A stretch of DNA of 64,000 bases from Flammeovirgaceae bacterium (GTDB lineage: Bacteria > Bacteroidota > Bacteroidia > Cytophagales > Cyclobacteriaceae): positions 2,665,225-2,729,224 of the forward strand of contig CP054185.1 in assembly GCA_015180985.1 (NCBI GenBank), written 5' to 3'. Below the pieces are notes generated by a model, which did no database searches, had not been told where the DNA came from, and saw only the letters and a list, made by a program, of their open reading frames with translations. Position numbers and translations under genes: made by a program. Within the stretch, counting starts at the first letter, position 1, and each line of letters starts with the position of its first letter. Shown here piece by piece: positions 1 through 64,000 of the stretch.

Positions 1-154
1 AAGGGCCGCAACCCGGGAAACGGATTAACAGCATGGGGCTGAATTTCGGTATGAATTTCAGGCAATTCCTGTTCAGGTTCGGTATGTAGCGGCTTACTCA
101 GCATACGATGCCACGAAGAACCTGAAATTTAATGTTTTGAAGCCGAAAAGTTAA
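1..154 (+). pseudogene. 3' end of an unidentified gene, apparently frameshifted
   Basis: Tail of a gene that enters from the left. Positions 29-154 read as a coding-like stretch (it includes VQVRYVAAYSAYDATKN) ending at TAA 152-154. Upstream of about position 36 the coding-like frame is a different one (KGRNPGNGLTAW). The two frames join if one G is removed from the run of four Gs at 35-38. So this is either a real frameshift or a sequencing error. The alternating hydrophobic pattern near the end would suit an outer-membrane strand, but the protein is not recognised. Confidence 0.35.
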
Positions 155-170
155 GCCCACACTTCAATTA

Positions 171-215
171 TTAGTTTAAAAAATAGAAATCCAGCTACTT
201 AGTTTAAAAAATAGA
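171..215. repeat. 17-bp direct repeat
   Basis: TTAGTTTAAAAAATAGA occurs twice, at 171-187 and 199-215, 28 bp apart, in the AT-rich gap between the incoming gene tail and the 3' end of the transporter gene. Function unknown; it may be a small slippage duplication. Confidence 0.6.
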
Positions 216-252
216 CTCTAAATAAGCGAATTTGGCCAGAAATCGCAAATTT

Positions 253-3200
253 TTATACAAATTCAATTACCCGGTCGGCCAATTTTACGTTATCTGACAG
301 CAACTCGTAAAACTGATCTTTGTTGATTTTTAATAAAGTTACGTCAGTCTTGGCTATGATCAGGTTAGTACTTACAAAGTTGGGCATAGCCAACATCTCC
401 CCTATAAATTCACCATCTTTAAATATTCCCGAAAGAGTACCCCTTTGGTAGAAATCAACTTCGCCCTTTACCACAACAAAAAAATCATTGTTTACGGTTT
501 CATCAAGGGTCATCGATTCATCCTTACTGAGTGAAACTTCCCGGCTAATATCGGCCAGATAAGTCAGGGTTATTCCGGGAACATCCTCAAATACGCTTAC
601 TTTCATGAAAAACAAAACTTTACTGAACCGGCTCAACCTGTCCGTCAGTACAATTTCGTCAAGTTCCTTTTTTCTGGCAGCACCCAGCCTGCGGGAGTTT
701 TCTTCATACTCCTGCTCATCAATCTGCCAAAGCGCGAAGGCAGCCACTTCACTAATTAGCTGATCCGGGTTAAACAACTGTGCAATCAGGTCAAGCTTAA
801 ACGCTTCGATGCGCTGATTACCGATTTGAAACAACACACATGCCTTGGTCCACCGGTTCGACTGGGTGAAGTCGCGGTTAATAATGAATTTCAATACCAA
901 ACGTGCATCTAACTTTACCCGCGGATAAAAAATGTCAAGTCGTTTAATACGCTCTTCATCCGAAATTTCATCGAGTACCGGGATGATACGCTGCTTGAGT
1001 TGCTCAGACAAAAATACATCGAGCAATTCCACTGCATAGGTTATTCCTTCGGTGGTTCCACTTTCAATATTTTCCTTCACCAGTTGAATTGAGCGGGTGT
1101 CATAGAGCATCGCCAACAGCATATATATGTGCTCAATATCATTTTGAATCTCCCATTTTAATGAATTGATTATGTGCTTATTATACTCACTTGACCCAAG
1201 TTCCTGTATAGCACTCAGATTCCACCGTAAATCCGCAATATCATTTTCGATGGCATACTTAATGCGGGTAACCTGCGAGATGCCGGCTTTAAATCCACAT
1301 TCGCCTAACGATAGCAGCACCTGTGATACAATAACCTTATTGGGGTAATCGATTTTATTCCATAGTAAATCCTTAGCCCGTTGGCCGCCAATACGGCCCA
1401 TCGCCTGGATGATGCGTTGCATCAGGTGTGTGCTCTGTCCGCTTTTATAAAAAGCTGTTTCCAAAGCCGGAAGTGTTTTTGTACCCATAAGCACCAGTGC
1501 ATTCATCGCCTGATTACTGAAAATAGGGTTGGCCATATTATCAATAACTGCATTAATCACTTCGGCATTGTGCTTTTTTATGGATGACTTAATAGCGGTA
1601 TTCCTCACCTTGGTTTCCGGGTCATTCAGAAGTTCAATCAGGAACGAGATAGAATCATCCGAGGAGGTATGCAGCAATAATTCTGCAGCATACTGCCTGT
1701 CATTGGCATTGGCTGACCGGGCCAGGCGCTGAATACGGGCTTTTGTAATATCGCCTTCGTTATCGAGAATCATCTGCAGATCAGTTATACTGAGCAGGTT
1801 TCTTTCGGAAGGGTTTGTTTTTTCCGGATCAAGGCGAATAACATATTGATCGGATACGGACAGGCCCTTCATTTCATTCATCCGCTCCTGCGCGTAATGT
1901 TTAACGGCTTCATCTTCGTTCCGAATAAGGTTATTTACCCAAACCGGGGTTTGACTGGCGTTGATTTTCTCAAGTAACTTATAAGAGAACACCGCCTTTT
2001 TGTTATCGGATGAAGTCAGTAAACCTTCCAGGCGTTTGGTTATTTGCGCAAATCCAACTTCGAGTTTATCCTGTTGCAAATCCGGACTTTCAAGTTTAAC
2101 CCTGATTTTATGTTTATACCCTGTATAGAGTTTGTTAATGACAAGAAAGTACAAACCAGCCAGTAAAGTAAGCATAGCGGATACGTGGATAACATCGAAC
2201 CACGGTATCAGGCTTAATCCGAAAATGACAAGACCGGTAATAAACCGTGAACTTTCATTTACAAGCCCTTCCACCTTTGCCTGAAGACTAAAGCGCACCC
2301 GGTTGTCAAGTGGTATAAAAAACAACTTAAGCACCGGGGTTTCGAGTGATTCGCGTAAAGTCCAGTTAAACAGGCGACTCATGGCCATAAACAAAAAGAA
2401 ATAGACAAACCCGGCCGGTGAGGTTTCCTTGTGAAACCCAAATGCGGCTCCGGTTATCAGTGAGCCTATTGAAAATACGGCAAGTACAATCGGTAAAATG
2501 TAAAGCGAAGTACGCAAACCGTAGTTACCAATAATTCGCTGATTAACAAATGTTTGCATGATTAGACTTAGACCATAAACAGCAGCTGTAAAAAAGGCCA
2601 TAAAGTCGGTAAGGGCGCGCTGGTCAGGGTATTGCTCCTTTACCATTTGCTGAAAGGAGTACTGGTTAAACACAAAGGCCATCATCGAAACCATCAGCAC
2701 CACCGACATGACCAGTATATACCGGTCTGAAAACATTCTGCGCACACTGGTTTCACGCCTTACCTCAGCATCAAACTCCCCTGGATCGTTTTTTGATAAA
2801 GAAAACTTAGCTGCAATAACCGCCAGCAAAACACCCATCAGTAAAATGCTAACACTACAAACCACCAGGTAATCGCTGGTTTCCGGAACAAGAAATGCTG
2901 TAAACGGAATGAGGAAAGAAGCCACAATAGCAGCAATAAGCTGGCCGGTGTCTATCCATCCGATGATGTTTTTGGATTGCCTGAAATTAAACAAACGGCC
3001 AAAGGTGCCCCAGTAACTCAGCATTAGCAATGCTACCATTGGGCCCGAGGCACAGTACATTGCAAAAATTACATTACGCTGCCAATCGGGATTTCCGAAG
3101 TTCAGCAATAGATATACGGAAAGGGTAAAACTGAAAATAATCCCGATTACAATCAATGAAAGCACCGAGAATCGGATATAATTCTGTAAAAAAGAAAACG

Positions 3201-3402
3201 TTGCAGTTGAAACAATTCCAAGCACACCGGCAGCCAGAAAGGCCCGATCCAGGTAAGCACCCATCCGGTTCAGGAAAAGCGAATCGGCCGTTACCTGGTA
3301 GGTGGCAATAAACACACCCATAAAAAATCCGGTAGCCAGCATGTACACAACCTGGCGTTGCTCCTGGCTTGTAATCCGCAAAGACCGATTTAGAATATTC
3401 AT
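253..3402 (-). CDS. MFS/nucleotide-translocase-like transporter fused to HEAT repeats and a cyclic-nucleotide-binding domain
   Basis: 1049-aa inner-membrane protein in three parts. Residues ~1-430 hold about 12 hydrophobic segments and resemble the MFS/ATP-ADP-translocase-like group. Residues ~470-870 are a soluble alpha-helical region with HEAT-like repeats (AAELLLHTSSDDSISFLIEL is typical). Residues ~930-1049 look like a Crp-type cNMP-binding beta-roll (VVVKGEVDFYQRG followed by FKDGEFIGEM). Such fusions occur in Bacteroidota, but substrate and ligand are unknown. The start is the ATG at 3402, seven bases or so downstream of the predicted transcription start. It is probably a single-gene unit, because the ompH terminator lies immediately upstream. 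Confidence 0.75.
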   Translation of the reverse strand: MNILNRSLRITSQEQRQVVYMLATGFFMGVFIATYQVTADSLFLNRMGAYLDRAFLAAGVLGIVSTATFSFLQNYIRFSVLSLIVIGIIFSFTLSVYLLLNFGNPDWQRNVIFAMYCASGPMVALLMLSYWGTFGRLFNFRQSKNIIGWIDTGQLIAAIVASFLIPFTAFLVPETSDYLVVCSVSILLMGVLLAVIAAKFSLSKNDPGEFDAEVRRETSVRRMFSDRYILVMSVVLMVSMMAFVFNQYSFQQMVKEQYPDQRALTDFMAFFTAAVYGLSLIMQTFVNQRIIGNYGLRTSLYILPIVLAVFSIGSLITGAAFGFHKETSPAGFVYFFLFMAMSRLFNWTLRESLETPVLKLFFIPLDNRVRFSLQAKVEGLVNESSRFITGLVIFGLSLIPWFDVIHVSAMLTLLAGLYFLVINKLYTGYKHKIRVKLESPDLQQDKLEVGFAQITKRLEGLLTSSDNKKAVFSYKLLEKINASQTPVWVNNLIRNEDEAVKHYAQERMNEMKGLSVSDQYVIRLDPEKTNPSERNLLSITDLQMILDNEGDITKARIQRLARSANANDRQYAAELLLHTSSDDSISFLIELLNDPETKVRNTAIKSSIKKHNAEVINAVIDNMANPIFSNQAMNALVLMGTKTLPALETAFYKSGQSTHLMQRIIQAMGRIGGQRAKDLLWNKIDYPNKVIVSQVLLSLGECGFKAGISQVTRIKYAIENDIADLRWNLSAIQELGSSEYNKHIINSLKWEIQNDIEHIYMLLAMLYDTRSIQLVKENIESGTTEGITYAVELLDVFLSEQLKQRIIPVLDEISDEERIKRLDIFYPRVKLDARLVLKFIINRDFTQSNRWTKACVLFQIGNQRIEAFKLDLIAQLFNPDQLISEVAAFALWQIDEQEYEENSRRLGAARKKELDEIVLTDRLSRFSKVLFFMKVSVFEDVPGITLTYLADISREVSLSKDESMTLDETVNNDFFVVVKGEVDFYQRGTLSGIFKDGEFIGEMLAMPNFVSTNLIIAKTDVTLLKINKDQFYELLSDNVKLADRVIEFV

Positions 3403-3415
3403 GTTTCCTTATGAG

Positions 3416-3423
3416 CAAATATA
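3416..3423 (-). promoter_or_regulatory. TAnnTTTG promoter -7 element of the transporter fusion gene
   Basis: The minus strand reads TATATTTG, a full match to the Bacteroidota -7 consensus, ending 13 bp before the ATG at 3402. This implies a very short leader. Confidence 0.6.
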
Positions 3424-3430
3424 AAAAAAT

Positions 3431-3457
3431 AGGGCCTGACGATGCTCGTCAGGCCCT
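3431..3457 (-). terminator. Rho-independent terminator of ompH
   Basis: Perfect 12-bp stem (AGGGCCTGACGA and its complement, 3431-3442 and 3446-3457) with a 3-nt loop. On the minus strand it is followed by a T-rich run, so it ends transcription from the ompH gene, whose stop is at 3478. Confidence 0.85.
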
Positions 3458-3477
3458 CCTATCCCAAGGGGTTCGGT

Positions 3478-4080
3478 TTAATTTTTCTTGGCGGCCTCTT
3501 TCTCAGCGAGGTATTCCTGGTTAAGGCCGGTAATAACTTCATTGGTAATATCCAATGCACCTTGTCCGTACAAGATATCGCTACCCGGATCCAATTTAAA
3601 AACCATTTGAAGACCTTTTTCTTCTCCGTATTTCTTTAAAAAAGCTGTTACACGTTTATACAGTTCTTCGTTCAGTTTAGCCTGATCGTTCACCAACTCC
3701 TGGGTTATGCGTTGTTCAAACAACTGTAGGTTTTGTTGTTTTCGTGCCAGATCTTCTTCCAAGGTACGCACCTGGCCAATGGTCATGTTGTTCATGTTAC
3801 GCTGGTAGGCTGTGATTTCACCTTGCAGACTTTCAGCACGGTTTCGATAATCTTGTTCTACTTTTTTCTTCTTTGCTTCAAGAATCTCAGCCGAAGCTTT
3901 GATGTAATCGTAATGCTTAAGCACCGAATCGGAATTGATATAAGCCACCGAAAGCGAACCGGGTCCCTCACCTGAAGAGGATGGCTGATCGGAATCTATA
4001 CGGCCTGAAAAGAAAAGAAAATACAAAACACCAACTGCCACCAGCAGCACGATGTTGAGCACAAGCGAAATGTTTTTCAT
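3478..4080 (-). CDS. OmpH/Skp family periplasmic chaperone-like protein
   Basis: 200 aa. One N-terminal hydrophobic segment (residues ~5-25, signal anchor or signal peptide) is followed by a Ser/Gly-rich linker and an OmpH/Skp core that begins with VAYINSDSVLKHYDY. A long charged coiled coil (~60-150) forms the tentacles, and the C-terminal strand region includes MVFKLDPGSDILYG. Skp holds unfolded outer-membrane proteins in the periplasm. This copy lacks a clear cleavage site and may stay membrane-anchored. It has its own -7 element and its own terminator. Family call is firm; client proteins are unknown. Confidence 0.85.
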   Translation of the reverse strand: MKNISLVLNIVLLVAVGVLYFLFFSGRIDSDQPSSSGEGPGSLSVAYINSDSVLKHYDYIKASAEILEAKKKKVEQDYRNRAESLQGEITAYQRNMNNMTIGQVRTLEEDLARKQQNLQLFEQRITQELVNDQAKLNEELYKRVTAFLKKYGEEKGLQMVFKLDPGSDILYGQGALDITNEVITGLNQEYLAEKEAAKKN

Positions 4081-4098
4081 GAATTTTTAATTAGCCGG

Positions 4099-4106
4099 CA
4101 AATATA
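4099..4106 (-). promoter_or_regulatory. TAnnTTTG promoter -7 element of ompH
   Basis: Minus strand TATATTTG, full consensus match, 18 bp upstream of the ompH ATG at 4080. Confidence 0.55.
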
Positions 4107-4135
4107 ATGAGAACCCCAGCGTGGGCAAACTAATG

Positions 4136-4645
4136 CTACCTGAACCACTCGGCATACATCGGGTAGTTACGGGCTGTACGCCTGATGGCTTCAAGCATAT
4201 CCTCCGAAATATCTTTAACCCGTTTTGCCGGAACCCCGGCATACACACTGCCGGGCTCAACCCGTGTGCCCGGCAACACTACCGCACCCGCTGCAATAAC
4301 CGAATTGGTGCCGATAAGGGCATCATCCATAATAATGGCACCCATGCCAATCAGTACATTATCTTCAACTGTGCAGCCATGCACCACGGCATTGTGCGCA
4401 ATCGAAACATTATTTCCAATCACCAGCTTAGCGCGTTGATAGGTACAATGAAGCACTGCTCCATCCTGGATGTTGGTGTTGTTACCAATTGTTATGGAAT
4501 GTACATCGCCCCGCACCACGGCATTAAACCACACCGTGCAGTTATCGCCCATTACCACCTCACCCACGATTACCGCACCATCGGCCAAAAAGCAATTCGC
4601 ACCGAATCTTGGGGTAAAACCTCGTACTGATTTTATAATAGCCAT
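4136..4645 (-). CDS. Gamma-carbonic anhydrase family hexapeptide-repeat protein
   Basis: 169 aa, the normal length of the YrdA/PaaY/gamma-CA group. It is a left-handed beta-helix built from hexapeptide repeats ([36 protein letters not shown]). The three metal-binding histidines expected of the family are visible in [15 protein letters not shown]. It forms homotrimers. Many members bind Zn or Fe, but carbonic anhydrase activity is often unproven. It is divergent from miaB with a shared intergenic region. The start ATG at 4645 is clear. Confidence 0.85.
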
Positions 4646-4662
4646 GCTACTTTACTGACAAC

Positions 4663-4695
4663 TTGTCATATTTACCGATAAAATTATTACTTTTG
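4663..4695 (+). promoter_or_regulatory. miaB promoter
   Basis: TTG (4663-4665) lies 22 bp upstream of TACTTTTG (4688-4695), a full match to the Bacteroidota -7 element TAnnTTTG. Transcription should begin near 4702, just before the ATG at 4714. This rules out the longer reading that begins at the TTG 4663, because that codon is itself part of the promoter. Confidence 0.6.
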
Positions 4696-4713
4696 CAGCC
4701 TGATTTCCAGAAA

Positions 4714-6162
4714 ATGAGGCAATTAATTGAGGATATAAGTTTTGTTGAGGGCGAGGTAGCTGATCAGGTAAAAGTCCTGCCTGGTTCGGGCACCGGCAAA
4801 GGTCGGAAGCTGTATATCGAAAGCTACGGCTGCCAGATGAATTTTTCTGATAGTGAAATCGTAGCCTCCATCTTGCGCAACGAAGGATTTGATACCACTT
4901 CAGAACCGGACCAGGCCGATGTGGTCTTTCTGAATACTTGTTCGATTCGGGAAAAAGCGGAACAAACCGTACGCAACCGGCTGACACAGATTAATGCGCT
5001 TAAAAATAAAAAGCCTGAATTACTGGTGGGCGTGCTCGGCTGTATGGCCGAGCGTTTAAAAACCAACTTGCTGGAAGAAGAAAAAATTGTTGACCTGGTT
5101 GCCGGTCCGGATGCTTACCGCGATCTGCCAAGGCTCATCAGCCAGGTGGATGAAGGCGCACGGGCCGTGAACACGTTTTTATCAAAAGAAGAAACCTATG
5201 CCGACATTGCACCGGTACGGTTAAACTCAAACGGAGTTACCGCCTTTATCTCCATCATGCGGGGCTGCGATAACATGTGTTCATTCTGCGTTGTACCATT
5301 TACACGGGGCCGCGAACGCAGCCGCGATCCGCAGTCCATTATAAACGAAGCCCGGACATTATTTGAAAACGGTTACCGCGAGGTTACCCTGCTGGGCCAA
5401 AATGTTGACTCGTATAAATGGAGCTCCGAAGAAAATAACAAGGGCCTGTTGGAACGCAAAGGAATAGATTCGGTAATAAACTTTGCCGAGTTACTGGAAC
5501 TGGTCGCCCAGATCCACCCCGACCTGCGGGTCCGGTTCTCAACATCGCACCCCAAAGACATTACCGATGAGGTGTTGCATACCATGGCCCGGTATGAGAA
5601 TATCTGTAAATACATCCATTTGCCGGTTCAGAGTGGTAACTCACGCATCCTTGAACTGATGAACCGGGGCTATAGCCGCGAATGGTACCTGCAGAAAATC
5701 AACCACATCCGAGAAATACTGGGTGAAGAATGCGGCATTTCATCGGATATGATAACAGGCTTTTGTACAGAAACAGAAGCCGACCATCAGGATACACTTA
5801 ACCTGATGGAGGAGGTGGTATTCGATTTTGCGTATATGTTTCATTATTCCGAACGCCCGGGCACGCTTGCAGCACGCAAACTGGCAGATGACGTACCCAT
5901 TGAGGTAAAAAAGCGGAGGTTAAATGAAATTATAAGTAAACAGAATCAGCATTCGCTGTTGCGAAACCGGCAGGCAATTGGGAAAGTGCATAAGGTATTG
6001 ATTGAAGGTGAATCGAAACGATCAGCCGACTACCTGCAAGGAAGAAACTCGGCTAACAAAGTAATTGTTTTCCCGAGAGAAAACTTTAAAAAAGGCCAGT
6101 ATGTTCATGTAGGTGTACACCAGTGTACTGCTGCCACATTATTCGGTAAAGTTGTAAGCTGA
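4714..6162 (+). CDS. miaB: tRNA-2-methylthio-N6-dimethylallyladenosine synthase MiaB
   Basis: 482 aa from ATG 4714. Radical-SAM methylthiotransferase that adds the 2-methylthio group to i6A37 of tRNAs. The N-terminal UPF0004 domain has [10 protein letters not shown] (first cluster cysteine ~40), [10 protein letters not shown] and [10 protein letters not shown]. The radical-SAM motif CxxxCxxC is in GCDNMCSFC (~185-195). A C-terminal TRAM domain follows. Three plus three cysteines for two 4Fe-4S clusters are present. A longer frame starts at TTG 4663, but the promoter element lies inside that extension. It heads a co-directional run through secG; the next gene starts 6 bp downstream. Confidence 0.95.
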
Positions 6163-6168
6163 AGTTAG

Positions 6169-7431
6169 ATGGCTACGCAGGAAGCAGAAATTCAAAGCAT
6201 TAAACAACGGTTCGGAATAATCGGCAATTCGCCTATGCTGAACCATGCCGTTCGGGTAGCCATGCAGGTAGCCCCCACGGATATGTCGGTACTGATTACC
6301 GGTGAGAGTGGCGTTGGCAAAGAGATCTTCTCCAAAATTATTCATCACCTGAGCCCGCGCAAACACGGCCAGTTTATTGCCATTAATTGCGGCTCTATAC
6401 CGGAAGGAACCATTGACTCCGAGTTGTTCGGCCATGAGAAAGGATCGTTTACCGGGGCTCATGAAGCCCGTAAAGGATACTTTGAAGTAACCAACGGGGG
6501 TACCATCTTTCTGGATGAAATTGGCGAAATGCCATTAGGAACCCAAGCCCGATTACTGCGGGTGCTGGAGAATGGAGAATTCATCAAAGTCGGTTCGTCT
6601 AAAGTGCAGAAAACAGATGTACGGGTTGTAGCCGCCACCAACGTAAACCTGATGCGCAATGTGGAGGAAGGAAAATTCAGGGAGGATTTATACTACCGGC
6701 TTAGCAGCGTACCAATTTATGTTCCGCCCTTGCGCGAACGCGGTAAGGATGTTGAACTTTTATTCCGCAAGTTTGCTACCGATTTTGCCGAAAAGTATAA
6801 AGTAAAACCGATTGTACTAACCGAAGATGCCAAGGAAGCGCTGCTGAAGTATCGGTTCCCGGGCAATATCCGCCAGTTAAAAAACCTGGTTGAACAAATC
6901 TCCGTTCTGTCAACCGATGATAAGGAGGTTACAGCCGAAAAACTGGCGCATTACCTGCCTCATGAAAATACCCTGCCTGCTCTTTATCGTAACGGTTCTG
7001 CTCCGGCCGAAGCCATATCCGAACGAGACATCCTCTACAAGGTGTTGTTCGATATGAAGAAAGATGTGGTTGATTTAAAGCGAATTGTTCTTGATCTGGT
7101 TACCCGCCAGGGCAACGCAGCCCAGCTGGTTAAAGAAAACCCCGGACTATTTGAGGGCATCCACTTTACTGAAACCAAACAACCGGAGGAGCACATTGTA
7201 CTGAACCTGAACCCCACTAAGAAAGACCTTCACCCGGAAGCCGATGTAGAAGTGCAGGATATCAGTCATGAAGCGGAAGACAATTCACTTTCAATTGAAC
7301 AAAAAGAAAAAGAACTTATTATAAAAGCCCTTCGCAAAAACAACAATAAAAGAAAATATGCAGCGCGGGATTTAGGTATTTCGGAACGTACCCTCTACCG
7401 GAAAATAAAACAATATGACCTGGAGGAATAG
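6169..7431 (+). CDS. Sigma54-dependent transcriptional activator (AAA+ plus Fis-type HTH)
   Basis: 420 aa. The AAA+ ATPase domain has Walker A GESGVGKE (45-52), the sigma54-contact loop GSFTGA (92-97; usual form GAFTGA), and Walker B IFLDEIGEM (~112-120), with arginine-finger region downstream. A ~120-residue middle stretch carries no recognised domain. A Fis-type helix-turn-helix lies at ~393-417 (RDLGISERTLYRKIKQYD). There is no N-terminal receiver or PAS domain, so it may be constitutively active or controlled by another protein. It sits 6 bp after miaB and overlaps lptE by 17 bp, so it is in an envelope operon. Targets unknown. Confidence 0.9.
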   Translation: MATQEAEIQSIKQRFGIIGNSPMLNHAVRVAMQVAPTDMSVLITGESGVGKEIFSKIIHHLSPRKHGQFIAINCGSIPEGTIDSELFGHEKGSFTGAHEARKGYFEVTNGGTIFLDEIGEMPLGTQARLLRVLENGEFIKVGSSKVQKTDVRVVAATNVNLMRNVEEGKFREDLYYRLSSVPIYVPPLRERGKDVELLFRKFATDFAEKYKVKPIVLTEDAKEALLKYRFPGNIRQLKNLVEQISVLSTDDKEVTAEKLAHYLPHENTLPALYRNGSAPAEAISERDILYKVLFDMKKDVVDLKRIVLDLVTRQGNAAQLVKENPGLFEGIHFTETKQPEEHIVLNLNPTKKDLHPEADVEVQDISHEAEDNSLSIEQKEKELIIKALRKNNNKRKYAARDLGISERTLYRKIKQYDLEE

Positions 7432-7963
7432 AATAAAAATAATGTTGTCCGGTCTGCTTAGCTGTTACGCAATCTTGATGACAATTCAGATTTCGTCCTG
7501 CGGAGTTTACTCCTTTCAGGGCACAACCACCAATGCAAAAAATATTTCGATACAGGAGTTTTACAACAACACCGAACTGGCACCGGCCAATATCGGGCAG
7601 GTATTCACCAACCGGTTAAAAGACTACATGATCCAAAACACCAATCTGAATGTGGTACCTGAAAACGGACAATTACAGATGGAGGGCATTATCACCGGTT
7701 ATTCGCTAACCCAAATTGCGCCTGTTGCCAGTGGCGATCCGAGTCGGGGCGACCTGGCAGCTTCTACCCGGTTTACAATAACCGTAAAAGTTACGTACAT
7801 CAATTCACTGGATGAATCCATGAGTTTTAAGGATAGATCATTTTCGTTTTACCGCGATTTCAGCAATGATTTGAATTTTGCCGACATCGAAGAAAACCTG
7901 ACCCGTCAGATTTTTGATCAACTTGCACTTGACATCTTCAACGCATCGGTTGCCAATTGGTAA
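7415..7963 (+). CDS. lptE: LptE family LPS-assembly lipoprotein
   Basis: 182 aa. The signal sequence ends in a lipobox (ISSC, lipidated Cys ~29) followed by GVYSF, typical of Bacteroidota LptE. LptE plugs and helps fold the LptD barrel that inserts LPS in the outer membrane. The core YSF-GTTT-AKNISI and a central strand ending in ITGYSL fit the family. The ATG lies within the last codons of the activator gene (17-bp overlap), indicating translational coupling. It is followed by a conserved TPR-like gene and secG. Confidence 0.8.
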   Translation: MTWRNRIKIMLSGLLSCYAILMTIQISSCGVYSFQGTTTNAKNISIQEFYNNTELAPANIGQVFTNRLKDYMIQNTNLNVVPENGQLQMEGIITGYSLTQIAPVASGDPSRGDLAASTRFTITVKVTYINSLDESMSFKDRSFSFYRDFSNDLNFADIEENLTRQIFDQLALDIFNASVANW

Positions 7964-7979
7964 AAAACAATTATTTTTA
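7950..7979 (+). promoter_or_regulatory. Internal promoter within the 3' end of lptE
   Basis: TTG at 7950-7952, a 19-bp spacer, then TATTTTTA at 7972-7979 (seven of eight positions of TAnnTTTG). Spacing fits the Bacteroidota consensus. It supports translation of the next gene from GTG 7998 rather than from the upstream TTG at 7914. Confidence 0.45.
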
Positions 7980-7997
7980 CCTACCTCAACCTTACGC

Positions 7998-8888
7998 GTG
8001 AATAAAGTCGATTTAATCTCACTAATCCAGCGTTTTCCGTCCTCCACTCAAGATGAGGCTCGTCAACTCTTGACCTTGCGCAATCAGTATCCATTCAGCC
8101 AGGTGCTTCAGGGATTAGCTGCACGGGCATGCAGTGATCACGGCATTCAGGAACATGCAGTTCTCTTACAGGAGGCCGCCATCCACAGTACCGATAGGTC
8201 AGTTTTAAAAGAAATCATGACCCGCAGAATAGCCGATACAGATAATCAACCCGTTGCTGAAAATACTATCGTGAAGCAATCCGGCACCTCACCTGATTTT
8301 GCGGATGAAGTAGTTGAAGATCTGGAGAAACTGAAGCATGCAAAAGAAACATTTGAAGCTCTTTTTGGTGTTGACAATACCGGAAAACCATTTGTAATCA
8401 GAGAAAGAAAATCTGAAAAAGGCAAGAGAGAATTACTAAAATCCAAAAGGCAACGCATTGTAGAACTGGCAAAAGGTTTATCTGCCGCAGAAAAGACAAT
8501 CGAATCTGATGCAGATAAGCCAATAACAAAAAAGACGGCTGGCAAAACACAACTAACTGACCCGCTGATTGAAGCGATAAAAACCTCGCGTAAAAAGATT
8601 AAACCGGAGAATGAAAAGACCAAAGAGCAAATTGAAATCATTAATCAGTTTATTAAAACCAAACCCGTTATTTCTCCGGCAACCGGTACCACCGAAGACC
8701 AACCTGACATGTCTGAGTCCCTTCGCAGTGGGGAGTTCAGCGATCACATCGTTTCAGAGACCCTGGTTGAAATCCTGCTGAAACAAGGGAAGAAAGATAA
8801 AGCCATTGAAGTGTTAAAGAAGCTCATTTGGAAGTTTCCACAAAAAAAGACTTACTTTGCAGCCCGAATTGATGAACTAAAAAAATAA
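7998..8888 (+). CDS. Conserved Bacteroidota protein with C-terminal TPR-like motif
   Basis: 296 aa from GTG 7998. The N-terminal ~60 residues are helical and TPR-like (EARQLLTLRNQYPFSQVLQG). The middle (~90-240) is highly charged and low in complexity, with many Lys/Glu/Thr. The last ~45 residues form one clear TPR-type hairpin (ETLVEILLKQGKKDKAIEVL then LIWKFPQKKTYFAARID). There is no signal peptide. Proteins of this build often lie next to secG in Cytophagales (recalled, not searched); the function is unknown. An alternative start at TTG 7914 would overlap lptE by 50 bp and is less likely. Confidence 0.7.
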   Translation: MNKVDLISLIQRFPSSTQDEARQLLTLRNQYPFSQVLQGLAARACSDHGIQEHAVLLQEAAIHSTDRSVLKEIMTRRIADTDNQPVAENTIVKQSGTSPDFADEVVEDLEKLKHAKETFEALFGVDNTGKPFVIRERKSEKGKRELLKSKRQRIVELAKGLSAAEKTIESDADKPITKKTAGKTQLTDPLIEAIKTSRKKIKPENEKTKEQIEIINQFIKTKPVISPATGTTEDQPDMSESLRSGEFSDHIVSETLVEILLKQGKKDKAIEVLKKLIWKFPQKKTYFAARIDELKK

Positions 8889-8889
8889 T

Positions 8890-9216
8890 ATGCTCACCTT
8901 TATTATCGGTTTAATCCTGTTTTCCTGTGTACTGCTTGTTCTGGTAATACTTGCTCAAAATGCCAAAGGCGGTGGGCTGACGAGCCAATTTGGTGGCTCC
9001 GGTGCAACCAACATTATAGGAGTTAAAAAGACCGGTGATTTACTTGAAAAGCTAACCTGGGGCTTTGCCATTGCCATCATGGTGCTTTCGCTTTCAACCA
9101 ATTTTATTACCCCTTCATCAGGAAGCAAGGGCAGCGACATTCTGGATAAGGCCGGTGAACAGGCCGCACCACCCTCTACTGAAATTCCGGTAACAGATTC
9201 AGCCGGTACCAACTGA
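8890..9216 (+). CDS. secG: Preprotein translocase subunit SecG
   Basis: 108 aa. Two transmembrane helices (~3-22 and ~53-72) are joined by the conserved cytoplasmic loop GGGLTSQFGGSGATNIIG, which is diagnostic for SecG. The Ser/Pro-rich C-terminal tail is usual in Bacteroidota. SecG assists SecA cycling at the SecYE channel. It starts 1 bp after the preceding stop, and a strong terminator follows, so this is the last gene of the run. Confidence 0.95.
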   Translation: MLTFIIGLILFSCVLLVLVILAQNAKGGGLTSQFGGSGATNIIGVKKTGDLLEKLTWGFAIAIMVLSLSTNFITPSSGSKGSDILDKAGEQAAPPSTEIPVTDSAGTN

Positions 9217-9250
9217 CAGTTACTGCAAGCCGGATACTTACGACTATCAG

Positions 9251-9272
9251 CCCGCCACCAGGCGGGTTTTTT
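9251..9272 (+). terminator. Rho-independent terminator after secG
   Basis: Stem CCCGCC / GGCGGG (9251-9256 and 9261-9266) with loop ACCA, followed directly by a run of T. Confidence 0.85.
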
Positions 9273-9346
9273 GTTGTTAGAATAGTAAACCAATTATTCA
9301 ATACGATAGTCCGGAATCATACCTAATGGTTCATTCATCTTTTTCA

Positions 9347-9446
9347 GTACGTTGAGACAACGCCCTGGCCAATTTTTGGTCTGGCAGTGGCATGTGTGGA
9401 CTGGGTGCAGCGTTGGCTGAACAACAGGGCCATGCGGCCCCGGAGC
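9347..9446 (+). repeat. Dispersed structured repeat, copy A
   Basis: About 100 bp, similar along its whole length (roughly three quarters identical by eye) to the reverse complement of 60869-60966. Shared parts include GACAACGCC, TGGCCAAT, CAGCGTTGG and GGGCCATGCGGCCC. The two copies differ by single-base indels, so it is not protein coding. CAACGC near the start can pair with GCGTTG in the middle, and GGGCC-atgc-GGCCC forms a hairpin. It lies between the secG terminator and a convergent gene. The rest of the gap 9273-9503 shows nothing recognisable. Confidence 0.65.
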
Positions 9447-9503
9447 CCAATCACTTCAACCGTCATGCGAATAACATATTCAGGTAAGTTTGCAGATTAT
9501 CGG

Positions 9504-10220
9504 TTATTCAATCTTTGAAATGTGTTTTACAAATAACCGCTTCGCAACCGGCATCAGGGTTTCTGTAAACGGAAATTTTACACGCGATAAAATTAGATAG
9601 GTTGCCGGATTAGGCATCTCTCTGAATCGTTTAACCAGGTTGATTTTTATACTTTCATACGGAACAACCGGGCTTTTCGGAATAGTTTCGATAAACTCGG
9701 TATTCAGGCTGCGCAACTGCTCATATTGCTCTTCGTAAATACTAAGCTGGTAGCGATAAACACTGGTTTCTTTTTCCGGGGGAACCGTAACAAACAAATA
9801 GCCTTCGCGGGCGTAAAGCGGAGTAACACCAATAGGCGATATCTCACATTGCGATTCAACGTATTCGTAAATTACCGAACCTTCCTGCAACGAATTTTTA
9901 AACCGGGGAAGCGCCCATTCGATAATAGAAGTAAGTTCATTCATTACAGAATCGTCCTCAATCATTTCCCGGTAAGTCAGTTCAAGTTTCTTAAACTCTT
10001 CCAACGACAATTCTTTCGGAAACGATTCTCGTATAAGCGCCCTGTTTTCCTTTACAGCCTGCAGATTTTGATAGTGAAAAACCAAATCGCTTAAAAACGG
10101 ATACAACGCCACCCGCCCAAACGACTCCTTTACCGTTTTCAGGTAAGCCAGCAAGATGTACCGCTTGTACTCAAAATCAATCAGTCCCTGCGTAAGCCAA
10201 TCTTTTGATAACCGGTTCAT
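9504..10220 (-). CDS. Conserved hypothetical protein
   Basis: 238 aa from ATG 10220 (MNRLSKDWLTQGLID). Soluble, rich in aromatic and charged residues, mostly helical in the first half. No signal peptide, membrane segment or known motif is visible. A frame extension up to TTG 10271 exists, but a promoter-like TAACTTTT lies between the two starts on the minus strand, so the ATG is preferred. It is convergent with secG and divergent from groES. It feels like a Bacteroidota-specific family, but I cannot name it. Confidence 0.65.
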   Translation of the reverse strand: MNRLSKDWLTQGLIDFEYKRYILLAYLKTVKESFGRVALYPFLSDLVFHYQNLQAVKENRALIRESFPKELSLEEFKKLELTYREMIEDDSVMNELTSIIEWALPRFKNSLQEGSVIYEYVESQCEISPIGVTPLYAREGYLFVTVPPEKETSVYRYQLSIYEEQYEQLRSLNTEFIETIPKSPVVPYESIKINLVKRFREMPNPATYLILSRVKFPFTETLMPVAKRLFVKHISKIE

Positions 10221-10493
10221 TTTTTTTAACCAAATTTTGTAAAAGTTACTAATTGATAAAACGCTGTTCAAGCACGGTTAATACAACCACCGGGCCAAAA
10301 CGATGCCCTATCAAATCTGCCATCCTGCCAGTTTAGCCACCGGAGGTTGGCAGAATGAAAGGGCTGAAAGCCCCAAAAAACTGCCATTTTGCTGTGGTTT
10401 TAATTCATTTTTGCCGGTAAAGCAGGCTGGCACAATAGGTGTTAATCTGGGCACATGTCAAACTTGTTTAACCTAAAAATCAATTAACTGTAT
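10221..10493. promoter_or_regulatory. groES upstream region with inverted repeats
   Basis: 273 bp without a gene. It holds an inverted repeat CTGCCA (10325-10330) / TGGCAG (10348-10353), a hairpin GGGC-tgaaa-GCCC (10361-10373) and an AAACTGCCATTTTG motif near 10378. It also holds TGGCAC-N5-GTGTT at 10428-10443, which resembles a sigma54 -24/-12 site with the GG spaced correctly but -12 GT instead of GC. No full TAnnTTTG element is seen before groES. No CIRCE-type repeat was recognised. Confidence 0.3.
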
Positions 10494-10772
10494 ATGGCAA
10501 AAATCAACTTTAAACCAAACGAGGACAGGGTTCTGGTAGAACCTGCTGCTGCGGAGGAAAAAACCGCATCCGGAATCATTATTCCTGATACGGCAAAAGA
10601 GAAACCCCAGAAAGGTAAAATCATTGCCGTAGGTGAAGGTCTGAAAGACAAGCCCGTAACCGTTAAGGTAGGCGACCATGTGCTCTATGGTAAGTATGCC
10701 GGCACCGAAATCACCATTGACGGTAAAGAGTACCTGATCATGAGGAACTCAGACATTTTCGGAATTATCTAA
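10494..10772 (+). CDS. groES: Co-chaperonin GroES
   Basis: 92 aa, complete. Cpn10 signature at the N-terminus ([13 protein letters not shown]), followed by the mobile loop region [18 protein letters not shown] that contacts GroEL, then [15 protein letters not shown]. It forms the heptameric lid of the GroEL cage in the cytoplasm. It stands 28 bp upstream of groEL, in the standard groESL operon. The long upstream region is the likely site of stress control. Confidence 0.98.
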
Positions 10773-10779
10773 ATCATAA

Positions 10780-12429
<1,650 letters not shown>

Positions 12430-12452
12430 TATCTCAGCATTTGCTTTACACA

Positions 12453-12480
12453 AAAAGCCTCACCTGTTGGTGGGGCTTTT
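12453..12480 (+). terminator. Terminator after groEL
   Basis: AAAAGCCTCACC pairs with GGTGGGGCTTTT (one mismatch) around a TGTT loop, followed by a T-containing tail. Confidence 0.8.
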
Positions 12481-12535
12481 GTATTTTGACAGATTTGATT
12501 TGCTGCGTAACTTAACAGCCACAAACAAACAACCC

Positions 12536-12901
12536 ATGGTTATCCATAAGACTTTTGCAGACTTTGTATTGTTTCTGTACGTGCACATGGCACACGCTGA
12601 TGGCGAATTTCATGAAACCGAAGTAAAAGTGGTTAAGGAAAAGATGAAAAAACTGTACCCCAACGAGTCGGATTACGACAAGAAGCTAAAAGAGGCCATG
12701 ACCCTTTACATAGATTTCGATAAGAACCAATTACGCACCCTATTCCGCGATACATTTAAGCACTTCTCAGAAGTTAAATTTCCGGTTAAATACCATATCT
12801 ATACCGACCTGTACGATATAATCAATGCCGATGGTAAAATTGATGAATCAGAAACAGATGCATTGACTACGTTGAAGGAAATTATTGATGTATCGCATTA
12901 A
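12536..12901 (+). CDS. TerB-like small protein
   Basis: 121 aa from ATG 12536. Helical protein with two acidic repeats of the TerB type (HADGEFHETEVKVV near the start and NADGKIDESETDAL near the end), which can form a metal-binding helical bundle. Known TerB proteins bind divalent metals and occur in tellurite or stress systems, but single TerB-like proteins have no fixed role. A frame extension to GTG 12467 lies inside the groEL terminator and is rejected. TATTTTG at about 12482 could be its -7 element. Confidence 0.65.
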   Translation: MVIHKTFADFVLFLYVHMAHADGEFHETEVKVVKEKMKKLYPNESDYDKKLKEAMTLYIDFDKNQLRTLFRDTFKHFSEVKFPVKYHIYTDLYDIINADGKIDESETDALTTLKEIIDVSH

Positions 12902-12922
12902 ACAGAAACGATTTCACGTAAT

Positions 12923-12951
12923 AAAAAAGCCCGTTTGATTCGGGCTTTTTT
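12923..12951. terminator. Bidirectional terminator
   Basis: AAAAAAGCCCG (12923-12933) and CGGGCTTTTTT (12941-12951) form an 11-bp stem with A and T runs on both sides. It serves the TerB-like gene (plus) and the OPT gene (minus). Confidence 0.85.
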
Positions 12952-12972
12952 ATTATACACTTCAGCGGCTAT

Positions 12973-15018
12973 TCAATCCTTTTTCATTCCGATTTTATAA
13001 AGCCCAAAGGCCATAGCAGTAAAGAATAAAACTCCCAGCAAATTATAACCACCTTGACCCAATAAGGAGATAAGGCCATGTTCGGCACTAAGAAGCTGCA
13101 GGGCATTGAATATGCCGTCATCAACCGAAAGCAGGGCTACAATTACTCCGGCCAGTGCGCCACCGGCAATCAATCCTGTTGCAAACAAACTACCCCGGCC
13201 AAGTTCATCATCAGCTTTAACAGCATGCTTTTTCTCTAACTGCCAGTCGGTTACGCCTTTAATGGCTCCACCAATAAAAATTGGAAGCGTTGTTGACAGT
13301 GGGAGGTACAAACCAATAGCAAAGGCAAGCGCCTTAACTCCGCATAACTCAATCATTACAGCGATAAAAACACCTACCATCACAAACTGCCAGTCGAGAT
13401 TAAATGATAGTATACCACGGGCCAAGGTAGCCATAAGTGTGGCCTGGGGTGCCGAAAACTTATCGGATCCGATGGCATGCGTGTATCCTTGCGCTACCAT
13501 ATCGGCTGTGGGCGTATCCAATACTTTTACAACAATGCCAATTGCGATGGATGACACTATCGCACCGATAAAAAGAGCAAGTTGCTGATACCGCGGAGTT
13601 GCCCCGACAATGAATCCTGTTTTCAAATCCTGCGAAGTTGCCCCGGCATTAGCGGCAGCAATACAAATCATGCCGCCAACAACCAGGGCCAAAGGTTCGT
13701 AAAGGTTTCCACTCCACCCAACGGCAGTAAAAATCAGGCAGGTTCCCATCAGCGTTGCGATCGTCATGCCTGAAATCGGGCTGTTACTGGAACCTACCAA
13801 TCCTACAATGCGGCTGGCTACCGTTACAAAAAAGAATCCGAAGATGATAATCAGAATGCCTATCAGGAGTTTTTGAAGTAAACCTTCGCCCGGAATGTTT
13901 GGCATAATAGTTAATACGGCTATCAGGATAATGCTGCCGAAGATCACCACCTTAAATGACAAGTCCCTTTCCGTACGAAGTACACCGGCTGAGCCTTTTT
14001 CTTTCAGCGAAGCAATGCTTTCTTTAAACGAGCTTACAATTGTAGGCATGGTCTTCATCAGTGTAATAAATCCTCCCGCTGCTACGGCTCCTGCACCAAT
14101 TTGCCGGATGTAGGCGCGGTAAATGGCATCGGCATAGCTGGCAAAGGTGTGAGCAGCAGGATCCCAGCCACCGGGTCCGCCCGGTTTGGTAATATCGGCC
14201 AGATAACCCAGTTTAACCAACTGCAGCGCAATGGTATCAGCCGGAACAAGGGTGGCCAGCAATGGATTTAAACCCCACCAGGCTAATACTGAACCCGCAA
14301 CCAAAACACCTGAAATTTTTGGGCCGATAATATAACCCACACCCAGATACTCTGGTGTTATTTCACCCCTTGTGGCAGCTGATGGCCAGAATTTATTTAG
14401 CTGGCTTGTGACATACGAGGGCGTTTCGGCAATAACATGAAAAACCTTTTGAAGCATGGCATACACCAAAGCCACGCCCATCCCGATAAATGCAGTCTGT
14501 GCAAACACACCTCCCTTTTCACCAGCTTGTAGTACAGACCCACAGGCGGTGCCTTCCGGATAAGGCAATGTTCCGTGCTCTTTAACTATCAACGAGCGTC
14601 TTAGAGGGATCATCATCAGCGTACCGAGCATACCGCCAAAGGCAGCCAGAATAAGGATGGTTAAATAATTAAAGTACGATTCGCCAACACTTACGCCATC
14701 GGGCCCGGGCGATAAAAACAAAAAGCCGGGTAACGTAAACACAACCCCGGCTGCTATGGATTCGCCTGCTGAGCCGGTTGTCTGAATAATGTTGTTTTCT
14801 AAAATAGTTGTTTTAAGAAATTTCCTGCCAAGCGTTATCGCTATTACAGCTATTGGAATGGATGCCGAAACCGTAAGCCCTGCTTTCAAAGCAAGATACA
14901 CGGTAGATGATCCGAAGATGATACCGAACAATGCACCAAAAATCACCGATTTTAAAGTGAATTCGGGTATGTTTTGTTCAGGTGAAATGTAGGGTTTAAA
15001 TGCTTTGGTTTGCTCCAT
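12973..15018 (-). CDS. OPT family oligopeptide transporter
   Basis: 681 aa integral membrane protein with about 15 hydrophobic segments. Features of bacterial OPT proteins include the N-terminal [20 protein letters not shown], the [17 protein letters not shown] loop, and the [20 protein letters not shown] motif near the middle. Substrates in the family are oligopeptides or metal chelates, energised by protons. It starts 3 bp after the stop of the upstream POT gene, so the two form one unit. Substrate not deducible. Confidence 0.9.
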
Positions 15019-15021
15019 AGG

Positions 15022-16281
15022 TTAGGATTGAGGTTGGTTGGGTGTTAAAAACTTATTATAGATGAGCATTAACAAGGTTGATAGAATACCTATTCCGGCC
15101 AATGTGTACCACATCATAGAAGGATTCGTACTCAGGTAAGAACCGCGCAGCCAGTCGGCTATTATACCAGCTGTAAACGAACCGATAGCTACCGGCAGAA
15201 AAGCAAAACCCATGAATGTACCCACCTGATGCCTTGGCGCCAGCGAGCCAACGTACTCATAAAATCGGGGCGCCTGAATTGCCTCACCCAAGGCAAAAAA
15301 GAATATACCGATTATCGCGGCCGGCACCGTTGCCCATACACCAATAATAATCCACGAAAGACTGGCAATGCTGAAGCCGAGTGTCATGGCTGTTATCGGT
15401 TTCCATTTGCTTACCAATGCTGTTACCGGAACAGTAAGGATAATAATGCTCCACGCATCCACTGTTTCCAGTAATTCAAACCGTTCAAATTTTAAAACAT
15501 CGGTAACATAAAACGGGAACGAATAAAAAATCTGCCAGAACATCATCCAGAAGCCGGAGAAAATCAGTAAAAAGGTTATGAAACGCAGATTACCAAAAAC
15601 AAGCACCATATCACCAAACACTTTTTGAAAGGTCCGGACCTCTGTCGGCTCACCGCGTTCCACGGGTTCTTTAAAAAACAAAACCGTTCCGATAATCAGG
15701 AAAAATGAAGTAATAGATGACATGATTAAAACGTATTCGATTCCCCACGTTTCGCGAACCTGCAAAGCGAGTATGGGGCCGATGGCTCCGCCCAGATTAA
15801 CCAGCGTATAATATATAGAAAAGCCCAAAGCCTGTGCATCCTTTTTACTTGTTTTGGCTACGGTTCCAACGATGCATGGTTTAATCAACGATCCGCCTAT
15901 GGCCGTCAGCAGAAGGACGGCCAATACATAGTTGCGCTTACCGAAAATGGCCACGAAGTCTTGCCCAAACTCAAGCCCGGCCAGCCCAATCAAAAAATAG
16001 CCGATACAGAAAAAAGCAAAGCAGGCAATAAGCGTTTTACGAAAACCGTACTTATCAACAAACACACCGGCTACAATAGGAAGGGAATAAAGCACCAGGT
16101 TAAACACACCGGCTAAAAAACCTGCCTCTTCCTGAAGGCCCACTTTTGTAGCGAGGTAAACTGTAAGCACAGCCTTTGATCCGTAATAGGCAAACCGTTC
16201 AAAAAGTTCAAGGGTGTTTGCGATCCAAAACGTAGAACTGAATCCGGTTTTAATCTGAGTAAGTCGTTCCTGGATGGTCAT
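15022..16281 (-). CDS. POT/PTR family proton-coupled peptide transporter (MFS)
   Basis: 419 aa, about 12 transmembrane segments. The POT signature ERFAYYG lies at 28-34, just after the first helix start, as in di/tripeptide symporters where ExxER couples protons. IGGSLIKPCIVG and YYTLVNLGGAIGP match the second PTR motif region (usually FYxxINxG). It is slightly short compared with typical 450-500 aa members. It is transcribed together with the OPT gene; together they suggest peptide scavenging. Start ATG 16281. Confidence 0.85.
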   Translation of the reverse strand: MTIQERLTQIKTGFSSTFWIANTLELFERFAYYGSKAVLTVYLATKVGLQEEAGFLAGVFNLVLYSLPIVAGVFVDKYGFRKTLIACFAFFCIGYFLIGLAGLEFGQDFVAIFGKRNYVLAVLLLTAIGGSLIKPCIVGTVAKTSKKDAQALGFSIYYTLVNLGGAIGPILALQVRETWGIEYVLIMSSITSFFLIIGTVLFFKEPVERGEPTEVRTFQKVFGDMVLVFGNLRFITFLLIFSGFWMMFWQIFYSFPFYVTDVLKFERFELLETVDAWSIIILTVPVTALVSKWKPITAMTLGFSIASLSWIIIGVWATVPAAIIGIFFFALGEAIQAPRFYEYVGSLAPRHQVGTFMGFAFLPVAIGSFTAGIIADWLRGSYLSTNPSMMWYTLAGIGILSTLLMLIYNKFLTPNQPQS

Positions 16282-16358
16282 CCTGCAATAAAAAATTAGG
16301 TTTGGTCAAAGCCAAAGTAGGTGTATTAATTCAATAAATCAATTGCCGTAAAACAAAA

Positions 16359-16382
16359 AAGCCTGCGGTAAACCACAGGCTT
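16359..16382 (-). terminator. Terminator of pckA
   Basis: AAGCCTG-cGGT and its partner ACC-aCAGGCTT form an interrupted stem; on the minus strand a T run follows. It lies downstream of the pckA stop at 16433. Confidence 0.75.
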
Positions 16383-16388
16383 CTACCC

Positions 16389-16420
16389 AGTCGTCCTACG
16401 ACTTAAGTCGTAGGACGACT
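16389..16420. repeat. Perfect 32-bp palindrome
   Basis: Two 16-bp arms with no spacer (AGTCGTCC...GACTT, then AAGTC...GGACGACT). Centre at 16404/16405. Each arm also contains the internal repeat GTCG/CGAC. It lies 12 bp past the pckA stop and just before its terminator. It may be a protein-binding site, a cruciform or a second terminator stem. Confidence 0.85.
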
Positions 16421-16432
16421 CTATAAAAAGAG

Positions 16433-18280
16433 TTAACGCTCAGGCTCCAGGCTCCACTTCTCCGGAGAACGCCATAGGCTGGAGAGGAGCAGTTCGCGCA
16501 TGAAGATAAATTCTTTAGGAAGCCTGTCGTACATGCGCTCAAAGAGTTCGGCATGACTAAGCAGTTCCTGCTTCCATTGCTCACGGTCAATCTCCATAAT
16601 CCGGTCAAATTCCTGCTTCGAGAAATTCAATCCGCGCCAGTCGATATCATCATAATGAGGCATCCATCCTATCGGACTTTCAACGGCATTGGTTTTGCCG
16701 CTTATCTTTTGCACAATCCATTTCAACACGCGCATGTTTTCACCAAAGCCGGGCCATTGAAAGTTCCCCTGCTCATCTTTGCGGAACCAGTTTACACCAA
16801 AAATGCGTGGCGGGTTTGGAATATCGCGGCCAAACTGAAGCCAGTGATTAAAGTAGTCGCCCATGTGATAACCACAGAACGGCAGCATGGCAAAGGGGTC
16901 ACGTCTTACTTTACCTACTTCGCCAAAAGCAGCGGCTGTCATTTCCGAGCCCATGGTGGCTGCCAGGTAAACACCATAATTCCAGTTATGGGCCTGGTAA
17001 ATTAACGGAACGGTAGTACTCCGTCTTCCACCGAAGATAAAGGCGCCAATGGGTACGCCATTTGGATTTTCCCAATCCGGATCAATGGAGGGGCATTGCG
17101 ATGCCGGTGCAGTGAAACGGGCATTCGGATGGGCAGCGGGTTTGCCCGGAGCCGGATCATATTTTTGACCTCGCCAGTCGGTTAAATTCGTTGGTATCTC
17201 TTTAGTCATTCCCTCCCACCACACATCGCCATCTTCGGTAATAGCCACGTTGGTAAAAATGGTATTCTTGGCGATGGTTTTCATCGCATTGGGATTGGTC
17301 TTCTCGTTGGTTCCGGGAGCCACGCCAAAGTAGCCATACTCCGGGTTGATGGCGTAAAGTCGTCCGTCTTTGCCTGGTTTTATCCATGCAATATCGTCAC
17401 CCACTGTAGTTACCTTCCAATCACTTAATTCTTTCGGAGGTATCAGCATGGCAAAGTTGGTTTTGCCGCAGGCGCTGGGAAAGGCAGCAGCCACATACGT
17501 TTTTTCTTTTTCAGGTGTTTCAACACCAAGAATAAGCATGTGTTCGGCCAGCCATCCTTCTTCGCGGGCCATGGAACTTGCGATGCGTAATGCAAAACAT
17601 TTTTTACCAAGAAGAGCATTACCGCCATAGCCGGATCCATACGAAACAATTGAACGTTCTTCCGGATAGTGTACAATATATTTGGTAGTCGGGTTGGTTG
17701 GCCAGGTCGAATCCTGCTGGCCGGGCTTCAGCGGTGCACCTACCGTGTGCAGGCATTTTACAAAATCACCATCAACTCCGAGTACGTCCATTACCCGCTT
17801 GCCTACACGCGTCATGATGTGCATGTTTACCACCACATATTCAGAATCAGTAATTTCAATACCAATGTGTGCAATGGGCGAGCCTACCGGCCCCATGCTG
17901 AATGGAATAACATACATGGTGCGGCCAGTCATACAGCCATCCATGAGTTTATCGAGGGTTTGCTTCATTTCCTTTGGATCAACCCAATTGTTGGTGGGGC
18001 CGGCATCTTCCTTTCTGCGGCTGCAGATGTAGGTCCGATCTTCTACCCGGGCCACATCGCTGGGGTCAGAAAAACAGGCAAAACTATTGGGCCGCTTGGC
18101 CGGGTTTAAGCGAATAAATGTACCCTTATCAACAAGCTTGTTACATAATTCATCGTACTCTGCGGTACTTCCATCGCACCAGCGTATTTGGTCAGGTTTA
18201 CACAAGTCGGCTATTTGTTTTACCCAGTTAAGGGCCACCTCATGATTTATGGCATAGGTGGATACCAATTCGTCAGTCAT
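16433..18280 (-). CDS. pckA: Phosphoenolpyruvate carboxykinase (GTP)
   Basis: 615 aa, the size of the GTP-dependent class rather than the shorter ATP class. Oxaloacetate plus GTP gives PEP, CO2 and GDP, the first committed step of gluconeogenesis. The kinase P-loop FPSACGKTN, the substrate loop [15 protein letters not shown], and [13 protein letters not shown] and [12 protein letters not shown] of the nucleotide site are present. Monocistronic, with its own terminator. TAATTTG at 18307-18313 on the minus strand is a likely -7 element. Confidence 0.97.
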
Positions 18281-18397
18281 AGCATTAAGGATTAGAAAAG
18301 AGCGCTCAAATTAAGCATTCGTTATACGAAAATGAAATATTCAATCGTTTGCAGAATTAGGCGTCAATATCTCATATTCGCAACAAATTGAAGTAAA

Positions 18398-18874
18398 ATG
18401 AATTACCGATTAAAAGTGTGGTCACTGTCGATGCTGTTATCTGCGGGTAGTTTAACCTCAGTCCATGGTCAGGATTCATCAGCACCTGCCATATCCAATG
18501 AAGAATTACAGCAATATGCCGTAGTAATGGATTCGATCAATGATTTAACCGAACAATTAAAGAATACACTTTCACAACTGATAAAAAATAACCCGAAAAT
18601 TTCGGAAGCCCGCTATAACCAGCTTTCGCAACTCGGCAACGACCAGGAGAAACTCAAAGCCGCCAAAGCCACTCCGGAAGAACTTGCGGCCCTCCAGGAA
18701 ATCAACCTGAAGCGTACCGAGGAAACAATTAAACTTTCGGAAGCCCTCAAGAGCCTGACAACCGAAAAACTAGGTTCGGCATCGTACAATAAAATCCGAA
18801 ATGCCATTAAATCCGATCCAACGGTAAAGGCCCGATACGAAAAAATTGCTGCGGACCTGAAAAAGAAACCATAA
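18398..18874 (+). CDS. Secreted DUF4168-like helical protein
   Basis: 158 aa. Signal peptide (~1-24, cut near VHGQ), then a soluble, almost entirely helical, Gln/Lys/Glu-rich chain. NEELQQYAVVMDSIN at the start of the mature part and RYEKIAADLKKKP at the end recall DUF4168 proteins, which are exported and of unknown function. No cysteines for lipidation. Assignment to DUF4168 is from pattern memory. Confidence 0.6.
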   Translation: MNYRLKVWSLSMLLSAGSLTSVHGQDSSAPAISNEELQQYAVVMDSINDLTEQLKNTLSQLIKNNPKISEARYNQLSQLGNDQEKLKAAKATPEELAALQEINLKRTEETIKLSEALKSLTTEKLGSASYNKIRNAIKSDPTVKARYEKIAADLKKKP

Positions 18875-18907
18875 CTGCTTGGATTTTCAGAATTTAACAG
18901 GCCTTCT

Positions 18908-18915
18908 TACCTTTG
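18908..18915 (+). promoter_or_regulatory. TAnnTTTG promoter -7 element of the M15 peptidase gene
   Basis: TACCTTTG, full consensus match, 20 bp before the ATG at 18935. Confidence 0.55.
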
Positions 18916-18934
18916 CAGGGTTATTTTTTAACCC

Positions 18935-19735
18935 ATGTTCAGGTACGCCATCCTTGCATTTTTTTCCTGGTATTTTGCACTTCCGGCATTAGCCCAATCA
19001 AGCGGCCCCTTTGATTCGTACGACTGCCGCAGCGAAGTCGAGATTATCCGGTCATTGGAACGGGAACAGCAATTAAAAGCACAGGCTCGTCTTGATTCGA
19101 TAGCAAAAGCGCAGGAACAGCTTCAACTGGCTACGCAGGTTTATTTCATCGAAGATACCGTGAACGGGTGGCGCTTGTGGACTATTGCTGAAAATTATGC
19201 GTTTGGAAAAAACCGCGGGGAGTTGCCTATGATTACCGCCCTTGAGGCATTACACCCCTATTTTCGTGATAAAGTTTTTCAGTTAATTCAAATCGCCCGC
19301 ACTAAAGGGATTGAGCTTGCCGTAGTGGAAACATACCGCACCCGGGCCAAGCAGGCAGAATATAAAAGCATGGGCAAACGCTATACCCGCACCGGTGCCG
19401 GCAGTTCAAAACATCAATACGGGCTGGCGGTTGACCTGGTGCCGGTTGTTAATGGCCAGGCACAATGGCATAACATACACCTTTGGCGTAAAGTGGGTGT
19501 TATTGGCGAACGGTTGGGTTTGCGCTGGGGCGGCCGTTGGCGTTCACCGTTTGACCCCGGCCATTTTGAATGGACCGCGGGCCTCGGCCCAGAAGATCTT
19601 GCAAAAGGAAAAATGCCTGCTGTGCCTAAAAAAGAAATTCAGTACCCCTGCCTGGAAGACGACCTGAAGTTATTAAAGAAATACTGGAATGAGTGGGAAG
19701 TAAGTCAGTCGGCATTAGCCCGCCAGCAACGGTGA
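18935..19735 (+). CDS. M15 family peptidase (peptidoglycan endo/carboxypeptidase-like)
   Basis: 266 aa. Signal peptide 1-20 (cut after ALAQ), a ~100-residue linker, then an M15/VanY/CwlK-type zinc peptidase domain. Zinc ligands are H160 and D167 in SKHQYGLAVDL and H210 in GHFEW, all present, so the enzyme should be active on peptidoglycan stem peptides in the periplasm. Its stop overlaps the GTG start of the next gene (GTGA, 19732-19735). Confidence 0.85.
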   Translation: MFRYAILAFFSWYFALPALAQSSGPFDSYDCRSEVEIIRSLEREQQLKAQARLDSIAKAQEQLQLATQVYFIEDTVNGWRLWTIAENYAFGKNRGELPMITALEALHPYFRDKVFQLIQIARTKGIELAVVETYRTRAKQAEYKSMGKRYTRTGAGSSKHQYGLAVDLVPVVNGQAQWHNIHLWRKVGVIGERLGLRWGGRWRSPFDPGHFEWTAGLGPEDLAKGKMPAVPKKEIQYPCLEDDLKLLKKYWNEWEVSQSALARQQR

Positions 19736-20925
19736 AAACTTTTCCCGACCACTTTATTTTTGGCACCAGCACAGCGGCCGCCCAGATTGAAACTGCATTT
19801 GAACACGACTGGCAAGGCGTTAAAGCACGAGATGGTTCGATCTTTCAGCGCACCACCGACCATGAGCTTCGCTTTAAAGAGGATGCCGAAATCATTGCCT
19901 CACTGGCCCCCGGTTACCGCATGAGCCTGCAATGGAGCCGGCTTCAACGCGAACCGTTCGGAAAATTTGATCCAGAAACAGTTAACGCGTATCATGAATT
20001 TTTTACAGCCCTGAAAGAAAGAGGCGTCTCCATTATGATGGTGCTTCATCATTTTACCAACCCGCTGTGGTTTACCAAAACTGGCGGATGGGAGAACAGC
20101 AGTAACATTGCAATGTGGGTGGATTACTGCCAAAAGGTACTTGATGAATTCGGGCACTATATCTCAAGCTGGAATACGTTTAATGAACCGAACGTATATG
20201 CCAGCTACGGCTGGATAACCGGATTCTTTCCGCCATTTAAAATTAACCCGTACCTGGCCGGCAAAGTAGTTAAGAATATGGGCAAAGCCCATAACCTGGT
20301 GTACGACCGTATCAAATACAAATTTCCGGATCATCCGGTTGGCATTTCACATAACGCTACCCTGTTCACCCATGAAAATGTACTCGGCTGGTTTCCGGCC
20401 CGCTTAAGCGATTGGTGGTTTATGGAATATGTTCCCAGTCACTTTGAAAAGGCTGACTTTTTCGGAATGAGTTATTATGCCCGTGTAACCCACGATCCAA
20501 TGCCGGTTACTTACGTGGATACGCCTGAAAAAATTAAAGCACTCGGCAAAAACCATGACGACATGTGGGAGTACCACCCGGAAGGTTTGCGCACATGCCT
20601 CGAGCGGTATTGGAATAAATACAGAAAGCCGATTATCATTACTGAAAATGGTGTGTGCGATGCACGTGATGAATTACGGCAACAGGCCATTGGCGATTAT
20701 GCCCGCATCGTGCTTAAAGCCATTGAGGATGGAATTGACGTACGGGGGTATTACTGGTGGAGCACCTGGGATAACTTTGAATGGCACCTGGGCCCTTCGA
20801 TGAAATTCGGATTATACGCATGTGATCCGGTAACCATGGAGAGGTATAAAAAGAAAAGTGCCGATCTTTATTCTTCACTGGCTTTTGCCAAAAATCTTAA
20901 TGTACTTCGCCCTGAGTTAGTTTAG
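19732..20925 (+). CDS. Glycoside hydrolase family 1 (beta-glucosidase-like)
   Basis: 397 aa from GTG 19732 ([19 protein letters not shown] is the usual GH1 opening). Retaining TIM-barrel glycosidase: acid/base E152 in TFNEPN and nucleophile E305 in ITENG, with the aglycone-site WDNFEW near the end. It is shorter than typical 440-470-aa family members. No signal peptide, so it is cytoplasmic. A frame extension to GTG 19693 exists, but GTG 19732 couples directly to the upstream stop. Its 3' end overlaps glpK by 9 bp tail to tail. Natural substrate unknown. Confidence 0.85.
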
Positions 20926-22395
20926 CCAATTGAGGGTTCGGGCAACAGCTTTTTTCCATCCGGCATACAGTCTATCACGTCTGGTGTTATCCATTTCAGG
21001 TTTAAACACACTCTGAACCTTGCGCCTGGCTGCGATATCCTGCTTTTTCCACAAACCAGCTTTTATGCCGGCCAGAAAAGCCGCACCCAATGCGGTGGAT
21101 TCAATGACCTCCGGGCGCTCCACCTCAGTACCCAGGATGTCGGCCTGAAACTGCATCAGGATATTGTTGGCGCTGGCGCCACCATCAACTTTTAAGCGGG
21201 CCAGTTGTAATCCGGCATCCTCCTGCATGGCCATGAGAACATCCATTGTCTGATAGGCCAGTGATTCGAGGGTTGCTTTAATAATATGATCTTTCCCGGT
21301 ATCACGGGTAAGCCCGAAAATCGCCCCGCGCGCATACATATCCCAATACGGTGCACCCAATCCGGCAAAAGCCGGAACAACATAGACATCGCTTGAACCA
21401 AGCGCCTTTGCCGCAAAGTATTCTGAGTCTTTAGATTCATCGATAAATCCTAAACTATCGCGCAGCCACTGTACGGCCGCTCCGGCAATAAATACGCTGC
21501 CTTCCAGGGCGTATTCTACCTTGTTATCAAGGCCCCAGGCAATTGTAGTAATCAATCCGTTTTTTGATGCATGAATAGTAGTGCCCGTGTTCATCAGCAT
21601 AAAACAACCGGTGCCGTACGTGTTTTTAGCCATCCCCGGCTCAAAGCATGCCTGCCCGAACAAAGCAGCCTGTTGATCGCCAGCTACTCCGTAAATCGGA
21701 ATGTCAACTCCGTCAAGCCGATAACTTCCAAAATCATCTGACGATTGCTTCACCTGCGGAAGCATAGAAGCCGGTATGGCAAGTGTATCCAATAATTTCT
21801 CATCCCATTTCAGGTTACGAATGTTAAACAGCATGGTTCGTGATGCATTTGATACATCAGTGGCGTGTACCTTTTTGTTGGTAAGGTTCCAAATCAGCCA
21901 GGTATCAACCGTGCCAAACAATAAATCACCTTTCGTGGCCAGTACTCTCACACCCGGAACCTGATCGAGTATCCATTTTACCTTGGTGGATGAAAAATAA
22001 GAATCAATAACAAGGCCGGTGTTAAAGCGAATATAATCTTCAAAACCCCGTACCTTCAATTCTTCACAGGAGGAAGCTGTGCGCTTATCTTGCCATACCA
22101 AGGCGTTGTAAACCGGCTGACCGGTGTGTTTATTCCACACCACCGTAGTTTCGCGCTGATTAGTGATGCCGATAGACTGTATCGACCGGGGATTAATTTT
22201 ATTTTTTGCAATTAAAGAGTGGAGCACTTCGAGCTGGATAGTTAATATTTCCTCCGGGTCATGTTCAACCCAGCCGGGCTTGGGAAAAATCTGCCTGAAC
22301 TCTTTTTGTTCAATGGCTTCAATTTCCGCCCGTTCATTTACCAGTACTGCCCGTGAGCTGGTTGTACCCTGATCAAGTGCGATGATGTACTTCAT
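20917..22395 (-). CDS. glpK: Glycerol kinase
   Basis: 492 aa, full length. FGGY-family kinase that phosphorylates glycerol to glycerol-3-phosphate with ATP. N-terminal [11 protein letters not shown] nucleotide/substrate loop, [20 protein letters not shown], and the C-terminal FGGY signature region with [20 protein letters not shown] are present. It follows glpF with no gap (22395/22396), forming a glycerol uptake unit. Confidence 0.97.
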
Positions 22396-23100
22396 TTAAA
22401 ATAATGCTTGATAAATAAATGCCCCGGCCAGTCCGCCACACAGGGGTCCGACTACCGGTATCCAGGAATACGCCCAGTCGGATGAACCTTTGCCTGAAAT
22501 GGGCAAAATAAAATGAGCAAGGCGCGGGCCCAGATCGCGTGCCGGATTAATGGCGAAGCCTGTTGTTCCGCCAAGACTGACACCAATAGCAATAATTAAT
22601 AACCCAACCACCAGCGGATTCAACCCTTCTGTAAATTTATTAGCGCCAATTGTAAGCAACCCCAAAATCAAAACTGCTGTACCAATGATTTCGCTAACCA
22701 GGTTGTTGATGGTGGACCGAATGGCCGGACCAGTACAAAATACGGCAAGTTTGGCCGCCTGATCATGGCTCACTTTCCAATGCGGCACGTAGTGTAACCA
22801 CACGATAACCGCACCGGTAAACGCTCCGGCCAATTGAGCCAGGCAATACCCGGGAACAAGTTTCCATGAAAAACTTCCGGAGTAAGCAAGTGCAAGCGTA
22901 ACAGCCGGATTGAGGTGGGCTCCGCTATACTGACCAACAGCATAAATTGCCAACGTAACGGCAAGCCCCCAGCCAATCACAATCGTTAGCCATCCGGCAT
23001 TTTCAGATTTTGTGTGTTTCAGCACAACCGCAGCCACTACCCCATCGCCCAGTACGATAAGGGTTAATGTACCTACAAACTCGGCCAGGTAAGGCGACAT
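22396..23100 (-). CDS. glpF: Glycerol uptake facilitator (MIP/aquaporin family)
   Basis: 234 aa, six membrane helices plus two half-helices with NPA motifs (HLNPAVTLA and INPARDLGPR). The Asp after the second NPA (NPARD) marks the glycerol-conducting class rather than a water channel. It is the first gene of the glpF-glpK pair, so it admits the glycerol that GlpK traps. Confidence 0.95.
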   Translation of the reverse strand: MSPYLAEFVGTLTLIVLGDGVVAAVVLKHTKSENAGWLTIVIGWGLAVTLAIYAVGQYSGAHLNPAVTLALAYSGSFSWKLVPGYCLAQLAGAFTGAVIVWLHYVPHWKVSHDQAAKLAVFCTGPAIRSTINNLVSEIIGTAVLILGLLTIGANKFTEGLNPLVVGLLIIAIGVSLGGTTGFAINPARDLGPRLAHFILPISGKGSSDWAYSWIPVVGPLCGGLAGAFIYQALF

Positions 23101-23172
23101 TCCAGAAAAACGGTTTAAGCAAGATAGCTAAAACAAACACATTGCACAGTATAGTGTCCTAATTTGTTAGGG

Positions 23173-26100
23173 CTATCTATTAATAATTATTCTGGCCACT
23201 TCCCCTTTTTGATTTCGGAGCAGGTATAAACCTGCCGATAGGTCACTAACATCTAATGAAGTGACCCTGCTTCTGAACAAAATCAGTTGATTCAATGAAT
23301 TAAATAACTGCACATCGGCCTCTTCGGTAAAGTAAACAACCTGACCTTCCACGGGATTGGGGTAAACAACAAAACCCGGATTTGAGTATGGATTCGTTAC
23401 CGAAATAACAGCTGAATACTCGGCAGTTCCATCAAAATCTACTTGTTTTAACCGATAGTAAGAAATACCCGATAAAGGAGCTTCATCAATAAAACTATAG
23501 AGTTGCAATGAATTACTTGTTCCTGCTCCAGCTATTCTGCCGATAGCTTCAAATTCAAAACCGGTAGCAGAACGTTCTACTTCAAAATAGTTGTTATTAA
23601 GTTCAGTGGCAGTCCGCCACGCCAATTCAATAGTTCTATCAACCCAGTTTGCAGTAAACGAAACAAGCTGTACCGGCAAGGGGAAGGATGTTGATGCAAC
23701 AGCAAACGGGCTAAAGGATGAGACAAGAGCTGATGTAACAGTACCGGTTGAACCGGCATCGGTAGTGGCGGTAACGCCTGCATCAGACCACTCGCTTCCA
23801 TCCCACCGCGCTACGGTAAGGATATTGGTGTTACTGAATCCGTAACACCCGGTTGCCCTGTTCCAGGTAAGGGTAACCTGTACACTCGATGAGCCTGCCG
23901 TTCTGTTTAGCATCCAATAATCACAGGAAGACACATCCGTTACCGTTGGCGCACGTAATGTTATGTCATATCCATCCAGCGTAGGATCAGTAACAAAATA
24001 TTCAGCCAAAAACGCATCCGAAACAACTGCGGGTGCTGAAATCCTTATCGGACTGAAAATGCCAGCTTTACCAGTAGGAAAGGTAAATGCATCATTGCCG
24101 ATCTTTTGCATCGGACCGTTCACATACGAATTTACTGAACCTCCCGTTGCTGTTACGTTATCGCCAAGGATTAACAAATTGGTAGAAGTGGTATTCAGCA
24201 ACCCATTGGTTAGGGTTAAACTTTGTGAAGCTGCATCCAGCTGACACGAAGAAAGCAGGGTTACACTCTCTGCGGTTTTATTGAGTATTACATTTCCATT
24301 AAAATTTCCTACGGCTCCGGTCAAATCAAATGTTTGAGGGCTTGAACCGGAAAACAAAATTGGGGCATTCCCACCATCGAAGCCTGATTGAACCACTGCA
24401 TTGCCGCGTACATCCAGTGTTGCGGTATTAACAACCCCATTAACAAGAGTTAGGTTATTTAAAATAACTACAGATGATGCACCTGTAATATTCAGAATAT
24501 CTTCGGTACAACCGGTATTGGTTACTTCAATTATCAAGTTATTAAATGTTGCACCGGCCGGCACATGCATGGTAGCTGTTCGTGAGGCACACTCCGGAAA
24601 CACCGGGTCCATCCGTACCGTGCCGCTGTTGTGGTTAAACGTGCCTCCGTTGATAGTAAAGATAGTCGGGCTGCCCGACCAGGTGCCGCCTACTCGAAAC
24701 ACACCCGTGGGTGCGTTGAACACGCCTGCATCCAGCGTGAACTGCTGCACCAGAAAATCGGTTGTGCCCACTCCCGGGTTCACTACACCCGAACTCTTGT
24801 TCACCCGCAGGTGCGCAAACCGCGCGGTGCTCACGTTGTTGTACATTTGCGTGCTCGTGCCATTCAACAATATTGTGGCTGTACCTCCGTCTGCCCCGGC
24901 CTCCAGGTACACATCCCTGCGAACTTCTATCGTACCCGTATTCACAAAACCGTCAAACTGCGTGAAGTCATTCATTACCACTACCGAGCCCGCTCCGCTT
25001 ACCGTAAAAATGTCTTCCGTACACCCTGTGTTATCGACATCAATTATCAGGTTATGAAATGTTACAGCTACCGGGGCGCTTAATGTGGCTGTGCGCTGCC
25101 CGCACTCCCCAAACACCGGGTCCATCCGTACCGTGCCGCTGTTGTGGTTAAACGTGCCTCCGTTGATAGTAAAGATAGTCGGGCTGCCCGACCAGGTGCC
25201 GCCTACACGGAACACGCCCGTGGGTGCGTTGAACACGCCTGCATCCAGCGTGAACTGCTGCACCAGAAAATCGGTTGTGCCCACTCCCGGGTTCACTACA
25301 CCCGAACTCTTGTTCACCCGCAGGTGTGCAAACCGCGCGGTGCTCACGTTGTTGTACGTTTGCGTGCTCGTGCCATTCAACAATATTGTGGCTGTACCTC
25401 CGTCTGCCCCGGCCTCCAGGTACACATCCCTGCGAACTTCTATCGTACCCGTATTCACAAAACCGTCAAACTGCGTGAAGTCGTTCAGTACCACTACCGA
25501 GCCCGCTCCGCTTACCGTAAAAATGTCTTCCGTACACCCTGTGTTATCGACATCAATTATCAGGTTATGAAATGTTACAGCTACCGGGGCGCTTAATGTG
25601 GCTGTGCGCTGCCCGCACTCCCCAAACACCGGGTCCATCCGTACCGTGCCGCTGTTGTGGTTAAACGTGCCTCCGTTGATAGTAAAGATAGTCGGGCTGC
25701 CCGACCAGGTGCCGCCTACACGGAACACACCCGTGGGTGCGTTGAACACGCCTGCATCCAGCGTGAACTGCTGCACCAGAAAATCGGTTGTGCCCACTCC
25801 CGGGTTCACTACACCCGAACTCTTGTTCACCCGCAGGTGCGCAAACCGCGCGGTGCTCACGTTGTTGTACGTTTGCGTGCTCGTGCCATTCAACAATATT
25901 GTGGCTGTACCTCCGTCTGCCCCGGCCTCCAGGTACACATCCCTGCGAACTTCTATCGTACCCGTATTCACAAAACCGTCAAACTGCGTGAAGTCGTTCA
26001 GTACCACTACCGAGCCCGCTCCGCTTACCGTAAAAATGTCTTCCGTACACCCTGTGTTATCGACATCAATTATCAGGTTATGAAATGTTACAGCTACCGG

Positions 26101-28209
26101 GGCGCTTAATGTGGCTGTGCGCTGCCCGCACTCCCCAAACACCGGGTCCATCCGTACCGTGCCGCTGTTGTGGTTAAACGTGCCTCCGTTGATAGTAAAG
26201 ATAGTCGGGCTGCCCGACCAGGTGCCGCCTACACGGAACACACCCGTGGGTGCGTTGAACACGCCTGCATCCAGCGTGAACTGCTGCACCAGAAAATCGG
26301 TTGTGCCCACTCCCGGGTTCACTACACCCGAACTCTTGTTCACCCGCAGGTGCGCAAACCGCGCGGTGCTCACGTTGTTGTACGTTTGCGTGCTCGTGCC
26401 ATTCAACAATATTGTGGCTGTACCTCCGTCTGCCCCGGCCTCCAGGTACACATCCCTGCGAACTTCTATCGTACCCGTATTCACAAAACCGTCAAACTGC
26501 GTGAAGTCGTTCAGTACCACTACCGAGCCCGCTCCGCTTACCGTAAAAATGTCTTCCGTACACCCTGTGTTATCGACATCAATTATCAGGTTATGAAATG
26601 TTACAGCTACCGGGGCGCTTAATGTGGCTGTGCGCTGCGCACACTCCCCAAACACCGGGTCCATCCGTACCGTGCCGCTGTTGTGGTTAAACGTGCCTCC
26701 GTTGATAGTAAAGATAGTCGGGCTGCCCGACCAGGTGCCGCCTACACGGAACACACCCGTGGGTGCGTTGAACACGCCTGCATCCAGCGTGAACTGCTGC
26801 ACCAGAAAATCGGTTGTGCCCACTCCCGGGTTCACTACACCCGAACTCTTGTTCACCCGCAGGTGCGCAAACCGCGCGGTGCTCACGTTGTTGTACGTTT
26901 GCGTGCTCGTGCCATTCAACAATATTGTGGCTGTACCTCCGTCTGCCCCGGCCTCCAGGTACACATCCCTGCGAACTTCTATCGTACCCGTATTCACAAA
27001 ACCGTCAAACTGCGTGAAGTCGTTCAGTACCACTACCGAGCCCGCTCCGCTTACCGTAAAAATGTCTTCCGTACACCCTGTGTTATCGACATCAATTATC
27101 AGGTTATGAAATGTTACAGCTACCGGGGCGCTTAATGTGGCTGTGCGCTGCCCGCACTCCCCAAACACCGGGTCCATCCGTACCGTGCCGCTGTTGTGGT
27201 TAAACGTGCCTCCGTTGATAGTAAAGATAGTCGGGCTGCCCGACCAGGTGCCGCCTACACGGAACACACCCGCGGGTGCGTTGAACACGCCTGCATCCAG
27301 CGTGAACTGCTGGATGCGCAGGTTATCGCCAGTAAGTGATGGATTAAAAGAACCAGAACCCTTATTTACCCTGATATGGGCAGTGCGGCCCGAGCCACTG
27401 TTGCTGTATTCCTGATCGACAGTGCCGTTAACCAAAACGGTGCCTATTCCGCCATCTGCGCCTGCTTCGAGAAAGAAGTTGCCGCGTAATTCAATGGTAC
27501 CTGAATTAAAAAAGCCATCAAAATGAGTCAGATCTCCAAGTACTATAACAGAACTCCCGGTAACAGTAAGAATGTCCTCGGTACAGCCTGTGTTGGTAAC
27601 ATCAAGAATTAAATGATTAAAGGTAATTGATGATGATAATGAAACAGTAGCTGTTCGCTGGGCACATCCTGTAAAATCCGGATCTAATCTTACTGTACCG
27701 GAATTATCCAAGAATGAACCACCTGTATAGGTTAGCAGTGTAACATTCGCCCCGAAAGAGCCTCCGATAAATAGCGTTCCTGAAGTTGAAATGAATGTTC
27801 CTCCGGAAAGCGTGAAAAGTCCTGAGTTGATATCGATGTCTGCGTTACTCCCTACAAAAGTGCCGGCAGCCTGAGAAAAACCAGTTGTACCGATGGTAAT
27901 GGTAAATCCGGCTTGCTGAATTAGTGTTCCACTATAACCGGAGAGCAATTGAATACCCTGAACGGATATAGATGTATTAATTATGCTGTTTCCAACTCCG
28001 TTAGCATCAAAAATAGCCCTGTCGGCAGCACCCGGCACGGAAGCTCCACCGGCACCACCAGAAGTGGTTGACCAGTTGGCCGGGTCGTTCCAAAAAGAAG
28101 CTATTCCGGCAACCCAAAACCGGTCGGCACCCGCGGCCTGTGTGGCCAAGAAAATTGAAAATGCAGCACAAAGAAAAAGTGTATTTCTGCAAAAGTTGGA
28201 TAAAGCCAT
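23173..28209 (-). CDS. Giant secreted repeat protein with T9SS type A sorting domain
   Basis: 1678 aa. Signal peptide (~1-28), then ADRFWVAGIASFWNDPANWS, the opening seen in many Bacteroidota surface proteins. A beta-helix-like body contains five nearly identical 171-aa units flanked by one diverged unit on each side; each unit has SGTVRMDPVF, TGCTEDIF, FTQFDGFVNTGTIEV and LEAGADGG. The C-terminal ~300 residues include a fibronectin-like stretch (LPVQLVSFTA, ISYYRLKQVDFDG) and a ~75-aa type A sorting domain (VVYPNPVEGQ ... GLYLL). It should be exported by T9SS and anchored on the cell surface. Role unknown; adhesion is an inference. Confidence 0.9.
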   Translation of the reverse strand: MALSNFCRNTLFLCAAFSIFLATQAAGADRFWVAGIASFWNDPANWSTTSGGAGGASVPGAADRAIFDANGVGNSIINTSISVQGIQLLSGYSGTLIQQAGFTITIGTTGFSQAAGTFVGSNADIDINSGLFTLSGGTFISTSGTLFIGGSFGANVTLLTYTGGSFLDNSGTVRLDPDFTGCAQRTATVSLSSSITFNHLILDVTNTGCTEDILTVTGSSVIVLGDLTHFDGFFNSGTIELRGNFFLEAGADGGIGTVLVNGTVDQEYSNSGSGRTAHIRVNKGSGSFNPSLTGDNLRIQQFTLDAGVFNAPAGVFRVGGTWSGSPTIFTINGGTFNHNSGTVRMDPVFGECGQRTATLSAPVAVTFHNLIIDVDNTGCTEDIFTVSGAGSVVVLNDFTQFDGFVNTGTIEVRRDVYLEAGADGGTATILLNGTSTQTYNNVSTARFAHLRVNKSSGVVNPGVGTTDFLVQQFTLDAGVFNAPTGVFRVGGTWSGSPTIFTINGGTFNHNSGTVRMDPVFGECAQRTATLSAPVAVTFHNLIIDVDNTGCTEDIFTVSGAGSVVVLNDFTQFDGFVNTGTIEVRRDVYLEAGADGGTATILLNGTSTQTYNNVSTARFAHLRVNKSSGVVNPGVGTTDFLVQQFTLDAGVFNAPTGVFRVGGTWSGSPTIFTINGGTFNHNSGTVRMDPVFGECGQRTATLSAPVAVTFHNLIIDVDNTGCTEDIFTVSGAGSVVVLNDFTQFDGFVNTGTIEVRRDVYLEAGADGGTATILLNGTSTQTYNNVSTARFAHLRVNKSSGVVNPGVGTTDFLVQQFTLDAGVFNAPTGVFRVGGTWSGSPTIFTINGGTFNHNSGTVRMDPVFGECGQRTATLSAPVAVTFHNLIIDVDNTGCTEDIFTVSGAGSVVVLNDFTQFDGFVNTGTIEVRRDVYLEAGADGGTATILLNGTSTQTYNNVSTARFAHLRVNKSSGVVNPGVGTTDFLVQQFTLDAGVFNAPTGVFRVGGTWSGSPTIFTINGGTFNHNSGTVRMDPVFGECGQRTATLSAPVAVTFHNLIIDVDNTGCTEDIFTVSGAGSVVVMNDFTQFDGFVNTGTIEVRRDVYLEAGADGGTATILLNGTSTQMYNNVSTARFAHLRVNKSSGVVNPGVGTTDFLVQQFTLDAGVFNAPTGVFRVGGTWSGSPTIFTINGGTFNHNSGTVRMDPVFPECASRTATMHVPAGATFNNLIIEVTNTGCTEDILNITGASSVVILNNLTLVNGVVNTATLDVRGNAVVQSGFDGGNAPILFSGSSPQTFDLTGAVGNFNGNVILNKTAESVTLLSSCQLDAASQSLTLTNGLLNTTSTNLLILGDNVTATGGSVNSYVNGPMQKIGNDAFTFPTGKAGIFSPIRISAPAVVSDAFLAEYFVTDPTLDGYDITLRAPTVTDVSSCDYWMLNRTAGSSSVQVTLTWNRATGCYGFSNTNILTVARWDGSEWSDAGVTATTDAGSTGTVTSALVSSFSPFAVASTSFPLPVQLVSFTANWVDRTIELAWRTATELNNNYFEVERSATGFEFEAIGRIAGAGTSNSLQLYSFIDEAPLSGISYYRLKQVDFDGTAEYSAVISVTNPYSNPGFVVYPNPVEGQVVYFTEEADVQLFNSLNQLILFRSRVTSLDVSDLSAGLYLLRNQKGEVARIIINR
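24599..27310 (-). repeat. Tandem 513-bp coding repeats, about 5.3 copies
   Basis: The repeat period is 513 bp (171 codons); unit boundaries fall at about 24599, 25112, 25625, 26138, 26651 and 27164, the last being partial. Middle units look identical at the DNA level; the outer ones carry a few changes (for example CTACTCGAAA against CTACACGGAA in the first unit). This indicates recent expansion or gene conversion, and copy number probably varies between strains. Assemblers may miscount it. Confidence 0.95.
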
Positions 28210-28282
28210 AGACTATAGATAACCCAATTTACCAAAGATAGCGTATTTGGTATAATAATATGGCCCAACCAAGTGAAGTAAC

Positions 28283-31060
28283 CTATAACTCCAACTCAAT
28301 CGTCTCACCTACCCCGAAGGATTTGCCCGTATTTTTGGGCTTCACTTTTTTACTTTTTCCGGTGGCCTTTTCTTTTTGGTTTTTTGCCGTTTCTCCAAAC
28401 AGGTTTTGCTGAACCGCCTTTGTGTCTTTGCTTTTTGATGACGGCTTTTCCTTTTTTTTTTGAACAGGTACCGGTTCCTTTGAAGATGCCGCTGTAGCAT
28501 TCTCCTCCGCCAAATTTTCGTCCGTCTCAGGTTGTTCCTGAATCTCCTCAGGCAGGCTTACTTTTAAAACTTTGTGCTGCGATAACCGGTTGCCGAGGGC
28601 CTTCCATCCTTTCACATCAATCAGGTCTTCCAGGTTTACCTGCTCAGTAACTTTATCCTTACCCTTTCCCTTTATTAACTCGATTTCCACTTCAGGGGTA
28701 TCGGATAAAGTGGCCAATACCAGGCGGGAGCCAATGGCTTCTGAAATAAATCCAAATTCCTTGTCGGGTGTGCTGGTTTCAATCAGGAAGCGTTTGACCA
28801 TGTATTGTTTCGATTCACCATCAACATAAACAGCCGAAACCGGTTTCTTCGGATTGAACTTTTCAACCCGTAATGTCTTTTCCGGATCGAAGCGGTTATT
28901 GAGATCATAACCGGTGATTTTATACGAACCGTTCCGCATAAAGGCTATCACCTGGTCGTTGCCGTCAAATTTACCCAGGTACCGGCCGCGTTTATCTTTA
29001 TTCAACCGGCCTGAACCGGCATCGTACCACAAATCAAGTTTGCTTAACGTGGAGGTGCCTGCCTGAAGGAAATCTACTTTCCGGATGGGATATTTTGTAA
29101 GCGTATTACCCCGCGCCCCTCTTCCCTTCACTTCCAGGTCAGCAAAGTCAAATTCAAAAACCTTTTTCCTTGCTGTGCTTGATTGAGAAAGTTTTACCTC
29201 CACTACTTCAGCCTCACCGTTCGGGTTACCGCTGATGTAATGCACACGACTATTCGGATTACCTTGCGTTAAGTCGTATTCCTTATCGCGGATAACGCCC
29301 GGCATGGTAAAGCGTTTAACAAATCCTTTACCGGTTTTTCCATCAGAATAGATCATGTTATATACCATTCGGTCATCTCCCTTTTTCCAGACACCGATAT
29401 ACATGATATCTTTACCCATAAACACCTTTTCGCTGATGCGCGAAATCAGTGCTTTACCGTCTCTGCGGATGGCAATAATGTCGTCCAGTTCAGAGCAATC
29501 ACACACGTACTCATCGCGTCTCAATCCCCAGCCGGCAAAACCGTCAGCGCGGTTCACATACAACTTCTGGTTGATGGCGATAACTTCGGTTGCTGTTACC
29601 GACTGGAAGCTTCTGATTTCGGTTTTGCGTTCGCGGCCTTTGCCGTATTTTGTAAGCAGGTTTTGATAATACGCAATGGCATAATCGGTAAGGTGCTTCA
29701 GGTGGTGCTCTGTTTCTTTAAGCTCCTTTTCCAGGTCACGCAACAGTTCATCGGCCTTAAACGAATCATACTTTGATATTCGTTTAATTTTTATCTCCGT
29801 CAGTTTAACAATATCGTCCGTAGTAATCTCGCGGTAGAATTTTTTCTTGTGCGGCTTCAGGCCCTTATCGATGGTGGCAATCACCTCTTCCCATGTTTCG
29901 CACTCTTCGATGTCGCGGTAAATCCGGTTTTCGATAAAAATCTTTTCAAGCGATGAGAAGAGAATCTTTTCTTTTAGTTCGTCACGCTTTATTTCCAGCT
30001 CCCGTTTAAGCAGGGTTACGGTTTGCTGGGTATTATATTTAAGGATGTCGTTAACGCCCATGAACCGGGGCTTATCTTCCACGATAACACAGGCATTAGG
30101 CGAAATACTAATCTCACAATCGGTAAAAGCATACAATGCATCCATGGCGATTTCAGGCGACTGCCCGGGCTGAAGATGAATCTGTATTTCAACATCTTTA
30201 GCAGTGTTATCAATTACCTGCCTGATTTTAATTTGCCCTTTCTCGCTTGCTTTTACGATGGATTCAATCAACGAGGTTGTTGTGGTTGAGAATGGAATCT
30301 CCCTGATAATAAGCGTCTTTTTATCGGCTACCTCAATTTTTGCCCGCACTTTTATTTTGCCACCACGTTTGCCCTGTTCGTATTCGGTGAAGTCGGCTAT
30401 GCCGCCGGTGGGGAAATCAGGATAAATCTTCGGGTTCTTTCCTTTTAATATATCAATGGAAGCTTTTATGAGTTCACAGAAATTGTGGGGCAGGATTTTG
30501 GTTGAAAGCCCTACGGCAATGCCATCTACGCCCTGGGCCAGCAGCAGCGGAAATTTTACCGGCAAGGTTACCGGCTCTTTTTTACGGCCATCGTACGATA
30601 GCTGCCACTCGGTGGTTTGCGGATTGTAAACAACCTCAAGCGCAAATTTAGAGAGCCTGGCTTCGATGTACCGGGGTGCGGCCGCGCCATCGCCTGTACG
30701 GATGTCGCCCCAGTTACCCTGGGTTTCAATAAGCAAATCTTTCTGCCCGATGTTAACAATGGCCTCCCCGATGGCCGCATCGCCATGTGGATGGTACTGC
30801 ATGGTGTTACCGATAACGTTGGCCACTTTGTTAAAACGTCCGTCATCCATTTCGTGGAGCGAGTGCATGATTCTGCGCTGCACCGGTTTAAGGCCGTCTT
30901 CAATACGGGGCACGGCACGCTCAAGGATTACGTACGAGGCATAATCGAGGAACCAATTCTGGTAAAGGCCATCGATGCCTACTGAAATAATTCCGGCTTC
31001 ATCCTTTTTACCCTTTGATTTTACCGCTGGGGCTTTTACCGGTTTCTTTTTTTTGCTCAT
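28283..31060 (-). CDS. parC: DNA topoisomerase IV subunit A
   Basis: 925 aa. Breakage-reunion subunit with GLKPVQRRIMHSL, HPHGDAAIGEAIV and catalytic Tyr131 in AAAPRY. The C-terminal beta-pinwheel is followed by a ~120-residue Lys/Glu/Ser-rich low-complexity tail (KKKEKPSSKSKDTK). It decatenates daughter chromosomes together with ParE. It starts 5 bp after the ORF6N gene and is the last gene of the parE operon. The parC rather than gyrA call rests on the parE neighbour. Confidence 0.92.
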   Translation of the reverse strand: MSKKKKPVKAPAVKSKGKKDEAGIISVGIDGLYQNWFLDYASYVILERAVPRIEDGLKPVQRRIMHSLHEMDDGRFNKVANVIGNTMQYHPHGDAAIGEAIVNIGQKDLLIETQGNWGDIRTGDGAAAPRYIEARLSKFALEVVYNPQTTEWQLSYDGRKKEPVTLPVKFPLLLAQGVDGIAVGLSTKILPHNFCELIKASIDILKGKNPKIYPDFPTGGIADFTEYEQGKRGGKIKVRAKIEVADKKTLIIREIPFSTTTTSLIESIVKASEKGQIKIRQVIDNTAKDVEIQIHLQPGQSPEIAMDALYAFTDCEISISPNACVIVEDKPRFMGVNDILKYNTQQTVTLLKRELEIKRDELKEKILFSSLEKIFIENRIYRDIEECETWEEVIATIDKGLKPHKKKFYREITTDDIVKLTEIKIKRISKYDSFKADELLRDLEKELKETEHHLKHLTDYAIAYYQNLLTKYGKGRERKTEIRSFQSVTATEVIAINQKLYVNRADGFAGWGLRRDEYVCDCSELDDIIAIRRDGKALISRISEKVFMGKDIMYIGVWKKGDDRMVYNMIYSDGKTGKGFVKRFTMPGVIRDKEYDLTQGNPNSRVHYISGNPNGEAEVVEVKLSQSSTARKKVFEFDFADLEVKGRGARGNTLTKYPIRKVDFLQAGTSTLSKLDLWYDAGSGRLNKDKRGRYLGKFDGNDQVIAFMRNGSYKITGYDLNNRFDPEKTLRVEKFNPKKPVSAVYVDGESKQYMVKRFLIETSTPDKEFGFISEAIGSRLVLATLSDTPEVEIELIKGKGKDKVTEQVNLEDLIDVKGWKALGNRLSQHKVLKVSLPEEIQEQPETDENLAEENATAASSKEPVPVQKKKEKPSSKSKDTKAVQQNLFGETAKNQKEKATGKSKKVKPKNTGKSFGVGETIELEL

Positions 31061-31065
31061 TTTAT

Positions 31066-31599
31066 TTAGTCAATCTCATCTTTTCTTTTGAATCCAATTC
31101 GTTTAGGCGACCCTGCTGGTGGATTTATTAAATAGCTAAGGGCTTTATAGATTTCTTTGAATCTGCCTTCATATTTCCTTTCCATTAATTGCAATTTCCT
31201 TAGTAATTTTTCATAGTTGACAGCCGCGCGCCTTAAGAAAACAAAAGTCCTGATAATAGCGATATTCATTGCCACGGCCCGCTTACTTTTCAGAATGCTG
31301 GAAAGCATGGCTATACCCTGTTCAGTAAATGCAAAAGGAGTATACCGTGTTCCTCCCCAGCCGGAACTTGAGGTCACAAATTGTGACCTCAAGTTCGACC
31401 ATTCTTCTTTTGTAAGTTCAAACATGAAGTCATCTGGAAAACGCTCGATATTGCGCCTGACTGCTTGTTTTAAAACTTTGGTTTCAACCTGATACAACTC
31501 AGCAAGGTGAAAATCAAGCATTACCCTTTCTTTTCTAAGAAAAAAAATACGCGCTATAATTCTATCTTCTGGAATAACGGGTTTATCAGACCTTCTCAT
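31066..31599 (-). CDS. ORF6N domain protein inside the topoisomerase IV operon
   Basis: 177 aa. The ORF6N DNA-binding-type domain (~10-100) includes [35 protein letters not shown] and [18 protein letters not shown]. The C-terminal part is helical and charged. ORF6N and KilA-N domains are common in phages and mobile elements. Its ATG overlaps the parE stop by 4 bp (31596-31599), and parC follows 5 bp after its stop, so it is translated as part of the operon. Role unknown. Confidence 0.85.
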
Positions 31600-33482
31600 A
31601 CAGAAATTAGTTCCTCATTGGTATCCTCCACTTTATCCAACTCAATGCGCAGGTTATCAATAATAAAATCCTGGCGGTCGGGCGTGTTTTTACCCATGTA
31701 AAATTCCAGTACATCGCGAAGGTGGCTGTCTTTATCCAGCGTTACCGGCTGCAGCCGGATATCATCACCGATGAACTTACCGAATTCTTCGGGCGAAATT
31801 TCACCCAGTCCTTTAAAGCGGGTAATCTCCGGTTTGCCGCCCAGTTTTTTAATGGCATCCTGCTTTTCTTCTTCGCTGTAGCAGTAAAGGGTTTCCTTTT
31901 TATTGCGTACACGGAACAACGGAGTTTCAAGAATGTAAACATGACCGGCCTTTACCAGGTCGGGGAAAAACTGCAGGAAGAACGTCATCAGCAGCAACCG
32001 GATGTGCATACCGTCCACATCGGCATCGGTAGCTATAATTACTTTATTGTACCGCAGCCCGTCCAGTCCGTCTTCAATATTCAACGCATGTTGCAGCAGG
32101 TTAAACTCCTCATTTTCATACACCACTTTCTTAGTCAGTCCAAAACAGTTGAGCGGTTTGCCCCGCAAACTGAATACGGCCTGAGTCTCCACATCGCGCG
32201 ATTTGGTAATTGAGCCACTCGCGGAGTCGCCCTCCGTAATGAATATCATCGATTCGCCAGCCCGCGTGCTGTTGTCATCAAAATGGTAGCGGCAATCGCG
32301 CAGCTTGCGGTTGTGCAGGTTGGCTTTTTTGGCCCGCTCGTTGGCCAGCTTTTTTATGCCGGCAATTTCTTTACGTTCGCGCTCCGACTGCATGATGCGC
32401 TTGAGCATGGCATCGGCAACGGATGGATTTTTGTGCAGAAATATTTCCAGCTCTTTCGCAACAAAATCGCCCACATAATTCCGAATAGAAGGCCCATCCG
32501 GAGCCATGTTGATGGAGCCGAGCTTGGTTTTGGTTTGCGATTCAAACACGGGCTCCTGCACCCGAACGGCTATGGCCGCTACAATACTGGCCCTGATATC
32601 GGCTGCATCGAAATCCTTTTTGTAAAAATCGCGCACAGCCTTTACAACGCCTTCGCGGAACGCGGCCAGATGCGTGCCACCCTGTGTAGTATTTTGCCCG
32701 TTAACGAACGAGTAGTATTCTTCACCATATTGGTTACCATGAGTCATGGCTACTTCAATATCGTTACCCTTGAAATGGATTATCGGGTAACGGATTTCCT
32801 CCGGATCGGCTTTTTGCTTTAACAGGTCAAGCAGGCCGTCCTTCGAATAAAACTTTTTGCCGTTATAGTTGATAGTCAGCCCGGCATTAAGAAAGGCATA
32901 GTTCCACATCAAATCATCCAGGTATTCCGGAATAAAGTGATAGTTTTTGAACATGGTGTTGTCGGGCTCAAACACCACCAGCGTACCGTTTCGTTCGTTG
33001 CTCTTTGACACCCTCGGATCACTGGTAAGAACTCCCTTCTTAAACTCGGCAAGTTTAGTCTGGCCATCGCGAAAGGCCTGAACCTTAAAGTAATTGGATA
33101 GGGCGTTAACAGCTTTTGTACCCACGCCATTCAAGCCCACTGATTTCTGGAAGGCGCCTGAATCGTACTTGGCGCCAGTATTGATTTTAGAAACGACCTC
33201 CACAACTTTGCCCAGTGGTATTCCCCTGCCATAGTCGCGCACGGTTACGGTTTTATCGGTAATCTTGATGTCGATGGTCTTGCCAAAGCCCATCATGTGT
33301 TCGTCAATGCTGTTATCCACCACCTCTTTTACCAGCACGTAAATGCCATCGTCTTTAGCGGAGCCGTCACCCAGCTTGCCGATGTACATGCCCGGGCGCA
33401 GCCGGATGTGTTCGCGCCAGTCGAGCGACTTGATACTGGCTTCGGTATACTCAAACATGGAGCTGCCTTTATCAGATTTCAT
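31596..33482 (-). CDS. parE: DNA topoisomerase IV subunit B
   Basis: 628 aa. GHKL ATPase domain with [26 protein letters not shown] and [20 protein letters not shown] motifs follow ([10 protein letters not shown] and [12 protein letters not shown]). It supplies ATP-driven gate closure for the ParC2ParE2 enzyme. The minus-strand region 33483-33540 contains TAATCTTG, a near-match to TAnnTTTG. The gap 33483-33677 holds no gene; nothing else is recognised there. Confidence 0.95.
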
Positions 33483-33677
33483 AGGCTACAGGATTTTGGT
33501 GCGCAAGATTAAAAAATGATCCTGACAAGTTTAAAAAGTAATCGGATGGCCGAATAAAGTGAATTTTTGGTTCAATTCAGTAAATCTGCTGAAATCGTTA
33601 ACTACAAAAATAGGCGAAGACAAAATACATAACGTACTGATTAAGAGAGAATCACAAGTGATAAGCTGAATTACTGT

Positions 33678-34106
33678 TTAGGGTGTATTCCTTCGAAACA
33701 ACCGCACTATCGGCCAACCTACCATCCATATTACAATAAGGCCAACACTTGAGTAGATGACCCAGCCAATCCGACTGAAGTCGAACTTTTCTGAACTGTT
33801 ATACAAGCCCATGAAACTAAAACCAATAATAAAGAAGATGTTAAACGTAATGACAAGTCCGTGCAACCAGGTGCGAAAGCGCTCGGAGGGTGTAAGTTTT
33901 TTCGAAAACAGGTAAACCAGCACATTGAGTAAAGCCAGCAATATCATGGCGGAATAAAACAACCCTTCACGGGCCGTGTAGTAAACATCTTGCCTGTCCT
34001 CGTAAATTGCCACTTCCTCCGGCAGGCCGGCATACACGTAAAGCAGGTTGGCTAATGCGGCCAGCATCGACAGAAACCACACTGCCTTGAAAATCTTTAA
34101 AATCAT
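33678..34106 (-). CDS. Hypothetical four-helix membrane protein
   Basis: 142 aa from ATG 34106 (MILKIFKAVWFLSML). Four hydrophobic segments (~5-25, ~45-65, ~80-103, ~112-133) with a conserved-looking EDRQDVYYTAREGLFYSAM stretch between the first two. No enzyme motif. An upstream frame extension to 34316 overlaps the divergent desaturase gene and is rejected. It is divergent from the fatty-acid-hydroxylase-type gene. Confidence 0.6.
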   Translation of the reverse strand: MILKIFKAVWFLSMLAALANLLYVYAGLPEEVAIYEDRQDVYYTAREGLFYSAMILLALLNVLVYLFSKKLTPSERFRTWLHGLVITFNIFFIIGFSFMGLYNSSEKFDFSRIGWVIYSSVGLIVIWMVGWPIVRLFRRNTP

Positions 34107-34140
34107 GTTGTAATTTGCGCTGCAAATAAAACAATTCGCC

Positions 34141-35370
34141 TTGGATTTAAACCCGATTGTACTCTCGATACCGGTTTTTTTTATTCTAATCGGAATTGAA
34201 CTGGTGGCTGAACGAATCACCCACCGCAAGTTGTACCGCCTGCCCGATGCCATTGCCAACCTGAGTTGCGGCATAACTTCACAGCTTAGCGGATTATTTC
34301 TGAAAATTTTTGCCATCGGAGTTTACGAGATACTCCACCATAACTTCAACCTGTTTACCTGGGAGCGCAACTGGCTGTATTGGCTGATGTTGTTTCTGCT
34401 GGCCGACCTTGCCTATTACTGGGCACATCGTAAGAGTCATGAAATAAACCTGTTCTGGGGCGGGCATGTGGTGCATCATCAAAGCGAAGATTATAACCTG
34501 TCGGTTGCCCTCCGGCAGAGTTCATTACAGGTTATCTGGACGTTTGCCTTCAGTCTTCCGCTTGCCTTTCTCGGCTTCCGGACGTTCGACTTCGCGTTGA
34601 TGTCGGCCCTGATAACCCTATATCAGTTTTGGATTCATACCGAGACCATTAATAAGATGGGTTGGTTTGAATACATATTTAATACACCTTCGCACCACCG
34701 GGTACACCATGGGCGAAATCCGAAGTACATCGATAAGAATCATGCCGGAACATTAATTATCTGGGATCGGATGTTCGGAACTTTTCAGGAAGAAGAAGAG
34801 CGCCCTACCTATGGCATCACAAAACCAATAAACAGCTGGAATGCCGTGGTTGCCAACTTCAGTCATTATGTTGAGATGGGTAGAGACCTTAAGCGCATTC
34901 CGAACCTGGCCGATAAAGTAAAATACCTGTTTGCAAAACCCGGCTGGCTGCCCGATTACCTGGGTGGCTACCGTGCCGCGCCCGAGATTGACAAAGCACA
35001 TTACCATAAGTATGAAACTGACACTACCCTATCGTTAAGCCTGTATGTGTTGTTTCAGTTTACCGTGTGCCTGGTTGGTACCGCCTGGTTTTTATTCAAG
35101 CAGAATCAATTCACGCTTGGCGAAAAAGCAATTATCACCGTATTGATTTCATTTACCGTGGTTATCTGTGGCGTATTGTTTGAAAACCGGCCGTGGGTAA
35201 AGTGGGCTGAGTGGTTCAGAATAATCAGCTACCCGATTGCCCTGATTACACTAACCTACCTGCTTGGCTGGCCCGCATGGCTTTACTACCTGGCAGCCGG
35301 GTTTATGGCTGTTTCCGTTCTTTGGTATTATTTGGTAGCGAAAAATTATGCCGTCAAAAGTAGTTCTTAG
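34141..35370 (+). CDS. Sterol desaturase / fatty acid hydroxylase family protein
   Basis: 409 aa, membrane-bound di-iron enzyme. About six membrane segments and the histidine boxes HRKSH, HVVHH and HRVHH typical of the family. It hydroxylates or desaturates lipid alkyl chains; the exact substrate cannot be read. It starts with TTG 34141, since no ATG or GTG exists between the in-frame stop at 34111 and that codon. TAATTTG at 34111-34117 may be the -7 element. A C-terminal ~120-residue membrane extension is beyond the core domain. Confidence 0.8.
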   Translation: MDLNPIVLSIPVFFILIGIELVAERITHRKLYRLPDAIANLSCGITSQLSGLFLKIFAIGVYEILHHNFNLFTWERNWLYWLMLFLLADLAYYWAHRKSHEINLFWGGHVVHHQSEDYNLSVALRQSSLQVIWTFAFSLPLAFLGFRTFDFALMSALITLYQFWIHTETINKMGWFEYIFNTPSHHRVHHGRNPKYIDKNHAGTLIIWDRMFGTFQEEEERPTYGITKPINSWNAVVANFSHYVEMGRDLKRIPNLADKVKYLFAKPGWLPDYLGGYRAAPEIDKAHYHKYETDTTLSLSLYVLFQFTVCLVGTAWFLFKQNQFTLGEKAIITVLISFTVVICGVLFENRPWVKWAEWFRIISYPIALITLTYLLGWPAWLYYLAAGFMAVSVLWYYLVAKNYAVKSSS

Positions 35371-35710
35371 CTTCATCCTGGTACTTTGGAGTTGCGGCAA
35401 ATCGCTACCGGTTTTTGAGAACATGAATCTGGCTGATTGGCAACAGGATAGAAACGGCTGCTCAGGAAAACGGGCTGCCATGGAACAAGTCATCAGCAAC
35501 CAGAAAGATAAACTGCTGGCGCTTAGTGAAACACAGGTTGCTGAACTGCTCGGCCGGCCCGACCGCAACGAACTGTACAAACGCAACCAGAAGTTTTTCT
35601 ATTACTTTATCCACCCCTCACCCGATTGCGATACACCGAAAGAAAATGGCCAGAAACTGGTAATCCGCTTCAATGCTACCGGCCGCGTTAAAGAGGTTAC
35701 CATTGAATAA
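35348..35710 (+). CDS. Small putative lipoprotein
   Basis: 120 aa. The short signal sequence ends in a lipobox (LWSC, Cys ~16). The mature part has QVAELLGRPDRNELYK and FYYFI, similar in layout to small outer-membrane assembly lipoproteins of the SmpA/BamE fold, with a helical hairpin then strands. It overlaps the 3' end of the desaturase gene by 23 bp, so it is cotranscribed. The fold suggestion is tentative. Confidence 0.65.
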   Translation: MPSKVVLSFILVLWSCGKSLPVFENMNLADWQQDRNGCSGKRAAMEQVISNQKDKLLALSETQVAELLGRPDRNELYKRNQKFFYYFIHPSPDCDTPKENGQKLVIRFNATGRVKEVTIE

Positions 35711-35716
35711 TCTCGC

Positions 35717-36202
35717 TTAGCTTGTTAGCGCATTCACGGGTAAGTCCCTCTTTTTTCGTTTCGCTCCTTCAATCGAACTGCGGAGCCGGTTAACCAACTC
35801 GTCTTTTGATTTGAAATTTAACGGGTAAAGTGAGGAGGTTTTAAAATAAAATTCAGTACCGAGCTGCTCGGCATGATACAGATTAACTTTGTAAACACCA
35901 CCCAACGATGAAATTTCTACAGACTCAATGTTTTAGAGGGGTATAATCAAATCCTGATCAGAACGAAACACATACAGAAATTCATCATCAAACGAAACCT
36001 GCTGCAACTTCCTTGTAAGCCGGATGATTCGGTAAAAGAAATACGTGTACACGGCACTCTGCGTAACGCCAAAAAATACACTCTGCCTGAATGACACAAC
36101 AACAATACTACCCAGGAGCATGACGTAGGCCGCATACATAACATGCCGGTACGGCCCCAGAAACCGTGACGATAACCGATTAAGTTTTTGTTTTGCAGCC
36201 AT
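35717..36202 (-). pseudogene. PH-like membrane protein gene with one in-frame stop
   Basis: ATG 36202 opens a frame with two hydrophobic segments (~20-60), then FDDEFLYVFRSDQDLIIPL and a TAA at 35935-35933. The same frame continues without break as NIESVEISSLGGVYKVNLYH to 35717. The two halves together make a natural bacterial PH-domain-like chain of about 160 residues (IIPL-x-NIESVEI). One base change, GAA to TAA, would explain it. Either a recent nonsense mutation or a sequencing error. It is convergent with the lipoprotein gene and divergent from hbd. Confidence 0.7.
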
Positions 36203-36221
36203 CCATTTGCCTTTATCTTTG
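36191..36221 (+). promoter_or_regulatory. hbd promoter
   Basis: TTTTG (36191-36195), 18-bp spacer, TATCTTTG (36214-36221), a full match to the Bacteroidota promoter. ATG follows at 36242. It overlaps the start region of the divergent PH-like gene (36202). Confidence 0.65.
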
Positions 36222-36241
36222 CCCGCAAAATACTACACTGA

Positions 36242-37129
36242 ATGAAGAATATTGCAGTTATCGGAAGTGGAACCATGGGCAATGGCATTGCGCACGTATT
36301 CGCGCAGTTTGGTTATGCTGTTTCGCTGATTGATGTTTCGGAAGAGGCCCTGAAAAAAGCGCTGGCCACCATCGAAAAAAATCTTGATCGGCAGGTAGCC
36401 AAACAGGCCATTACTGAAGAAACCAAAAAGCAGGCGCTGGCCAATATTACTACGTTTACCCAACTAAAAGCCGGTGTTGCCAAAGCCGACCTGGTAATAG
36501 AGGCCGCCACCGAAAACAGCGATCTGAAACTGAAAATTTTTAAAGATCTTGATGAAGCCGCCCCGGCAAACACTATCCTGGCCACCAATACCTCCTCGAT
36601 ATCAATAACTAAAATAGCCAGCGCAACAAAGCGTGCGGACAAAGTTATCGGTATGCATTTTATGAACCCCGTGCCGGTAATGAAGCTGGTCGAGGTAATC
36701 CGGGGTTACAACACCAGCAACGAGGTAACCGAAACCATCATGCAGGTATCGAAGATGGTACAAAAAATTCCGGTTGAAGTAAACGATTACCCGGGGTTTG
36801 TTGCCAACCGGATATTAATGCCGATGATCAACGAGGCCATCTATACCCTTTATGAAGGCGTTGCCGGTGTGGAGGAGATTGACAAGGTGATGAAACTGGG
36901 CATGGCCCACCCGATGGGTCCGCTGCAACTGGCCGACTTTATCGGGCTGGACGTGTGCCTTTCGATACTCAATGTGCTTTACGAAGGTTTCGGCAACCCG
37001 AAATACGCACCCTGCCCGCTGCTGGTAAACATGGTGCAGGCCGGGCACAAAGGGGTAAAAAGCGGAAGCGGATTTTACACCTATACACCCGGCAATAAAG
37101 ATCTGGTGGTGGCCGATCGGTTCAGGTAG
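36242..37129 (+). CDS. 3-hydroxybutyryl-CoA dehydrogenase
   Basis: 295 aa. N-terminal NAD-binding Rossmann fold with GSGTMGNGIA (8-17), catalytic-domain motifs HFMNPVPVMKLVE and NDYPGFVANRILMPMINEAI, and the C-terminal dimerisation domain with GMAHPMGPLQLADFIGLD. It interconverts acetoacetyl-CoA and 3-hydroxybutyryl-CoA with NAD(P)H. Full length for the single-function bacterial enzyme. Stands alone here. Confidence 0.92.
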   Translation: MKNIAVIGSGTMGNGIAHVFAQFGYAVSLIDVSEEALKKALATIEKNLDRQVAKQAITEETKKQALANITTFTQLKAGVAKADLVIEAATENSDLKLKIFKDLDEAAPANTILATNTSSISITKIASATKRADKVIGMHFMNPVPVMKLVEVIRGYNTSNEVTETIMQVSKMVQKIPVEVNDYPGFVANRILMPMINEAIYTLYEGVAGVEEIDKVMKLGMAHPMGPLQLADFIGLDVCLSILNVLYEGFGNPKYAPCPLLVNMVQAGHKGVKSGSGFYTYTPGNKDLVVADRFR

Positions 37130-37174
37130 TTGTTGGTTATTTGTTGATCCTTAATCACCATGAATAACCAACAA
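37130..37174. terminator. Possible convergent terminator between hbd and mscL
   Basis: Perfect 12-bp inverted repeat TTGTTGGTTATT / AATAACCAACAA (37130-37141 and 37163-37174) with a 21-nt loop and no T run. Between the two convergent genes; may act as a weak terminator. Confidence 0.4.
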
Positions 37175-37187
37175 TCAGTAAGGCAAC

Positions 37188-37562
37188 CTACTTCTTCAGC
37201 AAATCCCTGATCTCGGTAAGCAACTGAATATCGGCCGGGGGCGGAGCCGGTGCGGCAGGCTTTTCGGCTTCTTTCTTTTGTGCGGCATTAACGCCTTTCA
37301 CAATCAGAAACAAAACAAATGCAATAATAATAAAGTTGAGTACACCAGCCAGGAAGTTGCCGTATTTAACTGTACCAAAGATAGTAAGTTCATTAAGCTG
37401 GGTAAGTTGGGCGGCATCCAGGGCCGGTTTAAGCAACAGCGGAGTAATTACATCGTCAATCAGCGAGCTTACAATTTTACCGAAGGCCCCGCCAATAATT
37501 ACACCCACGGCCAGGTCAATAACATTGCCACGCATGGCAAACTTTTTAAATTCTTGAAGCAT
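37188..37562 (-). CDS. mscL: Large-conductance mechanosensitive channel
   Basis: 124 aa. MLQEFKKFAMRGNVIDLAVGVIIGGAFGKIVSSLIDDVI is the conserved N-terminal helix and TM1 pore of MscL (best seen in pieces RGNVIDLAVGVIIGGAFG). TM2 is VLNFIIIAFVLFLIV, and a C-terminal helical bundle ends in LLTEIRDLLKK. It opens at extreme membrane tension on osmotic downshock. Confidence 0.96.
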   Translation of the reverse strand: MLQEFKKFAMRGNVIDLAVGVIIGGAFGKIVSSLIDDVITPLLLKPALDAAQLTQLNELTIFGTVKYGNFLAGVLNFIIIAFVLFLIVKGVNAAQKKEAEKPAAPAPPPADIQLLTEIRDLLKK

Positions 37563-37627
37563 AAGAATCGGGTTTAGTGTTGTTCGTTGTTGCCTGCTAA
37601 AGTAAAAATTATTTGCAAAGTAAAAAC

Positions 37628-38443
37628 TTACTTTACCAGATTGACCGGGTTTCGCAGGCGGCTATACGAGGTAAGCTCCACACCGGCACTGCCGATAAAC
37701 ATATTGGCACTTACCTTTAACGGAATGAAATTCTTGTCATCCGAAAACCAGATGGTTATTGAATTTTCACCGCTAAACAGTTTGTTATCAGGCATAACGG
37801 GTTTTAAAACAACCGCCCTGAATTTACCGGCCTTTACCTTGATAGTTTCCTTGCCTTTATAAAGTACTTTCAGGTTATAAAAGGTATCTTCAAAAAAACC
37901 GCTTACAGTAACGGTGTCATTCAGTTTAAACTTACTGTAATCGTGTGTGCGCATAAACATAAACCCGCCAATAAGGTCGCGCACCTGGGCCGGGGCATCG
38001 TAATAAACCGGGTCTTTGTATTTGCCTGTTTTCTGATTGATGACTTTGGCCGTTATTTTCCCGTTCAGGTGATCAAACAGAATAACCTCATCTTTTTTAT
38101 ATTTCCCTTCGCGGATTTTACGATACGACATGTGCGGAACCAGCGCTGCGGTATCAATGTATGCTCCCCATTGGTCGTTCACATCAGCCACCCAGTCAAC
38201 CATACCGGTTGTTCTTCCAAAAACATCCACCCGAAAACATTTGCGGTCGTTCATAGTGGTGTATTCATCATGGATTTTTACGGTACCCTTGCCGATGTTA
38301 AAAATTCCGTAGTGCATTTTATACTCCAGCGATTCGCCACGGGTAAAACTCTCGTTTTTAACAACCGGATAAATGTCGTTGCGTTCAGACTGGAACGAAG
38401 AGAGTGTCATGAGAAGTAGCAGATATTTAAAAATTGTTCTCAT
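37628..38443 (-). CDS. DUF3108 domain-containing exported protein
   Basis: 271 aa from ATG 38443. Signal peptide (MRTIFKYLLLLMTLSSFQS), then a beta-rich domain of the DUF3108 type (GESLEYKMHYGIFNIGKGTV, and the C-terminal FSDDKNFIPLKVSANMFIGS). Exported, probably periplasmic; function unknown. A longer start at TTG 38458 is rejected, because that codon overlaps the -7 element. Confidence 0.8.
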   Translation of the reverse strand: MRTIFKYLLLLMTLSSFQSERNDIYPVVKNESFTRGESLEYKMHYGIFNIGKGTVKIHDEYTTMNDRKCFRVDVFGRTTGMVDWVADVNDQWGAYIDTAALVPHMSYRKIREGKYKKDEVILFDHLNGKITAKVINQKTGKYKDPVYYDAPAQVRDLIGGFMFMRTHDYSKFKLNDTVTVSGFFEDTFYNLKVLYKGKETIKVKAGKFRAVVLKPVMPDNKLFSGENSITIWFSDDKNFIPLKVSANMFIGSAGVELTSYSRLRNPVNLVK

Positions 38444-38455
38444 GTCGTATCCCGG

Positions 38456-38463
38456 CAAATTTA
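38456..38463 (-). promoter_or_regulatory. TAnnTTTG promoter -7 element of the DUF3108 gene
   Basis: Minus strand TAAATTTG, full consensus match, 12 bp before ATG 38443, implying an almost leaderless transcript. Confidence 0.55.
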
Positions 38464-38539
38464 ATCAATGGATGTTTCCAAAGCATTAAATCTCAAAGGC
38501 AGTGCCAGAAACCATTAAAAGTCAAAAAAGCCTTTTGAA

Positions 38540-39352
38540 TTACACAGAAACATTGTTTTCGCGCAAGGCCTCGTTAAGTGATGTCTTTTTATCCGTACTC
38601 TCTTTCCGCCTGCCGATAATCAGGGCGCAGGGTACATTGTACGTTCCGGCCGTAAACTTTTTTGGATACGAGCCGGGAATAACCACTGAACGTTCGGGTA
38701 CATATCCGGTGTATTCCACGGGGTCGGCTTGTGTAACATCGATAATTTTTGAACTGGCCGTTAATACTACGTTGGCACCCAGTACGGCCTCCCGTCCTAC
38801 CCGAACACCTTCTACCACTATGCAGCGCGAGCCAATAAAGGCATTGTCTTCAATAATTACCGGGGCAGCCTGTACAGGCTCCAGCACACCGCCAATACCT
38901 ACTCCACCGCTTAAGTGAACTTGTTTTCCAATCTGGGCACAACTGCCAACAGTTGCCCAGGTATCCACCATGGTACCTTCATCTACATACGCACCGATGT
39001 TGACATACGAGGGCATCATGATAACACCTTTGGCCAGGTAACTTCCGTAGCGGGCTACCGCGTGAGGTACCACACGCACACCAAGCGCTTTATAGTTGCG
39101 TTTCAACGCAATCTTGTCGTGAAATTCAAGCGGCCCGACTTCAACGGTTTCCATGGTTTGAATGGGGAAGTAAAGGATAACCGCTTTCTTTACCCACTCA
39201 TTTACCTGCCAGGTTGTTCCAACCGGTTCGGCCACCCGCAGCTCACCTTTATCAAGTTGAGCTATAACCGACCGGATGGCGGCCTGGGTATCCTTTTGTT
39301 GTAATAATGAACGATCTTCCCACGCCTGTTCAACGATTTGTTTTAATTCCAT
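38540..39352 (-). CDS. dapD: 2,3,4,5-tetrahydropyridine-2,6-dicarboxylate N-succinyltransferase
   Basis: 270 aa. Lysine/diaminopimelate pathway enzyme that succinylates tetrahydrodipicolinate. N-terminal helical domain, then a hexapeptide left-handed beta-helix (MMPSYVNIGAYVDEGTMVDT, GSCAQIGKQVHLSGGVGIGG, EDNAFIGSRCIVVEGV). Length matches the standard trimeric enzyme. Product feeds peptidoglycan and lysine synthesis. Divergent from the glycosyltransferase gene. Confidence 0.95.
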   Translation of the reverse strand: MELKQIVEQAWEDRSLLQQKDTQAAIRSVIAQLDKGELRVAEPVGTTWQVNEWVKKAVILYFPIQTMETVEVGPLEFHDKIALKRNYKALGVRVVPHAVARYGSYLAKGVIMMPSYVNIGAYVDEGTMVDTWATVGSCAQIGKQVHLSGGVGIGGVLEPVQAAPVIIEDNAFIGSRCIVVEGVRVGREAVLGANVVLTASSKIIDVTQADPVEYTGYVPERSVVIPGSYPKKFTAGTYNVPCALIIGRRKESTDKKTSLNEALRENNVSV

Positions 39353-39371
39353 TTTACGTTAGTTTGACGAA

Positions 39372-40508
39372 TTGATTACCAAAACCTTGGCGCAAGTAAT
39401 AAAAAAAAGAACAATCGTACTGGCTTCGGTATTGAAACCGGTAAACGAAACACGCATGTTCGAAAAACTGGGCGCCACATTTGCCACCCTTCCAAATGCG
39501 GTTGTACATATTATCGGGTTTCCGTCATCGCAGCAACTTGTACAGCATGAAAACCTTCAACTTCACGCGCATACTGCTAAACCGTTTGGCCGGTTAAGCC
39601 ATCAGCGCATAACAGCCCCTGTACGCATACTATTTAAATTGCTGCAACTCAAACCCAGGCTGTTGATTATTACCACGCATGAACTGCTGGCTGTTGCCCT
39701 GTGGTGTAAATTTGTAACCGGCTGCCGGTTGGTGTATGATGTTCAGGAAAATTACTATTTCAACATCCGGTTTACCAAATCGTTTCCGGTTGTCATCCGG
39801 CAGGTACTTGCATTGGCGGTTCGGTTTAAAGAGTATCTCACCAAACCGTTTATCGATTACTACTTTCTGGCTGAAAGGGGTTATGTGCACGAACTTCGTT
39901 TTGCCCGTCCGTACCTGGTGCTGGAGAACAAATTACCCCAGCGCCTGGCCTTGAAGTTCAGGCGTCATCAGGCCGGGAATACCCGTTTGATTTTCAGCGG
40001 AACACTATCCGAAACAACGGGAGTCATTGAAGCTATTGAACTGGCTGCTAAACTACATCAACTGAATCCGGCTATTACGTTAACTGTTATAGGAAACAGT
40101 TTATCATTAAGCTTTTTGGCTTTGCTGAAACGAAAAGCTGAAACCTATCCGTTTATCAGACTGAAGGTTAGTGAATATCCTTTTGCACACGAGCAAATAC
40201 TGGAAGCATTAGGCCAGGCCGATGCCGGCATTATTATCTATCCGCCTAATCCCTCAACAGCCAGTTCAATCCCAACCAAACTGTACGAATACCTGGCCGT
40301 GCAACTTCCGGTTATTATACGGCATAATGAAGCCTCGCACCAACTGGTTAACCACTTGAAAGCCGGTGTGCTGCTTACAACCCATTTCATGCCAGAGACC
40401 CTTCTAGCCTCCTTGCGGGAGGGCTTCAAACCGTTGGATAGTCCGTTAATTTATTGGGAATCAGCAGAAAACGAACTGGCAGCTATTATAAAAAGATTAA
40501 TTCTCTGA
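39372..40508 (+). CDS. Glycosyltransferase, GT-B fold (family 4-like)
   Basis: About 378 aa. N-terminal strand RTIVLASVLKPVNETRMFEK, a first Rossmann domain with VYDVQENYYFNI, and a C-terminal domain with LIFSGTLSETTGVIEAIELA and the donor-site stretch SSIPTKLYEYLAVQLPVI typical of GT4-like sugar-nucleotide transferases. Cytoplasmic, acceptor unknown. The start is uncertain: TTG 39372 gives the longest product and TTG 39387 is equally plausible; no ATG occurs before 39456. TAGTTTG at 39360-39366 may be the -7 element. Confidence 0.75.
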   Translation: MITKTLAQVIKKRTIVLASVLKPVNETRMFEKLGATFATLPNAVVHIIGFPSSQQLVQHENLQLHAHTAKPFGRLSHQRITAPVRILFKLLQLKPRLLIITTHELLAVALWCKFVTGCRLVYDVQENYYFNIRFTKSFPVVIRQVLALAVRFKEYLTKPFIDYYFLAERGYVHELRFARPYLVLENKLPQRLALKFRRHQAGNTRLIFSGTLSETTGVIEAIELAAKLHQLNPAITLTVIGNSLSLSFLALLKRKAETYPFIRLKVSEYPFAHEQILEALGQADAGIIIYPPNPSTASSIPTKLYEYLAVQLPVIIRHNEASHQLVNHLKAGVLLTTHFMPETLLASLREGFKPLDSPLIYWESAENELAAIIKRLIL

Positions 40509-40514
40509 GTATTT

Positions 40515-40542
40515 TTTAGATTAATCTAAACTTTTATTTTTG
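40515..40542 (+). promoter_or_regulatory. Palindromic MntR/DtxR-type operator and -7 element
   Basis: Perfect 16-bp palindrome TTTAGATTAATCTAAA at 40515-40530, directly followed by TATTTTTG at 40535-40542 (full TAnnTTTG). The palindrome fills the spacer between the expected -33 and the -7, the classic repressor position. Palindromes of this TTTAG-type are known targets of DtxR/MntR regulators. The first gene downstream encodes such a regulator, so autoregulation of the whole metal operon is likely. Confidence 0.8.
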
Positions 40543-40562
40543 CGTATCGTAATTATTGCGGT

Positions 40563-41219
40563 ATGCTCAGTTACACCGAAGAAAACTACCTCAAGTCCAT
40601 TTACCACCTCTCAAATGCCGGAGAGCGGCCTGTGTTAACCAACGAACTGGCCGAAACCATGCAAACCAAACCCGCCTCGGTTACCGACATGATTAAAAAA
40701 CTATCGGCTAAAAACCTGATAGCTTATGAAAAATATCATGGCGTTAACCTGCTGAAGCAAGGCAAGCAGGAAGCCCTGCAGATTATCCGCAAACACCGGC
40801 TGTGGGAAACTTTTCTGGTGAACAAACTCGGCTTTACCTGGGACGAAGTACATGAGGTAGCCGAGCAACTGGAACACATTCAATCAGGCTTGCTGATTGA
40901 GAAACTGGATAAATTTCTGGAATATCCTACCGTTGATCCGCACGGTCACCCCATCCCCGACCCCTCCGGTAAGATTAAGGAAGTAAAACAAATTCCTCTG
41001 GCTGAATTTCCGGCTTATAAAAAATGTACCATCCGTGCTGTAAAAAATGGTTCACCCTCCTTTCTGCAGTACTTGAGCAAAATCGGAATCTATATTGATG
41101 CTTCGGTAAGCATTGTGGATAAAGTTGAATTTGATGGATCGCTGGAAGTAAGCATCGACAACAAAAAGCGCGTTTTTATATCACGCGAAGCCGCGCAAAA
41201 CTTAATGGTTACCGGGTAA
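40563..41219 (+). CDS. mntR: Metal-dependent DtxR/MntR family repressor
   Basis: 218 aa. N-terminal winged helix (MLSYTEENYLKSIYHLS, TNELAETMQTKPASVTDMI), metal-binding dimerisation domain (RKHRLWETFLVNKLGFTWDEVHEVAEQLEH with the usual His/Glu/Cys-type ligand positions), and a C-terminal SH3-like FeoA domain. It senses Mn2+ or Fe2+ and represses uptake genes. It is followed by a TonB-dependent receptor (1 bp gap) and an Nramp transporter (2 bp gap), which supports Mn/Fe homeostasis; Mn against Fe cannot be decided by sequence alone. Confidence 0.9.
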   Translation: MLSYTEENYLKSIYHLSNAGERPVLTNELAETMQTKPASVTDMIKKLSAKNLIAYEKYHGVNLLKQGKQEALQIIRKHRLWETFLVNKLGFTWDEVHEVAEQLEHIQSGLLIEKLDKFLEYPTVDPHGHPIPDPSGKIKEVKQIPLAEFPAYKKCTIRAVKNGSPSFLQYLSKIGIYIDASVSIVDKVEFDGSLEVSIDNKKRVFISREAAQNLMVTG

Positions 41220-41220
41220 T

Positions 41221-43422
41221 ATGAGTCTCAGGTTAACGATAGTTTTTCTTTCAATAACAGTTTCGATCAACCCGGTCAGCGCTCAGCAAACTACATTTAA
41301 GGGTACGGTTCTGGATGCCGAAACCCGCCAACCGCTTGCCTATGCTTCGGTACTGGTTACCGGTACCGATAACGGAACAACCACCGATGAAGCAGGAAAT
41401 TTTATACTTGCCTTTACCGGTGAAGCAAAAAATACAATACTGAAAATTTCGTATGTAGGATATGTAACCGAATTACTTCCGATAAGTTCAAAACAAACAC
41501 GGTACACCATCATGCTTAAACCCGAAGCCACTACCCTGCCGGAAGTGGCCGTGGTTTCTGCAACGTTGAAAGAAGTTTCCAAAGCCGATTCGCCCATCCC
41601 GGTTGAGATCTATACCCCTGCCCTGTTCCGTAAAAATCCAACGCCCAGCATATTCGAATCGCTTGGTATGATTAACGGTGTTCAGCCTCAGATTAACTGC
41701 AACGTATGCAACACCGGTGACATCCACATAAACGGCATGGAGGGGCCCTACACCATGGTGTTGATTGACGGCATGCCCATCGTAAGCAGCCTGTCAACCG
41801 TATACGGACTTTCGGGAATACCCAACAACATGGTAAAGCGCATTGAAATTGTGAAAGGCCCGGCCTCAACGCTTTACGGATCAGAAGCCGTTGCCGGATT
41901 GATAAATATCATCACCAAAGAGCCGTCCCTGTCTCCACGCTTTAATGTTGACGTTCAGGCTACTTCGCTGGCTGAATTTAATACCGACATTTCATCGGCC
42001 TGGAAAGCCCGAAAATCAAACGGCCTGCTCGGTATGAATTACTTTCTGTTCAACAACCCGCTCGACATCAATCACGATAATTTTACCGATGTAACACAGC
42101 AGAACCGCTTTTCTGTTTTTAATAAATGGCAATTCCACCGGGCACACAACCGCCAGGCTACCCTGGCCGCGCGGTACGTTTATGAAGACCGGTGGGGTGG
42201 CGAACTGCAATGGACCCGGGCCGACCGTGGCAGCAACCAGGTTTATGGCGAATCAATCTTTACCAACCGGGCCGAACTGATTGGCGCTTACCAACTTGCT
42301 TCCCAAAAACTGTTTGTTGACTATTCCTACAACTACCACCACCAGGATTCATACTATGGAATAACCAAGTACCTGGCCCATCAGCACGTGGCCTTTGCCC
42401 AACTGCGTTACACTAAATCGATCGGCAGGCACGATTTGCTTATTGGCATTCCAATCCGGTTTACCCGGTATGATGACAGCACTCCTGCTACCCCTTTGCC
42501 CCAAAACACCTGGCTGCCCGGGTTTTTTGTTCAGAATGAATTTCGTGCATCTGAAAAAATTACCTGGCTGTGGGGTATGCGCTATGACTACCACAATGTT
42601 CATGGAAGTATTTACTCGCCCCGTATATCGCTTAAATATGCTCCGGCCCAATATCACACCTTCCGCCTTACCGCGGGCAACGGCTTCAGGGTAGTTAACC
42701 TGTTTACCGAAGACCATGCCGCCTTAACCGGATCACGTGAGGTGGTCATTAAAAACAAACTGAACCCAGAACAGTCGTGGAATGTAAACCTGAATTATGC
42801 CACCACAATCCGGCTTACCACCGGATACATCAACCTGGACGCATCTGTTTTTTATACCCACTTTACCAACAAAATTGTTGGCGATTTTCTTACAAACTCC
42901 GACCAGATTATTTATGATAACCTGAACGGGTATGCTGTTTCGAAAGGGATAACACTGAATGCCGATGCGGCCTTTACCAGCGGCTTTAAGTTTATGGCAG
43001 GCGCCACCCTGATGGACGTGTACCAAAAACAACGCGACAGCCTGGATGTAATGCAAACCACCCCGCAACTTTTTGCCCCGGTATTCTCAGGTACCTATTC
43101 GCTGAGCTATACACTTGACCGCTACCGGATCACCATCGACCTCAGCGGACGGGTTACCGGCCCCATGCACCTGCCGGTAGTACCCAACGATTTTCGGCCA
43201 GAAAGCTCACCCTGGTTTACCCTGATGAACATCCAGCTAACAAAATCTTTTACAAATGGAATAGAACTTTATGGTGGCATTAAAAACCTGTTCAATTTTA
43301 TTCCGGACAACCCGATTTATAACTGGCAGCAGCCCTTCTCACCGGAGTTTGACACCAGTTATAATTATGCTCCGGTACAAGGCATAAAAGCATTTTTTGG
43401 AATCCGTTATACCTTTCAATAA
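41221..43422 (+). CDS. TonB-dependent receptor, probable metal or metal-chelate uptake
   Basis: 733 aa. Signal peptide (cut near VSAQ), a carboxypeptidase-like regulatory domain (~25-95: FKGTVLDAETRQPLAYASVL), plug domain (~120-235: GMEGPYTMVLIDGMPIVSS, RIEIVKGPASTLYGSEAVAG), then a 22-strand barrel ending in aromatic FGIRYTF. The plug has a CNVCN motif that could hold a metal. Cotranscribed with mntR and mntH: the receptor would bring the metal across the outer membrane and the Nramp protein across the inner one. Confidence 0.88.
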   Translation: MSLRLTIVFLSITVSINPVSAQQTTFKGTVLDAETRQPLAYASVLVTGTDNGTTTDEAGNFILAFTGEAKNTILKISYVGYVTELLPISSKQTRYTIMLKPEATTLPEVAVVSATLKEVSKADSPIPVEIYTPALFRKNPTPSIFESLGMINGVQPQINCNVCNTGDIHINGMEGPYTMVLIDGMPIVSSLSTVYGLSGIPNNMVKRIEIVKGPASTLYGSEAVAGLINIITKEPSLSPRFNVDVQATSLAEFNTDISSAWKARKSNGLLGMNYFLFNNPLDINHDNFTDVTQQNRFSVFNKWQFHRAHNRQATLAARYVYEDRWGGELQWTRADRGSNQVYGESIFTNRAELIGAYQLASQKLFVDYSYNYHHQDSYYGITKYLAHQHVAFAQLRYTKSIGRHDLLIGIPIRFTRYDDSTPATPLPQNTWLPGFFVQNEFRASEKITWLWGMRYDYHNVHGSIYSPRISLKYAPAQYHTFRLTAGNGFRVVNLFTEDHAALTGSREVVIKNKLNPEQSWNVNLNYATTIRLTTGYINLDASVFYTHFTNKIVGDFLTNSDQIIYDNLNGYAVSKGITLNADAAFTSGFKFMAGATLMDVYQKQRDSLDVMQTTPQLFAPVFSGTYSLSYTLDRYRITIDLSGRVTGPMHLPVVPNDFRPESSPWFTLMNIQLTKSFTNGIELYGGIKNLFNFIPDNPIYNWQQPFSPEFDTSYNYAPVQGIKAFFGIRYTFQ

Positions 43423-43424
43423 CC

Positions 43425-45323
43425 ATGAACCTGCATAAAACTGATGATAAATCACTCAGCGAAGTACACGCATCAGTAGATACATCTACCCGCAAAGGCT
43501 GGCGCAGGCTGTTTGCCTTTCTGGGTCCGGCTTACCTGGTAAGTGTAGGGTACATGGACCCGGGCAACTGGGCCACCGATATTGCCGGAGGCAGCCAGTT
43601 TGGCTATACGTTAATCTGGGTGCTGGTGATGTCGAACATCATGGCGTTGCTGCTGCAAAGCCTCAGCGCACGCCTGGGTATTGTACGGCAATTGGACTTA
43701 GCCCAGGCATCACGCAAAACCTATCACCCGGTGGTTAACTATGCGCTTTGGTTTTTGGCTGAGATTGCCATTGCAGCAACCGACCTGGCCGAGGTACTGG
43801 GCATGGCCATCGGCCTCAACCTGCTGTTTGGTATTCCGCTGGTGTGGGGCGTATCGCTCACCGTGCTTGATACCCTCCTGCTCCTGTTGCTTCAGAGTTA
43901 CGGCATCCGGAAAATCGAAGCGTTTATTATATCGCTGGTAGGCATCATCGGCATAGCCTTCATCATTGAAATGGTATTTGCCAAACCCGATATGGTAGCC
44001 TTAGCCAAGGGGTTTATTCCGTCCATCCCCAACGACCATGCCCTTTACATAGCCATCGGTATTATTGGCGCCACCGTTATGCCTCACAACCTGTACCTGC
44101 ACTCCTCGCTGGTGCAAACGCGCAGGATCGAAAACAATGACAAAGGAATATGGCGCGCCATTAAATACAATTTTATTGATTCAGCCATAGCCCTCAATGC
44201 CGCATTCTTCGTGAATGCCGCCATCCTGGTATTGGCTGCCTCAACATTTTTTAAGGCGGGTATGTATGAAGTGCAGGAGATACAGGACGCCTATAAATTT
44301 CTTGCACCGCTGCTGGGCACCGAATGGGCATCTATTCTTTTCGGCATCGCCCTGATCGCGGCCGGGCAAAGCTCAACGATTACCGGCACCCTCTCCGGCC
44401 AGATTGTAATGGAAGGTTACCTCAACCTCCGCATCGCCCCGTGGTTAAGGCGACTTATAACGCGGCTCATCGCCATCATTCCGGCTTACCTGGTTATTCT
44501 CATCTATGGCGAAAGTAAAACGGGCGATCTGCTGGTGTTCAGCCAGGTGGTGCTGAGTTTGCAACTTGGTTTCGCTATTATTCCGCTCATTCACTTTACC
44601 AGCGATAAGGAGAAAATGGGCAACTTTGTTGTTGGCCCCTGGCTCAGCGGTGCTGCATGGGTTATTGCAGCTGTTATTGTTTCGCTGAATGCCAAATTGG
44701 TTTACCAGGAAGTAGCCGGCTGGCTTATGGATGCAGGAAGCAACGCCTGGATTTTATGGATTACCGTGGTACCGGTTTGCCTGGCAGCCGTGGCCCTGCT
44801 GGTTTACATTTGCATTAAACCTTTTATTGAAAAGCGAAGAGTTGAAAAATCAACACGCCTGCCGCATGGTGCTGCACAGCCTTTGGTGGTTGACCCGTCA
44901 GCCCGTTACAACCGCATTGCCATTTGCGTTGATTTTACTTCGGTAGATGCAGCCGCCATCAGCAGTGCGCTGGCCCAGGGCGGTAAGCAGGCCAGTTACC
45001 TGCTCATTCACATTACCGAAACAGCCGGGGCGATGGTGTATGGCAGCGAAATAGCCGACCATGAATCCAGCGAAGATGCTGCTGCGCTTAACGTGTACCT
45101 CAGGCAAATTCACGCCCAGGGTTATCGCGCTGAATCAAAAATCGGATACGGCAACCCGCGCAAAAGCATACCCGAAATCGTTACTGCCTACGATGCCGAT
45201 TTGCTGGTGATGGGCGCACACGGCCATGCCTGGTTTAAAGATTTGATCTTCGGAACCACCCTCGAATCAGTAAGGCACCGGGTAAACATTCCGGTATTGA
45301 TTGTTACGGATAAGACAACCTGA
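43425..45323 (+). CDS. mntH: Nramp divalent metal transporter fused to a UspA domain
   Basis: 632 aa. Residues ~25-470 form the Nramp transporter, with metal-site DPGN (45-48) in TM1 and MPHN in TM6. Residues ~485-632 are a universal stress protein domain (RIAICVDFTS at its start, LLVMGAHGHAWFKDLIFGTT near the ATP-binding loop and VRHRVNIPVLIV at its end). Typical MntH proteins are about 410-450 aa, so the Usp domain is an extra. It may regulate transport by nucleotide binding (inference). Last gene of the mntR operon. Confidence 0.92.
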   Translation: MNLHKTDDKSLSEVHASVDTSTRKGWRRLFAFLGPAYLVSVGYMDPGNWATDIAGGSQFGYTLIWVLVMSNIMALLLQSLSARLGIVRQLDLAQASRKTYHPVVNYALWFLAEIAIAATDLAEVLGMAIGLNLLFGIPLVWGVSLTVLDTLLLLLLQSYGIRKIEAFIISLVGIIGIAFIIEMVFAKPDMVALAKGFIPSIPNDHALYIAIGIIGATVMPHNLYLHSSLVQTRRIENNDKGIWRAIKYNFIDSAIALNAAFFVNAAILVLAASTFFKAGMYEVQEIQDAYKFLAPLLGTEWASILFGIALIAAGQSSTITGTLSGQIVMEGYLNLRIAPWLRRLITRLIAIIPAYLVILIYGESKTGDLLVFSQVVLSLQLGFAIIPLIHFTSDKEKMGNFVVGPWLSGAAWVIAAVIVSLNAKLVYQEVAGWLMDAGSNAWILWITVVPVCLAAVALLVYICIKPFIEKRRVEKSTRLPHGAAQPLVVDPSARYNRIAICVDFTSVDAAAISSALAQGGKQASYLLIHITETAGAMVYGSEIADHESSEDAAALNVYLRQIHAQGYRAESKIGYGNPRKSIPEIVTAYDADLLVMGAHGHAWFKDLIFGTTLESVRHRVNIPVLIVTDKTT

Positions 45324-45384
45324 TTTCAGATTATTGATTTTAGATTTTAGATTTAGCTCAAACTGAATTTATCTGCAAATCCAA

Positions 45385-46737
45385 CTGAACGATACCATCA
45401 TTGCACCCGCTACACCCCAGGGCATTTCGGCCATTGCCGTGGTAAGGCTTTCAGGTAAAAATTGCATTCACCTGGTACAGCAGGTTTTTTTCGGAAAGGA
45501 TCTTACCACTGTACCCACGCACACCATTCACTTTGGTACCATTCGCGATGACGACAGGATTATTGATGAAGTGCTGGTATCCGTATTCCATGAAGGCACA
45601 TCCTACACCAGCGAAAATGCCGTGGAAATTTCCTGTCATGGCTCACCGGTTGTGGTAAAGGAAATCATCAACCTGCTGGTTAAGAAAGGCGCACGCCTGG
45701 CCCAGCCCGGAGAATTTACCAAACGGGCCTTCCTGCATGGCAGGCTGGACCTGACCCAGGCCGAAGCCGTGGCCGACATCATCCATGCCGAAACAGAAAA
45801 TGCGCGCCAGGCCGCCATTAACCAGATGCGTGGCGGGTTTTCGAAAGAAATAAACCGGCTACGCGATGAACTAATCCATTTTGCCTCGCTCATTGAACTG
45901 GAACTTGATTTTGGCGAGGAGGATGTGGAGTTTGCCAAACGCGATGAATTGAAAAACCTGATCCTGAAAATCCAATACTTCGTTCAATCCCTCGTTCAGT
46001 CTTTTGATCAGGGCAACGTAATTAAAAACGGAGTACCAACCGTGATTGCCGGCAGGCCCAATGCGGGTAAGTCAACATTGCTGAACTTGCTGTTAAATGA
46101 AGAGCGCGCCATCGTATCGGACATACCGGGCACTACCCGCGATGTAATTGAAGATGAAATGGTGCTGAACGGCATTGCCTTCCGGTTTATCGACACGGCC
46201 GGCTTGCGCGAAACCTCCGACACCATCGAGGCCATTGGCGTGGAGCGTACCCGCCAGCAGATGGAGAAGGCTTCGCTTATTCTGTATGTTATCGATTTAA
46301 CCGACACAACACCGCAGGCCGTCCAACAGGAAGAAACGGAACTTAAAAATCTCGGCATCCCCTATATCCTTATCGGGAACAAACTGGACAAAGCCCGGCC
46401 CGAACTGATTGAAAAGCTGAAAAAAAATTTAGTACTTATTTCGGCTTCGAAGCACACCAATATTGAGGCACTCAAGGAAGCCATACTCACGCGCGTTCAT
46501 GTTAACCGGGTAAAAACCGGTGATGTGCTGGTAACCAATGTTCGCCATTACCAGAACCTGCTGCAAACAAAGGATGCCCTACAGCGCGTACTTGAAGGAA
46601 TGGAAAAAGGAATAACCGGTGACTTTCTGGCCATGGACATCCGCCAGGCCTTGCACTTTCTGGGCGAGATTACAGGCGCCATCACCACCGATGATTTGCT
46701 GGAGAATATATTTTCAAAATTTTGTATCGGAAAGTAA
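45385..46737 (+). CDS. mnmE: tRNA modification GTPase MnmE
   Basis: 450 aa if begun at CTG 45385. MnmE with MnmG modifies wobble U34 of tRNAs. The folate-binding N-domain continues upstream of the first usual start (GTG 45439) as NDTIIAPATPQGISAIAVVRLSG, which matches the family's N-terminus, and stays open to a stop at 45364. No ATG, GTG or TTG occurs there, so a rare start (CTG 45385 fits best, or CTG 45373/ATT 45367) is likely. G-domain motifs GRPNAGKST, DTAG and NKLD are present; the C-terminal catalytic motif FCIGK is intact. Its 3' end is the insertion site of the island. Confidence 0.9.
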   Translation: MNDTIIAPATPQGISAIAVVRLSGKNCIHLVQQVFFGKDLTTVPTHTIHFGTIRDDDRIIDEVLVSVFHEGTSYTSENAVEISCHGSPVVVKEIINLLVKKGARLAQPGEFTKRAFLHGRLDLTQAEAVADIIHAETENARQAAINQMRGGFSKEINRLRDELIHFASLIELELDFGEEDVEFAKRDELKNLILKIQYFVQSLVQSFDQGNVIKNGVPTVIAGRPNAGKSTLLNLLLNEERAIVSDIPGTTRDVIEDEMVLNGIAFRFIDTAGLRETSDTIEAIGVERTRQQMEKASLILYVIDLTDTTPQAVQQEETELKNLGIPYILIGNKLDKARPELIEKLKKNLVLISASKHTNIEALKEAILTRVHVNRVKTGDVLVTNVRHYQNLLQTKDALQRVLEGMEKGITGDFLAMDIRQALHFLGEITGAITTDDLLENIFSKFCIGK

Positions 46738-46739
46738 TC
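46681..46739 (+). repeat. Left direct repeat (attL-like), end of mnmE
   Basis: 59 bp encoding ITTDDLLENIFSKFCIGK plus stop. Identical to 60244-60302 except at 46710 (A here, T at 60273), which is a synonymous Ile codon change (ATA against ATT). Confidence 0.9.
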
Positions 46740-46747
46740 TCAACCAT

Positions 46748-47398
46748 TCACTGCACTTCGAGTTTATACAAGCCATTATCAATTGCATACTTAACCAGAC
46801 CCACACTATTTTTTGCACCGGTTTTTTCAAGAATTCTATACCTGTGATTAAAGTACGTTTTTTCACTAATCTGCAGACGTTCGCTAATCTCCACCGGTGA
46901 TAATTCATCACAAATAAGCAAAAGAATTTCAAGTTCTCTGGGGCTTAATTTATAGTAGTCACTTCTATTCTGTTTCCTTGCTGGAAGCCTCTTCAGAACG
47001 CGGGTAACCATTTCATTTCTATAAAAATCTTTATCGACAACAGCGTAAAGTGCTTTTTCAAGCTCTTCGGCCGAACTGTTTTTGCTTAAAAAACCATGAA
47101 CACCTAAGTCCAGCATCCGTACCACAAAAACATCCTCCATATGCATGGTCAGCATTAGGATTTTCACTTGAGGGAAGTGTTCTAAAATATATTTCGCACA
47201 CTCCATCCCGCCCATTACTGGCATTTCAATATCTAGAATTACAACATGTGGAACATGTTGCTCCATAAGAGTTAGCAATTCACGGCCGTTACCGACTTCT
47301 TTCACATGTTGAACCCTAGCAAAGGATTTTAATAGCCGCATCATACCACTTCGAACTACTGCATGATCATCAGCTAGATATACTTTGAGCATGTTCAT
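46748..47398 (-). CDS. LuxR/NarL-type response regulator 1
   Basis: 216 aa from ATG 47398 (214 from the nearby ATG 47392, MLKVYLADDH). Receiver domain with acidic pocket ADDH, phospho-acceptor Asp in ILDIEMP (D54 from the second ATG), and conserved Lys in LSKN. The C-terminal LuxR helix-turn-helix (~150-210) includes KLSPRELEILLLICDELSPV and ISEKTYFNHRYRIL. It overlaps the kinase gene by ~29 bp, so the two are paired. A perfect 17-bp inverted repeat lies 42 bp upstream, inside the kinase gene, suggesting separate autoregulated expression. Confidence 0.9.
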   Translation of the reverse strand: MNMLKVYLADDHAVVRSGMMRLLKSFARVQHVKEVGNGRELLTLMEQHVPHVVILDIEMPVMGGMECAKYILEHFPQVKILMLTMHMEDVFVVRMLDLGVHGFLSKNSSAEELEKALYAVVDKDFYRNEMVTRVLKRLPARKQNRSDYYKLSPRELEILLLICDELSPVEISERLQISEKTYFNHRYRILEKTGAKNSVGLVKYAIDNGLYKLEVQ

Positions 47399-48185
47399 AG
47401 ATAAAAGGTACCTGAATCTGCACAAAACTTCCATTACCGATAGGAGGAACTCCTATTTGCATTTTTGCCTGAAGTTGTTTAACCCTAAGTTTAATATTCC
47501 ACCACCCAAAACCTGTACCGGTGCTTTTGATCGAAAAACCAATCCCGTTATCCTGGACAGTTACTACCATCACGTCCTTACCAAACTCAATACTTACATT
47601 GACGACCAGTGCTTTACTGTGCTGAAGACTGTTGCTTATCAATTCCTGAATTATCCTATACACCGACAATGCTCGGTCATCATTAAGAACTAGATCTGTA
47701 TGGTCACATTTAAACGCAACAGTTAACCCTTTTCCGTTTAATCTTTCACATAAAAGTCTGACAGATTCACAAAGCCCCAAACTGTGGAATAAACCGGGAG
47801 TTAATTCCCAGGAAATTCGCTTAACTGCTTCAACAGCCTGCTCAAGAGATGTCAATAAATCAGTATAAGCAGATTTTGCATCTCCAATTAGTGGAAGAGA
47901 ACGTTCAAGAAACAAGGCATTAAGTTTGGCACCGCTGAGCAATGAACCTAGTGAGTCATGTAAATCTGCTGCGATTCGTTTTCTTTCGTTCTCCTGGCTC
48001 TGCAATTGTGCATGAACCATCCGGTGTTGAAAAATCTGTTCAAGTTTTTTCTGCCTTTCCTGTTCCATGATCAAGCGTTTTTGATAAATAGTTATAAATA
48101 CAGCGATGCTTCCAACAAGAAACAATATCAGGCATGAACCAATTACGATGATAATGAGGATTTCACGTTGCGGTAATTCTGCCAT
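47370..48185 (-). CDS. Membrane-anchored histidine kinase (HisKA_3 type)
   Basis: 271 aa. One N-terminal membrane helix (~9-33), a short coiled coil, the dimerisation and phospho-acceptor motif ERKRIAADLHDSLGS, and an HATPase_c domain with N-box ELISNSLQHS and G-boxes DNGIGF and GTGFGWWNI. This NarX/DesK-like kinase class partners LuxR-type regulators, and one follows at once. It has almost no external sensor, so the upstream multi-pass membrane protein, whose gene overlaps it by 43 bp, may do the sensing (inference). Confidence 0.9.
   Translation of the reverse strand: MAELPQREILIIIVIGSCLILFLVGSIAVFITIYQKRLIMEQERQKKLEQIFQHRMVHAQLQSQENERKRIAADLHDSLGSLLSGAKLNALFLERSLPLIGDAKSAYTDLLTSLEQAVEAVKRISWELTPGLFHSLGLCESVRLLCERLNGKGLTVAFKCDHTDLVLNDDRALSVYRIIQELISNSLQHSKALVVNVSIEFGKDVMVVTVQDNGIGFSIKSTGTGFGWWNIKLRVKQLQAKMQIGVPPIGNGSFVQIQVPFIYEHAQSISS
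47403..47456 (-). promoter_or_regulatory. Operator site a and -7 element upstream of response regulator 1
   Basis: ATAGGAG-GAA-CTCCTAT at 47440-47456, perfect 7-bp arms. On the minus strand TACCTTTT (plus 47403-47410) matches seven of eight positions of TAnnTTTG. The centre of the repeat is 38 bp from the first base of the -7 element, the same as at site c. Confidence 0.65.
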
Positions 48186-48731
48186 AATGCAATCGCGAAA
48201 AGAAGGTTTTTGATAACATTCAACAAGTTATGCAAAATCCATACACTGCGCTGAAAAGCCGGAGTTTCCGAAAGGTAATTTCCTGCTAAAAACAAAAAAA
48301 AATTACCTCCGTAATAAACCAGTATGGCAAAGCAAATCCACAGCATTGGCAGTTTATGGATATGCAAGACCGGCAAATCGTGCAATAACCGGTACAAATA
48401 GTACATGGAAAAGGTAATGAGAATAATACTAGCCAATACGTTAGAAGCCGAATTAAGCTTCCATGGACCCTCATAGAAAATAATGTTAAAAGTAAAGAAG
48501 ATTACAAAGAAAACGTATACAATCAGAGAAGTTTTTATAAAATAAGATTGTTTCTTAAATAAATATGCTAACAATGAAAACTGGATCAACAAAAATATAT
48601 TCCCAATCAACAAAGAATTTAGACCATGATGGATAATAACAACAGAAATGATATCTGCTACCAAAGAAAAAATCAGAATTAAAACAATTGGCCAGAGCTC
48701 GGGACTAATGGACCGGTAAGTGGCTGGGAAT
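48143..48731 (-). pseudogene. Multi-pass membrane protein, C-terminal part (split by IS3 element)
   Basis: From about KFPATYRSISPELWPIVLI to the stop at 48143: ~195 residues with six hydrophobic segments, no known domain. The frame runs on into the IS3 element up to 49042, but those codons are IS sequence. The missing N-terminus (first helix) lies on the other side of the element at 50040-50137. Together they would make a ~225-residue, probably seven-helix protein. It overlaps the kinase gene, pointing to a sensor or partner role. Confidence 0.75.
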
Positions 48732-48908
48732 TTTGACAGGTTGTAATTATAGATTAAGGTTTTGAGTTTTGCAATAGCTTTACCTGCGTGGCTGCGATTG
48801 GAAACCTCAGCGAACAAGCAGGGTTTGCACTGAAAAAAGTTTTGGGCTGTCATACTGATGGCCCATACTTTTTTTAGGGAAACAGAAAAAGAGTTTCCCA
48901 TGTAGGTA

Positions 48909-49682
48909 TCACGCAGCATAGGCCATGGGTGTTTGATAGTTGAGCGCCTGGTGTGGCCTTTTATGGTTGTAATCATCGACCCACTTGTGAGTGACTTGCC
49001 GGGCGTTATCCAGTGAGCTGAATACGTTGGCATCCAACACATCTTCGCGATAAGTTTTGTTGAATCGTTCGATGATGGCGTTCTGTTGCGGCTTTCCTTT
49101 CTGTATCGGGTTCCACTGGATGTGGTTGTTGTGCATCCAGTTCATAAAGCGTTTGGCGCGGAACTCAGGGCCGTTGTCGGTACGGATGCTGAGCGGTTTG
49201 CCGTACCGCTCAATGGCACGCTCCAATGCTTCTATTACCCTTCTGGCCGGCAGGTTAAAGTCCACCTCAATACCCATACACTGGCGGTTGAAATGGTCCA
49301 CGATGTTGAGTGTGCGGAATGTACGCCCGCTATCCAGGGCATCGCTCATAAAGTCCATGGCCCACTCGATATTGGCCTGCAGGGGTATAGAAAGGGGGTT
49401 GGCGGGGTTGTCTTTGATGCGCTTGCGCAGTTTGCGGTGAAGGGAAAACCCTTCACGCTCATATACTCTGCGAATTTTACTGTCGCCCCATTCCGGGTGA
49501 TTCTTTTGTACCAGCTTGATTACCTTCATCCTTCCCTTACGGCTTGTTCCGATGACTTGTTCGATTGCTTTTTTTACCACGGCATCTTTGGCCGGCATCC
49601 GCTTGCGGTAATACTTTTTAGTACGCGAACAGCCCACCAGTTTGCACGCCCGGACATGGCTCATTCGAAACTGCTTCTTCAA
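48909..49682 (-). CDS. IS3-family transposase orfB (DDE integrase domain)
   Basis: 257 aa as an independent frame from TTG 49682. HTH_21 region (ERKLRKRIKDN), then an rve/DDE catalytic core with D in WAMDFMSD, D in RTDNGPEF and E in NAIIERFN, ending RPHQALNYQTPMAYAA. The frame is open upstream to about 49727, and the protein is most likely made as an OrfAB fusion through a -1 frameshift on A6G at the end of orfA. Intact, so the element may be active. Confidence 0.92.
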   Translation of the reverse strand: MKKQFRMSHVRACKLVGCSRTKKYYRKRMPAKDAVVKKAIEQVIGTSRKGRMKVIKLVQKNHPEWGDSKIRRVYEREGFSLHRKLRKRIKDNPANPLSIPLQANIEWAMDFMSDALDSGRTFRTLNIVDHFNRQCMGIEVDFNLPARRVIEALERAIERYGKPLSIRTDNGPEFRAKRFMNWMHNNHIQWNPIQKGKPQQNAIIERFNKTYREDVLDANVFSSLDNARQVTHKWVDDYNHKRPHQALNYQTPMAYAA

Positions 49683-49714
49683 ATGGGCCAGGCCGTGTTC
49701 TTTTTGTCCGGGCG

Positions 49715-49984
49715 TCAGAACTTTTTTGAGAGCAGGTCTTTTATGGCATCAATCTCCAGGCTCTGGTTGGCCACAATTTTCTTGAGCCTCGCATTTTCAT
49801 ACTCAAGTTCTTTAAGTCGCTTAAGTTCGTCAACGGTCATGCCCGCGTACTTGCTGCGCCAATTGTAGAACGTAGCCTCGCTAATACCATGCTTGCGGCA
49901 TACTTCGGCCACCTTCTGGTCTTGTTGGATTTGTTCGTTGAGGATGCCAATAATCTGGGCCTCGGTAAATTTGCTCTTCTTCAT
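49715..49984 (-). CDS. IS3-family transposase orfA
   Basis: 89 aa. N-terminal helix-turn-helix of the IS3/IS911 type (KFTEAQIIGILNEQIQQDQK, CRKHGISEATFYNWRSKY) that binds the inverted repeats, followed by a leucine-zipper coiled coil (LKRLKELEYENARLKKIV). Complete. Confidence 0.93.
   Translation of the reverse strand: MKKSKFTEAQIIGILNEQIQQDQKVAEVCRKHGISEATFYNWRSKYAGMTVDELKRLKELEYENARLKKIVANQSLEIDAIKDLLSKKF
49721..49728 (-). other. Probable programmed -1 frameshift site
   Basis: Minus strand CAAAAAAG (A6G slippery run) lies three codons before the orfA stop. Slipping back one base continues into the open orfB frame (KKVLTPGQKEHGLAH...). Frameshifting on A6G is the standard way IS3 elements make OrfAB. 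Confidence 0.7.
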
Positions 49985-50039
49985 TTTGACTTTTTTTGGT
50001 CGGTTAAATTAGAAAATCCTACTTTTAACCTGTTCAAAA

Positions 50040-50137
50040 AAAGCAGCCTAGTACCGACCGCTTTACAATTATCGGTATAGCAATAGGAATCAGTACGGAG
50101 GCAAGGGAGAGGTAGCCAATCGCATATTCAAGCTCCA
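50040..50137 (-). pseudogene. Multi-pass membrane protein, N-terminal part (split by IS3 element)
   Basis: ATG 50137 begins MELEYAIGYLSLASVLIPIA and continues through one hydrophobic helix to KRSVLGC, where the IS3 element starts. It lies 43 bp downstream of the 116-aa gene and lines up with the C-terminal part at 48143-48731. Too short to be found as a separate gene. Confidence 0.65.
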
Positions 50138-50180
50138 TAAATCGGAGGCTTAACAATAAGACCTACCACAAAATAGCCAC

Positions 50181-50531
50181 TTATAATTTATTGTCAGGAC
50201 AATATGGAGGACAAGGAAAAGACACATCCCCGATTTGATTATCTCCGCCTTCACCACCGGCAGCGGTGCCAGCCTGAGGCAACAAGTTATTGCCTTTGGA
50301 ATTGGTGCCAACCAATAGTAATTGTTTGTTTCCTTTATCATCGATTGCATAATAAATCCGTATGCCCGAGCAATCTCCTTCTGCAAGAATTCTTAAAATA
50401 AGGTCTCTGCCAAAGTAATGTGCCTCGGTTTCACCGGGGTGCTTTACCCTGTAATTAGCTGTCCACCTTTTTGCAGTTGTAAGGTCTATCGGTCCGCCAT
50501 CAGTACCGTCATATTTTGGTCCATTAGCCAT
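50181..50531 (-). CDS. Small orphan protein, first gene of the island signalling operon 1
   Basis: 116 aa, no signal peptide or membrane helix. Conserved-looking blocks are KYDGTDGGPIDLTTAKRWT, ETEAHYFGRDLILRIL and IRIYYAIDDKGNKQLLLVGT, followed by a Gly-rich stretch and a short Cys/Pro tail FPCPPYCPDN. I recall similar small proteins in Cytophagales but know no function. It has an own promoter with operator site b and is followed by the membrane-protein, kinase and regulator genes. Confidence 0.75.
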   Translation of the reverse strand: MANGPKYDGTDGGPIDLTTAKRWTANYRVKHPGETEAHYFGRDLILRILAEGDCSGIRIYYAIDDKGNKQLLLVGTNSKGNNLLPQAGTAAGGEGGDNQIGDVSFPCPPYCPDNKL

Positions 50532-50565
50532 TGTCTTGAGGTTTTAGTTCGAACTCAACAATCGG

Positions 50566-50609
50566 CAAAACTAGGTTTATCCAAACTGGAACATAGGAGT
50601 TTCTCCTAT
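50566..50609 (-). promoter_or_regulatory. Operator site b and promoter of signalling operon 1
   Basis: ATAGGAG-TTT-CTCCTAT at 50593-50609 with perfect arms. On the minus strand TAGTTTTG (plus 50566-50573) is a full TAnnTTTG. The repeat centre is 28 bp from the -7 element, exactly 10 bp (one helix turn) closer than at sites a and c. ATG at 50531. Confidence 0.7.
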
Positions 50610-50783
50610 AAATCTTAGTTATTCACAACCAGGACGAACCGTTCAGATTGTGACCTCCCGCTTACCAAAATCAAATCTGAATTCACTGCGCCATCATTTC
50701 CGGACTATTAAATCCCGAATGATTGGGCTGGCAAAATCTTGTTTCTTCGTATGGATTTAGATTATTATCCCAAACCATAGGTT

Positions 50784-50836
50784 ATAGGAGTAATTCCTAT
50801 GTTAAAAGGAATAAAAAAATAGGCCAGCATAATTTG
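50784..50836 (+). promoter_or_regulatory. Operator site c and promoter of the divergent pair
   Basis: ATAGGAG-TAA-TTCCTAT at 50784-50800 (one arm mismatch) and TAATTTG at 50830-50836 as the -7 element; ATG 50842. The whole intergenic region 50532-50841 (310 bp) holds sites b and c for the two divergent operons, plus a loose inverted repeat TTCAGATT / AATCTGAA near 50642-50680. No gene is seen in it. Confidence 0.65.
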
Positions 50837-50841
50837 GACTT

Positions 50842-51024
50842 ATGTGGATAAGAACCCTTGTCCGAAGAGTTTTGATGATGGTTGCTATTGCAATTACAAT
50901 ATTTGTGTTACTTGTTTCTAACTTGCGTCAAAACAACAATACCGATTTGTTACTTTGGTCATTGTCTGTATTTGTAGTTTCGCTAATTTTTTTTGTATTA
51001 CGACTGGGTAAAAAATATGAATAG
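50842..51024 (+). CDS. Small two-helix membrane protein
   Basis: 60 aa, with hydrophobic segments ~8-27 and ~36-54 joined by the polar SNLRQNNNTD. No known motif. It overlaps the DUF1493 gene by 8 bp, so both are translated from one message. Function unknown; the pair may be targets of the island regulator because operator site c precedes them. Confidence 0.6.
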   Translation: MWIRTLVRRVLMMVAIAITIFVLLVSNLRQNNNTDLLLWSLSVFVVSLIFFVLRLGKKYE

Positions 51025-51484
51025 TAAAGGATACACCAGAGAAGCACTTGAGCAAGCGCCTAACCATATTTCATACAGAAACTGGTATAATAGCATACTA
51101 CTGGTGAAGAGGTTTGTGGCGGCTGAAACTGGGTATCATGTAAATTTGAATACTGAATTAGAAAATGAATTGGGTCTTTCAGGCGATTTAGCTTGGGAAT
51201 TTATGGAGCGGTTTGGTAAAGTCTTTGATGTAAATATGGAGGAATTCAAGTTGAATTTCCTAAAGTACTTCAGGCCGAATTCTTCTTACGTAAGTCTACT
51301 TACGCTTCACCTAATGTTTGAAATACCAGTGAAAGCAATCCAACATTTATTCAAAGGAAATACTCAGCGATTCGGTGAGCATCTCTTTGATTCCAAAGAA
51401 TATGATTTGACTATCGGAGATCTTGTAGCTAGTGTGGTCAAAAAAAAATTTTGCTTACGAGAAAAATTAAAGCGTATTCGTTAA
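51017..51484 (+). CDS. DUF1493-like protein
   Basis: 155 aa from ATG 51017 (MNSKGYTREALEQ). The central block LENELGLSGDLAWEFMERFG followed by FDVNMEEFKLNFLKYFRP matches the acyl-carrier-like DUF1493 family pattern, short proteins of unknown role found near regulators in enterobacteria. No Ser attachment site for phosphopantetheine is evident. A longer start at 50993 would overlap the small membrane gene further and is not preferred. A strong terminator follows. Confidence 0.65.
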   Translation: MNSKGYTREALEQAPNHISYRNWYNSILLVKRFVAAETGYHVNLNTELENELGLSGDLAWEFMERFGKVFDVNMEEFKLNFLKYFRPNSSYVSLLTLHLMFEIPVKAIQHLFKGNTQRFGEHLFDSKEYDLTIGDLVASVVKKKFCLREKLKRIR

Positions 51485-51486
51485 AA

Positions 51487-51525
51487 CAGAAAAGCAGCCT
51501 GTTTTCCTAACAGGCTGCTTTTCTG
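51487..51525. terminator. Strong bidirectional terminator
   Basis: 17-bp perfect stem (51487-51503 with 51509-51525; contains AAAAGCAGCCTG) and a TTCCT loop, with A and T runs in the arms. It separates the DUF1493 gene from the convergent PD40 gene. Confidence 0.88.
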
Positions 51526-51544
51526 AAACTCTACATAGAAGCAT

Positions 51545-52127
51545 TTATAGTGCAGCCACGGCTGAATTCCCTGATTTTCCCGGTCTATTCTCTTGTTGTT
51601 TAACGGGCAACGCAAATAACTTATCCATTGAAATTCGGAACAAATCAACATTATGAACACTTACCTGACGTGAAAAAACTGCATAGTTACCGCAATGTGT
51701 AATACTGAAAAACTCGTCATCGAGTGAACTATTCACTGCGGGGCCCAAATTTTCAGGTTCACTCCAGTTTAACCACGTGTCATCTAAACGCTTGGTTACA
51801 TAAATATCATAACCACCATATCCATTGTGCCCTCTTGAAGCAAAGTAAAGGGTTCTGTTATCAGCAGCAAGGAATGGTGAAGATTCTTCCATTTCGGTAT
51901 TGATAACCCCGCCCATATTGAGAGGCTGTCCGGCTACTTTTCCGTTCCAGAAGCTAACATATAGATCGCGGCCACCGTAAGAGTCAACACGCTGTACTGA
52001 TTGGATGATGACGCCTGTGCTCAGCGAAACGTAAGCATTCGCATGATTTGACATATTGTAATCATCCTGAATTTGAATCGACTGAGGGGCTGACCAACGG
52101 CCTCGGATGTTCACGCTATAAGATAAG
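51545..52127 (-). pseudogene. PD40 beta-propeller protein, C-terminal part (split by IS256 element)
   Basis: ~190 residues with PD40/TolB-type propeller repeats (TLYFASRGHNGYGGYDIYVTK and DEFFSITHCGNYAVFSRQ). An open frame begins at GTG 52132, but those first codons lie in the IS. After removal of the 1401-bp element and one 8-bp target copy, it fuses in frame to 53529-54042 (AGLS then YSVNIRGRWS), giving a 362-aa protein. Confidence 0.85.
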
Positions 52128-53528
52128 GACACTGCCTAATTAAGTGTGTAAGTGCTGGGTAACGACTAAGCAACTGCGTAAAGGTTTTATATTTTGCATC
52201 TGCCTTCGAAGATAGTTAAAAATTGATTTACGATTAGTGGCCAGTTTCTCACGGGCAAGGTCCATTTTTTGGTGATCTCCCGTAAAGCCAGGTACACCGC
52301 TTTCACCACCGCCTGGTCGTCAGGGAACGAAAGTTTGTTGTTGGTATACTTGCGGATTTTTCCGTTGAGATTTTCGATAATGTTCGTGGTATAGATCAGC
52401 GTTCGGATTTCGATCGGATAATCGAAGAAGTGCGTGAGGTTATCCCAATTCGTTTTCCACGACTTGATAGCATGCGGATATTTTTTGCCCCATGTTACTT
52501 CAAGCTGCTCTAAGGCTTGAGCAGCCAGCTCTTTGTTTGGTGCTCCGTAAACAGTCTTCAAATCGGCTACAAATTGTTTCTTGTCTTTCCAGACAACGTA
52601 GCGAAGCGCATTTCTGATCTGATGAACTACACAAATCTGGGTTACCGATTGGGTAAACACGCTGGTGATTGCATCGGTGAAGCCCTTCAGATTATCGGTG
52701 CTGGTGATGAGAATATCTTCCACGCCACGGCTTTTTAAATCAGTAAGTACACTTATCCAGAATGAAGCACTTTCGCTTTCACCCAGCCACATGCCCAATA
52801 CTTCCTTAAACCCCTGAGCATTAAGGCCTACGGCCAGGTAAATGGTTTTGTTGATCACCTTCCCATTCTGCCGGACTTTGAATACGATCCCATCCATCCA
52901 CACCACAAAGTACACCGATGAAAGAGGCCTGCTTTGCCACTCCGTTACCAACGTATGTACCCGCGAGGTAACGTTGGAAATAGTGGCATCCGAAACATTC
53001 ACACCATAGATTTCCCGGATTTGTATTTCAATGTCGCGTACGCTCATACCCCGGGCATATAAGGAGATGATAATTTCTTCGATGCCTTCTACGAACCGGC
53101 TGCGCTTGGGAACCAGGACGGGCTCAAACGTGCTGTTCCGATCCCGAGGTACTTCTATCTGTAGTTCACCTCGCGTGGTCTTGATGGTCTTACGGGTTTT
53201 TCCGTTCCGTGAGTTCCCGGAGTTAATCCCTTCTGGTGAATGTTTGGCATAGCCCAAATGGCCATCGAGTTCACCTTCCAGCATTTGCTCCATGCCCTTT
53301 TTGAAAAGTTCATCGATAAAGCTGTTGAGGTCTTTCGAATTCTTAAATTGCTTGAGAAACTCAGGGGTGAGCATCTCTTTGAGTAGTGGGTGTTGTTCTT
53401 GATTTTCCATGGTAACTGTGTTTAAAGTTAAGTCTTTAAATGCAACCGATTCGGCTGAAAGTGGTACATTCCACATCCCCTTTCAGCAAGGCCGAATCGG
53501 GCCTTTACACAGTTGCTTAGTCGTTACC
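52128..53528 (-). mobile_element. IS256-family insertion sequence with 8-bp target duplication
   Basis: 1401 bp. Target-site duplication AAGATAAG at 52120-52127 and 53529-53536. Imperfect ~25-bp terminal inverted repeats at 52128-52152 and 53504-53528 (shared CTAA and TGTGTAA blocks). A second, better copy of the right-end repeat (GGTAACGACTAAGC...) sits just inside the left end at 52158-52184. Encodes one intact transposase. It interrupts the PD40 gene. Confidence 0.92.
52187..53410 (-). CDS. IS256-family transposase (mutator type)
   Basis: 407 aa from ATG 53410 (MENQEQHPLLKEML). DDE transposase with first Asp in VVWMDGIVFKV, second in TSTDNLKGF, the family CVVHQIRNALRYV and TTNIIENLNGKIRK motifs. 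Complete, so probably functional. A frame extension to 53476 is noncanonical and not preferred. Confidence 0.95.
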   Translation of the reverse strand: MENQEQHPLLKEMLTPEFLKQFKNSKDLNSFIDELFKKGMEQMLEGELDGHLGYAKHSPEGINSGNSRNGKTRKTIKTTRGELQIEVPRDRNSTFEPVLVPKRSRFVEGIEEIIISLYARGMSVRDIEIQIREIYGVNVSDATISNVTSRVHTLVTEWQSRPLSSVYFVVWMDGIVFKVRQNGKVINKTIYLAVGLNAQGFKEVLGMWLGESESASFWISVLTDLKSRGVEDILITSTDNLKGFTDAITSVFTQSVTQICVVHQIRNALRYVVWKDKKQFVADLKTVYGAPNKELAAQALEQLEVTWGKKYPHAIKSWKTNWDNLTHFFDYPIEIRTLIYTTNIIENLNGKIRKYTNNKLSFPDDQAVVKAVYLALREITKKWTLPVRNWPLIVNQFLTIFEGRCKI

Positions 53529-54042
53529 AAGATAAGCCTGCTTTCATTTTACCATTTTTCAGGTATTGATTGCCAAGAATAATTGTGTCGCCTGTTAAAC
53601 TTACATTGTTTATAAAATTTGGTCCGGCATTGTTCAATTCACCATGCATCCGAATCGGGTCGGACCACCTTCCGGTGTGTTCATCAAACTCCGAATACCA
53701 GATATCCTCCTGGTCGAATTCACCAAACGTATTGTTCGGATGTGCAAATCTGCTGAAATACAATCGTTTGCCACAGGGAGCCATGACGGGTTTAAGTTCT
53801 TCGTAAGGTCCGTTAATGGCAGGGTTGATTGCAGTTGCTTGAGTATCAAATTTGACGTTTGCGTGATGCTTGATGCCTTTGCCTGCATTTTTAATCAGGC
53901 TAAGTGGTTTGTCTACTGTAAAGTTTGCCAAGCTTGTTTGCTCCGGTTGCGAAAAACAAGAATAGATACCAACAGTTAGAAATACTAAAAATACCATTCC
54001 TGCATTTAGGATTCTCTCGATGATTCTTACTTTAAGTGTCAT
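53529..54042 (-). pseudogene. PD40 beta-propeller protein, N-terminal part (split by IS256 element)
   Basis: From ATG 54042: a signal peptide or N-terminal membrane helix (RILNAGMVFLVFLTVGIYSC), then propeller repeats (YEELKPVMAPCGKRLYFSRF, EDIWYSEFDEHTGRWSDPIR, TGDTIILGNQYLKNGKMKAG). Upstream frame to 54165 is not needed. Secreted or periplasmic propeller proteins of this type sense or bind partners. The gene ends in the IS element and resumes at 52127. Confidence 0.85.
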
Positions 54043-54080
54043 TTTTTTGTTGTTTAAGTTTTCTACTTGATTTAGTGACA

Positions 54081-54130
54081 CAAAGGTTTGATAATTGACA
54101 AGGCTACAAATCAGGGCATTCCTGATTTGT
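54081..54130 (-). promoter_or_regulatory. PD40 gene promoter with AATCAGGG-type inverted repeat
   Basis: ACAAATCAGG-N5-CCTGATTTGT at 54106-54130, perfect 10-bp arms. On the minus strand a TTTG (54110-54107), 18-bp spacer and AACCTTTG (plus 54081-54088) form a promoter for ATG 54042. The repeat covers the -33 region and sequence just upstream. Confidence 0.6.
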
Positions 54131-54134
54131 AAAA

Positions 54135-54274
54135 AATCAGGGAATAGGCCAAAATTTTTAGTCAAGACCCGGGCTTTTGAAAATTTACTGCTAGGAACAT
54201 TGAAGACTCTAATCAGGGAAGCCAGCCAAATGAACTGTGGTCTAGCTGAAGTAAATCAGGGAAAACCCTGAGTT
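54135..54274. repeat. Further AATCAGGG half-sites and an inverted repeat
   Basis: AATCAGGG recurs in the same orientation at 54135-54142, 54211-54218 and 54254-54261; the last forms AAATCAGGG-aaaa-CCCTGAGTT (54253-54274). The last could also act as a hairpin terminator after response regulator 2 (stop at 54276). Otherwise the gap 54043-54275 holds no gene. Confidence 0.55.
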
Positions 54275-54275
54275 T

Positions 54276-54935
54276 TCAGAGTTTGTCCACCGAAATAATA
54301 TGATTTTTAATCGCATACTTAATCAATTCAGCTGTGTTTCTGAGGCCAAGCTTCTCAAGAATATGTGTTTTATGTGTCTCCACTGTTTTTACACTAATAA
54401 ACAAGGCTTCAGCTACCTCACGATTAGTTTTCCCACTCGCTACGTGTCCTAATACTTCATATTCGCGTGCGGTTAGCTCATTGGGTAGTCTTCTATCTGT
54501 GCTTTTCAATTTTTCGCTTGCATAAAACTCTTCAAATACAAGTTTCATAATAGCCTCATTAAAGTATCGCTCTCCGTTGTACACGGCACGAATAGATTCT
54601 ATCAATACTTCCTTATCAACATCTTTGGGAAGATATCCCTCAACACCCGCCTTGATAGCAGCTGAAACATAATCCTTGCTAATTTCCATGGTAACAATAA
54701 GAACTTTTATGGTGGAGTCAATGTCCTTTATCCAGCGAGTGGTTTCTATACCAGTCATCCCACTCATAAGTATGTCCATCAAAATCACATCCGGTCGATT
54801 ATTACGAACTGCGTTAACCGCAAATTCACCTGAATGCACAGAGCCTATTACTTCAATGTCCTCTATAGTCTCAAGCATTGCTTGAATGCCATCCCGGATT
54901 AACTTGTGATCATCTGTAATCAATACTTTAATCAT
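54276..54935 (-). CDS. LuxR/NarL-type response regulator 2
   Basis: 219 aa. Receiver with ITDDH acidic pair and phospho-acceptor D54 in ILMDILMSG; LuxR helix-turn-helix (~150-212: ELTAREYEVLGHVASGKTNR, ISVKTVETHKTHILEKLGLR). One bp downstream of the PAS kinase gene. Likely the regulator that reads the AATCAGGG repeats in front of the next gene, the PD40 gene (inference from position). Confidence 0.93.
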   Translation of the reverse strand: MIKVLITDDHKLIRDGIQAMLETIEDIEVIGSVHSGEFAVNAVRNNRPDVILMDILMSGMTGIETTRWIKDIDSTIKVLIVTMEISKDYVSAAIKAGVEGYLPKDVDKEVLIESIRAVYNGERYFNEAIMKLVFEEFYASEKLKSTDRRLPNELTAREYEVLGHVASGKTNREVAEALFISVKTVETHKTHILEKLGLRNTAELIKYAIKNHIISVDKL

Positions 54936-54936
54936 G

Positions 54937-56445
54937 TTATATATTTAATGGTATGCTTACAGTGAATTTAGTTCCCTCACCAGGCTGACTTTTAACAGTT
55001 ATTGAGCCATTCAGAAGTTCAACTGCTTTTTTTACAATGGAAAGGCCTAAACCGGTTCCTTCTATAGCCAAGGCTCTAGACCCCCGAAGAAACGGATCAA
55101 AAATTTTCGCAAGTTCATTACGTGGAATGCCTATTCCAAAATCGCTTACAGAAACAACCAAGTATCCACCTACACATTCAGCATCAAATAAGACACATTC
55201 TTTGCCTGGAGAGAATTTTATTGCATTTGAAAGTAGATTTGTAAAAATGCTTCGAAGCAATTTTGCATCACTTATCATGCATTCGGTAATGTTTATAAAA
55301 TTCGTTTCAATCCTGTGAGTCCTCTCATCGCATTTTTCAAGATCTTCCTTAACCGCCTGAAGTAATTCACGAATTGTGATAGAGGACATAACGGGCTGAA
55401 TTTTACCTGCTTCGCCTTTACCATATGTAAGCACATCATCAAGTAGTAACATCATGTGACGCACATTTTTCTCAATTTCATTTGCCTTTAATTGAAGGGC
55501 AGAAACACTATGCTCTTTTGCCAGCTTTTTTACTAATTCTAGGTCAGCTTGAATGGCCGCCAGGGGTGTTCGGAATTCATGCGAAGCTATGGAAACAAAC
55601 CGGTTTTTCATTTCAACTACCTCTCGCTCTTTCCTTAGCGCCTGTAAAAGTTCCCTGGTTCGCTCTTCCACCCGTACCTCCAATAATTTCCGGTATTCCA
55701 TAAGTTCAGTAACATCCTGACCAACAAGGGCAAATCCAACAACCGAATCACTTGAAGAATAACGCGCTGTACCACTTATTAGGACAATGATTCTCCCTCC
55801 ATTTTTAGTAATCAGGGTAATTTCTTGGTTGCTCACCTGACCTTTTGATAATATTCGATCAAGCAATTCCCTAAATGAATGACGCTCAGTTTCAGGTAAT
55901 ATAGTATCCGCAAAACGTTGAGCAAACACTTCATTTTTTGAATAACCGGTAACCTGTGCTGTATGCTCATTCCATTCTGTTACATAACCTCGTGTATCAA
56001 GCCCAATAATAATTGCGTTGGATTTCTCAATTAGCCTATTTATGTTCTTTGCCTGACTAACCAGTTTCCGTTCAAAAATCTTTTGTGGCGTAATGTCTCG
56101 TATGATAATATAAATCATCGGTAAGTTATTGTGCCGGTCAAACACAGGTGCATAGGTTATGGAGAGGTAAAACGGACAGTTATTAGGTCCGGCATATTCA
56201 ACTTCAGTTCGATACGGGACACGAGCCTTAATAACTTCGTTTATTATCTCCTGTACCATCCCCTCACGATCAGTCCGAACGATTTCATTCAATAGAATTC
56301 CAGGGGCTATAGGCCGTCTTGCTAATATTGCCACTTCACTGTGTTGGGTGCTATGAAAAAGAATTTTTCCCTCTGAATCAGTGACTATAAATAAATCACC
56401 TGTAAGCTTTAGAATAGAGGGTATATCGATATCCTCATTTCGCAT
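54937..56445 (-). CDS. PAS-domain histidine kinase
   Basis: 502 aa, soluble. Two PAS domains (~10-125, ~135-255; LFIVTDSEGKILFH and AIIIGLDTRGYVTEWNEHTA), a coiled coil, HisKA with SIASHEFRTPL (His ~290), then HATPase_c with LLSNAIKFSP, DFGIGI and GTGLGLSIV. Cytoplasmic, so it senses an internal signal or gets input from the other kinases of this operon. Immediately precedes response regulator 2 and is its probable phosphodonor. Confidence 0.92.
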   Translation of the reverse strand: MRNEDIDIPSILKLTGDLFIVTDSEGKILFHSTQHSEVAILARRPIAPGILLNEIVRTDREGMVQEIINEVIKARVPYRTEVEYAGPNNCPFYLSITYAPVFDRHNNLPMIYIIIRDITPQKIFERKLVSQAKNINRLIEKSNAIIIGLDTRGYVTEWNEHTAQVTGYSKNEVFAQRFADTILPETERHSFRELLDRILSKGQVSNQEITLITKNGGRIIVLISGTARYSSSDSVVGFALVGQDVTELMEYRKLLEVRVEERTRELLQALRKEREVVEMKNRFVSIASHEFRTPLAAIQADLELVKKLAKEHSVSALQLKANEIEKNVRHMMLLLDDVLTYGKGEAGKIQPVMSSITIRELLQAVKEDLEKCDERTHRIETNFINITECMISDAKLLRSIFTNLLSNAIKFSPGKECVLFDAECVGGYLVVSVSDFGIGIPRNELAKIFDPFLRGSRALAIEGTGLGLSIVKKAVELLNGSITVKSQPGEGTKFTVSIPLNI

Positions 56446-56456
56446 CGTAGCTCTAA

Positions 56457-57575
56457 CTAACTAGGCTGCTTATTTGGAATTATTACGGTAAACAAAGTAT
56501 ATTCACCCGCCTTCGACTCAACATTAATACTGCCCTTCAGCTTAGCAACAGCTTCTTTTACAATATAGAGTCCCAAACCCGCTCCTTCACTCCGTTCTGT
56601 AGCTCGGAAAAACATTTCAAAAATGCGTGGCTGAAGTTCTTCTGATATGCCAATGCCATTGTCGCGGATCAAAAAAACTGCTTCAAGGGATACCACTGAG
56701 ACCTGTATTGATACATAGCTGTCGACAAACGGATTGCGATATTTGATAGCATTTGAGAACAAGTTGGTGAGTATTATTGATAGACGGCCGGTATCAGAAT
56801 AAAAAGGTACAGACTGTTTGGTATGTAACTGGAAATCAATCTTATCGTACCCAACAAGGTATCTTAAATTCTGAAGCAGACTTATTATAAGGGTATCAAG
56901 CTTGACTTCTGTGAATACCATTTCCGTTCTGGAGTTTTTAGAATAGTCGATGATCTCTTTAACTGTTTCATCTAACTTGTGTATGCTCTTAGTCATCATA
57001 TCCCAATAATGTTGAAAACGCTTATGGTTATCATCACGCTCGGCAAGTTGGATAAGACCTAGAACTGATAGCAGGGGCGCTCTTAAGTTATGCGAAACGC
57101 TATAAACAAAATTGTCAAGTTCACGATAAACTTTTATCAGCTCTTCATTTTGTTTTCGAAGATTTTTTTCGGCACTCTTTCTGTTGCGCTCCATTTCATA
57201 ATGTCTCAGTGAACTTGCGATTGCTGTTGAAAGTCTTGAAAGATTCGATTTAAGAACGTAATCATCGGCACCAAGTTTTAGGCAGCTTACGGCAAATTCT
57301 TCCGAAACCGCACCGGTAACAAGGATAAAAGGTATGGCTACATGTTGATGCTTAAGCAGCTTAAGAGCTTCAATTGAATTGAATTGGGGCAGGGCATGGT
57401 CAGAAAGAATAACATCAGGAAGGTAATCATTAAGTGCCTCAACGAAAGCTTGCCGTGTTTCTACCCTTTTTCGGATAAACATAAGGCCATCCTTTCTGAG
57501 TTGCCGTTCAATAAGCATTGCATCATCCTCCAGATCCTCAAGCATAAGAATTTTAAGTTCTTTCATACTTTTCAT
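56457..57575 (-). CDS. Hybrid protein: N-terminal receiver plus histidine kinase
   Basis: 372 aa. Receiver (1-125) with LEDLEDD and phospho-acceptor D59 in ILSDHALP, coiled coil, HisKA with YSVSHNLRAPL (H162), HATPase_c with LFSNAIKYR, DNGIGI and GAGLGLYIV. A receiver before the kinase suggests it is switched by phosphorylation from an upstream kinase, a relay step. It sits between a CheY-like receiver gene and a PAS kinase gene with gaps of 7 and 11 bp. Confidence 0.9.
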   Translation of the reverse strand: MKSMKELKILMLEDLEDDAMLIERQLRKDGLMFIRKRVETRQAFVEALNDYLPDVILSDHALPQFNSIEALKLLKHQHVAIPFILVTGAVSEEFAVSCLKLGADDYVLKSNLSRLSTAIASSLRHYEMERNRKSAEKNLRKQNEELIKVYRELDNFVYSVSHNLRAPLLSVLGLIQLAERDDNHKRFQHYWDMMTKSIHKLDETVKEIIDYSKNSRTEMVFTEVKLDTLIISLLQNLRYLVGYDKIDFQLHTKQSVPFYSDTGRLSIILTNLFSNAIKYRNPFVDSYVSIQVSVVSLEAVFLIRDNGIGISEELQPRIFEMFFRATERSEGAGLGLYIVKEAVAKLKGSINVESKAGEYTLFTVIIPNKQPS

Positions 57576-57582
57576 GCCCTAA

Positions 57583-58008
57583 TTACTTTTTGGGTGGTTG
57601 ATTTAAGACCAGCCAAAACATTCCTAATTTTGTAACGGCTTCTACAAACTTATCAAAATCAACTGGCTTTACGATGTATGCATTTACTCCTAACTTATAT
57701 GAGTCAATGATATCACGTTCTTCTTTGGATGAAGTGAGAACAACCACGGGAATCACACATTTACCCAAATCAGATTTTATTTTCCTGAGGACTTCAATAC
57801 CATCAATTTTAGGCATTTTAAGATCCAAAAGAATAAGTTTTGGAAACGGGACTGACCGTGTATCAAACAGAAAGTTCAAAGCTTCTTGACCATCTTTTAA
57901 GTGAAGAAGATTGTTGGCCAAGTTATGTTGACGAAGTGTACGAATGGTTAACTCTGCATCCTCAGCGCTATCTTCAATAAGCAATATTTCTACAACATTA
58001 GGATCCAT
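57583..58008 (-). CDS. Single-domain CheY-like response regulator (Rcp1-like)
   Basis: 141 aa, receiver only. [10 protein letters not shown] acidic pocket, D62 in [16 protein letters not shown] and conserved Lys in IVKPVDF. Receivers of this form ([14 protein letters not shown]) usually partner phytochrome-like kinases. It follows the membrane kinase gene by 8 bp. With no output domain it probably shuttles phosphate to the hybrid protein. Confidence 0.92.
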
Positions 58009-58016
58009 AAGGTCAC

Positions 58017-60104
58017 CTATTTAGGTAATGAAAATGTAAAAGTTGCACCAGCATCAACTTGGCCGCTGGCCCAAATTAAACCACCATGCCGTTTAATGAT
58101 TCGTTTAGTCAGGGCTAAACCTACACCAGTACCTTCAAACTCCTGTAAACTGTGCAATCGCTGAAACACCTCGAACAACTTATTGCTATAGCGTTCATCA
58201 AACCCGGCTCCGTTATCACTGACCGAGTAATGAATTTCCTCTTCCAATTCCTTGCAGGCAATTTTAATAATTGCAACTTCCTTTTTGCTAGTATATTTTA
58301 ATGCATTCGATATGAGGTTAATCCAAACCTGACCTATCATTGTCAGGTCAGCTTTGGCATTGATCAATTCATCAATCGTGAGTTCAATCTTCCGAGCATT
58401 CTCATGCGATATTAGTTCATCAGCAATTCCGCGGACAAGTTGATTCATATTAACTTCTGAAACTCTTAACTCCTGCCTTCCTGTTCGGGATAAATTAAGA
58501 AGGTCGTCAATTAATTGCCCCATTCTTTGCGCATTGCGAATAACCGTATCAAGGATACGTATACCCTCATTGTCAAGATTACTAGCAAAGTCCTGTTTCA
58601 GAATCGTTGCGAAACTGTGAATGGATCGCAATGGAGCCCTTAAGTCGTGTGATACTGAATAGGTAAATGCCTCCAGTTCCGCATTTAATTGTTTGATCTT
58701 GTTCTCTTTCTCCTTGCGTTCGGTAATATCGCGAATAGCCGCAATTATAAACATACCATCGCCTGTTTGAATCGGACTTAGGCTGATCTCAACGGGTACC
58801 ATACGTCCATCTTTCCGGAAGGCATTAAGTTCTATACCCGCTCCCATTGGTCTTTTTGTAGGATGTTTAACAAAAGCCATTCTATGGTTTGTATGAATTA
58901 CTCTCAGATCTCCTGGAACAAGCATCTCAACTTTCTGTCCAATCATTTCATGCCGTGTAAATCCAAAAATTGCCTCGCTTTGATTATTGACCATTTGAAT
59001 ATTGCCATTCTGATCAGCGATTATCAAAGCATCAGGAGATGAGTCAATGAACGAGGCAAGACGCGCTTCCAGTTTCTTTCTGTCCGAAATATCAAACACT
59101 GTTGTTGTACTCTTATAAAAATTTCCTTGTTGATCAAAGAGAGCAGCGCTGTTCACCAATACAGGGAATTTAGTGCCATCTTTTCGTTTGAATTCAAACT
59201 CAAGGCCATGTACATACCCTTTGATTTTGTATTCTTCGAAGTCCTTTTCGAATGATTCCAGAAAGTGAGTTTTGCTTTCATCTGTAAGGAGATCCTCGTA
59301 CTTAAGTTTACCGACAATTTCATCAACCGAATACCCCAACCAGTTAAGGAGTGTTTGATTGATATTGGTGATCCTGATATCCGAATCTACTGAAAGATAG
59401 CCGCATGGTGCATTGTCGTATAGAACATGTATATCACGTAATGCATTTGATAGAAACTTCTCCGATTTCAGATGCTTTTTCATGATATGGTTGACAGTGT
59501 AGAAAAGAATCGTGATAGTCAATCCAGTAACAATCAAAAGCCCTAGGAAGGCAACCTGAAATGCAACTAACTTTTCTTTGTTAAACGTATTGTACGGAAT
59601 AACTTTACTATCTTGTTGGATTGCCTTAATGATATGCTTTATTTGAAGCAAAATATTTTTTCCAATTCCTGATGAAACGAGTTGGTTTGCACTATCTCTG
59701 CTTACCTTTCTTGCTTCGATAACATTATCAGTCCAACTCATTTTCTCTTTTAGCAAAAATTGCAGGGTATCCATACCGGTAGTTCGTGATTGGTCAGCGG
59801 TTACTATACCCTCCAAATCTTCAACAATGCGAAAAAGAGCATATTTCAAATTGTAGTAAGATTCCAAATAATAGTCATTAGCGGTTATTACAAAACCCAA
59901 TTGTACTGTTTCCATCTCGATAGCATGAGCAAGAAGTTGGTTGGATACGGCAATCACTCTATTTGTTTGATTAAGTTGCCGTGAATTTCGAATTAATCCA
60001 ACGATAGTTAAATAGGTATAAACACCAAGTCCGGAAATGGTTGCAATAGCCAGAATAAAACCTGCAAGCAAATTCCTGCTGGTATAAAGCATATCCAACT
60101 GCAT
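58017..60104 (-). CDS. Membrane histidine kinase with CHASE3-like and two PAS domains
   Basis: 695 aa. Membrane helix ~12-32, a helical extracytoplasmic CHASE3-like sensor (~35-180: [19 protein letters not shown]), second helix ~185-208, PAS (~225-340), PAS (~345-465), HisKA with [13 protein letters not shown], and HATPase_c with [16 protein letters not shown] and [12 protein letters not shown]. First gene of the six-gene phosphorelay operon. Operator site d lies 56 bp upstream. Confidence 0.92.
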
Positions 60105-60159
60105 TTAAATAATTTACCTTCCTCAGTTTATGAATTTTGAAGGGCTAATAAGGTTTGTT

Positions 60160-60176
60160 ATGGGAGTAACTCCTAT
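60160..60176 (-). promoter_or_regulatory. Operator site d upstream of the phosphorelay operon
   Basis: ATGGGAG-TAA-CTCCTAT, one arm mismatch against the consensus ATAGGAG-N3-CTCCTAT. 56 bp before ATG 60104. No clear TAnnTTTG was found between the site and the start. Confidence 0.5.
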
Positions 60177-60243
60177 ATAAGCTAAAGAATGATCTATGCA
60201 AAAATTCTCCTAACTAATGTACTTCCTGAGTGATACAGAAGTA

Positions 60244-60302
60244 ATCACCACCGATGATTTGCTGGAGAATATTTTTTCAAAATTTTGTATCGGAAAGTAA
60301 TC
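60244..60302 (+). repeat. Right direct repeat (attR-like), orphan copy of the mnmE 3' end
   Basis: 59 bp, one synonymous difference from 46681-46739. Upstream bases do not match mnmE, so this is not a full duplicate gene. A tiny frame from ATG 60217 runs into it (27 residues) and is probably chance. Confidence 0.9.
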
Positions 60303-60310
60303 CGGATACC

Positions 60311-60724
60311 CTAATCCCTCTCCTTATACGACTTCAGGTGCGGCATGGCCTTTTCTTCGCGCACGGGCCGCAGTTTAAAAATATCGGTAGGTGTTTCGCA
60401 GAAAACAGCCATGCCCCTGTAAATGGCAATCGGGGCTTTAATCATGTTGGCGTTATACACCAGCACTTCCAGCCAGCCATCCATGGTGTAGGTATTCGTA
60501 CCGATTTTTTTAACATAATCCGGGTGCGATTTATCCAGCAACTGGTCGGGCTGCATCTTCAGCAGGTTTACAATCTCCTTCCAATACGTAGGCGATAACT
60601 TTTCAGCCGTAATGTCTACCTCGTTTACATGGCTGCAAATATCCTTGGCAATGGCCTTGGTTTGCTTGCCCATGGTGGATTGCGGATTATAAACAAGGAA
60701 AAGTTCGTTCGGGTGAAACTGCAT
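60311..60724 (-). CDS. ArsC/Spx-like thioredoxin-fold protein without catalytic cysteine
   Basis: 137 aa. LFLVYNPQSTMGKQTKAIAK matches the ArsC-family beginning, but the catalytic Cys position (NPxC) is Gln-Ser (NPQST). The central YWKEIVNLLKMQPDQLLDKS and C-terminal APIAIYRGMAVFCETPTDIF keep the ArsC fold pattern (ArsC has PI with arginines before it). Probably no reductase activity; may be a regulator like Spx. It would directly face mnmE if the island were absent. Confidence 0.7.
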   Translation of the reverse strand: MQFHPNELFLVYNPQSTMGKQTKAIAKDICSHVNEVDITAEKLSPTYWKEIVNLLKMQPDQLLDKSHPDYVKKIGTNTYTMDGWLEVLVYNANMIKAPIAIYRGMAVFCETPTDIFKLRPVREEKAMPHLKSYKERD

Positions 60725-60868
60725 AGTGGTTGTATTTTATGACCTGAATATACTGAAAAATTCATTTTGTAACATCCGGTTAACAACCCGGTAACACAAA
60801 TCCTATCACAATCGACCATCTAGGTTTTATGATTACTGATAATCCGTAAAGATACCTAAGACGAATAT

Positions 60869-60966
60869 GCTCCCGGGCCGCATGGCCCCGTATACTCATC
60901 CAACGCTGTGCCCAATCCGCACCTGCCCAGCCAGTCCAAAGATTGGCCAAGGCGTTGTCTGAGTAC
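60869..60966 (-). repeat. Dispersed structured repeat, copy B
   Basis: 98 bp, reverse complement similar to 9347-9446. Retains the CAACGC/GCGTTG pairing and the GGGGCC-atgc-GGCCC hairpin. Lies in the gap between the ArsC-like gene and the OmpA-like gene. Confidence 0.65.
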
Positions 60967-61087
60967 ATTGAAAATAAAACTCACATTCAAATAGTTAGTA
61001 AATTAAAGTGGTATGATTGCGGACTATCAAATTATGATTCAATTGATAATTGAATTACAATCATTAAATTTTAAAAAAATTTACGAC

Positions 61088-62251
61088 ATGACCCTCGCCC
61101 GTTGCATAGTAACTGCTACCCTGGCCCTCCTACTGACTTCAAGCGCTGCAGCCCAACAGTATTATGTGGTAATCGGAGCATTCGCCATTGAATCGAATGC
61201 CAAAAAATTTACCGGCTACGCCCGCAACCAGCGCTATGATGCGGAATACAGGTTGAGAACCGACCGCAACCTGTTTTATGTGTACGTTCTGAAAACATCC
61301 AGCCGGAAAGAAGCTTACTCGCAAACCGTGCAGTTACAGAAGGAAACCGAATTTAAAGATGCCTGGGCGTTTTACGGCTCCCTTGGCGATGAAAGACCGG
61401 TTGCTGATGTAAAACCCGAACCGGTTAAAAAGCCGGTAGAAGTAAAACCGGTAATTGAACCCGTGGCTGAACCAAAAGTGGTTATCATTGAGGAAGTCAC
61501 ACCCCAACCCGAGCCGGTAGTTATTGCAGAGCCCGAACCCCTTAAGCCCAAAGGAAAATTTTTCAGATTTCAGATTACCACCACCGATGGCCGTTTGGTG
61601 CCCGGTGAAGTTCATTATGTTGACCGGCAGCAGGGGCGCGACATTGCCACCTATAAAACCGGTGAGTTGGTTGATATTTTGAAACCGGGCGATGACCGGC
61701 CCATGACTATAGTATGCGGCATTTTTGGATTTAAGGAAGTAGTTAAAGTAATCGATTACAGCGACCCCGCTGCTACTGAAGGAGCTTCACAGGGCAGCAA
61801 TGGCGAGTGGGTCATCTCCTACCAGCTTGAGCGGATGAAAAAGGGCGATGTGACCGTGATGTATAATGTTGCCTTTTATAAAGATGCCGTGGTAATGCTG
61901 CCAAAATCAAAAACTGAGCTTGATGAACTGGTGACCATGATGAATCTGAACCCGAAATACAAAATCAAAATCCACGGACACTGCAACGGCAATTACAACA
62001 AGCGTAAGATTATTGCGCTGGGTAAATCGAAAAACTATTTTGAGATGAAGGGTTCCGATGAGAAAAACGGTTCTTCGAAAGAATTATCAAAGCTAAGAGC
62101 GGAAGCCATTCAATCCTACCTGGCCGAAAACGGCATTGATAAAAAACGAACCGAAATCTTTGCCTGGGGCGGCACCAACATGCTGGTAGGCGAAAACAGC
62201 GCCAGCGCCCGGCTTAATGATCGCATTGAAATTGAAATACTGGAGGAGTAG
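61088..62251 (+). CDS. SPOR/OmpA-like outer-membrane or periplasmic protein
   Basis: 387 aa from ATG 61088 (MTLARCIVTATLALLLTSSA, signal peptide). A SPOR-like domain follows (YYVVIGAFAIESNAKKFTGY), then a Lys/Pro/Val/Glu-rich linker (~115-170), a small beta domain (FQITTTDGRLVPGEVHYVD), and a C-terminal OmpA-type peptidoglycan-binding domain (KIHGHCNGNY, KLRAEAIQSYLAENGIDKKR, SARLNDRIEIEI). An insertion (KGSDEKNGSSK) in the OmpA domain is typical of Bacteroidota. It should tether envelope layers. Longer start at 61013 rejected. Confidence 0.85.
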   Translation: MTLARCIVTATLALLLTSSAAAQQYYVVIGAFAIESNAKKFTGYARNQRYDAEYRLRTDRNLFYVYVLKTSSRKEAYSQTVQLQKETEFKDAWAFYGSLGDERPVADVKPEPVKKPVEVKPVIEPVAEPKVVIIEEVTPQPEPVVIAEPEPLKPKGKFFRFQITTTDGRLVPGEVHYVDRQQGRDIATYKTGELVDILKPGDDRPMTIVCGIFGFKEVVKVIDYSDPAATEGASQGSNGEWVISYQLERMKKGDVTVMYNVAFYKDAVVMLPKSKTELDELVTMMNLNPKYKIKIHGHCNGNYNKRKIIALGKSKNYFEMKGSDEKNGSSKELSKLRAEAIQSYLAENGIDKKRTEIFAWGGTNMLVGENSASARLNDRIEIEILEE

Positions 62252-62296
62252 TTGAGCGCCTTCAAACGATTGCAGCATACATTCATTTCCACTCAG

Positions 62297-62317
62297 ACGT
62301 TTGCGTGGTGTAAACGT
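62297..62317 (+). promoter_or_regulatory. Inverted repeat upstream of the GH13 gene
   Basis: ACGTTT-N9-AAACGT, 42 bp before ATG 62359. TATTTCG near 62323 could be a weak -7 element. Position and form would suit a repressor or activator of the starch gene, but no regulator is identified. Confidence 0.3.
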
Positions 62318-62358
62318 GAAATCTATTTCGTTACTTGAGTGTGCTTAATACAATACCT

Positions 62359-64000
62359 ATGCGATTATTATTCCTTCTGTTACTTGGCATCGGTTTTACT
62401 GCGCTGGCCCAGCCACAGGTTTATCCGCCACACTGGTGGGTGGGCATGAAAAACCCGTCCCTTCAGCTGATGATTTACGGGCAGGATATCGGTAAAGAAA
62501 GACCTGCTGTAACCATAAAATATCCGGGCATTCAGGTTAACAAAGTTCATTATCCTGATAATGATAACTACCTGTTTGTTGATTTAACCGTATCGCCTAA
62601 AACGGCCCCTGGCAAATTTTCAATCACCATTCAATCCACCACCATCGACTATGTAGTAAAACCCCGCAGAAACGGAAACGGTACCGAGTTTGCGAAGGGC
62701 ATCACCCCGGCCGACCTGGTGTACCTGCTCATGCCCGATCGGTTCAGTAATGGCGACCCATCTAACGATCGCATTCCGGGCTTGCGCGATCAAAGTTTAA
62801 ACCGCGATTCAATATTTCACCGGCACGGAGGCGATTTGCAGGGCGTTATCAATCACCTGGACTACCTGCAGGATTTAGGCGTTACTGCCCTATGGATGAC
62901 GCCCGTAATTCAAAACGATATGCCCGACCGAACCGAGCACGGTTATGCCTTTACCAACCATTATAAAATTGAACCGCGCTTTGGCGGAGAAGAGCAATAC
63001 AAAAAACTGGGGTATGAATTGCACAGGCGCGGCATGAAACTGGTACAGGATGCCGTGTATAATCATGTTGGTCTTTACCATTTTACCGTGCAGGATAAAC
63101 CCATGCACGACTGGCTGCACGAGTGGCCCGTGTACACCAATACCACTTATAAAGATCAAACGTTGTTTGATCCGTACGCTGCCGCAAGCGATCGCAAAAA
63201 GATGACGGACGGCTGGTTTACACCCAACATGCCCGACCTGAACCACCACAATCCGTTTGTTGCCACCTACCTCATTCAACATGCCATTTACTGCGTTGAA
63301 GAATTTGCCGTTGACGGCTGGCGCATAGATACCTATTTCTACAACGACCTGGAATTTATGAACCGGTGCAACAAAGCGCTGCTGGATGAGTACCCTAAGC
63401 TAACCCTGTTTGGTGAAACCTGGGTACACGGCACCGTAAACCAGGCCTTCTTTGCTGAAAATAACCTGGATATAAAATTTAAAAGCAACCTGCCAGGGGT
63501 AACCGATTTCCAGACATTATTCTACGGTATCCAGGCAGCCGTAAACGAAAAATTCGGGTGGACGGAGGGCGTTAACAAACTCTATCAAACACTGTCGAAT
63601 GACATCCTGTACAAAGACCCGATGAAAAACGTCATCTTCCTTGATAACCACGACCTGAACCGGTTTTTCTCGGTGGTTGGCGAAGACCTGAATAAAATTA
63701 AAGTGGCCTTCACCTGGCTGCTTACCTGCCGGGGCATTCCGCAATTGTATTATGGCGGTGAAATACTGATGAAAGGCTTTACCAACCCTGACGGCTGGGT
63801 GAGACTGGATTTTCCGGGGGGATGGCCGGGTGACAAGGTTAATAAATTCACTGCCGAAGGCCGCACAAAAGACGAGAATGAAGTTTTCAACCTCATCCGC
63901 ACGCTGGCCAACTACCGTAAAAAATCAAGCGCCATTACCACCGGAAAATTTATGCACTACCTGCCTGTTGATGGTGTTTATGTTTACTTCCGGTATGACG
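62359..64000 (+). CDS. GH13 alpha-amylase/cyclomaltodextrinase-like enzyme, cut by window end
   Basis: Open from ATG 62359 to the end of the window (547 codons, no stop). Signal peptide (MRLLFLLLLGIGFTALAQ), an N-terminal beta domain (~20-115, HWWVGMKNPSLQLMIYG), as in Bacteroidota neopullulanase-like SusA proteins, then the GH13 TIM barrel. Catalytic residues: D324 in GWRIDTYF, E353 in LFGETW, D432 in FLDNHDLNR, all in frame. Periplasmic degradation of maltodextrins is expected. The C-terminal beta domain lies beyond 64000. Confidence 0.93.
   Translation, partial: MRLLFLLLLGIGFTALAQPQVYPPHWWVGMKNPSLQLMIYGQDIGKERPAVTIKYPGIQVNKVHYPDNDNYLFVDLTVSPKTAPGKFSITIQSTTIDYVVKPRRNGNGTEFAKGITPADLVYLLMPDRFSNGDPSNDRIPGLRDQSLNRDSIFHRHGGDLQGVINHLDYLQDLGVTALWMTPVIQNDMPDRTEHGYAFTNHYKIEPRFGGEEQYKKLGYELHRRGMKLVQDAVYNHVGLYHFTVQDKPMHDWLHEWPVYTNTTYKDQTLFDPYAAASDRKKMTDGWFTPNMPDLNHHNPFVATYLIQHAIYCVEEFAVDGWRIDTYFYNDLEFMNRCNKALLDEYPKLTLFGETWVHGTVNQAFFAENNLDIKFKSNLPGVTDFQTLFYGIQAAVNEKFGWTEGVNKLYQTLSNDILYKDPMKNVIFLDNHDLNRFFSVVGEDLNKIKVAFTWLLTCRGIPQLYYGGEILMKGFTNPDGWVRLDFPGGWPGDKVNKFTAEGRTKDENEVFNLIRTLANYRKKSSAITTGKFMHYLPVDGVYVYFRYD

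Follow-up and report, generated by a model that had tools for sequence, protein, structure and literature searches.

A conserved 17-bp palindrome as the candidate operator of a LuxR-type response regulator, with anti-phage genes among its putative targets, in an uncultured genus of Cyclobacteriaceae

The window analyzed here, a stretch of 64,000 nucleotides from a Flammeovirgaceae bacterium (CP054185.1), contains a 13.5 kb island with a duplicated mnmE end at its boundary, in which the palindrome ATAGGAG-N3-CTCCTAT (consensus ATAGGAGTWACTCCTAT) occurs four times. The locus raises the question of whether the palindrome is a regulatory site, and if so, which protein reads it and which genes it governs. 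To our knowledge, the coordination of the many separate immune systems of bacteria is largely open, and the controls of immune systems known to us are local repressors or are directed at CRISPR-Cas. Here we propose, with a probability of roughly 0.78, that ATAGGAGTWACTCCTAT is the operator of response regulator 1 (RR1), which would activate its own operon, a DUF1493-like gene pair and a phosphorelay operon in this genome, and a regulon of tens of promoters in relatives.

The palindrome in the island, the genome and the genus

The first-pass annotation had located the palindrome at four places, and all four were recovered, two as exact matches and two with one mismatch: site 1 (ATAGGAGGAACTCCTAT, 47440..47456), site 2 (ATAGGAGTTTCTCCTAT, 50593..50609), site 3 (ATAGGAGTAATTCCTAT, 50784..50800) and site 4 (ATGGGAGTAACTCCTAT, 60160..60176). 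Their distances to the following gene starts (42-62 bp) had also been given correctly. Site 2 is the putative operator of an operon encoding a 116-aa protein, a 7TM protein, a histidine kinase and RR1, site 3 that of a divergent pair encoding a small membrane protein and a DUF1493-like protein, and site 4 that of the phosphorelay operon. Site 1 had been placed at an island promoter, which proved wrong: it is not intergenic but lies within the 3' end of the histidine-kinase gene (47370..48185, minus strand), and is a doubtful operator.

The first gene after site 2 encodes the conserved 116-aa small protein (50181..50531, minus strand), which has homologues in 11 of the 17 genomes of the genus, matches no Pfam or NCBIfam family, and has a predicted structure (mean pLDDT 44.5) that is unusable. 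It is separated from the rest of the operon by transposase ORFs (48909..49984, minus strand), named by eye as IS3 type; no convincing inverted repeats were found at the ends of this element. There follow a multi-TM protein (48143..48880, minus strand), whose start is lost or diverged relative to genome G006, the histidine kinase (HisKA_3, 35.7 bits; HATPase_c, 38.1 bits), which lies upstream of RR1 and overlaps it, and RR1 itself (46748..47398, minus strand). On the other side, site 3 precedes a 60-aa membrane ORF without Pfam match (50842..51024, plus strand) and the DUF1493-like protein (51017..51484, plus strand; 19.2 bits against a Pfam cut-off of 21). The first gene after site 4 encodes a CHASE3-PAS histidine kinase (58017..60104), and the phosphorelay operon continues, likewise on the minus strand, with a single-domain receiver (57583..58008) and a PAS histidine kinase (54937..56445), both recognized by eye in the translations, a receiver-kinase hybrid assigned by Pfam domain scan (56457..57575), and a second LuxR/GerE-type response regulator, RR2 (54276..54935).

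Within the window, six matches to the motif were found at up to three mismatches, compared with 1.45 expected, and none of 100 shuffles reached six. A scan of the whole 3.38 Mb genome, which the first-pass annotation had suggested, found exactly four sites with no more than one mismatch, and the island holds all of them (4/4). The reversed pattern, used as a control, gave one match at ≤1 mismatch and 14 at ≤2 mismatches, compared with six for the motif, so only the ≤1-mismatch class is informative in this genome. The two sites added at the 2-mismatch level are at 46952, inside the RR1 gene and left out of the operator count, and at 1607463, where no open frame of ≥100 codons covers the site.

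Across the 17 genomes of the genus, 102 sites were found at ≤1 mismatch versus 9 for the reversed pattern, while 82 genomes outside the genus gave 69 versus 87. The richest genomes of the genus contain 26 versus 0, 31 versus 2, 13 versus 0, 10 versus 1 and 7 versus 0 sites, and in these relatives the sites, up to 31 per genome, are spread over several contigs. Regulation restricted to the island is thus refuted by the genus scan. The pooled analyses below comprise 95 of the 102 sites, taken from fetched loci; outside the pool are the four of this genome (G000, used for the listing and logo only), one of G004 and two of G008. All 95 centers are intergenic, with none inside an ORF of ≥100 aa, in sequence with a coding fraction of 0.76. 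Between the members of 36 reciprocal site pairs, identity is 86-94% at the spacer positions, which were left free in the search, compared with ∼55% in the flanks. Some sites sit between convergent genes (loci L121, L135 and L152), and some lie <30 bp from a start codon. A chance motif is ruled out by the window shuffles, the genome and genus scans, and the intergenic placement and spacing in the relatives. The palindrome is, on this sequence evidence, an operator, as the first-pass annotation had proposed.

Site 1 may be an exception. We somewhat favor the reading that it is no operator at all, the kinase codons for Ile-Gly-Val-Pro-Pro-Ile matching the motif by coincidence. The absence of any of the 95 sites of relatives from ORFs of ≥100 aa points this way, as do the equivalent codons in G006, L167 and L169, which carry 2, 2 and 1 mismatches, and five further kinase orthologues without a site at the equivalent place. 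Against this, site 1 matches the motif exactly (14/14) and has TACCTTTT at +38, a similar intragenic site is present in L169, and an internal promoter could be favored by the transposase that separates site 2 from the rest of the operon.

Promoter spacing and mode of action

The first-pass annotation had measured 38, 28 and 38 bp from the operator center to a -7 element, and the reads at +38 and +28 bear this out. Its statement that three sites have a clear TAnnTTTG holds for site 2, the only one with an exact match (TAGTTTTG, 50566..50573, minus strand, at +28). The elements at +38 from site 3 (TAATTTGG, 50830..50837, plus strand) and from site 1 (TACCTTTT, 47403..47410, minus strand, within the coding sequence of the kinase) are -7-like; site 4 has TAAACTGA at +38, and site 3 has a TA at +28 besides that at +38.

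Among the 95 sites of relatives, TA occurs at +38 in 43 (mean 12.6), and the Bacteroidota -7 core TAnnTT in 24 (mean 1.56; next highest value 6). After removal of similar flanks, 18 of the 80 remaining sites have TAnnTT at +38, compared with 1.27. The operator thus often lies at a fixed distance upstream of the -7 element, as in activator-type Bacteroidota promoters. The +38 peak is contributed by G002, G009 and G012; G001, G006, G007 and G015, with 21 sites together, show no +38 peak, and have TAnnTT at +37 in four cases (mean 0.27). A separate +28 spacing class was considered from site 2 and a tied maximum of five among the 10 sites of G007, and was rejected as not significant in the pooled set.

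These positions suggest a mechanism in which a dimer of RR1, presumably phosphorylated by the adjacent HisKA_3 kinase, would bind the two 7-bp half-sites, whose centers are 10 bp apart (one helix turn), and would activate transcription at a Bacteroidota promoter whose -7 element starts 38 bp from the operator center. The targets of RR1 in this genome would be the phosphorelay operon, the divergent pair with the DUF1493-like gene, and the operon of RR1 itself. The palindrome also lies in front of tens of promoters in other species of this uncultured genus, where the putative target classes comprise sensor and peptide-export genes, genes for secreted proteins, and a set of unrelated anti-phage systems. 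RR1 binding, its phosphorylation, activation and the sensing of a signal are what we infer from the arrangement.

Repression, in which RR1 or its unphosphorylated form keeps the genes off until a signal arrives, appears unlikely. Defence genes carry a cost, and repression is known for some of them; BrxR, a WYL regulator, is reported to act as a repressor (PMC9122601). The sites close to start codons would also suit such a role. However, many of the operators are centered exactly 38 bp upstream of the -7 core, where activators typically bind, and the +38 promoters have no conspicuous -33 box. Action at the level of RNA, with a 7-bp hairpin masking a Shine-Dalgarno-like AGGAG, seems very improbable. 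The perfect stem does contain AGGAG/CTCCT, but the site would lie upstream of transcription because its spacing to the promoter element is fixed, and Shine-Dalgarno sequences are reported to be naturally absent in Bacteroidetes (PMC6847099). The hairpin is further disfavored by a C-A mismatch in the gene-strand RNA at site 4 and by the sites between convergent genes.

The regulator that reads the operator

RR1 consists of a receiver domain (Response_reg, 88.8 bits, 3.3e-25) followed by a LuxR/GerE-type helix-turn-helix (GerE, 43.9 bits, 1.8e-11), both above the Pfam cut-offs, with a HisKA_3 kinase adjoining, as in NarL/FixJ (LuxR-type) regulators. It falls below the NCBIfam cut-offs for GacA/UvrY (143.1 of 280 bits), NarL (95.1 of 250) and RcsB (92.5 of 235). 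In a 15-row alignment, the helix SEKT[FY]FNHR (SEKTYFNHR in RR1) is confined to the RR1 group.

An operator is present upstream of the RR1 operon in seven of seven genomes (G000, G001, G002, G006, G007, G009 and G015). An eighth contig, L167, which shares no long match with the other loci, carries an exact operator ahead of the gene for the small protein in its RR1 operon. None of five fetched paralogue operons has an operator, even at three mismatches, and the helix in each of these paralogues reads S[ED][HN]TVRNHR in place of SEKT[FY]FNHR; two further paralogue operons (G001 and G007) have no ≤1-mismatch site nearby, judged by coordinates. At 76 other loci (≤43% identity), two sites were found at ≤2 mismatches versus six for the control. 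The eight RR1-bearing genomes hold more sites than the other nine (Mann-Whitney P 0.0008, a value that is too optimistic because the genomes share ancestry). In G012, what is seen of RR1 is a fragment with the DNA-binding domain at the end of a contig. What the sequences themselves show is the motif, its distribution, its intergenic placement, its spacing and its co-occurrence with RR1.

The first-pass annotation had named RR1 as the binder; it is the best candidate by virtue of its seven of seven operons, although RR2 co-occurs with the operator almost as well. RR2, or another regulator of the network, could bind the operator while RR1 merely travels with it, a possibility that we consider small. 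RR2 orthologues (49-80% identity) are present in the eight RR1 genomes plus G008. An operator precedes the CHASE3-kinase operon in G002, G009 and G012 (L085, L088 and L125), as does a site with two mismatches in G015 (L091). RR2 sits ∼2.7 kb from an operator in G002, G009 and G012, and both G000 and G015 have RR2 in an operator-led phosphorelay cluster. However, by coordinates, G001, G007 and G008 have no ≤1-mismatch operator within 50 kb of RR2, compared with the operator in all seven RR1 operons. The recognition helix of RR2 also differs (SVKTVETHK, which we take to be of a generic type). Finally, receiver-less RR1-like proteins in G001, G007 and G015 retain the RR1 helix, and operator-like sites with two mismatches lie upstream of their genes in G007 and G015, with none in G001. 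RR1 is probably the regulator that binds the operator, and its control of its own operon, also proposed in the first-pass annotation, would be exerted through site 2 (50593) rather than site 1.

Defence genes behind the operator and comparison with known systems

In G009 and G012, at least 14 of 57 sites head operons with hallmark defence genes, a hand count that may miss some and for which individual scans covered 40 of the 128 target proteins. The systems include type I restriction-modification (R-M), Thoeris III (ThcB4, 448.6 bits versus a cut-off of 220), SIR2, a ubiquitin-like operon and AAA-DUF4435. Those counted are L077 5481, L080 7843 and 10110, L108, L109 (a near-identical copy), L116, L117 and L119 in G012, and L083 5528 and 7510, L087 11058, L131, L136 and L139 in G009. 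L078 14057 (KAP NTPase), L112 (LmuB-like) and L086 19521 (ResIII helicase) were too soft to be counted, and AAA_15 was rejected as a defence marker, being so generic that it matches in 17 of 17 genomes. The per-site count covers the 57 sites of these two genomes, with the 45 other sites and the random regions outside it; PADLOC and Pfam group scans gave results for the 25 commonest families, and one of the 20 random control regions, L250, held a site and was excluded. Four of six type I HsdM genes (E<1e-50) in G009 and G012 lie behind an operator, two being near-identical copies, compared with none of seven in G001, G006, G007 and G015. Operators before bona fide defence systems were found above chance in G009 and G012 only, and none of the four sites in this genome adjoins a gene recognized as defence.

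Read from gene content, this is a putative genus-wide regulon that is partly anti-phage, and the operator is confined to the controller island in this genome. A broader proposal, to which we give even odds, is a genus-wide two-component immune regulon, in which an RR1-type regulator would act through the almost invariant 17-bp operator across the chromosome, activating genes for secreted proteins and peptide export as well as a large number of unrelated anti-phage systems (type I R-M, Thoeris III, SIR2-STAND, OLD-like, AAA-DUF4435 and the ubiquitin-like operon). New defence operons would be recruited by gaining the operator, sometimes as a ready-made promoter cassette, and the island in the window would be a controller without its arsenal. 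One sensor system may thus switch on a whole immune arsenal. The shared operator would provide a direct handle, predicting arsenal membership and naming the regulator, and it singles out the many operons without family match behind it as candidate new systems of defence or competition. Among the literature matches listed, none describes the motif, and none a regulon in Bacteroidota that places mixed defence systems under two-component control.

SGI1-like islands are inserted at the 3' end of mnmE/trmE, and the island described here, bounded by a duplicated mnmE end, resembles them; unlike them, it has no integrase recognized by eye among the ORFs of its 13.5 kb. The proposed RR1 system resembles the NarL/FixJ response regulators in its receiver and GerE domains, neighboring HisKA_3 kinase and palindromic operator near the promoter. 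The NarL operator consists of heptamers in a 7-2-7 arrangement with a different sequence, and the 7-3-7 ATAGGAG/CTCCTAT operator with its 3-bp spacer departs from this NarL/NarP form.

BrxR-family WYL regulators are reported to be repressors that bind inverted repeats at phage-defence genes (PMC9122601), and the proposed system likewise places a transcription factor on inverted repeats at such genes. BrxR is reported to be encoded inside its defence island and to act as a repressor (PMC9122601), whereas RR1, in which Pfam finds no WYL domain, is proposed to be a two-component activator reaching many loci. In Serratia, the Rsm/Csr pathway is reported to control several CRISPR-Cas systems (PMC8450108), an arrangement similar to that proposed here in placing several immune systems under one pathway. 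The Rsm/Csr control described there is post-transcriptional and concerns CRISPR-Cas (PMC8450108), whereas in these Bacteroidota it would be a shared DNA operator that links unrelated systems.

Distribution of the operator in the window genome and the genus

The 17-bp palindrome ATAGGAG-N3-CTCCTAT is present at all four coordinates listed in the first-pass annotation (47440, 50593, 50784 and 60160; sites 1-4), and the genome scan proposed there, allowing at most one mismatch over the single 3.38 Mb contig, returned these four sites only, all in the island. Site 2 is upstream of a 116-aa gene heading an operon that continues with 7TM, kinase and response regulator 1 (RR1) genes, and site 3 is upstream of a pair on the opposite strand, a 60-aa membrane ORF followed by the gene of a DUF1493-like protein. 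Site 4 precedes the CHASE3-PAS kinase gene that heads the phosphorelay operon. In this genome, the targets recognised are the DUF1493-like pair and the genes of the controller system. Site 1 is located within the kinase gene (47370-48185), 42 bp upstream of the RR1 start codon. The equivalent codons carry 2, 2 and 1 mismatches in G006 and the contigs L167 and L169, respectively, and five other orthologues have no site at this position. Because none of the 95 sites of relatives falls within an ORF of at least 100 aa, the operator being placed intergenically, a function for site 1 is possible but somewhat doubtful.

Across the 17 genomes of this uncultured genus (G000, the window genome, to G016), sites with at most one mismatch number 4, 7, 13, 0, 1, 0, 1, 10, 3, 26, 0, 0, 31, 0, 0, 3 and 3, a total of 102, whereas the reversed pattern occurs 9 times (0-2 in each genome). 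Outside the genus, 82 genomes together hold 69 such sites and 87 reversed ones, and therefore there is no general excess there; slightly more sites than controls occur in G080 (5 versus 0) and G083 (6 versus 2). The consensus of the 95 sites from relatives and the four window sites is ATAGGAGTWACTCCTAT. The spacer letters, left free in the search, are 86-94% identical in 36 reciprocal site pairs from different genomes, compared with ~55% in the flanks. In three genomes (L121:4221, L135:4394 and L152:4247) an operator lies between convergent genes, apparently in the same place, and may mark the start of a small RNA or short ORF.

Near-direct repeats of the mnmE gene end (46671-46739 and 60234-60302, 93% over 69 nt) flank the island, as they do elements integrating at mnmE/trmE; no integrase gene was recognised by eye among the ORFs between the repeats. 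Transposase ORFs at 48909-49984 (IS3 type by eye) separate site 2 and the 116-aa gene from the rest of the RR1 operon. Another transposase ORF (52187-53476, flanked by 30-nt inverted repeats at 52155-52184 and 53502-53531) lies between ORFs 53524-54165 and 51545-52132, which match the first and second parts of a single intact 357-aa protein of G015 (L091:13308-14381) with 60% and 70% identity, respectively.

Promoter geometry and the candidate regulator

Among the 95 sites, with strand not chosen, TA is found 38 bp from the operator centre (+38) in 43 cases (mean 12.6 per position) and TAnnTT in 24 (mean 1.56; next-highest position 6), or 18 versus 1.27 after removal of sites with similar flanks. 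TAnnTTTG at -7 is given as the Bacteroidetes consensus in PMC7366714. Promoters aligned on +38 have T at +42 in 84% and at +43 in 67%, and show no clear -33 box. An operator directly upstream of a promoter without a distal element looks like an activator site. The peak is contributed by G002, G009 and G012 and is absent from the 21 sites of G001, G006, G007 and G015, where TAnnTT is found at +37 (4 versus mean 0.27). For the window, spacings of 38, 28 and 38 bp to clear TAnnTTTG elements had been reported: TA does lie at +38 of sites 1, 3 and 4 and an exact TAGTTTTG at +28 of site 2, but exact TAnnTTTG occurs at site 2 only.

RR1 (46748-47398, minus strand) belongs by its domains to the NarL/FixJ family, but scores below the cut-offs for the named equivalogs that were tested. 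Orthologues with 56-73% identity are present in G001, G002, G006, G007, G009 and G015, and in G012 a DNA-binding-domain fragment (66%) lies at a contig end alongside the same neighbour genes. The eight RR1 genomes, window included, are richer in sites than the other nine (Mann-Whitney P 0.0008, uncorrected for kinship). An operator lies upstream of all seven RR1 operons with a readable start and also of that on contig L167, where it precedes the small-protein-gene homologue (this part is missing from L169). None lies upstream of five paralogue operons, whose regulators share about 44-49% identity and have the helix S[ED][HN]TVRNHR, even at three mismatches within the loci analysed. Binding by response regulator 2 (RR2; 54276-54935, minus strand) instead of RR1 is improbable: RR2 is found in the same eight genomes and G008. 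In G002, G009 and G012 the nearest operator is ~2.7 kb away, and in G000 and G015 RR2 belongs to the operator-led cluster itself, but in G001, G007 and G008 the 50 kb around it contain no operator. RR1 remains the best candidate for the proposed control of its own operon, the divergent pair and the phosphorelay operon, with the amendment that the operator of its own operon is site 2. Beside RR1, G007 (L090:18040-18306), G015 (L091:6827-7087) and G001 (L092:8974-9213) also encode a GerE protein that lacks the receiver domain and has the RR1 recognition helix, with an operator-like site (2 mismatches) upstream in G007 and G015.

Genes behind the operator in G009 and G012

The 57 sites of G009 and G012 lead 128 proteins (first four downstream genes of at least 80 aa), and by hand count 14 sites lead defence-type operons. 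Profile scans identified type I R-M operons, a Thoeris III system (ThcB4, 448.6 bits against a cut-off of 220, with SLOG LD_cluster3 and ThsB_TIR), AAA-DUF4435, OLD-like AAA-TOPRIM and AAA_15-DUF3696 proteins (the last matching HEC-03B and NsnB models), a SIR2-STAND protein and a second SIR2 protein. A further operon (DUF2604, Metal_CEHH, weak Prok-JAB and a Prok-E2_C-ThiF fusion) encodes a ubiquitin-like conjugation set of a type presumed to be anti-phage. The 128 proteins match 318 PADLOC models, many being alternative models of type I subunits. A control set of 140 proteins, taken from 19 randomly chosen regions of these two genomes, matches 46 models, and the 25 listed appear to be mainly generic ATPase and helicase models.

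The converse test, from defence genes to operator, is mixed. Type I HsdM genes (E<1e-50) lie behind an operator in 4 of 6 cases in G009 and G012, with one near-identical pair among the four, and in 0 of 7 in G001, G006, G007 and G015; for SIR2_2 genes over cut-off, the counts are 2/3 in G009, 0/1 in G012 and 0/1 in G007. Other operator-led genes encode sensor kinases, regulators, secreted proteins (three with Por_Secre_tail), subtilases and a C39-peptidase transporter, and many have no family match. At L079:1712-9112 the operator leads a gene set resembling a peptide export system: a C39-peptidase ABC transporter, a protein with weak similarity to HlyD, and a small protein whose leader is, by eye, of the GG type. 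Near-identical operator-led type I R-M operons lie ~8.7 kb apart in G012 (L108:4560 and L109:3298). The operator and ~30 bp after it are common to four unrelated operons, encoding lipase, Thoeris III, AAA-DUF4435 and SIR2-STAND (L115:6204, L116:3269, L117:4673 and L136:3977), and appear like a reusable promoter cassette.

Proposed mechanism and known regulators

The sequence data show the motif, its distribution and intergenic placement, its spacing to the promoter element and its co-occurrence with RR1. In the proposed mechanism, the HisKA_3 kinase would phosphorylate RR1, which would bind the operator as a dimer and activate transcription from operator-led promoters, while the 116-aa and 7TM proteins may form part of the input. 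The 116-aa family (window 50181-50531), which matches nothing in Pfam or NCBIfam, stands first in RR1-type operons and in similar operons of paralogous systems; the G001, G007 and G015 proteins have a lipoprotein-like leader.

No description of the operator motif or of such a regulon was found among the literature matches listed. The operator differs from that of NarL. Among regulators of defence genes, BrxR is reported to be a repressor encoded within its own island (PMC9122601), and the Rsm pathway in Serratia is reported to be CRISPR-directed (PMC8450108).
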